Source of the DNA: Desulfovibrio cuneatus DSM 11391
GTDB lineage: Bacteria; Desulfobacterota; Desulfovibrionia; Desulfovibrionales; Desulfovibrionaceae
DNA length: 38,773 nucleotides
Assembly: GCF_000430005.1 (NCBI RefSeq)
Contig: NZ_AUCY01000031.1
Coordinates: 1 to 38,773 of the forward strand
Direction of reading: 5' to 3'
This document shows, piece by piece, positions 1 to 38,773 of the stretch. The translations under genes and the position numbers were made by a program. The first letter of the stretch is position 1; every line of letters starts with the position of its first letter. A model generated the notes under the pieces. The model did no database searches and was not told where the DNA came from. It saw nothing but the letters and a program-made list of their open reading frames with translations.

Positions 1-169
1 AATGCCCTTCCAAAATCCTGCATTCCTTCTGTTGGGCAAGAGCGTGGAAGACATCACCAAGCTGCTTTCTCAAACCTTCAAAAAGCTTTTTCTTGCGGTA
101 CTTTGGAATCCAAACCACATGGTACTTGCAAACCCATTTGGAGTGACTTAAACTCAAGGCTCCATCCAT
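1..169 (-). CDS. tnpA: IS200/IS605-family transposase TnpA (partial, cut by window edge)
   Basis: Only the first 56 codons are inside the window; the gene runs off the left edge. The minus-strand reading contains SKWVCKYHVVWIPKYRKKK, the characteristic start of Y1-transposases of the IS200/IS605 family, which move single-stranded DNA by recognising end hairpins. The HUH motif and catalytic tyrosine lie outside the window. I chose the ATG at 167-169 because AGGAGG sits 6 nt upstream (176-181); a TTG at 155-157 is possible but has no good Shine-Dalgarno. About 80 bp upstream is a perfect palindrome that fits the element's left-end hairpin. Whether a tnpB follows cannot be seen. Confidence 0.9.
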   Translation of the reverse strand, partial: MDGALSLSHSKWVCKYHVVWIPKYRKKKLFEGLRKQLGDVFHALAQQKECRILEGH

Positions 170-250
170 TTGGGGCCTCCTGTTGATGAACTTTGAGCGG
201 TTCAACAACGGAGGTCTCTTCTATTTCTGGAAAAGTCAAACTTTGGGAGT

Positions 251-269
251 CCCCAGGCAGAGCCTGGGG
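251..269. repeat. IS left-end hairpin
   Basis: CCCCAGGC and GCCTGGGG form a perfect 8-bp stem around a 3-nt AGA loop. It lies upstream of tnpA, where IS200/IS605 elements carry the subterminal palindrome bound by TnpA. The stem is similar in style to the hairpin at 35989-36031 but is not the same sequence. Confidence 0.75.
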
Positions 270-280
270 TTTACCGATTT

Positions 281-445
281 TTTATTATTGCCACAGGCAA
301 GGCAGACGCCGTGGCCTTGGGCCGGGCTATGCTCTGGAACCCCCGCTGGCCCTGGCATGCAGCGGCAGCCCTGGGGGGCAAGGTAGCCATGCCCCCGCGT
401 TATTGGCGCGGCGTACCCCATGGCGTTGCCAAGGTGTATGAATAG
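281..445 (+). pseudogene. C-terminal remnant of an old-yellow-enzyme (NADH:flavin oxidoreductase) gene cut by the IS
   Basis: The plus-strand frame through 290-292 reads IIATGKADAVALGRAMLWNP, then RWPWHAAAALG, and ends at TAG 443-445. This is the typical C-terminus of YqjM-type old yellow enzymes: the ADAVALGRA strand/helix near the FMN phosphate and the NPRWPWHAAxALG tail. All upstream sequence is replaced by the IS element, so the gene has lost its N-terminal part here. The 5' half may lie beyond the other end of the IS outside the window. A shared bidirectional terminator follows at 474-513. Confidence 0.75.
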
Positions 446-473
446 AGAGGATTACCCACAACCAACAAATACC

Positions 474-513
474 AAAAGCCCTTATGCAGTTTTTGCTGCA
501 TAAGGGCTTTTTT
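474..513. terminator. Bidirectional Rho-independent terminator
   Basis: AAAAGCCCTTATGCAG and CTGCATAAGGGCTTTT form a perfect stem with A-run and T-run flanks, so it can act in both directions. It lies between the rightward old-yellow-enzyme remnant and the leftward carbonic anhydrase gene and would end both. Confidence 0.9.
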
Positions 514-532
514 ACCGGAACAAGTCAATTTC

Positions 533-1186
533 CTATGAGAAGATATTGTTATCCTTCAAGGAATAGAACTGGTGCTCATCCGGGTCGTAATACTCTATTT
601 CGCCGCTTTCAATATCATACATCCACCCGTGAATGTGCAGGGTGCCATTGTCCACCCGTTCCTTCACATAAGGATAGGTCATAAGATTTTCAATTTGCGA
701 AAGAATGGACAGTTTTTCCGTAAGGGCCAGCAACTTTTCCATTTCCGCTTCTTTCCCCAAAGAAAGCACCGCCAGTTCCTTGGCTTTGCGACCCAGGGTG
801 AGCCACTTTTTACTGTGAATAAACAGCTCGTTGTTCAAGTCCTTATACAGCGCGGCAATGGCACCACAATGGGTGTGCCCGCAAATAATAACATCAGAAA
901 CGTTCAGTTCAAGCACAGCATATTCAATGCCGGAAGCCGTGGCATGGTAGTCTGCATCCGGCTTGTATGGAGCCACGAAATTGCCCACGTTGCGCAGCAC
1001 AAAAAGCTGGCCGGGGGGGGCGTTGGTTATAAGGGTAGGAATAACGCGGGAATCCGCACAGCCAATGAACAGCGCCTTAGGATGCTGCCCATGCGTTACA
1101 AGGTCTAGCAACTGCTCTTCATGCTTTTTGAAATAACTCTTCTGGAACAGTTCGTTCCCTTCCAACAATGCTTTCACGCTTTTCAT
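533..1186 (-). CDS. Beta-class carbonic anhydrase
   Basis: This enzyme interconverts CO2 and bicarbonate in the cytoplasm. The 217-aa product has the usual size of beta-carbonic anhydrases. The zinc ligands are visible: Cys43 in CADSR (with the Asp45/Arg47 dyad) and His104/Cys107 in CGHTHCGA. The start was set at ATG 1184-1186 (MKSVKALLEG) because GGAG lies 6 nt upstream; the reading frame stays open another 18 codons with no support. There is a 122-bp gap to the gene upstream, so it is probably its own transcription unit, ending at the terminator at 474-513. In a sulfite/sulfate respirer it would supply bicarbonate or balance CO2 from pyruvate oxidation (inference). Confidence 0.93.
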   Translation of the reverse strand: MKSVKALLEGNELFQKSYFKKHEEQLLDLVTHGQHPKALFIGCADSRVIPTLITNAPPGQLFVLRNVGNFVAPYKPDADYHATASGIEYAVLELNVSDVIICGHTHCGAIAALYKDLNNELFIHSKKWLTLGRKAKELAVLSLGKEAEMEKLLALTEKLSILSQIENLMTYPYVKERVDNGTLHIHGWMYDIESGEIEYYDPDEHQFYSLKDNNIFS

Positions 1187-1308
1187 ATGTTCTCCACAAA
1201 AGTGAGTCCACATTCTGCCCAGAATAGCATTATTTAGCAATGAAAAAGAATTTGTTCACATAAACCATTGCAGCGCAATACAAAATCACCTTTAAAATGG
1301 AACGTGGG

Positions 1309-1941
1309 CTACCAACTGTGCACAAACGCCACCGCACGCTGGTAATCGGCATAGGTGTCAATATCCTGGGCACGCACACACACTCCTGGCAGGGGCAAGT
1401 GGGCTTGTAACATGGTGTACACATGCCCGGTTGTTTCGTGTATGCGCTCTTTTTTTATGCAGGCTGGCCCAGTCCATTCAAGGGTACCCTGCCCTGTGCC
1501 AAATGACTGCACACTGCCATCTGCCCCGGTATGAACAAACACCGGGTCTTCGGAGGCAGGCACACTGTAGGCAAGGTATTCACCCGGCATGGCAAGCAAT
1601 GTTCGGGCGTCCTCCGGGTGAACAAGAAGGTCGCCGTCCCACTGCACAACATAAGCATGGGCATGGCGCGCCCCAAGAAACAGGCTGGCCCCGGTTTTTG
1701 TGGCAAAGTAATTGTGGTTGTAAACAAAAATTGCGTCCTTGCGGTACCGCAGCACTTCTTTCACCACATCTGCCGCCTGGTAGCCCACCACAATGCGCAA
1801 GTCTTCCACCTGGGTAAACAGATCAAGCTGCCAGGCAATAAGGGACCGCCCGCCAATGGAAAGCAGGGCTTTGGTCTGGCCCAGACCAAGGCGGGAACCA
1901 ATGCCCGCGCAGGTTAACACAACTGAGTGAGTTGGCGGCAT
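1309..1941 (-). CDS. Sugar-phosphate/phosphocholine-type nucleotidyltransferase
   Basis: The 210-aa protein begins with LTCAGIGSRLGLGQTKALL, the G-x-G-x-R...K signature of NTP_transferase-fold enzymes that make NDP-activated sugars or CDP-alcohols. The QWDGDLL stretch near residue 100 would hold the metal-binding Asp. It is short, lacking the C-terminal beta-helix of GlmU or RfbA, and so resembles LicC/HddC-like enzymes. Its start overlaps the end of the HAD phosphatase gene by 28 bp, so the two are translationally linked. Together they may make and activate a head group for surface polysaccharide or lipid; the substrate cannot be told from sequence. No terminator was recognised downstream. 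Confidence 0.75.
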   Translation of the reverse strand: MPPTHSVVLTCAGIGSRLGLGQTKALLSIGGRSLIAWQLDLFTQVEDLRIVVGYQAADVVKEVLRYRKDAIFVYNHNYFATKTGASLFLGARHAHAYVVQWDGDLLVHPEDARTLLAMPGEYLAYSVPASEDPVFVHTGADGSVQSFGTGQGTLEWTGPACIKKERIHETTGHVYTMLQAHLPLPGVCVRAQDIDTYADYQRAVAFVHSW

Positions 1942-2513
1942 AAGGCTTCCTCTGAAAAGACAAGATAGTCTGCCACGGCAAGCACACTGGGGGAGGGCCA
2001 GTGGGTTAAGCCGGAGGCAATGGAAACATGGGCAAGGCGCATGGCTTCAGCATCGTTGTTGCCGTCGCCAATAAACACCACCTGTTCACCCTGGGCCTGA
2101 AAGGCTTGCACCACCTCTTCTTTGCGCACAATGTGGGTAAGCTGCCCAACCACCCCATGCTCCAGGGCAGCTTGGGAATAAAAGCAGGGGCAGCCCAAAC
2201 GGTGTACCAACGCTTCCACCCAGCAAAACAGATTGCCCGTGGCAATAACGCAGTGTTCCCGGTGGCTTTGAATAAATTGGGTTACAAGAGGGTATGTGGG
2301 CACGGTTGCCAGCAAGGCGCTGACTTCCGCCACCGGGAGTTTGCCAAGAATATGCACGCGCCGGATGAAACTTTCCATAAAGGGAATATTCCCGCGTATG
2401 GTTTCCTGGGTGAGGGCTTCAATTTCAGCTTCCACCCCAAAATGCCGGGCTATAAGGGGCAGGGTTTCCACAGCAGTAATGGTGCCGTCTAAATCAAAAA
2501 TAAATTTGGGCAT
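1914..2513 (-). CDS. HAD-superfamily phosphatase, phosphoserine-phosphatase-like
   Basis: The 199-aa HAD hydrolase starts MPKFIFDLDGTIT: the DxDGT motif I, with the first Asp as nucleophile. Motif II is in CVIATGN and motif IV is GDGNNDAEAM. The spacing and a small helical cap (residues 15-75) place it with the SerB/HAD-IB group. The start at 2511-2513 has AAGGAA about 8 nt upstream; the longer open frame is unsupported. It overlaps the downstream nucleotidyltransferase by 28 bp. It may dephosphorylate the precursor that the nucleotidyltransferase family uses, or act on an unrelated phosphate ester; housekeeping SerB is an alternative. Confidence 0.8.
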   Translation of the reverse strand: MPKFIFDLDGTITAVETLPLIARHFGVEAEIEALTQETIRGNIPFMESFIRRVHILGKLPVAEVSALLATVPTYPLVTQFIQSHREHCVIATGNLFCWVEALVHRLGCPCFYSQAALEHGVVGQLTHIVRKEEVVQAFQAQGEQVVFIGDGNNDAEAMRLAHVSIASGLTHWPSPSVLAVADYLVFSEEALCRQLTQLC

Positions 2514-2645
2514 GCGGCCTGTTCCTTGGCAATGGCTGGGCGTTGGCATGTGTATTTGCGGTGCACATAGCTCCGGCAACATGCACCGCGCACAGCATAG
2601 TCTTTTTTACCCCATTGCACCATAGGTACCCACCTGCATAACAAA

Positions 2646-2681
2646 CAGATGACTGCACGGGCAACCCCATACAGTCATCTG
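2646..2681 (-). terminator. Possible terminator after dctM
   Basis: CAGATGACTG (2646-2655) and CAGTCATCTG (2672-2681) form a perfect 10-bp stem with a 16-nt loop. On the minus strand it is followed by TTTGTTATG, a weak U-tract. It lies 73 bp past the dctM stop, in the 241-bp gap before the HAD gene, so it probably ends the TRAP transporter transcript. Confidence 0.5.
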
Positions 2682-2754
2682 GTATTTGCGCTAGCCGTGG
2701 CAGCACACAGTTCTTACTCCCTTGGGGGAGAAGGCTCGTTACAGCAAGTGTACT

Positions 2755-4053
2755 CTATTTGCCGTACCCAAGGGTATACGGCAGCCATGTGCTTATGGCC
2801 GGGAAGAAGGTAAACAGGAGAATACACAACGTAAGGGTGAGCAGGTACGGTAAAATGGAAACAGACACCCGCTCCACCGAAAGGTTGGCAATGCGCGAAG
2901 ACACAAACAGGTTAACCCCCAATGGCGGTGTGAGCAAGGCCACTTCGTTGGTTACCACAAGGATAATACCAAAGTGAATGGGGTCAATGCCCAGCTTCAA
3001 AATCATGGGCAGCAGCACTGGTGCCAAAATAATGAGGGTGGAAAGGGTTTCCATGAACATGCCAAGAACATACAAAACGGCAATAATCATGAGCAGAACA
3101 ATCTGCGGGTTGTCTGAAATGCCCAGCACAAGGTGGGCAAGGCGCTGGGGAGCTTCTTCAAAGGTCAGAATTTTCCCGAACAGGGTGGAAGCACCCACAA
3201 TAAGCAGCACGCCGCCACATACCATAGCCCCTTCAATAAGGGCTTTGTAAATATGCTCCCAGCGCAGGCTGCGGTTAATAAGCCCGCCCACCAGCAGCGC
3301 CCAGCCAATGGCCACCACGGAAGCTTCCACAGGGGTGGCATAGCCGGAATAAATGGAACCAAGAATAATGATGGGGGTCATAAGGGCAAAAAAGCAACGG
3401 CGAATGGCCTGCAAAAAGGCCTTCATGGTGAATGGAGGTTGCGAATCGTCCCCTTTAAACCCTTTTCTGCGGGCAACAATGTAGGCGGTAAGCACCATGC
3501 CAAAAGCCACAATAAAGCCGGGAATAAAACCAGCGGTGAACATGGCTGTTACCGAAAAGTTCCCCAAAATGGCGTAAATAATCATGGGGTTACTGGGGGG
3601 AATGAGAATGCCTATGGTGCCACCGGAAGAAGCTGCGGCCGCGGCATAGTCACGCGAATACCCGTTGCGCAGCATGGCAGGAATAAGAATGGTGCCCACA
3701 GCGGCCACTGTGCCTGGGCCGGAACCGGAAATGGCGGCAAAAAACGTACAGGCCAGAATGGTGGTAATGCCAAGGCCGCCATAGGTACGGCCCACAAGCA
3801 TTTTTACCACGTCAATAATCTGGTTGGTAATGTTGCCATATTCCATAAGGGTTCCTGCCACAACAAAGCAGGGAATGGCCAACAGGGGGAAAATATTCAG
3901 CCCGTCAAAGAGCGAGTTGTGAATAATGGACAGGGGTAAAATATCGCCCAGCATCAGGGTTAAGGCGCTGGCAATACAAAGCGACATAAAAATGGGCATG
4001 CCCAGCAAAAACATGACCACCATGGAAATTAAGGCAATGGTAAGTGGGCTCAT
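2755..4053 (-). CDS. dctM: TRAP transporter large membrane subunit DctM
   Basis: This 432-aa integral membrane protein is the Na+-coupled channel subunit of a TRAP transporter. It is almost wholly hydrophobic with about 12 predicted helices. Family motifs include PIFMSLCIAS near the start, the GSGPGTVAAVGTI loop around residues 110-125, and SGGTIGILIPPSNPMIIYA around 145-165. The start ATG overlaps the dctQ stop (ATGA) and has AGGAGG inside dctQ, so translation is coupled. With dctQ and dctP it forms a complete TRAP system. Its sigma54 promoter and operator match those of the sulfolactate genes, so a C3 sulfonate such as DHPS or sulfolactate is the likeliest cargo (inference). Confidence 0.95.
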   Translation of the reverse strand: MSPLTIALISMVVMFLLGMPIFMSLCIASALTLMLGDILPLSIIHNSLFDGLNIFPLLAIPCFVVAGTLMEYGNITNQIIDVVKMLVGRTYGGLGITTILACTFFAAISGSGPGTVAAVGTILIPAMLRNGYSRDYAAAAASSGGTIGILIPPSNPMIIYAILGNFSVTAMFTAGFIPGFIVAFGMVLTAYIVARRKGFKGDDSQPPFTMKAFLQAIRRCFFALMTPIIILGSIYSGYATPVEASVVAIGWALLVGGLINRSLRWEHIYKALIEGAMVCGGVLLIVGASTLFGKILTFEEAPQRLAHLVLGISDNPQIVLLMIIAVLYVLGMFMETLSTLIILAPVLLPMILKLGIDPIHFGIILVVTNEVALLTPPLGVNLFVSSRIANLSVERVSVSILPYLLTLTLCILLFTFFPAISTWLPYTLGYGK

Positions 4054-4559
4054 GCAATTTCCTCCTCATAGCGGACCATGCTAGACAGCGTTCCCTTGCG
4101 CCAATGAGTGTAGTATTGCTCTATAATGCGCCAGGACATAAGCACGAAAGAAACAGGAATAATCATTTCAACCCACGCCTTCACCACCCCAAGGGTAGGA
4201 GACATTTCAGGGTAATACAGCCCTTCTTTGATGACTTCCCAGCTTTGCAAGGCAATAAAAATATTAAAGCATATCCATATGATATCTGCTACGAAGCGAA
4301 AAAATAGCCGCACTTGTACAGACATGGGGGTGAACTGGGCCGTAATACGCACCTGCCCGCCACGCTTAACAGCAAGGGCTGCCCCCACATACACAGCCCA
4401 CAAAAAGCTGTAGCGGGAAAGTTCTTCCGTCCAGGCCAGGCTGGAACCAATGGTTATGCGCAAAATTACCTGTATCATAAGGCAAAGAATCATCACGCCC
4501 ACAAACAGGGAGCATAAATATTCTTCAAAATTATTGTAGAGGATCTTCAGAAAGGCCAT
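4050..4559 (-). CDS. dctQ: TRAP transporter small membrane subunit DctQ
   Basis: The 169-aa protein has four hydrophobic segments, as usual for DctQ: roughly residues 15-37, 47-70, 88-110 and 130-152. The conserved SSLAWTEELSRYSFLWAV stretch follows the first helix. Start ATG 4557-4559 (MAFLKILYNN) has GGAGGAG just upstream; the frame is open for another 97 codons but those are GC-skewed, arginine/cysteine-rich and unlike a protein. It overlaps dctM by 4 bp. A 321-bp gap with no gene separates it from dctP, which is unusually wide for this operon type. Confidence 0.93.
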   Translation of the reverse strand: MAFLKILYNNFEEYLCSLFVGVMILCLMIQVILRITIGSSLAWTEELSRYSFLWAVYVGAALAVKRGGQVRITAQFTPMSVQVRLFFRFVADIIWICFNIFIALQSWEVIKEGLYYPEMSPTLGVVKAWVEMIIPVSFVLMSWRIIEQYYTHWRKGTLSSMVRYEEEIA

Positions 4560-4880
4560 AATGCTCCTCCGGTGGCCATGGAACGGTGCGTACGCCGCCC
4601 TCGGCTTGAGTTGCGTTGCCCTGAAATAACAGGAAATAGACCCATTGCACACAAGCAGGGCCAAACCGGCAGGTGCATGCTGGGGCAGTCCAGAACACGG
4701 TTCCCGCTGCACTTCCTGCACCTGGCAAAAGCCTGGCGCAGGAAATACGGCACAGGAACGAAAGCAGCAGGCGTGCGCGCGCCATTGTTTGGCAGTATGC
4801 AGGCCAAAGGCATTGGCTACTGGCAGTACCCGGCGGGGGAACCCACCCAATACCAGCCAGTTACGGGCGCACGTAGGTCT
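4560..4880 (-). other. Intergenic gap dctP-dctQ, no gene recognised
   Basis: This stretch of 321 bp is GC-rich and partly open in several frames on both strands, but none of the translations resembles a protein and none has a good ribosome site. The only clear element is the dctQ Shine-Dalgarno at its left edge. I saw no terminator, promoter or strong palindrome. It might hold an mRNA-processing site that sets the DctP:DctQM ratio (inference). Confidence 0.5.
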
Positions 4881-5876
4881 TTACTTGGACATAATTACAA
4901 CAGCTTCATCCACCAGGGCTTTGCCACCAACGGAATCATAGTACTTGGGCCAAATGGCACGGGCTGCTTTCATCCAGTTTTCTTCATCTTTCAGGGGCAC
5001 AACAACCATTTTGTGGTCTGCGCAATCTTTCAGGGCAACGGTATCTTGCTCGGCAGCCCACTGCCATTCATACAACATGGCTTCATGGGCAGCCTTTTCC
5101 ACCAGGGCCTTGGTTTCCGGGTCAAGCTTACGCAGCCATGCATCAGAAGCAAGCAGGGGGCCAACCCACAGCATGTAGTTCACAGGAGTAATGTACTTTT
5201 GTACTTCCCAGAACTTTTGGTCGCGGTTCACGGAGTGGGGGTTTTCCTGCCCGTCTACCACGCCCTGCTGCAAGCCGTTAAATGTTTCAGACCAAGCCAG
5301 GGGGTGCGGTTCCACGCCCCAGGAACGGAAAGCATCAAGCTGCATGGCAACGGCAGGCACACGAATTTTCAGGCCTTTCAGGTCTGCCATGGTTTCAATG
5401 GGCTTTTTGGAGTTGGTAATGTTGCGGTAGCCACCAATGAACCAGGCAAGAGGCCGGGTGCGGCTTTGCTTGGCAATTTCGTCACCCACTTTGTCAACAA
5501 AGGGCTTGTTCTGAAACAACGTTTGAGCATCTTCAAGCTTGGGGAACAAGTAGGGCAAAATAAAAATACCAGCGCTGGAGGCAAAGGGAGTTAAGTTTCC
5601 ATCTGCCAATACAGCCACGTGAATTTCTGAGTTACGAAGCTGCTTTACGTTGGCCTGCTCGTCGCCCATGGAGCCACCGTAAAACGTTTGCACTGTGATT
5701 TTTCCGTTGGAATCCTTCTCAATAATCTCTTTAAATTTGTTCAACCCAACAACGTGCAAGCTTCCTTCTGGGTTAGCTGTGGCAGCACGAATAACCATGG
5801 GTTTATACTCTATGGCCTGGGCAAAAGAAGGAAACGCCAGGAGAAGACCAAGACACAAACTTGCAACACGCTTCAT
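4881..5876 (-). CDS. dctP: TRAP transporter periplasmic substrate-binding protein DctP
   Basis: The 331-aa secreted binding protein starts MKRVASLCLGLLLAFPSFAQA, a classic signal peptide with cleavage near residue 21-22. The mature part shows DctP family features: NPEGSLHVVGLNKFKEIIE, GGSMGDEQANVKQLRNSE, PIETMADLKGLKIRVPA (the strand with the ligand-contacting Arg) and WSETFNGLQQGVVDGQENP. Start ATG 5874-5876 is preceded by GGAGG with 5-6 nt spacing; the 23 extra in-frame residues upstream would bury the signal peptide. It is the first gene after a sigma54 promoter at 6532-6547. Cargo is unknown; regulation suggests a sulfonated C3 acid or diol. Confidence 0.95.
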   Translation of the reverse strand: MKRVASLCLGLLLAFPSFAQAIEYKPMVIRAATANPEGSLHVVGLNKFKEIIEKDSNGKITVQTFYGGSMGDEQANVKQLRNSEIHVAVLADGNLTPFASSAGIFILPYLFPKLEDAQTLFQNKPFVDKVGDEIAKQSRTRPLAWFIGGYRNITNSKKPIETMADLKGLKIRVPAVAMQLDAFRSWGVEPHPLAWSETFNGLQQGVVDGQENPHSVNRDQKFWEVQKYITPVNYMLWVGPLLASDAWLRKLDPETKALVEKAAHEAMLYEWQWAAEQDTVALKDCADHKMVVVPLKDEENWMKAARAIWPKYYDSVGGKALVDEAVVIMSK

Positions 5877-6521
5877 AAAAACCTCCGTTGTAAAGTAACT
5901 TGTACCAGTTCCAGTTAAAAAATACGTTTTCACCTGGAGAGCCACTCACGGCGGCAAAGCCGCCTTGCTCCTTCAAAACCTTCGGTTTTGGTTGTCTGTA
6001 CGCGCAGACTCCTCATTCGAATTCTGGTTTTTTCAATGGAGAATTCGAACAACGTCAATCAGTTCCAATAAACACGGGCAGTTATTGCAGTAGCCCTATA
6101 CTTTGCCGGGGGTTGCTACTTAGCAGCAGGAAGCACCGGGGAAAGCCTACATGGGGCAACGCGCAAGGCGCATTCTATAAAAACAAACACGCGCGTTCTG
6201 AAAAACAACATGTACGCCATGTGCGTGCCATGCAGAACAGGCGAGCCTGCAAACATTGAGAAAGGAAAGAGAAGAGAAGAGAAGAAACCAAGAAGAAGCA
6301 AGGAAAGGGAAGCAGAGAGGAACGTGGGGAGGGCGTGGGAGACTGCGGTGCTTACACAAACAATGCACCAGCATAAAATTACACTGCCCTGCAACGTAAA
6401 CACAAGTTCAGACCGTTGCAAGACATACCCCCCTGGGGGGGCTCGAAATATGTTGCGGCTATGAGAAAAAACCATGCAGTACCTACCTTGCCAAGGAAAC
6501 AGGGAAGGGAAACAGGTAACT
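5877..6521 (-). other. Long untranslated leader of dctP with three hairpins
   Basis: The predicted transcript start is near 6521, which gives a leader of about 645 nt. No open frame here looks like a protein. On the way to dctP there are perfect inverted repeats at 6016-6025/6040-6049 (TTCGAATTCT/AGAATTCGAA), 5974-5980/5984-5990 (CAAAACC/GGTTTTG) and 5950-5955/5959-5964 (GGCGGC/GCCGCC). None has a U-tract, so they look more like processing or stability elements than terminators. A second, weaker -24/-12-like site lies at 6215-6230. Confidence 0.5.
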
Positions 6522-6531
6522 GGCATAGACA

Positions 6532-6547
6532 TGCAAATTTCAAGCCA
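6532..6547 (-). promoter_or_regulatory. Sigma54 (-24/-12) promoter of dctPQM
   Basis: On the minus strand the sequence is TGGCTTG-AAAT-TTGCA. The invariant GG (6545-6546) and GC (6533-6534) are 12 bp apart, as required for RpoN holoenzyme. It sits 74 bp downstream of a pair of 16-bp near-palindromes (6621-6655), the same geometry as two other promoters in this module. Confidence 0.85.
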
Positions 6548-6620
6548 CAAATCATCAGACGAAAAATACTAGCGCCACAGGCAATTACAGAATGCGCTTG
6601 GCTATTTCCCTCAGGGCATG

Positions 6621-6655
6621 TGCCTATATATGGGCAAACGTCCTATATATGGGCA
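6621..6655. promoter_or_regulatory. Paired activator-binding sites (UAS) for dctP
   Basis: Two 16-bp near-palindromes, TGCCTATATATGGGCA (6621-6636) and GTCCTATATATGGGCA (6640-6655), start exactly 19 bp apart. The same pair with the same 19-bp phasing recurs at 10787-10821 and 14536-14570. They are placed as expected for an enhancer-binding activator of the sigma54 promoter at 6532-6547. Confidence 0.85.
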
Positions 6656-6835
6656 CCTACTCTTCGGGTCTCTTTTTACACTTGGCAGGGGCACGCAAAA
6701 ATGGGAGAGAAAAAATACTTTTTAAGAAAAACTAGACGCTATCCACGAAATTTTGCTAGTAAAATCAGGGCAATGTGCCATAATTCATGGGTGAGCAGCA
6801 TTACTATGGGCTGTTCCCACTGAATATACCACGGC

Positions 6836-7066
6836 TTAACCACCGCACATGTAAGGGCTCAGGCACACCCGGCTCCCATCCCGCAGCATGGTTTGCCAAG
6901 TGGCCAATGCACTATCCACAAAAACAAGCATCACCTCTTTTTGGGATATTCCCAATTGCTCCAGCAAGCCCCCCACTGTCAGGCCAGCTTCCACCTGCAT
7001 GACAGATTCAGGAATTTTGTGAGCCAATGGGCCAATACCTTGCACAGAAATAGATTCCATTTTCAT
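6836..7066 (-). CDS. MoaD/ThiS-like small sulfur-carrier protein
   Basis: The 76-aa protein ends in CGG, giving the C-terminal Gly-Gly that is adenylated and thiocarboxylated in MoaD and ThiS. It has the ubiquitin-like pattern of this family, with VEAGLTVGGLLEQLGI in the middle and LRDGSRVCLSPYMCGG at the end. ATG 7064-7066 (MKMESIS) is used; ATG 7058-7060 is equally possible, and neither has a strong Shine-Dalgarno. It lies 239 bp downstream of the AOR gene on the same strand. MoaD-like genes are frequent partners of AOR genes and may serve maturation of the tungsten-pterin cofactor of that enzyme (family knowledge). A palindromic repeat separates the two genes. Confidence 0.8.
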   Translation of the reverse strand: MKMESISVQGIGPLAHKIPESVMQVEAGLTVGGLLEQLGISQKEVMLVFVDSALATWQTMLRDGSRVCLSPYMCGG

Positions 7067-7118
7067 AGCAGCAACCGTGCGGACCCCGGTTTCAGAAAAC
7101 CATATACATTTTTTGAAA

Positions 7119-7174
7119 AAACGCTCAGTTTTTCGTTTGGTCAAAAGCTTTGCCAAACGAAAAACCGAGCGTTT
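7119..7174. repeat. Palindromic intergenic repeat (two inverted copies, BIME-like)
   Basis: The 22-nt arms at 7119-7140 and 7153-7174 match at 21 of 22 positions around a 12-nt loop. Each arm is a copy of a dispersed motif (CCAAACGAAAAACYGAGCGTTT) that recurs singly at 12634, 12435, 19012, 20585 and 28504. It lies between the AOR and MoaD-like genes and could stabilise the upstream mRNA or act as a weak terminator. Confidence 0.75.
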
Positions 7175-7266
7175 CCCCAATGCCATTGAATGAGAGCCTT
7201 TTCACTTTGAACGTAGTTATTCCCAAAGTAATTCTGCTCTAGTTGCCCCACAGGGCGCAATAAGTA

Positions 7267-7305
7267 AACTGCGCATTTCCAAAATGCGATTTAATCAGTA
7301 CTTCC
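7267..7305. repeat. Copy of dispersed intergenic repeat, abutting the AOR stop
   Basis: The 39-bp stretch starting AACTGCGCATTTCCAAAATG is nearly identical to 12646-12684 (AACTGAGCATTTCCTAAATA...), with both ending in a TTTAATCAGT-like run and CTTCC. It belongs to the repeat family described at 7119-7174 and ends exactly where the AOR gene begins its stop codon. Confidence 0.7.
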
Positions 7306-9150
7306 CTAAGCAAGCCAGCCAAGGCCAATGGCTTTCAGCTTGCCCTTGCGGGGCACGCCTTCTTCATCCCAACCCATCATTTCATAGTACAGGTCAAGGG
7401 ATTCGCGGAATGCTATTTCATCAATGAAGTTACCCTTGGCAGGGCCTTCGGGCAGTGCTTGATGCAGGCGCTTGAACAGGCGGTCGTCTTTGCGGCCCAT
7501 GCCTTCACGCACGTTAAACATACGGGCAAGCACGATGGAACGTTCAGCACCAAGAAGCAGTTCATACAGGCTGGTTTCCCAACCGGTAATAGCCTGCACT
7601 GTTTGACACAGCTTTTCATAAGTCATGGCAAAAATGGGGCGTACAACAAAGTTGCAAATACCCAAGGTGTTGTTCATGGCCCAGGTTTTTTCCCCTTCCA
7701 CAAAGTAACGCACTTTTTCATCGCCACAATCAAGGGGTTTTGGTGATTCCAAAATACCCAGGGGCTTGATGAGGTTTACAGCGGCACCCTGGAAGGCTAC
7801 TTCATGGGGGGCTTCAATGTGGTCTGCACCTGTGGGGGAAAGGGCAAAGCCCATGCCCACGCCAGACTTGCCGCGTGGGTCGTGGAAGGCTGCTTCCTGG
7901 CCCTTCACTGTGCTATCAAACTCTTCTGCACCTTTGCCAATGGTTTTAGCTGCGCGGTGTACGCCTTCGGCAAGAATAGCGCCAAGGCCTTCGCGCTTGG
8001 CAATTTTCTCCACCATGGCAACCATGCCCGCAGCGTCACCAAACCCGGCAAGCTCTTTCTTGTCGATAATGCCTTTTTCTGCCAGTTCCATAGCAAACGC
8101 AATGGCAGCACCAGCACTGATGGTGTCAAGACCCAGGGCGTTGCTGCGCTCATGGGCTTTGCACACAGCGTCAAGGTCCGCCACGCCACACAGGGAACCG
8201 AAGGCAGCAATGGTTTCATATTCCGGCCCACCATAGCGTTTTTCAGTATTCTTCACTACGCGCTTGCAAGCAACCGTACACTTGTAGCAAGTGTGGCGGC
8301 CTTCAAGAATTTTTTCGTAGCCAGGCAGGCCAAGGGCTTCCGCCCCTTCAAACACGCCTTCCTGCCAGTTGCGGGTGGGCAGAATGCCACTGTTTTGCTG
8401 TGCCATAACGTGCATGGGCGTACCGTTCTTCCCAAGGTTCACGTTGGGCATATGGGTGCTCAGTTCCTTGCGGTGCCAAGTGCCTATTTCTTTCAGGGCT
8501 TCCGGGTCTGCATAAGTAATGCTTTTTTCGTCGCCGCGGCACACCAGGGCTTTCAGGTTTTTGGAACCCATAACAGCGCCCATACCACAACGACCGTTGG
8601 CATGCACCAGTTCGTTCATAATGCAGGCATAACGTACCAGGCGTTCCCCTGCTGGTCCAATGCTGGCAACGCGAATGCCTTTTTCATCCAGTTCCTGCTT
8701 CAGCGCATCATGCAAGGGGCCGTTTTCCATGCCCCACAAGTGCCCGGCATCACGCAGGGCAACTTCGCCTTTATTAATGTACAGGTACACAGGCTTTGCA
8801 GACTTGCCCTTGAAGACAACGGCATCAAAGCCGGCATGCTTCAGTTCAGGTCCAAGGTAACCACCTGCTTCTGCTTCACCAAAGCCACCTGTCAGGGGGT
8901 TCAGGGCTGCAACGGTGTAGCGGGAAAAGCCGGCAAGGGGTGCCCCGCACAAAACAGAGGTGGCAAACACAAGTACGTTTTCTTTACCCAGCGGATCAGC
9001 TTTTTTGGGAATAAACTTGTGCATGTACCAGGAAGCAAGTGCCCCGCCGCCCCAATAAGTGCGGTACCAGGTATCGTCATGTTCATCGACACTCCAGGTG
9101 CCGGAGCTCAAATCGACTACAAGAATTTTACCGTTATATCCAAATGCCAT
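7306..9150 (-). CDS. aor: Tungsten-dependent aldehyde:ferredoxin oxidoreductase (AOR family)
   Basis: The 614-aa protein matches AOR family length. AOR enzymes oxidise aldehydes to carboxylates with a bis-pterin tungsten centre and a [4Fe-4S] cluster, reducing ferredoxin. The cluster cysteines are visible: Cys288, Cys291 and Cys295 in CYKCTVACKR and Cys499 in LGICN. The N-terminus MAFGYNGKILVVDLSSG is typical. ATG 9148-9150 has AAGGAG 8 nt upstream; the 45 extra codons upstream are unsupported. It lies between a YihU-like dehydrogenase upstream and a MoaD-like gene downstream. In this setting the substrate may be 3-sulfolactaldehyde, giving sulfolactate (inference). A general aldehyde scavenger is the main alternative. 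Confidence 0.93.
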   Translation of the reverse strand: MAFGYNGKILVVDLSSGTWSVDEHDDTWYRTYWGGGALASWYMHKFIPKKADPLGKENVLVFATSVLCGAPLAGFSRYTVAALNPLTGGFGEAEAGGYLGPELKHAGFDAVVFKGKSAKPVYLYINKGEVALRDAGHLWGMENGPLHDALKQELDEKGIRVASIGPAGERLVRYACIMNELVHANGRCGMGAVMGSKNLKALVCRGDEKSITYADPEALKEIGTWHRKELSTHMPNVNLGKNGTPMHVMAQQNSGILPTRNWQEGVFEGAEALGLPGYEKILEGRHTCYKCTVACKRVVKNTEKRYGGPEYETIAAFGSLCGVADLDAVCKAHERSNALGLDTISAGAAIAFAMELAEKGIIDKKELAGFGDAAGMVAMVEKIAKREGLGAILAEGVHRAAKTIGKGAEEFDSTVKGQEAAFHDPRGKSGVGMGFALSPTGADHIEAPHEVAFQGAAVNLIKPLGILESPKPLDCGDEKVRYFVEGEKTWAMNNTLGICNFVVRPIFAMTYEKLCQTVQAITGWETSLYELLLGAERSIVLARMFNVREGMGRKDDRLFKRLHQALPEGPAKGNFIDEIAFRESLDLYYEMMGWDEEGVPRKGKLKAIGLGWLA

Positions 9151-9641
9151 AACCAGCTCCTTTCTCAAAATTTGCTGCATGGGGAACCCTGGGCAACCCA
9201 GGGAAGGCCACTGGCCACACCCCTTTGCCATAAATGCATCCGCCCATGTGCCCGCATGTGAATGTACAACCTGAGGCCATTGCACAATTGAAATTGTTGC
9301 ATTTTACTTGGTGAGGCGCTGCCTCCCCAAACCCCTCCGCCAAGGGCATGATGCCCTTGGAAAACGCAAATGGGGGGCAAGGGGACAATTGTGCAGGAAG
9401 CACAATTGGGAACCACCCGCAGGGCGGGAGCTGAAGGCCGAGGCCCAGGACGGGCCGAGTCAATCATTCCCCTGGCAGGGACTGGGGGACAGCGCCCCCC
9501 AATAAAAGTCAATAAATTCAATGTGCAATACTCTCAACCTACATCACCCGGTAACTTCCGGGCAATGCATCTTCCAACCAACACACGCAAAGGCAGGCAG
9601 AAGCAACACGCCAGCCGCTTCTGCCTGCCACACATTGGCCG
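9151..9641 (-). other. 490-bp intergenic region with several hairpins
   Basis: No gene is seen between AOR and the dehydrogenase. Structures include GGCAGGCAGAAGC/GCTTCTGCCTGCC (9592-9604/9617-9629, a perfect 13-bp stem just past the dehydrogenase stop, without a U-tract), CCAAGGGCATGATGCCCTTGG at 9341-9361, CCCGCAGGGCGGG near 9417-9429 and GGGGGACAGCGCCCCC near 9486-9501. I could not find a good -24/-12 site for AOR, so it is probably reached by read-through from 10686. Confidence 0.55.
9480..9537. repeat. 3'-end repeat, also found after thrC
   Basis: On the minus strand the segment reads GAGAGTATTGCACATTGAAT, then an AT-rich stretch and ATTGGGGGGCGCTGTCCCCC. The block after thrC (35989-36051) reads GAGAGTATTGTCAGATGAAT and then ATTGGGGAGGCTCTGCCTCC. 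Same order, same placement shortly after a stop codon: a repeated gene-end element. Confidence 0.6.
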
Positions 9642-10502
9642 TTACTTGCCAATAACTTTGTAAATGGCGTTGCAGTCTTCCTTGCCAAAACCAGCAGCAG
9701 AAGCCTTCTTGTAATTTTCAAGGGTCGCTTCCATGGCAGGCAGGTTCAAGCCCCATGCGCGGGCCATTTCCATGCCAAGGCGTACGTCTTTCAGGGCCAG
9801 GTCAAGGCCGAAACGAGGGGCAAAATCTTCATTGGCAATCCAGGAGCCGCGAACGTCCATCTGGAAGCTGCGGGCACCGGTATCAGTAAGCAGCTCAAGC
9901 AGCAACTTATTGTCCAGGCCAGCTTTTTCACCAACGCGAATACCTTCAGCAAGCACGGCCAGGTTGGTCATGCCCACCATGTTGGAAATAAGCTTTACAG
10001 CGCAAGAAGCGGCAACAGAACCTACATTGTAGGGCTGGCCGATAATTTTGAACATATCGCCAAGCTTGGCAATAGCGGCTGCGTCGCCCCCAATGAACAT
10101 GGGCTCTTCGGCCTTTTCAGCGTGGGCAGGTGTTTTGCCAAGGGTGCACTGAATGTAGGCTACGCCTTTTTTGGCACCAGCTTGTGCCAAAGAATCAGCA
10201 GTTTGCGGGTCAATGGTGGAAAGTTCAATGTGAACACTGCCAGACTTCATTTTGGCATAAAGGCCGTTGTCGCCCATCATAGTGCCAGTTACGTGCTGGG
10301 GCAGGGGCAGGCTTGTGAAGATTACGTCACAGCCGGCAAGTGCGTCTACGCTGGCAGCCGCAGTGCCTGTGGTGCCAACGGCAAGGGTACGCTCTACAGC
10401 TTCCTTGCTCAAATCAAATACCTGAACGGATTTACCTGCACGAATAAGGTTACGGGCCAGGGGGCCACCCATAAGACCTACACCAATGAATCCTATCTGC
10501 AT
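9642..10502 (-). CDS. Beta-hydroxyacid dehydrogenase family, YihU-like (candidate sulfolactaldehyde reductase / DHPS dehydrogenase)
   Basis: This 286-aa NAD(P)-dependent enzyme belongs to the 3-hydroxyisobutyrate/tartronate-semialdehyde reductase family. Residues 4-12 (GFIGVGLMG) form the Rossmann nucleotide motif, STIDP is at 95-99, and Lys170 and Asn174 are the expected catalytic pair. Where HIBADH and GarR carry a PVSGG loop, this protein has LGKTPAHA at 121-128. As I recall it, E. coli YihU has VGRTSANA there with Arg123 near the sulfonate, and the Lys here is residue 123. ATG 10500-10502 has GGAG 6 nt upstream (a GTG directly before it is too close). It is first after a sigma54 promoter and probably oxidises DHPS to sulfolactaldehyde. 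Confidence 0.85.
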   Translation of the reverse strand: MQIGFIGVGLMGGPLARNLIRAGKSVQVFDLSKEAVERTLAVGTTGTAAASVDALAGCDVIFTSLPLPQHVTGTMMGDNGLYAKMKSGSVHIELSTIDPQTADSLAQAGAKKGVAYIQCTLGKTPAHAEKAEEPMFIGGDAAAIAKLGDMFKIIGQPYNVGSVAASCAVKLISNMVGMTNLAVLAEGIRVGEKAGLDNKLLLELLTDTGARSFQMDVRGSWIANEDFAPRFGLDLALKDVRLGMEMARAWGLNLPAMEATLENYKKASAAGFGKEDCNAIYKVIGK

Positions 10503-10685
10503 CACGAACTCCGAATTTTTGAAGGTTGTTGACGCCTATTCCATCGAAAACCAGAAAACACCAGCAGTTATTATTGCCATGGCTGGCAATCTGGGTACTT
10601 TTATCGTGGGCAAAATAATCGCAACCAGAAGTACCAAAACCAGTACAAAACAAGACATATATGCGGTTCTACTAGGTTTATTAAA

Positions 10686-10701
10686 AGCAAAAATCATACC
10701 A
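10686..10701 (-). promoter_or_regulatory. Sigma54 (-24/-12) promoter of the dehydrogenase-AOR unit
   Basis: The minus-strand sequence is TGGTATG-ATTT-TTGCT, with GG at 10699-10700 and GC at 10687-10688 at the proper 12-bp spacing. The predicted start near 10675 gives a leader of about 173 nt to the dehydrogenase gene. The paired activator sites begin 86 bp upstream. Confidence 0.87.
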
Positions 10702-10786
10702 TAGAATGGTCAGTAACAATATGCTACAACCATAATGGATTCAAAACACTGTATACGCGATGCGAAAAATATCTGCTGCCCAAAAA

Positions 10787-10821
10787 AGCCCATATAAGGG
10801 TAGAATGTCCATATATGGGCA
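10787..10821. promoter_or_regulatory. Paired activator-binding sites (UAS)
   Basis: AGCCCATATAAGGGTA (10787-10802) and TGTCCATATATGGGCA (10806-10821) start 19 bp apart, matching the pairs at 6621 and 14536. The second is the closest single copy to the consensus TGCCCRTATATGGGCA. Confidence 0.85.
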
Positions 10822-11131
10822 AAAGGCTTTCAAAGTCACTTCAGAACCAATGGCATAATTGTGCTTTTTTACACAAATAGAGCGTTTACTGGGCAAGACT
10901 ACAGAAACTTGCTCGGGCAATACGCAAAAAAAAGTGCCTCCCGCAAACACACATAGCCAATAATAACAGTAAACTATAAACACAACCCGGAAATTTTTCC
11001 CCATTTGCAGGCGGGTGCCCACATTGGGCTTCATCTTCTGCCCTTGCTGGTATATTGCTGTGCAACACGCATCCAAGGTGGAACAAACACCCACACGCTA
11101 TATATATCAATATAGACATAGCGCAGCATGA
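10822..11131. other. Intergenic stretch with no gene recognised
   Basis: About 310 bp between the upstream activator sites and the larA terminator. Open frames here are low-complexity and lack ribosome sites. An AT-rich block, CTATATATATCAATATAG (11099-11116), is the only notable feature; it could be a promoter region or DNA-bending element but has no gene to serve in either direction. Confidence 0.5.
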
Positions 11132-11165
11132 TAAAAAACCCTGGAAAGGCAGGCTACCCAGGGTT
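11132..11165 (-). terminator. Rho-independent terminator of larA
   Basis: On the minus strand AACCCTGG pairs with CCAGGGTT, followed by a run of T (TTTTTTAT). It begins 6 bp past the larA stop codon. Confidence 0.85.
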
Positions 11166-11171
11166 CAGGAA

Positions 11172-12425
11172 CTATTGTTGGGTGAAAAAGGAAGAGTTGG
11201 CATTTTTCAGCAAGGCAATGCGCACAGGGCCATTGTGGGCTGCGAGCCACCCATCCACAGTGCTTTGCAGGTCGCCTTTTTCCAGGTGGCACTGGGCCAG
11301 TGCTTCCTTGGAAAGGTCGCTATGAATTTTCACTTCAAAATTAGTGGTGGCCCTGGCAAAAAGGTAGGCCTTGTGAGCACCCATTTTAAACGGGCTTGCC
11401 TCAAATGCCTTTTTAAGGGAATAGGCGCAGGGGTATTGCTTCACATACTCTTCATACACCTCGTCGCCAATACCTTGGGCGCACTGCGCCACAAGAATAA
11501 TTTTCCCGCCGGGCTTAGCACATTGAGTGGCGGAATTCAGGCCTTTTTGGGCCTGGTACAGGCAAATGTCTTTAGGTGCGCCGCCGCAAGAAGCCACAAC
11601 AATATCATAGGGCTCAGAAAATTCCAGACCATACAGGAACCCGGTTTGCTGGGCAGCAGCCCGCATAACCAGGGCAGGCACACCAGCCATAAGAGCCACT
11701 GGCTTTTTGTGCGGGTCAAGCACCACGTTTATGGCAATATCCACCCCAATCAATTCGCCGCTTTCATTCATATCCAGGCGAACAGGGTTGTTTTCAATAT
11801 TGCCGGCACAGGCAGCTTCTTCACGCATCATACGGTGGTTGGCTTCAATCATGGGTTCAGAGGCACAACCAATAACAACGCCTTTAGCGCCGCCGGTAAA
11901 GCCCACAAACTGGTGGGCATCAACCATGCCCATTACTATTTTCAGTTCGGCGTCACCATACACCTTGTTCACTTCCACCGGGGTGCCCCGGCTGGTAGTC
12001 CCAAAGGAGCGCATGGGAGAATGCTTGGCGTCGTGGCTTACCACACGGCAACCATGTAAATTTTCTGGAAGAATACGGGCAAGTTGCGCTTCATCAGCAG
12101 GGGGGTGCAGCCCGCCGCCCACAACAAGGGCAACATCTTCACCACGCAGGGTCGGGAATGCCTGGAACAGACGTTTAAGCAAGGGGGGGAGCAACAATCT
12201 GGTGGGGAAAGGACGTGTTTCATCCGGCAGGGCAATGGCCACAGACTTGGGGGCACTGCGCCCTTCAAGGGACATGCACCCAATGGGGGAGTCCAGCCCA
12301 GCCTGCAATTCGGCTACCGGGTCTGCCAAGCACGGGGCCCTTTTGGGCTCGAACACATCTACTGTAACGCCTTCAGGCAGTTCCAAAGTAAGCTCTTGTG
12401 TGCCATACCGAAGGGTATGTTCCAT
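11172..12425 (-). CDS. larA: LarA-family nickel-dependent 2-hydroxyacid racemase (candidate sulfolactate racemase)
   Basis: The 417-aa protein has the length and signature of LarA-type lactate racemases. It shows DETRP (Asp68, Arg71), the GGGLHPP loop (His107), DAHQFVGFTGGAKG (His171, Lys181) and a C-terminal glycine-rich nucleotide-binding domain. In LarA a lysine binds the nickel-pincer nucleotide (NPN) cofactor and two histidines move the hydride. NPN synthesis genes (larB, larC, larE) are not in the window. It is on the same strand as suyAB, 349 bp downstream of suyB, and ends at a terminator. Known relatives act on lactate, malate and other 2-hydroxyacids. Here (S)/(R)-3-sulfolactate is the sensible substrate, because SuyAB needs the R form (inference). 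The start has no strong Shine-Dalgarno. Confidence 0.85.
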   Translation of the reverse strand: MEHTLRYGTQELTLELPEGVTVDVFEPKRAPCLADPVAELQAGLDSPIGCMSLEGRSAPKSVAIALPDETRPFPTRLLLPPLLKRLFQAFPTLRGEDVALVVGGGLHPPADEAQLARILPENLHGCRVVSHDAKHSPMRSFGTTSRGTPVEVNKVYGDAELKIVMGMVDAHQFVGFTGGAKGVVIGCASEPMIEANHRMMREEAACAGNIENNPVRLDMNESGELIGVDIAINVVLDPHKKPVALMAGVPALVMRAAAQQTGFLYGLEFSEPYDIVVASCGGAPKDICLYQAQKGLNSATQCAKPGGKIILVAQCAQGIGDEVYEEYVKQYPCAYSLKKAFEASPFKMGAHKAYLFARATTNFEVKIHSDLSKEALAQCHLEKGDLQSTVDGWLAAHNGPVRIALLKNANSSFFTQQ

Positions 12426-12434
12426 GCTAGCCTC

Positions 12435-12466
12435 CCATTACGAAAATGCTGATGTATTCCGTTTTG
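12435..12466 (-). repeat. Dispersed intergenic repeat copy
   Basis: Reverse complement AAACGGAATACATCAGCATT continues into TTCGTAATGG. It aligns with AAACGGAATAACTCAGCGTT continuing into TCCCTATGCC at 19014-19043. Confidence 0.65.
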
Positions 12467-12476
12467 CGGCGTGCCC

Positions 12477-12545
12477 TTTTTCGCTCGGGCTTCATTGGGG
12501 TGAACAGTCAGCAAAGCTAGCTGCTCCCTCCGCCCTTGCTCCACG
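12477..12545 (+). repeat. Second repeat family, copy 1 (CGCTCGGGCT...)
   Basis: Shares TTTTCGCTCGGGCT, then a GGTGAACAG and CAGC...GCTAGC, then CCCTCCGCCC with 38666-38735; a short copy is at 37657-37679. Its function is unknown. Confidence 0.5.
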
Positions 12546-12633
12546 GCTCGCTACGCTCGCGACTGCCGTCGGCTTTAAGGAAACAGTCGAGGACGGAAGA
12601 GTCCATTCCTGTTTCAAAAAAAGCTCATGCCTT

Positions 12634-12684
12634 GCCAAACGAAATAACTGAGCATTTCCTAAATACCATTTAATCAGTGCTTCC
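12634..12684 (+). repeat. Dispersed intergenic repeat copy
   Basis: GCCAAACGAAATAACTGAGC and the following CATTTCC match the palindrome arm at 7152-7174, and the continuing half matches 7267-7305. It is the most complete single copy in the window. Confidence 0.7.
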
Positions 12685-12774
12685 ATTACCAATAAAACAA
12701 CAGAAGAGCAATGAAGCTCAATAAAAAAAACGGCACAGCACCCTTTGCAAGGCGCTGTGCCGTAAGCGTTATGC

Positions 12775-13935
12775 TTATGCGCTTTCGTACAGGCGGGTCA
12801 TAATGAACTCGCGGTGACCAAGCGCTTCTGCAGCAGTCAAACGACCGTTACAGGTGCGGATGAGCATTTCAAGCAGGGCGTTGCCAGCTTGATCGTAGTT
12901 CATTTCCTTGCGAACAATGCCGGAAACGTCTACGTCGAAGTGCTCAGACATGGTGCGCAGTGTGCGGGGGTTAGCACACAGCTTGATAACAGGCAGAATG
13001 GGGTTACCAATGATGTTGCCCTGCCCGGTGGGGAAGAAGTGGGCAACATAGCCGGAAGCGGCGCACAGGGTTACCATTTCAGCAGCAGCAGAAGAAGAAT
13101 CCATGAACCACAAGCCGGGGCCAGTGGGCACTTCAGCTTTATCCAGGCAGCCAATAACAGGAGCTTTGCGGCCAATTTTCTGAATGTTGCCCAAAGCTTT
13201 TTCTTCGATGGTGGTCAGGCCGCCTTCGATGTTGCCTTTGGTGGGCTGGGAATCAGAAAGGTCGCTGGTTTTGTGGTCGTCCACCACTTTAGCATAGCGG
13301 TCAAAGAAGAACTGGAAGCGCTTGGCCACTTCTGCGTTAGCGCAACGGGAAAGCACAATGTGCTCGCCGCCAGTAATTTCTGTGGTTTCGCCAAACAGGG
13401 TGGTTGCACCAGCTTCCCACAGTTTGTCAAAAGCGTTACCCACGGTGGGGTTGGAAGCAATACCGGAAGTTGTGTCAGATTCGCCACACTTGGTGGAAAC
13501 CCACAGGTCTTTCACGGGGCATTCCACGCGCAGGTATTCAGAGGTCAGGTGCACAAATTCTTTCGCTGTGCGGGAAGCGGCGCAAATGGTGTTCAGGTCG
13601 CCATTCTTTTCAATGGCGAAACCGGCCACAGGCTTGCCAGTTTTGGCAATGCCGTCTACCACGCGCTGGGTCCACTGGGGCTCAATACCAATAACCACAA
13701 CAGCAGCCACGTTAGGGTTGCAGCCCGTGCCAATAAGGGTACGGAAGTGCAAATCAAGGTCATCACCAAACTGCAAACGACCATATGCGTGGGGCAGGGC
13801 AAGCGTACCCTTCACGTTGTTGGCAACAGCTTCACAAGCAGAGTTGGAAAGGTCGTCAAGCGGAAGAATAATAACGTGGTTACGAATGCCTACTCGGCCA
13901 TTTTCACGACGGTACCCAAAAAATGTCTTCTGCAT
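12775..13935 (-). CDS. suyB: (2R)-sulfolactate sulfo-lyase, beta subunit SuyB (UxaA C-terminal family)
   Basis: The 386-aa protein belongs to the UxaA/GarD C-terminal (altronate/galactarate dehydratase) family. It starts [20 protein letters not shown] and has conserved [46 protein letters not shown] and [17 protein letters not shown]. SuyB with SuyA cleaves the C-S bond of 3-sulfolactate to give pyruvate and sulfite. The split into a 94-aa SAF protein plus this large subunit is characteristic of SuyAB, since altronate and galactarate dehydratases are usually fused. ATG 13933-13935 is used with AGAGGTGG upstream; a GTG 9 nt earlier is less likely. Only 2 nt separate it from suyA. The main alternative is a split sugar-acid dehydratase. 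Confidence 0.82.
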
Positions 13936-13937
13936 GA

Positions 13938-14222
13938 CTACCACCTCTTTGTCTTCACGTTATGAACATGCAGGTGCTCGCCGCGCTTAATGGGAGCCAC
14001 AACTTTACCAATGTCCGTATTGTACTTGAACACAGTATCGCCTACTGCAAAATCCTTCATGGCAACTTTGTGCCCAATGGGAATATCGCTAAGGATTTTG
14101 AAAGAAATTGTTTTGTCTTCCTGCATAATCCAGCCTGTGCAGTCTGTACCTGCCTTCAGCCCTTCGACCACGACAACACCGACACCATCGGCGGCTTCGT
14201 GGACAATAAAATCAATGGACAT
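13938..14222 (-). CDS. suyA: (2R)-sulfolactate sulfo-lyase, alpha subunit SuyA (SAF domain)
   Basis: The 94-aa protein is a single SAF domain with the pattern seen in SuyA and UxaA N-termini: [31 protein letters not shown] and [18 protein letters not shown]. It ends in KTKRW, as I remember for SuyA. ATG 14220-14222 ([10 protein letters not shown]) has GAGGAG about 6 nt upstream. The frame is open further up, but the upstream part overlaps the sigma54 promoter at 14434-14449, which rules out the longer reading. It is the first gene of suyA-suyB, probably continuing to larA. Small SAF subunits hold part of the substrate-binding lid over the large subunit. Confidence 0.82.
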
Positions 14223-14433
14223 AACGACTCCTCGGGTTGTTTTATCCGTCACCAACGGGGGAACAATTTCCCAGCCAATATGCGGCAAAACCTTGTACTT
14301 TTTGTTTCCTTCCCTCAATTTGCCCGCGGTTGCAAAAGCAGGGAAAGAATAAAAAACAATACTAATGCCAGAAAGTGCCAACATTGCACGCCTGACTTGC
14401 CATGCAAGTAGACGCGCAGAGTTGCCTGAGAGG

Positions 14434-14449
14434 AGCAAAAGCTGTGCCA
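14434..14449 (-). promoter_or_regulatory. Sigma54 (-24/-12) promoter of suyAB
   Basis: The minus-strand sequence TGGCACA-GCTT-TTGCT is a near-perfect RpoN site (GG 14447-14448, GC 14435-14436). The predicted start is near 14423, giving a 200-nt leader to suyA. The activator site pair begins 87 bp upstream. Confidence 0.9.
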
Positions 14450-14535
14450 ACAATGGCATATATTTAATTAATCAAATTAAAACAGAATGTTATAAACACA
14501 ATAAAACAAGTTCAAAAAAAAATTATCATTCACTT

Positions 14536-14570
14536 TGCCCGCATATAGACATTTTGCTCGTATATGGGCA
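14536..14570. promoter_or_regulatory. Paired activator-binding sites between suyA and its regulator
   Basis: TGCCCGCATATAGACA (14536-14551) and TGCTCGTATATGGGCA (14555-14570) start 19 bp apart, as at the two other promoters. They also lie 82 bp upstream of the start codon of the divergent activator gene, so the regulator may control its own synthesis. Confidence 0.85.
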
Positions 14571-14651
14571 TAGTCAACTTCCACATCCACATGGACTTTA
14601 TTTCACAAATTCTCGGCAGCTATTTTTATGCTGCGATACAGGGGGGAGAGT

Positions 14652-16196
14652 ATGTCACTCGTAATGAACTCACTCGGCAGGCAGGCAGATGAGCTTGGCA
14701 GAAAGCTCATGGAAATGCTTACCAAACGTACCCGGCGTAAACTTTTTTTCAGCACCCTTGCCCGCCTGCTGGAAAAGCATTTCCACTTCGACAGGTTGTG
14801 CATAAACCTGTACGACCAAAAAGGGGAAATGCTCACCTACTTCACCGCAGCGGAAGGCACCATTGTCAGCACGCTTTCCCCTGTACGCCCGGCGGAAGCT
14901 TCCAGCACCGTGGCAGGGCATGTTATTGAAACCCGCAAGCCTGTGGTTATTACCGACTTCGCCCAATATTTCCCCGAATCCAGCATACACCCCATTGCCG
15001 AAGCAGGCCTTGCTTCCACCATGGCCTTCCCCCTGATGCTGGACAATGAAATTATTGCCACGCTGCACTGCTCGTTTGCAGAACCACCAGCCAATATATA
15101 CGATATCACCTCGTTCCTGGTGGAACTTTCCCCGGTTATTGCCACGTGCCTGGGCGCTATTTTAAGCCTGGAACACCTGCACTACCAAACTGTGCAGGCC
15201 CCGTTGCAGCCACTGTTTTTCCCCACCACTGAAGACACCGTGGTGTGCCACAGCCCTGCCATGCGGGCCATAATGCGCAAAATAAACACCATTGCCAAAC
15301 TGCACCTGCCCGTGCTGCTGCTGGGGGAAACAGGCACGGGGAAAAGCCTTATTGCCCAGGAAATTCACCGCAGAAGCCAGTGCAAGGAAGCCCACTTTGT
15401 GAAGGTGAACTGCCCATCCCTGGCCCCTACGCTGTTTGAAAGCGAACTGTTTGGGCACGCCAAAGGGGCGTTTACCGGGGCAGAAACCAAGCGCATGGGC
15501 CGCTTTGAACTGGCCCACGGTGGCACCCTGTTTCTGGATGAAATAGCCGAACTCACCCCGGAAATGCAAAGCAAGCTCTTGCAGGTGCTGGAAGATTCCA
15601 GCTTTGAGCGCGTGGGGGAAAGCATTCCCCTGGCCGTGAATGTGCGCATTATTTCCGCCACCAACGTACACGTGCAAAAAGCCGTGCAGGAAGGGAAACT
15701 GCGGGCAGACCTGTATTACCGCCTTTCCGGCTACACGGTGGAACTGCCCCCCCTGCGGGAACGCAAGGAAGACCTTGCCCCCCTGGCCGCCCTTACTGCT
15801 GCCCAGGCCGCCAACCAGCTTGGCCTGCCTGCAATTAACCTGACCACAGCCCTTACAGCCCCGCTGTTGCAGCACCGCTGGCCCGGCAACGTGCGGGAGT
15901 TGCGCAACGTTATTACCAAACTGGTCATTCTTGCCAGCCTCCAAAAAAAGCTGACCCCCACAGACGTGCAACGCACTATTGAAGAATGCAGCCTGCACGG
16001 CCCCGGCGCTAGCAGCAGCACTCTGGAAAACTACAGGCCGCGCCCCCTGGCCGACGTAGAACGCGACCATATTCAACAAACCCTGGATTATACCCGTGGC
16101 ATTATTGCCGGGGCCGATGGGGCGGCATCCATTCTTGGTATGCCCCGCAGCACCCTGCAACACAGAATGCAAAAGCTTGGCATTCAATTTAGGTAG
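14652..16196 (+). CDS. Sigma54-dependent transcriptional activator (GAF-AAA+-Fis HTH)
   Basis: The 514-aa bacterial enhancer-binding protein has a GAF-like sensor domain (about residues 25-175), a sigma54-interaction AAA+ domain with Walker A GETGTGKS (225-232), GAFTGA (272-277, contacts sigma54) and GTLFLDEIAEL as Walker B, and a Fis-type helix-turn-helix at the C-terminus (AASILGMPRSTLQHRMQKLG). There is no receiver domain, so the GAF domain probably senses a small molecule directly. ATG 14652-14654 follows GGGGGGAG. The gene is divergent from suyAB, and the intergenic region carries the paired palindromes shared by three sigma54 promoters. It is therefore the best candidate regulator of the sulfolactate/TRAP/AOR genes (inference). 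Confidence 0.92.
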   Translation: MSLVMNSLGRQADELGRKLMEMLTKRTRRKLFFSTLARLLEKHFHFDRLCINLYDQKGEMLTYFTAAEGTIVSTLSPVRPAEASSTVAGHVIETRKPVVITDFAQYFPESSIHPIAEAGLASTMAFPLMLDNEIIATLHCSFAEPPANIYDITSFLVELSPVIATCLGAILSLEHLHYQTVQAPLQPLFFPTTEDTVVCHSPAMRAIMRKINTIAKLHLPVLLLGETGTGKSLIAQEIHRRSQCKEAHFVKVNCPSLAPTLFESELFGHAKGAFTGAETKRMGRFELAHGGTLFLDEIAELTPEMQSKLLQVLEDSSFERVGESIPLAVNVRIISATNVHVQKAVQEGKLRADLYYRLSGYTVELPPLRERKEDLAPLAALTAAQAANQLGLPAINLTTALTAPLLQHRWPGNVRELRNVITKLVILASLQKKLTPTDVQRTIEECSLHGPGASSSTLENYRPRPLADVERDHIQQTLDYTRGIIAGADGAASILGMPRSTLQHRMQKLGIQFR

Positions 16197-16245
16197 GGGG
16201 GAGTCAGATTTTCACCCCCTACAGGGAAGCAACTTTGCCATACAC

Positions 16246-16283
16246 AAAAAAGCCGGGAACACTTTACTGTTCCCGGCTTTTTT
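16246..16283. terminator. Bidirectional Rho-independent terminator
   Basis: AAAAAAGCCGGGAACA and TGTTCCCGGCTTTTTT form a perfect 16-bp stem with a 6-nt loop. It lies between the convergent activator and protease genes and can end both transcripts. Confidence 0.93.
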
Positions 16284-16301
16284 GCATCTTCTACCCAAGT
16301 A

Positions 16302-17579
16302 CTACCGCCCCCGTATTCCCAGCGTACTCATAACATCACCAATAGGGCCATAAAAATAAATACCCTGCGACTCTTTACGGGCCAACGTGGAAATACCCAC
16401 CACCCGGCCTTTGCCGTCCAGCAAGGGGCCGCCGCTGTTGCCGGGGTTAATGGCCGCATCCCCCTGAATCCAGCCCACGCCACGCATTTCCCGCATACCG
16501 CTCACAATGCCCTTGGTCACAGTGCCAGCCAATGCAATATCCTTGGGGGAACCAATGGCGTAAATATCTTCCCCCACCGCCACAGGGCTGGTGCGTATTT
16601 TCAGCGGGGCAAGGGGCAGCCCCGGCACCAGAACCGCCGCCACGTCACGCTTGCTGTTGCGGGCAAGGACTGTGCCGGGGTACTTCTGGCCGTCATGGGC
16701 AAGCACCATTACCTTGGTGGCACTGCCCACCACATGCTGGTTGGTAATAACAAGGCCATCCTTGTTCACCACAAAACCGGAACCATGCCCCAGGCCCACC
16801 AGCACTGTCACCACGCTTTTGCGGGCCGTTTCCATACCCACCGCATCCCCTGCCCCGGCTGTGGTAAAGGTTTGCCCTTCAAGCTGTGCCCCAGCCTTGT
16901 TCCCGGCTGTTGTGCCCGGTGCCCCGGCCTGCCCGCCTGCGCTGGTGGCATCCTGCTCCACCAATAGGCTCTGCACCTGCGGGTCTGCCAGCAGCTTTTG
17001 CATGGCATTCACACTGGCGGCATACAGCCCCCGATCTATCTGCCGGTTGGTAAACCGAATGTTGGCTACCCCCTGGGTGCTTTTTTTATACACCACACGG
17101 CGCTCCAGGGCGTCGTACACCTGCCAGTCCATGGTCAGGTCTACATTCACCTGGCCCTTGCTCAAATCCTTTATAAATGTATCGTGGTACACATCGACTG
17201 AAACATGGCTGATAATGCCCCCAAGGTACAGTTCAGCTTCTCCCTGGTCCTCACCAAACAGGCTGTCCGGGTTACCCACAGCCTTCAGCCCCTGGGCTTC
17301 AAGCCCCTTGAGCAGGGCACGGTACATGCCTTCAGACATGCCCCCTTCCCAAATAATTTCCCCGGCAGGTAAAATGGGGGGCGTGCCGTACTTGCGGGTA
17401 CCCACCTCTGTGCCTTCGGATATGTTGGACGTAATCTTGCCCAAGCTCACTGTTCTTGTAGTTTTTCCAGCAAAAGTGGGGGCCGCCTTTACCGCAGGCT
17501 CCACCGCTGTTTTGGGGGCACAGCCCGCCAGCACCACCAGCAAAACCGCCACCCACAAAGCGCAAATACCCTTTCGCAT
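16302..17579 (-). CDS. Lipoprotein with trypsin-like (HtrA/S1C) serine protease domain
   Basis: The 425-aa protein has a signal peptide ending in a lipobox (LAGC, Cys20), so it should be a membrane-anchored periplasmic lipoprotein. Residues 40-205 form a non-protease region rich in beta segments that I do not recognise firmly; it resembles the CsgG/curli-assembly type of lipoprotein domain. A low-complexity Ala/Gly/Thr linker (211-247) leads to a serine protease domain (about 250-425) with the triad His282 (TNQHVV), Asp312 (KRDVAAV) and Ser382 (GNSGGP). No PDZ domain follows, unlike DegP. AAGGAG lies about 9 nt before ATG 17577-17579. The likely role is envelope protein quality control. Confidence 0.85.
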   Translation of the reverse strand: MRKGICALWVAVLLVVLAGCAPKTAVEPAVKAAPTFAGKTTRTVSLGKITSNISEGTEVGTRKYGTPPILPAGEIIWEGGMSEGMYRALLKGLEAQGLKAVGNPDSLFGEDQGEAELYLGGIISHVSVDVYHDTFIKDLSKGQVNVDLTMDWQVYDALERRVVYKKSTQGVANIRFTNRQIDRGLYAASVNAMQKLLADPQVQSLLVEQDATSAGGQAGAPGTTAGNKAGAQLEGQTFTTAGAGDAVGMETARKSVVTVLVGLGHGSGFVVNKDGLVITNQHVVGSATKVMVLAHDGQKYPGTVLARNSKRDVAAVLVPGLPLAPLKIRTSPVAVGEDIYAIGSPKDIALAGTVTKGIVSGMREMRGVGWIQGDAAINPGNSGGPLLDGKGRVVGISTLARKESQGIYFYGPIGDVMSTLGIRGR

Positions 17580-17842
17580 TCTTTGCTCTCCTTTCCAGAT
17601 AGTGGAAAAAGTTCATACACGGTAATCGATACAACAAGAAACCTTTGTGCTGGAACGTCTTAGCAGCACATTATTGTTCTTATCTGAAAAAAGAAACAAA
17701 TAAAAGTCCATAAATGCCTGGGCAGCGCATGTACCTGCAAATAGCCTTTGCCCAGCACGCTGGACCATTGCCAAGCCTGCTGCCTTTGCGGTATCAACGG
17801 TCAGTGTTTATGCTCGTTACCCTTCCCCCAAGGAGATATTCC

Positions 17843-18889
17843 ATGTTCCCTTCCGTTGTTAGCCTGCATGCGCGCCGCGCTGTGGCAGTTGCCCTGCTTA
17901 TGTCTAGCCTATGCTTGCTGCATGGCACAATGGCCTTTGCCAATGCCAAGGCTGACCCCATCAAAGTGAAAGTGTTTATTGGTGCCATGTTTGAAATTGG
18001 TGAAAACACAGGCGACCGGGCCGGAGAATTTCAGAACTGGTATGAACGGTACTGGAAGGACAAGAGTGAATCCTTCACCGTGGCAGGTGCACCAAAGCCT
18101 GTGTTCGTGAATGCCGAAGGCGTTGCCGGGGCAGTGCTGGGCATGGGCAAAGTGCGCTCTGCCACAGCCATGCAAGCAATTTTGCTTGACCCGCGCTTCG
18201 ACTTTTCCGAAACATATTTCCTTATTTCCGGGGTGGCTGGCACGCCTCCTTCCCGCGGCACCATTGCCGATGTCACCTGGTCTTCCTGGCTGGTGGACTA
18301 CGACCTGGGCCACCGCTGGGCACCGGAAGAAGGCAAACCCGGCGCGCCTGTGTTTATGCCCCGCAAAGGGTATGAAAACGTGCGCGTGTTCCAAATAAAC
18401 CAGGCACTTGTGGCCTGGGCCATGAAACTCTCCAAGGGCGTTGCCCTGAACGATTCTGACGCTGCCAAAGCTTACCGCCAGCGCTACCCGCAAGAAGCTG
18501 CCAGAAGGGCACCGGCAGTGGGCGTTGGCACCCATGTGGCAGGCGACACCTTTTTCCACGGGCCGGGCCTTTCCCAGGAAGCCCAGTACATTGCCAAACT
18601 GTACGGGGCAGATGATTACGTTGCCACAGAAATGGAAGGCAGCGCCATTGCCCACGTGCTGGAAAAGCACAAAAGCCTGGACAGAACTATTAGCCTGCGC
18701 GGTGCTGTAAACTTTGACCAGGGCAACCCCAATGAAACCACCCTGGAACACCTCGACCCCGCCCCAGGCCAAACAGCCGGGGGGTTTGCCGAAACAACCC
18801 AAAACATTGCCAAGGTGGGCGCCACCCTGGTGGACTACATTGTGGCCAATTGGAGCACCTGGGAAAAGGGCGTTCCTCCCCTCAAGTAG
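17843..18889 (+). CDS. Purine nucleoside permease/phosphorylase-like secreted protein (NUP family)
   Basis: The 348-aa protein starts with a signal peptide (hydrophobic AVAVALLMSSLCLLHGTMAFA, cut near residue 33). The mature part matches the NUP family: VKVFIGAMFEIGE, EFQNWYERYW, YFLISGVAGTPPSRGT, ATEMEGSAIAHVL and SLRGAVNFDQG. The family is called a nucleoside permease in yeast but has a nucleoside-phosphorylase-like fold, so in bacteria it may bind or cleave purine nucleosides in the periplasm. ATG 17843-17845 has AAGGAGAT 7 nt upstream. The next gene, on the other strand, is a purine-base permease; a periplasmic nucleosidase feeding that permease would make sense (inference). Confidence 0.85.
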   Translation: MFPSVVSLHARRAVAVALLMSSLCLLHGTMAFANAKADPIKVKVFIGAMFEIGENTGDRAGEFQNWYERYWKDKSESFTVAGAPKPVFVNAEGVAGAVLGMGKVRSATAMQAILLDPRFDFSETYFLISGVAGTPPSRGTIADVTWSSWLVDYDLGHRWAPEEGKPGAPVFMPRKGYENVRVFQINQALVAWAMKLSKGVALNDSDAAKAYRQRYPQEAARRAPAVGVGTHVAGDTFFHGPGLSQEAQYIAKLYGADDYVATEMEGSAIAHVLEKHKSLDRTISLRGAVNFDQGNPNETTLEHLDPAPGQTAGGFAETTQNIAKVGATLVDYIVANWSTWEKGVPPLK

Positions 18890-18929
18890 CCTCCGGCAAG
18901 CCAAATTCCACAGCTTGTTCCCTGCATAC

Positions 18930-18968
18930 AAAACACCCCGCATACCAGTTTGGTACGCGGGGTGTTTT
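18930..18968. terminator. Bidirectional terminator between NUP and purine permease genes
   Basis: AAAACACCCCGCATACCA and TGGTACGCGGGGTGTTTT form an 18-bp stem with one mismatch and a 3-nt loop, flanked by A and T runs. Confidence 0.92.
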
Positions 18969-19011
18969 CAGTGTGAACGGCGGCTATGGAAACATTAATT
19001 ACAGGGCCTTT

Positions 19012-19042
19012 GGAAACGGAATAACTCAGCGTTTCCCTATGC
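19012..19042 (+). repeat. Dispersed intergenic repeat copy overlapping the permease stop
   Basis: GGAAACGGAATAACTCAGCG continues into TTTCCCTATGCC, the same motif as 7153-7174 and 12634-12665. The last few bases overlap the permease stop codon. Confidence 0.65.
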
Positions 19043-20428
19043 CATGGTGTCCAGCACAAACAACTTCAGCAGAAAAATAACCCCGAGGCTCCAAATAAGC
19101 GGCGTAATTTCTTTGGGTTTGCCCACAGCCACCTTCACCAGAATAAAGGCCAGAACACCCCACATAAGCCCTGCGCTGATGGAATACCCCATAACCATAA
19201 AGGCCACGGTAATCACCGCAGGAATAAGGCATTCCGGGTTGTTAAATTCCAGATCTTTCAAGGGTTCAAACATCATAATGCCCACCATGAACAGGGCACA
19301 GGTGGTGGCAAAGGCAGGAATGGCCCCCACCACGGGGAACATGAAAATAGCCAGAAAAAAGCACACGGCAGTCACAATGGCTGTAAGCCCTGTGCGCCCG
19401 CCTTCTTCCACACCAGCGGAAGATTCCACAAACGTGGTGACAGTGGATGTGCCCAGCATGGCCCCGGCAACGGTGGCAATGGCATCGGCACTCAAGGCAC
19501 CGGTAATGCCCGGCAGGTTGCCGTTTTTATCCAGCATGTTGGCCTTGGTAGCCACACCGGAAAGGGTGCCCAAGGTATCAAAAATGTCCACATACAAAAA
19601 GGTCATAATAACAAGCAGGAACTGCCCGAAGTTGGCCCCGCTGGCAAACGCTTCGGCAAAGCCGTTCAGGAACAGGCCAAAGGTGGGGGCAAGGCTGGGC
19701 GGTGCGCTGAACACCCCGCCGGGGAACAGGGAAAAATGCCCGGCTTGCGGGTTTACCACATACCAGCCAGCGGCCTGGGCCAGCATACCAAGGCCCCATG
19801 TGCCCAAAATGCCCAAAAGCAGCGCCCCTTTCACCCGGCGCAAATACAGCACAATAGTCAGGCCAATGCCAATAATGGCAAGGGCCACGGCGGCACTGTT
19901 CAGGTGGGGGTTAATGGCTACCAGGGTTGCTTTGTCTGCCACAATAAACCCGCAGTTCTGCAACCCGATGAACATGATAAACAGGCCAATACCCGCGGAA
20001 ACCGCCTGCTTGATTTCTTTGGGAATGGCGTTGAACAGGGCTGTGCGCACCCCGGTAAGGCTGAGGAAAATAAACACCACCCCTTCAGTGAACACAGCCG
20101 CCAGAGCAAAGGCAGGGGTTTTGCCCATGCCAAGCACTACGGTGAAGGCAAAAAAGGCGTTCAACCCCATGCCAGGGGCCAGGGCAAAAGGAAGCCGGGC
20201 AAGCAGGGCCATAAGCACCGTGCCCAGCACGGCAGAAAGGGCCGTGGCCATGAACACGGCCCCGCCGTCTAACCCTGCCTGGGAAAGAATGGCCATGTTC
20301 ACGGGCAAAATATACGCCATGGTGGCAAAGGTGGTCAGGCCGGCACGCACTTCCGTGCCAAAGCTGGAACCCCGCGCACTGTAGCCGAAAAATTGATCCA
20401 CTTTGCTTTCAAAGGTGGAACCACTCAT
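19037..20428 (-). CDS. Purine-base permease, AzgA/PbuG type (NCS2 superfamily)
   Basis: The 463-aa membrane protein has about 12-14 hydrophobic segments and takes up adenine, guanine or hypoxanthine by proton symport. Family motifs are GLTTFATMAYILPVN at residues 30-45, LAPGMGLNAFFAF around 85-97 (the segment following TM3), FLYVDIFDTLGTL near 280 and GTSTVTTFVESSAGVEEGGRTG near 330, which hold conserved substrate-site residues. ATG 20426-20428 has GGGGAT 6 nt upstream. It faces the NUP gene and shares a terminator with it, suggesting a purine-salvage pair. I looked for a purine riboswitch upstream and saw none. Confidence 0.93.
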   Translation of the reverse strand: MSGSTFESKVDQFFGYSARGSSFGTEVRAGLTTFATMAYILPVNMAILSQAGLDGGAVFMATALSAVLGTVLMALLARLPFALAPGMGLNAFFAFTVVLGMGKTPAFALAAVFTEGVVFIFLSLTGVRTALFNAIPKEIKQAVSAGIGLFIMFIGLQNCGFIVADKATLVAINPHLNSAAVALAIIGIGLTIVLYLRRVKGALLLGILGTWGLGMLAQAAGWYVVNPQAGHFSLFPGGVFSAPPSLAPTFGLFLNGFAEAFASGANFGQFLLVIMTFLYVDIFDTLGTLSGVATKANMLDKNGNLPGITGALSADAIATVAGAMLGTSTVTTFVESSAGVEEGGRTGLTAIVTAVCFFLAIFMFPVVGAIPAFATTCALFMVGIMMFEPLKDLEFNNPECLIPAVITVAFMVMGYSISAGLMWGVLAFILVKVAVGKPKEITPLIWSLGVIFLLKLFVLDTMA

Positions 20429-20584
20429 TACGTTATCCCCTTTACTGCACTGCGCCGCAATGCAGGCGGCCTATGGCCTGTTGGTAAGTTTTGCACTGTT
20501 CAAAAACACTGCTCCCACAAAAGCAGCAGGCAAAGCAATAGCTTCTTTGCGCCCACCTTTCAAGGGGGAAGACCAATGCAAAAC

Positions 20585-20607
20585 TAAGGAAACGCTGATT
20601 TGTTCCG
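20585..20607 (-). repeat. Dispersed intergenic repeat copy
   Basis: Reverse complement GGAACAAATCAGCGTTTCCTTAG is a degenerate copy of the family at 7119-7174, located at the broken 3' end of the AOR remnant. Confidence 0.5.
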
Positions 20608-20619
20608 AGTAGCAGCGGG

Positions 20620-21060
20620 ACTTCACATTCTCCGCTCTTGCGGGTGTATACACCTTCTGTACTTTACCAAAAAAGCAGACATTGTCTGACACAGAAAACC
20701 GTACCCCATAACGCGCTTCCACCAGGGCAAGAATGAGGGAAAGGTCTTTCACCGCACCTCCCAGCATAAGGCACAAGCCCAATGAGTCCATGACGGTCGC
20801 TGCAAGCTGCGCGTTCTTGGAGGTTTCTATTGGCCCGTCTTTCAGATGATGGGGAATGACCGCCCGCACCGTATTTCCTGCGGTATGGTGTCTATTCCAG
20901 GGTCATTACAGGTATTGTTAATGCGGGCAATGGCATCAAGGCTGTCAATACCAAGGTTTGCCCCCATTAGGGGACTTACGCACATTGCTGCGCATTGCCA
21001 TGCTTTGCTGCTAGAAGCATGATTTCGCAGCAAAGCATGGACATTTTTACCTGACTCCAA
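20620..21060 (-). pseudogene. Decayed aldehyde:ferredoxin oxidoreductase family gene
   Basis: Two frame-shifted pieces read on the minus strand. The first (near 20890-21000) gives LMGANLGIDSLDAIARINNT followed by CNDPGIDTI, which matches the helix after the cluster cysteines in AOR (compare FGSLCGVADLDAV in the intact gene). The second (near 20680-20860) gives AQLAATVMDSLGLCLMLGG, matching the C-terminal segment with the fourth cluster cysteine. The roughly 150 residues normally between them are missing and the frame changes around 20860. The N-terminal half and the cofactor domain are absent. So this is a remnant with an internal deletion, not a gene. It lies directly downstream of xsc. Confidence 0.7.
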
Positions 21061-21096
21061 AATTATTCAGCATTGTAAAACACAATACCTGTTGTT

Positions 21097-22842
21097 TTAC
21101 TTGAAGTTCTTCTTGTCCAGGTGTTCATACTTGGGCAAATGACGAATTGGCAGGGCCAATGCGTCGCGGCGGAAAGGAGGTGCAAGGTGCTGGTTACTGC
21201 CGTCTGTCATGATTTCAATAACAGCTGGTCGGCGGTTTTTCTTTGCAGCTTCCAGGGCTTCTGCCAGGTCTTTCTGGTTGTTCACGCAGTATCCATCTGC
21301 CCCCATGGCTTCGCCAATTTTGGCGTACGACTTAGACCAGATTTCCGTACCGATAAAGCGGTTGTTGTAAAAGTCCATCTGGTTTTTCTTTTCTGCGCAC
21401 CATGCGCCGTTATTGTACACGGTGGCTATTACAGGCAGGTTATACTGGCACGCTGTGGGCACTTCAAACAGGCTCATGCCCCAGGCACCGTCGCCAGCAA
21501 TGGAAACCACGGTATCTTCCGGGCAGGCAATTTGCGCACCTAAGGCGGCCTGGTAGGCAAAGCCCGTGTTGCCAAAGGTAAGGGTGGCAACGTGGCGCTT
21601 GGGGTTGTTGAAACGCAGGTAGCCGTTAGCCATGGAAGAGGTGTTGCCAATGTCTGTTGTGGCAATGGCGTTGGTGGCGGTAACGAACTTGCCCACAACT
21701 TCCAAAGCCTTGCGGGGGTGCATGCGTCCTGGCTGGGTGGGCTCATTGGCAATAGTTGCAATTTCTTTGTACCAGTCTTCCAGTTCAGCCTTGATCATGT
21801 TGTACACCGGGGTCAGGTCTTTTTTGGCTGGCACAGCTTCACGCAGGCGCTTGAAGAGTTCTTCGGAAGCGTCTTTTGCATCGGCACACAGGCCCACAGC
21901 CACGGGGTGGGTTTTGGCAATGTGGCGGGGGTTAATGTCGATCTGCACGATCTTGGCTGTTTTCGGGAAGTAGTTGATATCATACTGGGGCAAAGTGCCA
22001 AAGTAGGAAAGGCGTGTGCCCACAGCAAGAATCACGTCGGCCTTTTGCAGAATACGCATGGCAGCCTTGGAACCCATGTAACCGATGGGGCCTGTCCACA
22101 GGGGGTGGTCGTATTCAAAGGCGTCATTGTGCATGTAGGTGGTAGCAACAGGTGCGCCAAGGTGTTCAGCCAAGGCTTTAATGGTACCAATACAATCCGT
22201 GTCTACCACACCACGGCCAGAAATAATTACAGGATTTTTAGCGCTCTTCAACACTTCCACCGCAGCGGCAAAGTGTTCAGGATTGCCAATGCCACCGGGG
22301 GCTACGCGGTACTGGGAAGGGTGCAAAATATCTTCATTCAGTTCGCCGTAAAAATAGTCACGGGGAATATCAACAAGTACGGGGCCGCGCTCTGCGTAGG
22401 CAATGCGGAATGCAGTGCGCAGAATGTCGGCAGCACGGTTGGGGTGCGGCACGCGCAAGGAAGCTTTGGTAATGGGCTTGAAAATGTTCCAGGAATCGCA
22501 TTCCTGAAAGCCGTCCCAGCCAATGGAGCCGGTGCCAGCACTTGGGGAAAGCACAATCATGGGCGTGTGGGCCATGTTGGCTGTGGCAACGGCGGTGACA
22601 AAATTGGTAACACCAGGGCCGTTCTGACCAATTACAACACCTGCACGGCCTGTAAGACGGCTATAGGCATCTGCCATGTGGCCAGCCGTTTGTTCATGAC
22701 GCACGGAAAAAAAATCAATCCCGGCAGCAGGCAAAAGATCGAGTAAATCCATGAACGCAGAACCGAGAATTCCGCTCATGTGAGTCACACCTTCCTGCAC
22801 CAAAACTTCTGCCATGGCTTCACTTGGGGTCATCTTAGGCAT
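21097..22842 (-). CDS. xsc: Sulfoacetaldehyde acetyltransferase Xsc
   Basis: The 581-aa TPP enzyme matches Xsc in length and in order of motifs: [48 protein letters not shown] (with the catalytic-type Glu of TPP enzymes), [39 protein letters not shown] and the TPP/Mg motif GDGAWGMS...YNNGAW. Xsc converts sulfoacetaldehyde plus phosphate to acetyl phosphate and sulfite, yielding ATP and, in a sulfite respirer, an electron acceptor. ATG 22840-22842 (MPKMTPSEA) has GGAG 7 nt upstream. It follows the flavoprotein gene after 129 bp on the same strand and may share its transcript. Upstream genes should then produce sulfoacetaldehyde. Confidence 0.9.
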
Positions 22843-22971
22843 TGTTGTTCTCCATAAAGTCATCGGTTGTTGTGTCTAAACAAAAAACAGTCCACTACAA
22901 AAATCTGGCACACAAACGTATCTTCGGTTTCAATCGTCTGCCAATGGGAAACTCCTTTATTTATGACAAGG

Positions 22972-24606
22972 CTACAAACCCATACCCTCGGCCTGAAACT
23001 GCACTGACACTAAACCTTCCACAAAACGGCAGCGGGTATGGCCTGTATATTCTTCCTGAAGCAACGGGAAATCCGCACGGTAATGAGCGCCTCGGCTCTC
23101 CTGCCGGGCAAGGGCACTTCGCACAACGCAGGAGGCCACCATACATTTATGCAGGAACTTTTCCCGCGCAACGCTGGCCCACAATACCTTGGCAGCGCCC
23201 TCAAGCTCATGGAGAGTGGCCAGGGCGGCCTGCAAGCCTTTGCCTGTTCGCACCACAGAAACCTGCTCCCACATGAGGGTACGCAATTGCCGCGTCCACT
23301 CTTTTACTTGGAAAAGGGCATCCGAAGTTGCATCAATACAATTTGAAAACGATGTGAAAACACTGTCAGAGCGTGTTGCAGCCCCCGCCATATCTTCCAC
23401 CGCGGCACGGCCTGCCCGCCATCCAAACACGCAGGCATCCATTAAAGAACCTCCTGCCAGGCGGTTGGCCCCGTGAACGCCGCCGCATACTTCCCCCGCG
23501 GCATATAGCCCGGCCACCGTGGTGCGGCCCTGCGGGTCAATGACTACCCCGCCGAGGCTGTAATGGGCACAAGGCCCGGCAACAAGCATGTCCTTGCCAA
23601 GGCATAAGCCGTGTTTTGCCAGAACCTGCCCGAACAATGAAAATTGCCCTTCCAGGGCGGCGTGGGGAACTTTGCCACAGTCCACGTAAACACCACCGTT
23701 CACACCACGTCCGGCGGCAACTTCCTGAAAAATTGCCCGTGCCATAACATCCCGCGTGGCCATGTTTCCGGTTTTACTGTACCGGGGCATGAAAGCTTCA
23801 CCCGTGCTATTACGCAGCAGCGCCCCGGCACCGAACAGGGAATCAAGCACTGGCAGCTTTACCGGGGTAAACATCATACAGGGGTGAAACTGCACCATTT
23901 CCATGTCACGCACGGTGCAACCTGCCCCAAGGGCCAGGGCAACACCGTCGCCATAACTGTCTGACACGTTGTTGGTGCGCCAAAACAGCCCGGCATACCC
24001 CCCCGTAGCAAGTACCACAGCGTCAGCCCGCACCGAAAAACACTTCCCGCTTTTGCGTTCCACCACAAGCACACCAGTAACGCGCCCTTCCGTGCAGAGC
24101 AGGCGCAACGCGCAAAACCCGTTATGTACGGCAACTCCTTCCACCGCGAGGTGTTCCGCCAAAGGCCTCACAAAAGTGATACCCCGCATGGCAAAAGCCA
24201 CGCCTGCCCAATCTGTGGGAATGTTCCTGGGTACGCTGTGCCCTGGTGGCAACCGCCGAAGCAGCTTGCCTCCTTCCCGCGCAAAGACAACGCCGAACTC
24301 CTCCATTCGTTGCAAGGCAGGGAACGATTCTTCTGCAAGCACCCTGGCCAGGGAGGAGTTTCCTACCCCTTGGCCAGACTGCATGATATCGTGCAGAAAA
24401 AGTTCCGGGGGGTTCTCCACATCATTGGTGGCACTGGATATACCCCCGGCCACAAGGGTATTGCCCGAGCGCCCCACAGGCCCAAGGCTGAGCATGGAAA
24501 CAGCCGCTCCTGCACTGCGGGCTGCAAGGGCCGCCGTTATTCCGGCCAGGCCACCACCCAGAACGATAACGGCAGGAGCACCAGAAGAGGACGTTGATTT
24601 TGCCAT
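22972..24606 (-). CDS. FAD-dependent oxidoreductase of the SdhA/FrdA/NadB type
   Basis: The 544-aa flavoprotein has the dinucleotide motif VIVLGGGLAGITAA at residues 13-26, GPVGRSGNTLVAGGIS near 45-60, LPPGHSVPR in the capping region and GANRLAGGSLMDACVFG toward the C-terminus, followed by a helical tail. In succinate dehydrogenase a His after the Ser binds FAD covalently; here the position reads SGNT, so FAD is likely non-covalent as in NadB and AprA. No heme or signal sequence is present, so it is cytoplasmic. The start at 24604-24606 is 2 nt after the SDR stop, which shows operon coupling. The substrate is unknown; NadB (aspartate oxidase) is a possible but poorer fit in this context. Confidence 0.8.
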   Translation of the reverse strand: MAKSTSSSGAPAVIVLGGGLAGITAALAARSAGAAVSMLSLGPVGRSGNTLVAGGISSATNDVENPPELFLHDIMQSGQGVGNSSLARVLAEESFPALQRMEEFGVVFAREGGKLLRRLPPGHSVPRNIPTDWAGVAFAMRGITFVRPLAEHLAVEGVAVHNGFCALRLLCTEGRVTGVLVVERKSGKCFSVRADAVVLATGGYAGLFWRTNNVSDSYGDGVALALGAGCTVRDMEMVQFHPCMMFTPVKLPVLDSLFGAGALLRNSTGEAFMPRYSKTGNMATRDVMARAIFQEVAAGRGVNGGVYVDCGKVPHAALEGQFSLFGQVLAKHGLCLGKDMLVAGPCAHYSLGGVVIDPQGRTTVAGLYAAGEVCGGVHGANRLAGGSLMDACVFGWRAGRAAVEDMAGAATRSDSVFTSFSNCIDATSDALFQVKEWTRQLRTLMWEQVSVVRTGKGLQAALATLHELEGAAKVLWASVAREKFLHKCMVASCVVRSALARQESRGAHYRADFPLLQEEYTGHTRCRFVEGLVSVQFQAEGMGL

Positions 24607-24608
24607 TG

Positions 24609-25382
24609 CTACACCATGTAGGAACCAGCATTTACGAACAGGTCCGCACCCGTCATAAATGCAGAAGCCGGGGAACAAAGAAAGGCCACAGAATCTGCCA
24701 CTGCCCCCGGCGGGATAAACGTATGCAGGGGTGTTTGCGATTTCAGGTGTTCCACATAATCCTCAAACTCCATGCCCGCTTGTGCGGCCCCGTGGTGCAG
24801 TGTCTTTTCAATGCGCGGCCCTTCCACCCTGCCGGGGCTTACCGCATTCACCCGAATACCAAATTCACCAAGGTCCATAGCCAGACTGCGGGTAAACCCA
24901 AGCACGGCAGCCTTGGTGGTGCAATAAGGGCTGCGGCCTTTTAATGGGCGCCTGCCTGCAACAGAAGCAATATTCACAATGCTTCCTCCCTGTTGCTTCA
25001 GGCCGGGCAACAGATACCGACAGGTAAGAAACATGCCTGTGAGGTTTACAGAAAGCGACTCATTCCATTCCTCCAGGGAAAACTCATCTATTTGCCCCAG
25101 CCCACCCACAATGCCCGAACTGTTCACTAGGCAATGGACAGTGCCAAAGCGTTCCACCGCACTGTTCGCCATAGCCTGTACAGAAGCTTCCTGGCGCAAG
25201 TCCGTATATACGGCAAGAGCCTGGCGCCCTATTTGGCGCACCTCTTCGGCCACTCCTCCTGTGCCCGCAGAAATATCTGCCACCACAATATCTGCCCCCT
25301 GTGCGGCAAGCTTCAGGCAAATCTCCCTGCCTATTCCCTGCCCCCCGCCCACCACCACGGCTGTAAGCCCTGTGCAGTCCAT
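24609..25382 (-). CDS. Short-chain dehydrogenase/reductase (SDR)
   Basis: The 257-aa classical SDR has the cofactor motif GGGQGIG (residues 12-18), NSSG in place of NAG near 88, the catalytic Ser in NIASVAG and YCTTK as the YxxxK pair. It is an NAD(P)-dependent alcohol or hydroxyacid dehydrogenase. ATG 25380-25382 follows GGGAG. It sits in the leftward operon with a TTT transporter, a second SDR, a TPP enzyme, a flavoprotein and Xsc. In aerobic DHPS degraders SDR enzymes (HpsO, HpsP) oxidise DHPS; a role on a sulfonated alcohol is possible here but not proved. Confidence 0.85.
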   Translation of the reverse strand: MDCTGLTAVVVGGGQGIGREICLKLAAQGADIVVADISAGTGGVAEEVRQIGRQALAVYTDLRQEASVQAMANSAVERFGTVHCLVNSSGIVGGLGQIDEFSLEEWNESLSVNLTGMFLTCRYLLPGLKQQGGSIVNIASVAGRRPLKGRSPYCTTKAAVLGFTRSLAMDLGEFGIRVNAVSPGRVEGPRIEKTLHHGAAQAGMEFEDYVEHLKSQTPLHTFIPPGAVADSVAFLCSPASAFMTGADLFVNAGSYMV

Positions 25383-25491
25383 AATGATCTCCCTCGCAAT
25401 ATCAACCGTTAATGAGTATCAAACGAAGTAACAAGGCTGCAAAGAGTGCGGGGGGAGGCTAGGGCACGCCGCACCTTCCCCCCCACCAACA

Positions 25492-26430
25492 TTACTTTTT
25501 GCTGAGCATTTCCTTGAGAACCCCACCGTAATACTCAAATTCCTGATCAAACTGCTTCTGGAATGCCTCTGGCCCCATCCAGTAAGCAGCGGAACTTATT
25601 TTGGTCGCTTCTTCCGCAAATTCTTTGCTGGCAACCACTTCTTCAATGGCCTTTGCCAATGTGCCCGTTACTTCTGCGGGCATGTTCTTTGGGCCCATAA
25701 TGCCCTGCCAGTGCACCATGGGCTTGTCCAACCCCACTTCTTTGGTAGTGGGCATGTTGAGGTTGGCAACAGGCACATCCACATACTGCACCAGGCCATA
25801 TACATCGAATTGTGAAAGCGCTGCCGGGGCGTCTGCATGCAATTGCACTCGTCCGGCAATCATATCTTTCATAATTTCAGGGGTGCTGCGGTAAGGGATA
25901 TAACGAAACTGCAAGCCGAATTTTTCTGCCAGTTCCACCACGGGAACATGCGTCATATTGGCTGTTCCAGTAATGGCCACAACATATTTGTTGGGATTTT
26001 TACGCACTGCCTCAATCATGCCCTCAAGGTTTTTCCACGGCGCGACTTTGGAAGACATAAGCACCACGGGCTGGCGCGTTACCATGCCCAAAAAGGTGAA
26101 AGAATCTTTGCCATAAGGCAACTTTTGCGTATGCGGCTGCAAGCATACGGTCCCCACAGGGATATACCCAAGGGTATAGCCATCCGGCTTACTCCCTGTA
26201 ATCTGGGCAACGCCCTGTGTACCGCTGCCCCCAACAATATTTTGCACCACAATAGGTTGCCCAAGCTTTTTTTCCAGCATGTTGGCAACCAGGCGGGCGG
26301 GCACGTCTGTGCCACCACCTGCGCCAAAGGGTACAATCAGGGTAATGGGGTGGTCAGGGTAAGCGGCATGGGCAGCCGTGCACAACGTAACTACGAACAT
26401 GAGCGCAAGGCAAAAAATTCTTCGAATCAT
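25492..26430 (-). CDS. tctC: Tripartite tricarboxylate transporter substrate-binding protein TctC
   Basis: The 312-aa periplasmic binding protein starts MIRRIFCLALMFVVTLCTAA with cleavage expected after AHA (residue 22). The mature part has Bug/TctC motifs: YPDHPITLIVPFGAGGGTDVPARL near the N-terminus, GSKPDGYTLGY, and VQLHADAPAALSQF in the hinge. GGAGG lies 5 nt before ATG 26428-26430. tctC, tctA and tctB adjoin, so the transporter is complete. Bug proteins bind carboxylates; here a sulfonated carboxylate such as sulfolactate or sulfoacetate is a reasonable guess. The tctC-tctA-tctB order, with A before C in transcription, is a common bacterial variant. Confidence 0.93.
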   Translation of the reverse strand: MIRRIFCLALMFVVTLCTAAHAAYPDHPITLIVPFGAGGGTDVPARLVANMLEKKLGQPIVVQNIVGGSGTQGVAQITGSKPDGYTLGYIPVGTVCLQPHTQKLPYGKDSFTFLGMVTRQPVVLMSSKVAPWKNLEGMIEAVRKNPNKYVVAITGTANMTHVPVVELAEKFGLQFRYIPYRSTPEIMKDMIAGRVQLHADAPAALSQFDVYGLVQYVDVPVANLNMPTTKEVGLDKPMVHWQGIMGPKNMPAEVTGTLAKAIEEVVASKEFAEEATKISSAAYWMGPEAFQKQFDQEFEYYGGVLKEMLSKK

Positions 26431-26455
26431 ATAGTCCTCCAAGTAAAAAGGTGAG

Positions 26456-27952
26456 CTATGATGAAGTCTGCTTTTTCCGCTTTACAGTATCGCTCAACAC
26501 AGGCAACGCAATCATGCCTGCGGAAAACAAGAACAGAACCATTGCAATGGGCGAGGACAGAAGGAACGATAGCCAGGATTCTGTTCCCTTGAACAAGAGC
26601 ATTTGCCCAATGCTCATTTCAAACTGCTGGCCAAGCACCAGCCCGATAACAATGGGGGGCATGGGGAACCCCTGGCGGCGAAGCACATAGGCCAGCACCC
26701 CTGCCACCATGGTAACCACAACATCCACCATGTTCCCCCGCGCGCCGTAGGAACCAAGAATGCACAAAACCACCACAAAGCCCATAAGAATGGGTTCCGG
26801 CAGGCGAAGAAAATAATTGAATAACCGGGTGGTAATGACGCAAGCCGGGTACATGAGCAGGTTGGCAACGGCCAGGGCTGCAAAGGTGCCGTAAACTATT
26901 CCTGGGTTTTCCGTCATCAGGCGCACGCCAGGGCTGATGCCATGAATGGCAAATGTGGCCAGCATTATAGCCGTTACCGGGTCTCCGGGAATTCCCAGGG
27001 CAAGGGTGGGCACCATGGCCCCACCAGTCACGGCATTGTTGGCAGATTCTGCCGCAATAATACTGTCTGGCTCACCTTTGCCGAAGTTCTCCCTTCGAGG
27101 GGAAGAACGCTTGGCCTCGCCATAACTAAGGAACGAAGCGGTGGCCGCGCCTGTACCAGGCATAATGCCCACAATCGTGCCAATTATTGATGACTTCAAC
27201 AGCAGCCAGTACCTGCCGCTCCATTCCTTCATGGAAGGCAGCGTGACCCCGCTTGTGGAAGTGGCCTCCACCCGGCCCTCATACAACATGCTTTCAGCAC
27301 GGGTTATCACTTCAGAAAGCGCGAACACCCCCACAATAACGGGAACAAGGTCAATACCGCTGTTGAGCGAAAACAACCCAAAAGTAAAACGGCTTTCACT
27401 GGAAAAGGGCGAACCACCCACACAGGCCAGCAAAAGCCCCATAACACCAGCGGCAAGCCCTTTCATCTGGTTACCAGCGGAAATGCTTGAAATGCATGTC
27501 AGCCCCATAAGTATCAGGGCAAATGTTTCCAGCGCCCCGAATTCCAGGGCAAAAGCCGCCAGGGTGGGGGTGGCAATGGAAAGAACAAGGCAGGAAAAAA
27601 TACCCCCTGCAATGGAAGCAGAAAGCGCCCAGCCAATGGCCTTGGCAGACTTTCCCGCTTTTGCCATGGGGAAGCCGTCCAGGCTGGTACAGGCAGATTG
27701 AGGAGTGCCCGGCGTGTTAATGAGAATGGCGGAAATGGAACCACCGCAGATAGAACCGCAATACACGCCCAGCAACAGTGCCATGGCGGTACCGGCATCC
27801 ATGCCAAACGTAAACGGCAAGCACACGGTAATAGCCACCACAGAGCCAAGCCCCGGCAATGCCCCTACTATCATTCCAACAAGCACGCCCATGAAATTCA
27901 TTCCAAGGTTCAAGGGAGTCAATGCCGATAAGGCTCCTTGTAAACTATCCAT
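26456..27952 (-). CDS. tctA: Tripartite tricarboxylate transporter large membrane subunit TctA
   Basis: The 498-aa membrane protein has about 12 hydrophobic segments and the duplicated TctA motifs: MGVLVGMIVGALPGLGSVVA near residue 25, a second GIMPGTGAATASFLSYGEAK near 265, and GIPGDPVTAIML near 325. These glycine/proline-rich loops form the substrate path. ATG 27950-27952 (MDSLQGALSA) has GAGG 5 nt upstream; a GTG two codons earlier is too close to the ribosome site. It lies 25 bp before tctC and 46 bp after tctB in transcription. Confidence 0.95.
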   Translation of the reverse strand: MDSLQGALSALTPLNLGMNFMGVLVGMIVGALPGLGSVVAITVCLPFTFGMDAGTAMALLLGVYCGSICGGSISAILINTPGTPQSACTSLDGFPMAKAGKSAKAIGWALSASIAGGIFSCLVLSIATPTLAAFALEFGALETFALILMGLTCISSISAGNQMKGLAAGVMGLLLACVGGSPFSSESRFTFGLFSLNSGIDLVPVIVGVFALSEVITRAESMLYEGRVEATSTSGVTLPSMKEWSGRYWLLLKSSIIGTIVGIMPGTGAATASFLSYGEAKRSSPRRENFGKGEPDSIIAAESANNAVTGGAMVPTLALGIPGDPVTAIMLATFAIHGISPGVRLMTENPGIVYGTFAALAVANLLMYPACVITTRLFNYFLRLPEPILMGFVVVLCILGSYGARGNMVDVVVTMVAGVLAYVLRRQGFPMPPIVIGLVLGQQFEMSIGQMLLFKGTESWLSFLLSSPIAMVLFLFSAGMIALPVLSDTVKRKKQTSS

Positions 27953-27998
27953 ATTCACCTCATATTGGGATTAAATGGAACTCGGAAACCGGATGCGT

Positions 27999-28451
27999 TT
28001 ACCACCACGGGAATACAGGAAGAGGAATTTTTAAGGCGTAGGTGAAAAGCAGCCAGATGCAGGCAACGCCCACAAGGTTCACCAGCAAGAGCAGGCCGCA
28101 GCGCTTCCAGCCCATAACCAAGGCACAGCAAGAGGCCCCCACGACGCTGGAAACATAAAAACCGACATAGACAAATAGCAGTGCATACAGGCTCAGAGCC
28201 AATAGCATGAGGGGGGTGCGGCTTGTAATGGGTGCGATATGTTCACCTGTGGAACAGGCGGAAGCAGAAGGCTTAAAGGCGATAATAAAGCCAAGAACAG
28301 CCAAAAGGCCAATGAGCACACGGGGATAATCCATGGGATGAATACCTTCTGTCAGGAAGGCATCCCCCATACTGAGTGTTTGAGAATACAAAATAAGAGC
28401 AACAAGAACGATACTGAATCCGCTGAGCATATTCCTTTTTATCAAGGTCAT
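27999..28451 (-). CDS. tctB: Tripartite tricarboxylate transporter small membrane subunit TctB
   Basis: The 150-aa protein has four hydrophobic segments (about residues 8-28, 40-60, 78-100 and 118-145), as expected for TctB, and starts MTLIKRNMLSGFSIVLVALI. AGGAGG is 4 nt before ATG 28449-28451. A 228-bp gap separates it from the upstream SDR gene; that gap contains a dispersed repeat and no gene. Confidence 0.88.
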   Translation of the reverse strand: MTLIKRNMLSGFSIVLVALILYSQTLSMGDAFLTEGIHPMDYPRVLIGLLAVLGFIIAFKPSASACSTGEHIAPITSRTPLMLLALSLYALLFVYVGFYVSSVVGASCCALVMGWKRCGLLLLVNLVGVACIWLLFTYALKIPLPVFPWW

Positions 28452-28503
28452 TTTGCCTCCTGGCGGTGGTAAAGAAAACGTATTTCTTGGCAGTAGCTCC
28501 GCA

Positions 28504-28528
28504 GTATGAAAATGCTGAATTATTATGT
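28504..28528 (-). repeat. Dispersed intergenic repeat copy (degenerate)
   Basis: Reverse complement AATAATTCAGCATTTTCATAC resembles AATAACTCAGCGTTTCCCTAT at 19020-19040. It is in the 228-bp gap between tctB and the upstream SDR. Confidence 0.5.
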
Positions 28529-28679
28529 GGTGCCGCAGTTAGCGTGAAGCGCAGCAAAAGGAAACGGGTTGTCCAAAAGAAACTGTGGCAGAGAGAGCGT
28601 CGCGAAACCAGTACCCGGAGCAGAGTCGCTACACGCTATGCAGCACCAACGAAACTCTGCCCCAGGGCTCATTACGCCC

Positions 28680-29414
28680 TTAATCCATAAGCGTTCCGCC
28701 ATTCACATCAAGCACATGTCCGGTAATGAAGTTTGCTGCGGGGGAGCATAAAAACCAGGCACTTTCTGCCATATCTTCCGGGGTACCCACCCGCTTTAAC
28801 GGCACACGCGCCGCAATGGCAGGAATCTGTTCCTTGGGAATCATGGTGCCGGAAACTGGACCAGGGGCCACGCTATTCACCCGTATATTATTTCCGGCAA
28901 GTTCAAGGGCCAGCGACTTTACCAGGGAAATAACCCCGGCCTTGGAAGCGCAGTAATGAGCCTTTGTTTTTTCCGCATTGGCACCAAGAGCGGCAAAACC
29001 TGTTTTTGCCGCACGTGAAGTGAACAGCACCATGCTGCCCCCATGCTGTTGCATGGCAGGAATACACGCTTTTGCCAAAAAGAAGGCCCCTGTCAGGTTC
29101 ACACGGATAACCTGCTCCCATTCCGCAACAGGCATCTCCAATATTGTACAGGCAGGCTTGGTAATGGCGGCGCAATGTACCAGGGCTTCAAGGCGGCCAT
29201 ATTTTTGCGCTTCCTCCACCAAATGCACACAGGCAGCAAAGTCGCTTACGTCTGCCCGCATAGCGTGGGCATGGGGCAGGGCAGCGGCTTCTGCCGATGC
29301 ATCAACCAAGTCAACCATAACCACCTGGTGGGTGGCGGCAAAACGCCGGGCACAAGCAAGCCCAATATTATTGGCTGCCCCGGTAACAATAACAACTGGC
29401 AAATCACATTGCAT
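28680..29414 (-). CDS. Short-chain dehydrogenase/reductase (SDR), second in operon
   Basis: The 244-aa classical SDR has TGAANNIG (residues 11-18) as cofactor motif, HCAA where NAG usually lies, the Ser of FTSRAAK and YCASK as YxxxK. The Asp in VMVDLVD at the end of beta-2 suggests NAD(H) preference. AGGAG is 6 nt before ATG 29412-29414. It follows the TPP-enzyme gene by 15 bp, so the two are co-translated. It differs clearly from the other SDR of the operon; a pair of SDRs could serve the two enantiomers or two steps of an oxidation (inference). Confidence 0.85.
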   Translation of the reverse strand: MQCDLPVVIVTGAANNIGLACARRFAATHQVVMVDLVDASAEAAALPHAHAMRADVSDFAACVHLVEEAQKYGRLEALVHCAAITKPACTILEMPVAEWEQVIRVNLTGAFFLAKACIPAMQQHGGSMVLFTSRAAKTGFAALGANAEKTKAHYCASKAGVISLVKSLALELAGNNIRVNSVAPGPVSGTMIPKEQIPAIAARVPLKRVGTPEDMAESAWFLCSPAANFITGHVLDVNGGTLMD

Positions 29415-29429
29415 GAAGGCTCCTTGGGG

Positions 29430-31121
29430 CTACAGGGGCTGGTTATCGGAAGCGGGGCGGTGGGAATCGTTGGGATCGATTTTCACATCAATGACCACCG
29501 GGCAATTTTCATGAGAATGCGCTTCGCGCAACACATCACCAAAAATCTTGGGGTCAGTCACGGTATAGCCCTTGGCCCCCATGCCCTCACACATCTTGGC
29601 AAAGTCCACATCCGGAAAATCGCACGCTATGCGCTTTGCCCCCATGTTGTCGCGCACCATGCCAAGGCCGCTGTTGTTCATCACTACAAAGGTTGCGCCT
29701 ATCTTATGCTGGGCGCACGTGGCAACCACATCGGCTGTCATCATAAAACCGCCGTCCCCTGAAACAGAGGTGACGCGTTTTTCCGGTAATGCGAGCTTGG
29801 CGGCAGCGGCAGCAGGCCCGCCCCAGCCCATGCCCCCTGCCCCGCCGGGGGCCAGCAACTGGTTTTGATGGCGTACACGCAGGGCATTGGTAAACCAAAT
29901 ACGGCTGTTCCCTGCATCCAGGGTAATAATGTCGTCCTTGCCCATAAACTTTTGCATGTCGCGCACCACGTCCATGTTGGCAACACGGCCCGGCGCAGCA
30001 GTGAACCCCTGGGGATTGTCGTAAGACTGCTGTGCTTTGATGCTCTTTATAGCTTCCAGTCGTGCAGTATGCTTTGCCGGGGAAAGGCCACGGCGGGCGA
30101 GCATAGGCACCACGTCTGCTACGTCACCAGTAATGGCAAGGTCCACGGGGTACACCCACCCGGCAGCGCGGGGGTCAACATCTACCTGCACCAGCTTTTG
30201 CTCGCCAGGGCGAATCATTTTGGGATCACGAAAACGGGTATAATCCGGCCCCATGCTGGCCCCGAGCATTAATACCAGGTCGGCTTTTTGCACCATGCGG
30301 TTGGCAGCAGGGTTGCCCCATGTGCCAAGCATACCGCATGAAATATCGGCACTTTCATCCACGGTGCCTTTGCCAAGGTAGCTTGTTACTATGGCAATGC
30401 CTGCCTTGCGTGCCAGTTCCAGCAAGGCAGTACCCATACCAGAACCAAAAACGCCATTGCCAGCCACAATAACAGGCAACGCGGCGGCATCCAGCATGGC
30501 ACCAAGGCGTTCCACAGCTTCGCTGTCTGGCTTGGGAGCCGTGTAGGCATAATACCCCTGTGAAGGATAAATGGGCGTGCGTGGATTTTCGGGAAATTCC
30601 TGGCGGATGATGGTGGTTTTCATAATAAGGGCTGCCGGGCCTTTGCGCGGCAACGAGGCGTGCTTATAAGCCATTTGTGCGCCGTAGACTACGTCTTCCG
30701 GTTCTGTGGCATAGGCGCAATACTTAGTAATGGGGCGCAGCACCGCCTGAATGTCCAAAGCGCCATAACCACCCACCATGCTCTGGTAACAACCATACAA
30801 GCCATAGCCATCATAATCTGAGGTATCCGTAATGACGAGCATGGGTGTGCCTGAAAAGGCCGCTTCAATAATACCGAATTGCCCAGTACTTGCCACCCAG
30901 GGGCCCTGCCCCATGAACACACCGGGCTTGCCCGTGATGCGCCCGGTGGCCTGGGCCATGATAGAAGCCACCTGCTCACTGCGGCACAGCACCAAATCAA
31001 TAGCATCCTTGCGGTCATAAAAAGCAGGTAATGTCCAGGTTATGCCCAACCCCGGCAAAGTAAATGCCCGTTTTACACCGCTTTCAATCAGCGTATCCAG
31101 CAATTTCTCATTGGTCTTCAT
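29430..31121 (-). CDS. TPP-dependent enzyme, acetolactate-synthase/decarboxylase-like
   Basis: The 563-aa protein has the three-domain layout of acetolactate synthase-like enzymes: PYR domain with CRSEQVASIMAQATGR (catalytic-type Glu), a central Rossmann domain around 190-330, and the PP domain with GDGGFMMTADVVATCAQ...VVMNNSGLG (TPP/Mg motif). It is not Xsc: it lacks the IPRDYFYGE signature. GGAG is 6 nt before ATG 31119-31121. It is the first gene behind a sigma54 promoter and heads the operon that ends in xsc. A 2-oxoacid decarboxylase role, such as sulfopyruvate to sulfoacetaldehyde, would link it to Xsc; the known sulfopyruvate decarboxylase ComDE is shorter, so this is a hypothesis. Confidence 0.78.
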   Translation of the reverse strand: MKTNEKLLDTLIESGVKRAFTLPGLGITWTLPAFYDRKDAIDLVLCRSEQVASIMAQATGRITGKPGVFMGQGPWVASTGQFGIIEAAFSGTPMLVITDTSDYDGYGLYGCYQSMVGGYGALDIQAVLRPITKYCAYATEPEDVVYGAQMAYKHASLPRKGPAALIMKTTIIRQEFPENPRTPIYPSQGYYAYTAPKPDSEAVERLGAMLDAAALPVIVAGNGVFGSGMGTALLELARKAGIAIVTSYLGKGTVDESADISCGMLGTWGNPAANRMVQKADLVLMLGASMGPDYTRFRDPKMIRPGEQKLVQVDVDPRAAGWVYPVDLAITGDVADVVPMLARRGLSPAKHTARLEAIKSIKAQQSYDNPQGFTAAPGRVANMDVVRDMQKFMGKDDIITLDAGNSRIWFTNALRVRHQNQLLAPGGAGGMGWGGPAAAAAKLALPEKRVTSVSGDGGFMMTADVVATCAQHKIGATFVVMNNSGLGMVRDNMGAKRIACDFPDVDFAKMCEGMGAKGYTVTDPKIFGDVLREAHSHENCPVVIDVKIDPNDSHRPASDNQPL

Positions 31122-31184
31122 CAGTTGCTCCTTGGTGTACTGTTGTAGCCGACATACCTGACAAGTTACAGTTTCCCTATAAAA

Positions 31185-31200
31185 AGCAATTTACATGCCA
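31185..31200 (-). promoter_or_regulatory. Sigma54 (-24/-12) promoter of the TPP-SDR-TTT-xsc operon
   Basis: The minus-strand sequence TGGCATG-TAAA-TTGCT fits RpoN consensus fully, with GG 31198-31199 and GC 31186-31187. Transcription would begin near 31173, about 50 nt before the TPP gene. Confidence 0.9.
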
Positions 31201-31253
31201 AAATTTAATACTATAAACGTTTAATTTTATTGTATTTTAATTAAAATACACAC

Positions 31254-31269
31254 TTGGACAGTTGTCCAA
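31254..31269. promoter_or_regulatory. Palindromic activator site (TTGGACAGTTGTCCAA)
   Basis: TTGGACA and TGTCCAA form a 7-bp inverted repeat around GT, 54 bp upstream of the -24 box. A half-site copy, CTGGACAGTTCTATTC, lies at 31311-31326. It is unlike the TATATGGGCA pairs of module 1, so a different activator, probably the divergent 1037-aa protein, binds here. Confidence 0.7.
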
Positions 31270-31384
31270 AAACAAGATACTATCCTAAAAATAGACAGCA
31301 CGTCTTATTTCTGGACAGTTCTATTCCGTCCCAAGACCTAGAGCAACGTCTGGCACCTATGCCATCTATGCCTGGAGGTTCATT

Positions 31385-34300
31385 ATGCCCGACCTCTCAC
31401 CCGTTGCCACTCTGGTGGCAATTGCCCTGCATGAACTGGGGGGAAAGCTTTCCGCAATGTGCCTGGCCCTGACCCTGGAAATGCCACAACCTTTGGTGGA
31501 GGCTGCCCTCAAGGAACTTGTACACCGGCAATTGGTAAGCGCATCAGGTACGCCTGAACGAACACGCTATACTGCAATCACGCCGCTTGCTCTCCTTCCT
31601 TCCTTGGGCAAACTGTTCCCCGGTCAAGAGGAAGAACGGAATCTTGCAGCCTGTTTCCGCCTGCGTGAAGCAGGCAACTTCCTTGAAAGTTGTTCTATTA
31701 TTTTTGAGCGCATCGACCATTTTCTGGACAACGCTTCCTCTGCGGCTGCTGTGGCCTGCCTTGGGCTGGGCATTGGCTATTTGCAGGAATGGAATGACGA
31801 GGGACACAAAGCCGCAGAAAAGCGTCGATTTGTAGAGCTTGCGCTTGGTGCGGCGGATACTTCCATGTACCTCACCATGTTCCACCATGAAGCCAGGCAA
31901 CTGGTTATTCGCGCCCGAAGCGTAGCCATGGATATGGGCGACAAACGCACCGCGGCCCTGTGCAGCTTGCTGGGGGCCTGCCTGGAAAACATGGCAGCAG
32001 AATGTTCTGCCGTGCGCCTGCGCCTTTTGCGTGAGGAAAGCACAGGGGCACTCAGCGAACTGTGTGATACAGATGCCATTACCCAACTGCATTATTTTCA
32101 TGGCATGTTCGCCTTTTGGGAAGGCAATTTTCAAAAAGTGCTTACCACCTTTGAAGGGGCAGCAGGGGCCCCGCAGGTTTGGAAAGGTCGCTTTCAAACA
32201 GAAATGTTCTCACTGTACACCAGTTCAGCGGCTGTCTACCTTGGGCACTTTCACCGGGCAGTGGGCATTTTGGAATCTGCCCGGCGGACGGCTGAATTAA
32301 CGCAAAACACCTTCAAAACCATGTGGTGGGAAGCGCAACTCTCTATGATCCTTCTCTATATGAACCGCTGCGAAGAGGCGCTGGAACTCATTGACCGCGT
32401 CATCTCCCAGGCAAACCCGGAGTCGGAAACAAAAATTTACATATGGGGCATGCGGGGACTTGCGTATTATCATTTTCGCAAAGGACAGGTAAAAGCGGCG
32501 CATCAGGCTCTTGTGGATGCCATGCTCGCAGGCCAACGCCAGGGACTTAACCGCCCTATTTATTCCTATCCCTGGATGTTTGACATGCTGTTGGAGTTTC
32601 ATGAGCAGGGGTTGCCCCCGGTACCCGGCATGGTACTGAATGACGAACTTGCCAGGGCACTGGAAGGCCCCAACAAGCACTTGCTGGCAACGGCCCTGCG
32701 CACCCGTGCCGTTATCAGCCTGCGCAAGGGGGAACCCGCAGAGCATGTTGTTACGCTCTTGCAACAAAGCTTACAGTTATTTGAGGAAGTGGGAAACCCG
32801 CTGGAAGCAGCCCGGACAAAGCTGCACATTGCCCACGCCCTTGCCCAGCAAGGCCTAGCCAGTAAGGCGCAAACCGCAAAAGAGGAAGCACTACACACTC
32901 TCGCTTTTTTTGAACAGCCGGAAGGAGATGGGTTTCAGTCCAGCCTTGCGCATACGGCCCATATCATGCTGCCTGCCCATGGTGCCACCAATGAAGTAAA
33001 AATCGGACAATCCTGGCTTTTGGGCACGCCAGCACCGGAAGAGAACCCGGCGGAAAACTGCCGGATGGCTTTGGAGTCTATCCCCCCCTGGCAAGATGTG
33101 AAACAGTTTCTGCACCAGATGACCCACATTGCCTGCTGTGAACTGGGAGCGGAACGTGCCGCCCTGTTTCGTGTTCGCGAGCCTGGCGTGCTTGAGGCAC
33201 AAAGCACATGCAATATTACGCCTGCGGAGCTGAGCACCGGGGCCATTACGGGCAGCCTCCTTCGAATTTTGCCACAGCTAGGCGAAACCCCGGCCCTTTT
33301 GGAAAACGAAGGATTCGTCTCCCTTATAGTTCCGCTGCATGTGGCGCATGGAACCCTTTGGTTCCTGTACCTTGAAAGTACGTATGCCCTGCGTGCTTTG
33401 CGGGCAGTTTCTCCGCTAGTCCGCAAGGAAGTGGCAGACATTTTTTCCCAAGAGCTACGCACGGCTCTGCGGCATAACAGAACAGAGCATCCCAACGCCG
33501 TGGCACAGGAACAGGCAAAAGCAATCCCGTATCAGGATAGCCCAGAAACCCTGTACCACGGCAGCCCGGTAATGCGGCAGGTCATATCCAAAAGCAGGCA
33601 GGTTGCGGCTACAGACGCTCCAGCTCTCATCCTGGGGGAAACCGGGGTGGGTAAAGAATTGCTCGCCAGATATATTCATGATTGTAGTGGCAGGGCTGGT
33701 CCTTTTGTTCCTGTGCACCCGGCGAGCATTCCTGAAAATCTCTTTGAAAGTGAATTTTTTGGCCATGAAAAAGGTGCATTCACCGGAGCCCACAAACAAA
33801 AAATAGGGCTTGCGGAAATGGCCCATGGAGGGACACTTTTTATTGACGAAGTGGCGGATATTCCAGGGAGTACGCAGGTTAAGCTGCTGCGGGTATTTCA
33901 GGAAAAACGTTTTTTGCGGGTTGGGGGACGCATGGAAGTCCATTCCCAGTTCCGTTTAGTAGGGGCTACCAACAAAAACCTGTGGCTCGAAGTACAAGCC
34001 GGGCGTTTTCGGGAGGATTTGTATTACCGCATGTCTGTAGTGCCCCTGACCTTGCCACCATTGCGAGAACGCCAGGAAGACATACCCCTTCTGGTCAAAC
34101 TGTTCCTTGACCGATTTGCACGGCGCTATCATCGCTCTATTCCTTCTCCTACAACGAAAGATATGGCCCTTCTCATGAACTACGCCTGGCCTGGTAATGT
34201 ACGGGAATTAAAAAGCGTGGTGGAGCGGGCGGTTATCCTTTACAGGGGCGGAGTGTTGCAGTATGGCCTTGAACCCTGCACTGCAACCGAAAGCCTTGCT

Positions 34301-34498
34301 TGCAACAAAAGCCACCCCTGCGAAGAACAACATCTGCTAGCCGACCTTCCTACGCTTGAAACCCTACAACGCAGGTATGTACAGCATGTGCTCAAATTAA
34401 CTGAAGGAAAAATAACAGGAGAGCGAGGCGCCCTCAAAATACTGGGCATGAAACGGTCTACTTTTTATGCCAAATTCATGTCCTTGAAACCCTCATAA
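31385..34498 (+). CDS. Large sigma54-dependent activator with winged-helix, TPR-like, GAF, AAA+ and HTH domains
   Basis: The 1037-aa protein is about twice the usual size for this class. Residues 1-75 look like a winged helix-turn-helix. Residues 80-520 are helical repeats of the MalT/TPR kind (for example CLGLGIGYLQEW, GMRGLAYYHFRKGQVKAAHQAL). Residues 560-700 resemble a GAF domain. The AAA+ domain follows, with Walker A GETGVGKE near 751, GAFTGA near 795 and GTLFIDEVADI as Walker B. The C-terminus has a Fis-type HTH (GALKILGMKRSTFYAKF). GGAGG is 6 nt before the ATG. It is divergent from the operon at 21097-31121, with a sigma54 promoter and palindrome between them, and probably activates it. 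Confidence 0.9.
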   Translation: MPDLSPVATLVAIALHELGGKLSAMCLALTLEMPQPLVEAALKELVHRQLVSASGTPERTRYTAITPLALLPSLGKLFPGQEEERNLAACFRLREAGNFLESCSIIFERIDHFLDNASSAAAVACLGLGIGYLQEWNDEGHKAAEKRRFVELALGAADTSMYLTMFHHEARQLVIRARSVAMDMGDKRTAALCSLLGACLENMAAECSAVRLRLLREESTGALSELCDTDAITQLHYFHGMFAFWEGNFQKVLTTFEGAAGAPQVWKGRFQTEMFSLYTSSAAVYLGHFHRAVGILESARRTAELTQNTFKTMWWEAQLSMILLYMNRCEEALELIDRVISQANPESETKIYIWGMRGLAYYHFRKGQVKAAHQALVDAMLAGQRQGLNRPIYSYPWMFDMLLEFHEQGLPPVPGMVLNDELARALEGPNKHLLATALRTRAVISLRKGEPAEHVVTLLQQSLQLFEEVGNPLEAARTKLHIAHALAQQGLASKAQTAKEEALHTLAFFEQPEGDGFQSSLAHTAHIMLPAHGATNEVKIGQSWLLGTPAPEENPAENCRMALESIPPWQDVKQFLHQMTHIACCELGAERAALFRVREPGVLEAQSTCNITPAELSTGAITGSLLRILPQLGETPALLENEGFVSLIVPLHVAHGTLWFLYLESTYALRALRAVSPLVRKEVADIFSQELRTALRHNRTEHPNAVAQEQAKAIPYQDSPETLYHGSPVMRQVISKSRQVAATDAPALILGETGVGKELLARYIHDCSGRAGPFVPVHPASIPENLFESEFFGHEKGAFTGAHKQKIGLAEMAHGGTLFIDEVADIPGSTQVKLLRVFQEKRFLRVGGRMEVHSQFRLVGATNKNLWLEVQAGRFREDLYYRMSVVPLTLPPLRERQEDIPLLVKLFLDRFARRYHRSIPSPTTKDMALLMNYAWPGNVRELKSVVERAVILYRGGVLQYGLEPCTATESLACNKSHPCEEQHLLADLPTLETLQRRYVQHVLKLTEGKITGERGALKILGMKRSTFYAKFMSLKPS

Positions 34499-34537
34499 AC
34501 TGATATACTCGCAATTATTGACAACTATTCTTCATTT

Positions 34538-34642
34538 TCAAGGCATACCCTCATAGTGGAAGTATTCTGCCTGCTTAACAAAAACCGTTAATACAGCAAC
34601 CTCTTTTTCAAGAAAAGAGAGCGTGTTGCCACTCTTCTCCAC
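34538..34642 (-). CDS. Tiny ORF 2 (34 aa), possibly frameshifted continuation of the upstream tiny ORF
   Basis: GTG at 34640-34642 overlaps the stop of the preceding ORF by one base. It encodes a 34-aa product with EKSGNTLSFLEKEVAVLTV and a tail KQAEYFHYEGMP. No family was recognised. Either it is coupled to the upstream ORF, or the two are one gene of about 75 residues broken by a frameshift near 34643. Confidence 0.35.
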   Translation of the reverse strand: MEKSGNTLSFLEKEVAVLTVFVKQAEYFHYEGMP

Positions 34643-34764
34643 TACAACTCTCCCAAAAGGATAACTGGCTCCACGGCAAAACCACCGGAAGCCAGAGGAA
34701 ATTCGCTGTCTTCCCCTGGAATGTCTTCAAGCTTCCTCAATTTTACATCTGTACTCTTTTCCAT
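34642..34764 (-). CDS. Tiny ORF 1 (40 aa) with strong ribosome site, unknown
   Basis: AAAGGAGGA (34768-34776) sits 3-4 nt before ATG 34762-34764, one of the best Shine-Dalgarno sites in the window. The 40-aa product is charged at the start (MEKSTDVKLRKLEDIPGED) and then hydrophobic (ASGGFAVEPVILLGEL). No family was recognised. It follows a Rho-independent terminator and a structured region on the same strand, a layout seen with attenuated or riboswitch-controlled genes. No promoter of its own was found between 34776 and 34808. Confidence 0.5.
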   Translation of the reverse strand: MEKSTDVKLRKLEDIPGEDSEFPLASGGFAVEPVILLGEL

Positions 34765-34807
34765 GTTTCCTCCTTTACAATGGGGGGAACAAGCTATGGG
34801 TACAAAC

Positions 34808-34860
34808 AAAAAAAAAGCCCATTACTATCAAATAGTTTCAGGGGCTTGTCGTTGGGCTTT
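34808..34860 (-). terminator. Rho-independent terminator with long U-tract
   Basis: On the minus strand AAAGCCCA (34853-34860) pairs with TGGGCTTT (34814-34821), followed by nine T. An internal GGGGCTT-like segment could pair alternatively. It ends the structured region at 34880-35053 and lies before the tiny ORFs. Confidence 0.8.
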
Positions 34861-34879
34861 GCGCCGCGAATTGCTGTGT

Positions 34880-35053
34880 CTGTAAGAGAAGATTTCTTAG
34901 AAGGGGGAGGAATCACTCCTGGCAAGGGGTTACGTTCCCCCAGAAGTACCCCAAAAAGGTGGGTTGTCTATGGTTTTTTCAAACCGAGTTCGGACAATCT
35001 GCTTTGCTTATTCCCTTGCCAGGAAACACTTTTCAGACTTTTCCGAACTCGGT
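34880..35053 (-). ncRNA. Possible structured RNA with pseudoknot topology
   Basis: Two perfect 12-bp inverted repeats cross each other: TCCTGGCAAGGG (34917-34928) with CCCTTGCCAGGA (35013-35024), and ACCGAGTTCGGA (34983-34994) with TCCGAACTCGGT (35042-35053). Crossing helices mean a pseudoknot in RNA. The linkers are 54, 18 and 17 nt. The minus strand also ends in a U-rich terminator (34808-34860), so a transcript of roughly 245 nt is plausible, starting near or reading from tRNA-Ser. It does not match what I know of 6S, SRP, RNase P or tmRNA. It might be a riboswitch-like leader of the tiny ORFs or a free small RNA. Confidence 0.5.
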
Positions 35054-35065
35054 CGGATTTAAATA

Positions 35066-35156
35066 TGGCGGAGAGGCGGAGATTTGAACTCCGGATACCC
35101 TTATGAGGTATACTCCCTTAGCAGGGGAGCGCCTTCGGCCGCTCGGCCACCTCTCC
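35066..35156 (-). tRNA. tRNA-Ser (anticodon GCU)
   Basis: The minus strand gives a 91-nt tRNA with a long variable arm. The acceptor stem GGAGAGG (35150-35156) pairs with CCTCTCC (35070-35076), and the encoded GCCA end is at 35066-35069. The T-loop reads GTTCAAATC. The anticodon loop CTGCTAA has GCU at 35120-35122, so it reads AGC/AGU serine codons. Confidence 0.95.
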
Positions 35157-35314
35157 GCGGGCACGCAAAAATGAATTCCACGTGCACAAGACAGCTTTAC
35201 TAGCGTAGAGCAGGCTGTTTTGTCAAGACATTTTCCTGCAAAGATGCAGGCCAGTGCCCGTCACTTTTTTAGACCATATGCTGTGCGTACTCTGATTACA
35301 TTCAGAGCATGGGC

Positions 35315-35959
35315 TTACTCTGCGCTGGCAAGTGCCTGTAGGTGGGCATTCAGGGCGGTAAGGTCATGGTGCCAGGGCTGGCCGGAAGACTTGAAGTATT
35401 CCCCCCTGCCGTAAAACAGCGTTCCCACGGCTTCCGCTGCAGAAAGGTCTGTTTGACTGTCACCAATCATGAGGGTTTGGGCAGGGTCTGCCCCGGTTGC
35501 CGTTACAATATTGCGCAGCAAGGCGGTTTTACCGGGAGGGGAGCCAAAAATGCCTTCGAAGTAATGGGCCAGGCCGCGTTCTTTCAGCACAATGTGCAGC
35601 TCGTCATGCGGTGCACCGGAAGCCACATACATGGGCACCCGGCCATGCCACGTGCGCAGCACTTCTTCCACCCCCGGCACCAGCTTGCAAATGCGGATTT
35701 CGTCAAAGCAATAGTCCACAAACTTAGTGCACAACGCTTCCTGCTCTGCATCCGTAATGGTTCGGCCCAGCACTTCTGTAAACAGCCAGGCAAACTTTTC
35801 CCGGCGGCTTACCCCCCCATGCATGGCGTGGAACAGCACCAGCCTGTCTTCTGCTTCCTGCCCAAAGTCACGCCCAATACGGGCAAAGGCGCGGGTTTTG
35901 GCGTCCACACTTTCCAGCAACACGCCGTCACAATCAAACACAATAAGGGCTAATGCCAT
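35315..35959 (-). CDS. HAD-superfamily hydrolase, beta-phosphoglucomutase/phosphoglycolate-phosphatase-like
   Basis: The 214-aa protein has DCDGVLLES (motif I, Asp nucleophile) near residue 9, YVASGAPHDEL (motif II), PPGKTALLRNI (Lys) and MIGDSQTDLSAAEAVG (motif IV). An alpha-helical cap at residues 18-85 places it in HAD subfamily IA. AGGA lies about 7 nt before ATG 35957-35959; the longer reading would translate through a 20-bp palindrome and is rejected. It is 97 bp downstream of thrC on the same strand. The substrate could be phosphoglycolate or another small phosphate; sequence does not decide. Confidence 0.83.
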   Translation of the reverse strand: MALALIVFDCDGVLLESVDAKTRAFARIGRDFGQEAEDRLVLFHAMHGGVSRREKFAWLFTEVLGRTITDAEQEALCTKFVDYCFDEIRICKLVPGVEEVLRTWHGRVPMYVASGAPHDELHIVLKERGLAHYFEGIFGSPPGKTALLRNIVTATGADPAQTLMIGDSQTDLSAAEAVGTLFYGRGEYFKSSGQPWHHDLTALNAHLQALASAE

Positions 35960-35988
35960 GATTTTTCCTGTTGGAGGCTGTTGTGTAA

Positions 35989-36031
35989 TGAATTTTATTG
36001 GGGAGGCAGAGCCTCCCCAATAAAATTCATC
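35989..36031. repeat. Perfect 20-bp palindrome after thrC
   Basis: The arms at 35989-36008 and 36012-36031 match perfectly around an AGA loop; the core is GGGGAGGCAGAGCCTCCCC. There is no U-tract, so it is not a simple terminator. Together with GAGAGTATTG (36039-36048) it forms a gene-end block that resembles the one at 9480-9537. Confidence 0.8.
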
Positions 36032-36056
36032 TGACAATACTCTCTGTTGCGTGCTT

Positions 36057-37499
36057 TTATTTTTCCGAAAGCTGGAGCCGCTCGGCAATGCGGCGGCATG
36101 ATTCCAGCACAAACCCGCTTTCCCCAAGGGTGGCGCTTTCTGCTTCGGTCAAGAGCAGTTCCGGGGCATTTTGCAGTTCTTTTTTGGGTGTAACACCAAA
36201 AGCTGCATCCAGCGAGTTGGTAAAGTACTTGTTCTGAAAGTCCATAAACTTCAAGGCATGGGCGGTGGAGTCCAGCACAGAAAATTCGCTTTCATCCACA
36301 AGGCCAAGGGCCTTGGCCCCTTGCAACCCGGCAAGGCATTCGCCCCCCTGGGTGCAGGCAATGTGGCCGTGGCGGTTTGCTTCCAGCATGGCATCCATAA
36401 TGGCCTGTTCCGTCACCTGAATTACCTGGAAGGAGCGCTCCCCGCCAATGGCTTTGTAGCGGTCTACCAGGTGCTGCACACGGGGGAAGGACACGGGGTT
36501 GCCAATCATGGCGGCCTGGGCAACGCTGGGCTGCACCTTTACCGGAGCGTATTCGCGCGTTGCTTCCGGCGCGGCGTAGTAGCGGTATACCGGGTCGGCA
36601 TGGTGGGACTGCACCCCGAAAAGGCGGGGCAATGTTTCAATTATGCCCAGGTAGTGCAGCTTCAAAAAGCCGTTCATCATGGCCGTAATGTTGCCCGCGT
36701 TGCCCACAGGCACAAATATGCACATATTTTCCATGTTCCAGTCATACCACTGGGCCACTTCAAAGGGGTAGCTTTCCTGCCCCAAAATACGCCAACTGTT
36801 TTTGGAGTTGAGCAGGGCCACACGGTAGTGGTCTGCCAAAAATTCCACCACCTTCATGCAGTCGTCAAACACGCCGGGCAATTCCAGCACAGTGGCCCCG
36901 CTGCCCAGCGGCTGGGCAAGCTGCTGGGGGGTTACCTTGCCATGGGGCAAAAGCACCACCGACTTCACCGGCGCACCTACGTACGAAGCATACAGCGCGG
37001 CAGCGGCGGAAGTGTCGCCCGTGGAAGCGCACACAGTAAGCACGTCGTCCCAGCCTTGCAGGCGCACCAGGGCACGCAAATAGCTGAAGGCACAGGCCAT
37101 GCCCCTGTCTTTGAAAGAAGCGCTGGGGTTTTGCCCATCGTTTTTAAAGGCAAATCGGGCACCCACCTTGGCTTGCAGGGCGGGGGAAGCTTCCACCACC
37201 GGGGTGTTGCCTTCACCAAGGTACACAATGTCTTGCTCTTCCACTACCGGGGCCATGAGTTCGTAGAACCGGAAAATTCCCCGCAAGGCTGTGCGCTTGG
37301 AAGCGGCACGGGCATCAAACAGCTCACGCCATTCCCGGCCGGAACGCGCCCGCAGGGAGGAGAAATTTGTGTCTTCCAGCATAAGAACAGATTTGCATTC
37401 AGGGCAGGTGTACAGGAGCGAATCAATGCCATAGGTACTACTACAGCTCAAACAGCGATACTTCATTGTGCCACGGTAAGAGGGAAACTGTGCGCTCAT
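36057..37499 (-). CDS. thrC: Threonine synthase
   Basis: The 480-aa PLP enzyme converts O-phosphohomoserine to threonine. It begins with a zinc-ribbon-like region (CLSC...CPEC, residues about 15-35) seen in many bacterial ThrC, then EGNTPVVEA, SASFKDRGM with the PLP-binding lysine, STGDTSAAAA and PVGNAGNITA for the phosphate cup. ATG 37497-37499 (MSAQFPSYRG) is chosen, matching the usual Desulfovibrio start as I recall it; a second ATG 11 codons downstream has no better site. It has a sigma70-type promoter at 37595-37623. Confidence 0.93.
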   Translation of the reverse strand: MSAQFPSYRGTMKYRCLSCSSTYGIDSLLYTCPECKSVLMLEDTNFSSLRARSGREWRELFDARAASKRTALRGIFRFYELMAPVVEEQDIVYLGEGNTPVVEASPALQAKVGARFAFKNDGQNPSASFKDRGMACAFSYLRALVRLQGWDDVLTVCASTGDTSAAAALYASYVGAPVKSVVLLPHGKVTPQQLAQPLGSGATVLELPGVFDDCMKVVEFLADHYRVALLNSKNSWRILGQESYPFEVAQWYDWNMENMCIFVPVGNAGNITAMMNGFLKLHYLGIIETLPRLFGVQSHHADPVYRYYAAPEATREYAPVKVQPSVAQAAMIGNPVSFPRVQHLVDRYKAIGGERSFQVIQVTEQAIMDAMLEANRHGHIACTQGGECLAGLQGAKALGLVDESEFSVLDSTAHALKFMDFQNKYFTNSLDAAFGVTPKKELQNAPELLLTEAESATLGESGFVLESCRRIAERLQLSEK

Positions 37500-37594
37500 A
37501 ACCTTAATCCTTCTGGCCCATAACAAGGGCACCCAACGAAAGAGTGTGTTGTACACAGCACACCATGCGCTGTGCGACCTTAACAAAGGCATTT

Positions 37595-37623
37595 ATAATG
37601 CGCCCATTTTGCATAGGGGTCAA
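37595..37623 (-). promoter_or_regulatory. Sigma70-type promoter of thrC
   Basis: On the minus strand TTGACC (37618-37623) and CATTAT (37595-37600) are separated by 17 bp. The start would be near 37588, about 90 nt before thrC. Confidence 0.65.
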
Positions 37624-37656
37624 TGGCTTTTGTCTGCTCTGCCACCCCTGTCATTA

Positions 37657-37679
37657 TCCGCTCGGGCTAGGTGGAGATG
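37657..37679 (+). repeat. Second repeat family, short copy
   Basis: TCCGCTCGGGCTAGGTGGAG followed by ATG matches TCCGCTCGGGCTGCGTGGAG followed by ATG at 38674-38696. Confidence 0.55.
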
Positions 37680-37765
37680 TGCAAAAAGTAATGCAGTTAC
37701 ACCTCAAAACAAGCTATCATGGCGGCACGCCACATAAAACGCTCTCCTTTCTCCTCTTTACTCAC

Positions 37766-37796
37766 AAAAAAAGGGGAAGCACTCTGCTTCCCCTTT
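37766..37796 (-). terminator. Rho-independent terminator of lpxI
   Basis: On the minus strand AAAGGGGAAGC pairs with GCTTCCCCTTT around a 5-nt loop and is followed by a run of T, 17 bp past the lpxI stop. Confidence 0.92.
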
Positions 37797-37812
37797 CTCT
37801 CCCGCAATAACC

Positions 37813-38652
37813 TTACGATTTTTGCCCCTCAAAAAAACCTTCTGCATCCTCCGGCACCCCCACCAGGGCAATACCGTGCTTTTCCGCCAGGCGAATGCCT
37901 TCCCCCTGGTCAAAAAACAACGTCTTTCCCGCCTCATAGGCGAGGGCGCGGAACCCATACTTCACCAGTAAGGCCACGGTGCCTGCACCAATGGAGGGCA
38001 AATCCAGCCTTGTGTCTTGCCCCGGCTTGGCAATTTTCACCATAGTGCAGCCAGCACCTGCCAGTTCCCCGGCGCGGGTCAGGGTAGCATCCGTGCCTTC
38101 AATGGCTTCCACCGCCACCACAATACCACTTTTTACAATAATGCACTGGCCCACATCCATCTGCCCAAAATGTTTGGCAGCGGCATAGCCGTGGCGCATA
38201 TCGTCCCAGGTTTCCTGGCTAATGGTACCACGGGTAAGCACCCCTTCCGGGCTGCGCAGGGAAGGGGCAAGGGTTTCTGCCCCTATCAGCTCAATGCCTT
38301 CGCCTTGCAATTCCGCTGCAACGGCCCGCAAAATGGCGTCGTCGCCCTTGGTGCGGGCAATACGGAACAACAGCCGCGCCGCCCGCATATCAGGCTTAAC
38401 GTCCAGCGCCCTGGGCTTGTTAATGGCCCCGGCCATGCAGGCTTGGGTGACACCATGCTGCTTGAAAAAGGCAATTTGCGCATTGAGCTTGCCAAGGGGC
38501 AAAATGGTAAATGCGTCCACATGCTCGGCAAGGGCAGGGTCGGTATTGTTGGTAAACCCACAGGCCACCACCTTATACCCCTTGGCCCTGGCCCCTTGGG
38601 CCACCAAAAATGGAAATTGCCCTGACCCGGCAAGAATACCTATGGTTTGCAC
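37813..38652 (-). CDS. lpxI: UDP-2,3-diacylglucosamine pyrophosphatase LpxI
   Basis: The 279-aa cytoplasmic enzyme hydrolyses UDP-2,3-diacylglucosamine to lipid X in lipid A synthesis, and replaces LpxH in many alpha- and deltaproteobacteria. It starts IGILAGSGQFPFLVAQ, has GAINKPRALDVKPD near residue 75 and the C-terminal block SGIVVAVEAIEGTDATL...KPGQDTRLDLPSIG, where the conserved Asp residues act. The start is a GTG (38650-38652) behind GGAAGG. Upstream sequence is a repeat and then the window edge; in relatives lpxI follows lpxD-fabZ-lpxA, which may be outside. Confidence 0.93.
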   Translation of the reverse strand: MQTIGILAGSGQFPFLVAQGARAKGYKVVACGFTNNTDPALAEHVDAFTILPLGKLNAQIAFFKQHGVTQACMAGAINKPRALDVKPDMRAARLLFRIARTKGDDAILRAVAAELQGEGIELIGAETLAPSLRSPEGVLTRGTISQETWDDMRHGYAAAKHFGQMDVGQCIIVKSGIVVAVEAIEGTDATLTRAGELAGAGCTMVKIAKPGQDTRLDLPSIGAGTVALLVKYGFRALAYEAGKTLFFDQGEGIRLAEKHGIALVGVPEDAEGFFEGQKS

Positions 38653-38665
38653 ATTACCTTCCTTT

Positions 38666-38735
38666 CGCTTTTCTCCGCTCGGGCTGCGTGGAGATGAACA
38701 GACAGCTAGCCGCCTGCGCCCTCCGCCCTCGCTCG
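38666..38735 (+). repeat. Second repeat family, copy 2 (CGCTCGGGCT...)
   Basis: The block TCTCCGCTCGGGCTGCGTGG, then GAGATGAACAG, CAGCTAGC and CCCTCCGCCC, parallels 12477-12545. It is directly upstream of lpxI. Whether it extends past the window is unknown. Confidence 0.5.
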
Positions 38736-38773
38736 ACTTCCTTTCGCTCCAGCGGCGGTATACATGCTTCGGC

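Follow-up and report, generated by a model that had tools for sequence, protein, structure and literature searches.

Xsc (sulfoacetaldehyde acetyltransferase) is a central desulfonating enzyme, and its known feeds include taurine, isethionate and sulfoacetaldehyde made by ComDE. For sulfolactate degradation in Roseovarius nubinhibens, the transporter genes SlcHFG, a sulfolactate dehydrogenase, sulfopyruvate decarboxylation and Xsc have been described (Denger 2009, as excerpted in PMC6278857 and PMC5812351), and ComDE and SlcD are named for the sulfolactate route in an excerpt of PMC12330013. Excerpts of PMC10507020 describe taurine respiration through Tpa, Ald and Xsc in Taurinivorans muris, as well as sulfolactate respiration through SlcC, ComC and SuyAB in the same organism, and in Desulfovibrio DF1 DHPS is led to SuyAB (PMC6278857, excerpt).

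Organization of the operon

The stretch of DNA analyzed here, which is referred to as the window, comprises 38,773 nucleotides of Desulfovibrio cuneatus DSM 11391. As the original prediction had stated, it carries a leftward run of genes from a TPP (ThDP) enzyme to xsc with a candidate sigma-54 promoter ahead; this probable operon consists of eight genes, from 31121 to 21097, with the ThDP enzyme (designated F0) first and xsc last. The features are as follows.

31385..34498, plus strand: divergent sigma-54-dependent activator, 1037 aa
31253..31270, minus strand: inverted repeat, a possible activator-binding site
31185..31200, minus strand: candidate sigma-54 (-24/-12) promoter, exact consensus match
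29430..31121, minus strand: F0, first gene, ThDP enzyme of the acetolactate-synthase superfamily, proposed to form sulfoacetaldehyde (as sulfopyruvate decarboxylase or lyase)
28680..29414, minus strand: SDR2, short-chain dehydrogenase
27999..28451, minus strand: TctB, small membrane subunit of the tripartite tricarboxylate transporter (TTT), PF07331
26456..27958, minus strand: TctA, large membrane subunit of the TTT, PF01970
25492..26430, minus strand: TctC, solute receptor of the TTT, PF03401
24609..25382, minus strand: SDR1, second short-chain dehydrogenase
about 22972..24606, minus strand: flavoprotein of the FrdA/NadB superfamily, without an adjoining iron-sulfur subunit
21097..22836, minus strand: Xsc, TIGR03457

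Like the R. nubinhibens system, this operon combines a TTT importer, a dehydrogenase step, a ThDP-dependent decarboxylation (proposed here) and Xsc. Unlike in that system, SDRs and a 563-aa single-chain enzyme of the acetolactate synthase (ALS) superfamily would stand for SlcD and ComDE, and the host is anaerobic and has Dsr (DsrA, 641.8 bits). With T. muris it shares the presence of Xsc in a sulfite reducer, but Tpa is absent from the operon, which has F0, SDRs, a TTT and a flavoprotein instead. Sulfonate import, dehydrogenases and delivery of sulfite to Dsr are also common to the SuyAB routes of T. muris and Desulfovibrio DF1; here, however, desulfonation would be by Xsc, and the SuyA module of the host is separate, at 2.7-16.2 kb of the window and about 7 kb from the operon.

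The sigma-54 consensus TGGCAYRN4TTGCW was matched exactly at 31200-31185, 63 bp ahead of F0, and again at 14449-14434, at the SuyA module; these are the only two exact matches on both strands of the window, compared to 0.24 expected from a first-order Markov simulation. Only exact matches were counted because, with three mismatches allowed, the 99 matches found were about as many as the 102 expected by chance. The -24/-12 element and the adjacent activator, whose N-terminal part gave weak TPR matches under the gathering score, together provide the sequence features of a sigma-54-dependent operon. In the 135 bp ahead of xsc, no sigma-54 match was found and no terminator-like site was listed on the minus strand, which makes a single transcript likely. 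An internal promoter could lie in the 228 bp that separate SDR2 from TctB; one sigma-70-like match is located at 28548, and such matches occur in near chance number.

TctA, TctB and TctC all exceeded their Pfam gathering scores and represent a full tripartite set, while Xsc is the only enzyme of the module to which the curated models assign an identity. The predicted identity of Xsc was confirmed at 770.8 bits against TIGR03457, which passes the equivalog cut-off (676.4), and the protein also scored 838.6 bits against NF005713 (cut-off 620). It is the single Xsc of the host, where the next best match scored 350 bits and the C11 and C13 matches were IlvB. Xsc as a novelty was rejected, as matches with an E value of 1e-130 or better occur in 34 of the 247 genomes of the family, including that of the window; identity was 79-88% in 31 of the other 33 and only 48% in two. 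F0 was found in just one of the 247, and hence Xsc is common in the family and F0 is not.

The best match to ComE (TIGR03846) in the host genome scored 47.7 bits against a cut-off of 221.5 and was a 582-codon frame encoding an IlvB; the ComDE feed is therefore missing in this host. A class-III aminotransferase model (TIGR03372), used as a surrogate for Tpa, retrieved only ArgD and HemL from the genome (96% complete), and a taurine aminotransferase feed thus also appears to be missing. A single Xsc in a host that lacks ComDE and apparently taurine aminotransferase suggests that F0 and the SDRs most likely make the sulfoacetaldehyde.

F0 compared with characterized ThDP enzymes

None of the 25 curated models listed, out of 53 matched, gave F0 a score above its cut-off, and its assignment as an acetolactate synthase or a pyruvate oxidase was rejected on these grounds. 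Identification of the TPP enzyme as an acetolactate synthase had been named beforehand as an outcome that would speak against the prediction; F0 scored 247.4 bits against TIGR00118 (biosynthetic acetolactate synthase; cut-off 538.35), and the host encodes two separate IlvB proteins elsewhere, both of which pass this model. Against TIGR03457 (Xsc), F0 reached 173.2 bits (cut-off 676.4). PDB chains named as oxalyl-CoA enzymes matched F0 weakly, and the 25 models listed included none of that type.

The predicted fold of F0 is that of the acetolactate synthase/glyoxylate carboligase superfamily (VIA-align Z about 40-43, 508-546 residues aligned, rmsd 2.1-3.1 among the 50 matches listed), and Glu at position 49 aligns with the conserved Glu of the superfamily. 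In addition to the missed cut-offs, F0 differs from this superfamily by a Gly opposite the Gln of the Bacillus subtilis AlsS alignment, in a loop for which the confidence of the model is low. The model aligned equally with decarboxylases and carboligases, so that this comparison of a predicted structure did not discriminate the type of reaction. No report of an ALS-type sulfopyruvate decarboxylase, or of this operon, was found in the literature searched (bioRxiv was outside its scope).

Distribution of F0 and linkage to Xsc

A total of 79 F0-related loci were identified, most of them belonging to Alphaproteobacteria and Burkholderiales. Genes for Xsc, SDR2, TctA and the flavoprotein were recounted on all 79 by tblastn, while the general neighbour count covered 77 (F0 was missed by the gene caller in L110 and L121). 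In the phylum of the window, all five F0 homologues found with at least 60% identity were linked to Xsc (the window, three Desulfarculaceae and HyVt-363). In the three Desulfarculaceae, which represent one genus, F0, acetate kinase and Xsc are consecutive; the kinase of G436, the only one scored, reached 445.3 bits against TIGR00016 (cut-off 293.4), the others were called from motif and position, and the Xsc of G298 scored 740 bits. In HyVt-363, Xsc is located about 10 kb from F0 and acetate kinase is next after Xsc. By comparison, none of the 11 regions fetched for more distant homologues of the phylum (32-37% identity; 12 genomes, G286 left out) contained Xsc, and the F0-Xsc link therefore belongs to the close family only. 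Among Alphaproteobacteria, Xsc was found within 9 kb of F0 in five further loci, three of these Xsc scoring 909-920 bits and a fourth 917. Overall, Xsc was inside the fetched stretch at only 6 of the 79 loci (7 counting HyVt-363). SDR2 homologues (at least 46% identity, at least 180 aa) accompany F0 in 28 of the 79 loci, and SDR1 is 41-45% identical to an SDR of the Desulfarculaceae F0 clusters. Of the 28 TctA genes located no more than 9 kb from F0, 24 show 47-56% identity.

At the genome level, Xsc was searched for in genomes representing 50 of the 79 loci, selected to favour named or longer records and to give a broad spread; after L124 was dropped, 49 remained (by record title, 34 Alphaproteobacteria, 13 Burkholderiales and 2 Desulfobacterota). 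Xsc exceeded the cut-off in 44, and one of the five without was a 580-bit fragment. Roseibium marinum and Oricola indica are culturable carriers of both F0 and Xsc. In Burkholderiales, 11 of 13 F0 genomes had Xsc, compared to 14 of 119 controls (Fisher p 8e-8, ancestry ignored; the centre genome was excluded and controls were not sorted by F0 content). None of the 11 Burkholderiales Xsc regions contained F0, so that the two are in separate loci there, and at least one Xsc is near a DAO-family oxidase (Pfam), read as a putative taurine dehydrogenase; the co-occurrence could therefore reflect lifestyle. Co-occurrence is uninformative in Rhodobacterales, where as many as 87 of 121 genomes carry Xsc.

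A crude estimate gave 0.4 linked F0-Xsc cases expected among the 44 genomes, compared to 6 seen. With all five close homologues of the phylum linked to Xsc and none of the 11 more distant ones, the link looks real. ComE exceeded its cut-off in 6 of 50 F0 genomes, including the Xsc-linked HyVt-363, and F0 is therefore not a simple replacement of ComDE; none of the 13 Burkholderiales F0 genomes had a ComE over the cut-off. No F0 relative was found in 56 candidate viral contigs. The original prediction that the TPP enzyme and SDR oxidation feed Xsc thus gains the F0-Xsc link from comparative genomics, while its substrate and decarboxylation step stand as inferred.

Proposed route and alternative substrates

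Taking the operon as a whole, it probably ends in sulfoacetaldehyde. With somewhat less assurance, F0 may be regarded as the founding member of a new ThDP enzyme family, whose single-chain members generate sulfoacetaldehyde, work alongside SDRs and an importer of the TTT or TRAP type and, in anaerobes, share with Xsc (and in some with acetate kinase) one operon that yields ATP and sulfite for respiration. The reading favoured, although only tentatively, is that the operon serves sulfonate catabolism and respiration, leading from sulfolactate through sulfopyruvate to sulfoacetaldehyde; the exact substrate and the decarboxylation step are proposed with slightly more reserve still. The TTT transporter would import a short hydroxy acid bearing a sulfonate group. 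This is most likely sulfolactate, which one or both SDRs would oxidize to 3-sulfopyruvate. F0 would then take the role of the two-subunit ComDE and decarboxylate 3-sulfopyruvate to sulfoacetaldehyde. With phosphate as co-substrate, Xsc would, by its family assignment, turn sulfoacetaldehyde into acetyl phosphate and sulfite. Sulfite would pass to DsrAB and acetyl phosphate would yield ATP, acetate kinase being within the operon in relatives. A known arrangement for sulfolactate has two sulfolactate dehydrogenases alongside a TTT importer (PMC10507020 and PMC5812351, excerpts). Among the points against the sulfolactate route, two SDRs and a flavoprotein exceed the needs of one oxidation, and sulfolactate could enter the SuyAB module about 7 kb off.

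The neighbours of F0 also raise the possibility, less probable than the sulfolactate route, that F0 works as a C-C lyase of the acyloin (benzaldehyde-lyase-like) type in the breakdown of a longer sulfonate, either DHPS or a sulfo-sugar acid. The SDRs would then oxidize the carbinol beside CH2-SO3, and F0 would split the alpha-hydroxy ketone into two aldehydes, one of them sulfoacetaldehyde for Xsc. This would employ both SDRs, and it is consistent with the equal alignment of F0 to decarboxylases and carboligases. The Desulfarculaceae clusters contain three ThDP enzymes besides Xsc, and G518 has more than one TRAP set plus two genes without an NCBIfam match at 1e-60, read as putative zinc ADHs. 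PhyH dioxygenases, lactonases, epimerases and LacI-type genes occur at F0 loci, and the first three are not needed by the sulfolactate route. Moreover, some plasmids that lack F0 carry TctA of the window type beside L-threonate dehydrogenase and L-arabinonate dehydratase, which points to sugar acids as substrate. On the other hand, no sulfo-sugar aldolase, kinase or dehydratase was seen in the window operon.

The same sugar-acid context of related TTT transporters, the five of 49 F0 genomes in which no Xsc passed the cut-off and the distant homologues without Xsc would also fit an F0-SDR-TTT part that degrades a non-sulfonated sugar acid, with xsc as a chance or regulatory neighbour; this is quite unlikely given the F0-acetate kinase-Xsc order in the Desulfarculaceae genus, the excess of linkage in several lineages and the co-occurrence in Burkholderiales. 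Less likely again is that one SDR is an isethionate dehydrogenase, with the main flow from isethionate through sulfoacetaldehyde to Xsc and F0 doing something else. SDR-type sulfoacetaldehyde reductases (IsfD) are known (PMC6616044, excerpt), but the tracking of Xsc by F0 would be left unaccounted for, as would the TTT importer; the known substrates of such importers are mostly carboxylates, according to an excerpt of PMC5812351.

As a sulfopyruvate decarboxylase, F0 would explain how carriers of Xsc without ComDE could use sulfolactate; as a lyase, it would represent a new entry for longer sulfonates. In sediments and guts, a further Xsc feed would enlarge the set of sulfonates convertible to sulfite and sulfide, and it would supply a marker gene for an unmapped flux.

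A second ThDP enzyme (F9) was observed on two Achromobacter plasmids, and the plasmid examined carries TauD, lactonase, SDR and TctC genes.

The flavoprotein

The flavoprotein, left without an explained role by the original prediction, scored 334 bits against TIGR00551 (NadB; cut-off 452.75). The residue aligned with Glu121 of Escherichia coli NadB, the amino-group contact, is not Glu, and the NadB motif TE..RGEG is altered to LD..FGAG; NadB as its identity was ruled out by cut-off and residues. In five regions with orthologues (36-41% identity), reference sulfonate genes were not found, and the Pfam names of ten orthologue neighbours (four regions) gave no hint of a role. Least likely of the alternatives, oxidation of L-cysteate (an aspartate isostere) by the flavoprotein to sulfopyruvate as a second input to F0 would fit its superfamily, its retention of the catalytic His/Arg set and the true NadB encoded elsewhere in the host genome, but the altered residues, the low TIGR00551 score and the orthologue neighbourhoods argue against it. 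The flavoprotein is not a conserved partner of F0: a similar gene was present at only one of the 79 F0 loci, with 28.5% identity.

Organization of the putative xsc operon and its host genome

Eight genes form a probable leftward operon from 31121 to 21097, in the order F0 (a ThDP enzyme), the short-chain dehydrogenase SDR2, the tripartite tricarboxylate transporter genes tctB, tctA and tctC, a second short-chain dehydrogenase, SDR1, a flavoprotein, and Xsc (sulfoacetaldehyde acetyltransferase).

31270-31253, palindrome ahead of the F0 start
31200-31185, exact σ54 consensus ahead of the F0 start
29430-31121, minus strand, F0, first gene of the operon
21097-22836, minus strand, Xsc, last gene of the operon

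A gene encoding a σ54 activator of 1037 aa is divergent from F0. Exact σ54 consensus matches were found twice in the window, compared to 0.24 expected, the second being located at the SuyA module. Among the sites listed, the 135 bp ahead of xsc contain neither a -24/-12 match nor a terminator-like site on the minus strand. The original prediction of a module with Xsc and a ThDP enzyme behind a σ54 promoter is borne out by the gene calls, an Xsc score above the curated cut-off and the exact consensus match.

The host genome (3.36 Mb, 96% complete) carries one copy of Xsc, DsrA above the cut-off, a true NadB and two IlvB. A profile search of this genome found no ComE, a subunit of the sulfopyruvate decarboxylase ComDE, above the cut-off, and a surrogate probe for class-III aminotransferases matched only ArgD and HemL.

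Distribution and family of F0

F0 is rare and without family assignment; it scored under the cut-off of all 25 curated models listed among the 53 matched. At E 1e-60, the host alone among 247 genomes of its family had an F0 match. Among 395 genomes of the phylum, F0 was found at 63% identity in three of one genus, every one of which carries a second copy (49-51%); a further 12 genomes had homologues at 33-38%. A scan of genome contigs yielded 79 F0 loci (identity 49-63% for 78 of them, 39% for the remaining one), most of them from Rhodobacterales, Hyphomicrobiales and Burkholderiales. The AlphaFold model of F0 (pLDDT 89.2) has an acetolactate synthase/glyoxylate carboligase fold, and this predicted fold is uninformative on which reaction F0 catalyses.

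Linkage of F0 to Xsc

Three Desulfarculaceae genomes from the same genus carry F0, acetate kinase and Xsc one after another (one of the three acetate kinases was scored against its model). Nearby are TRAP genes, a homologue of SDR1 (41-45%) and, divergently oriented, one of SDR2 (60-62%). The Desulfobacterales genome HyVt-363 has an Xsc-acetate kinase pair about 10 kb from F0-SDR2. Xsc accompanies all five F0 homologues of at least 60% identity found in the phylum (the window, the three Desulfarculaceae and HyVt-363), which fall outside the alpha- and betaproteobacterial groups in the F0 tree; it was found in none of 11 fetched regions around the phylum's more distant homologues. In Alphaproteobacteria, Xsc lies within 9 kb of F0 in five loci; three of these Xsc proteins were scored, all above the cut-off, and a fourth was above it in the genome-wide search.

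Genome-wide, Xsc was above the cut-off in 44 of 49 F0 genomes searched (Alphaproteobacteria 31/34, Burkholderiales 11/13, Desulfobacterota 2/2), compared to control frequencies of 14/119 in Burkholderiales (centre genome left out) and 87/121 in Rhodobacterales. The Burkholderiales co-occurrence gave a Fisher p of 8e-8, uncorrected for ancestry, and a crude estimate, likewise uncorrected, gave 6 linkages seen versus 0.4 expected of 44. None of 11 Burkholderiales Xsc regions contained F0, Xsc being located elsewhere in the genome; in the one locus checked, it sits between a phosphate acetyltransferase and a DAO-family oxidase.

Proposed chemistry

F0, an SDR1-like protein, SDR2 and Xsc occur as a common set, and in one genus acetate kinase separates F0 from Xsc. 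This arrangement suggests that the F0 product passes to Xsc and hence that it is, or turns into, sulfoacetaldehyde. By the shortest chemistry, an SDR would oxidise sulfolactate to sulfopyruvate, which F0 would decarboxylate to sulfoacetaldehyde for Xsc. This would resemble the known sulfolactate-sulfopyruvate-sulfoacetaldehyde-Xsc route, as presented in PMC6278857 and PMC5812351. F0 could instead be a benzoin-type lyase acting on a longer sulfonate, which the gene content of relatives matches about equally well in places. ComE also occurs in 6 of 50 F0 genomes, including HyVt-363, so F0 would be a partial replacement for ComDE at most. Xsc itself is common in the host's family; the set upstream is a putative new variation on Xsc-dependent sulfonate catabolism and, as far as our literature searches show, a way of feeding Xsc that has not been described.

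Dehydrogenases, transporter and flavoprotein

An SDR2-like protein (at least 46% identity) was found alongside F0 in 28 of 79 loci; an SDR of any kind lies no more than 9 kb from F0 in 64 of 77. TctA proteins within 9 kb of F0 share 47-56% identity with the window TctA in 24 of 28 cases and 32-36% in the other four; five located farther off in fetched F0 loci share 34-36%. Among plasmids, 771 records match this TctA, the best 15 listed comprising eight at 49-53% and seven at about 40-41%. One of the eight, from Martelella mediterranea, carries F0; four others opened do not, in agreement with the plasmid search for F0. Three of these four carry sugar-acid genes; judged by context, then, this clade of transporters is not specific to sulfonates.

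The flavoprotein is a member of the FrdA/NadB superfamily and retains the residues aligned with His244, Arg290, His351 and Arg386 of E. coli NadB (Arg386 agrees with the R386L mutant chain); it lacks the Glu aligned to Glu121 and the TE..RGEG motif. Within the phylum, most of the orthologues closest to it (35-41%) share a PGHS motif, and five fetched of six orthologue regions contained no reference sulfonate genes. A similar protein was found in just one of 79 F0 loci, at 28.5%; the flavoprotein is not a conserved F0 partner.

SuyAB-type module and a second ThDP enzyme family

The window also contains a separate SuyAB-type module.

2755-16196, SuyAB-type module: TRAP DctPQM, aldehyde:ferredoxin oxidoreductase, HIBADH-type dehydrogenase, LarA-type racemase, SuyB-like, SuyA-like, σ54 activator
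14434-14449, second exact σ54 consensus, at the 5' end of the long suyA ORF

The position of this consensus suggests that the true suyA start is farther downstream and that this module is likewise σ54 controlled. The LarA-type protein, at 573.8 bits against a LarAH5 malate racemase cut-off of 462, could be a sulfolactate racemase. In a Polynucleobacter F0 genome (L164), the genes near Xsc include homologues of the window SuyA (67%) and SuyB (74%), one D-2-hydroxyacid and one Ldh_2 dehydrogenase, and an FrdA-like flavoprotein.

Within about 25 kb, Desulfarculaceae loci L030-L035 have SDR genes, TRAP genes and, apart from Xsc, three distinct ThDP enzymes: F0, a paralogue at 50%, and F9. The cluster of genome G518 additionally has two ADH-like genes as well as an amidohydrolase-like protein. 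Members of F9, a second uncharacterised ThDP enzyme family, were no more than 9 kb away from F0 in 12 of 77 loci (L056, L058, L076 and others), in some accompanied by a 3-hydroxyacyl-CoA-dehydrogenase-like protein, a LacI regulator and an SDR. F9 was also found on two Achromobacter plasmids, the one opened carrying TauD and SMP-30 genes.
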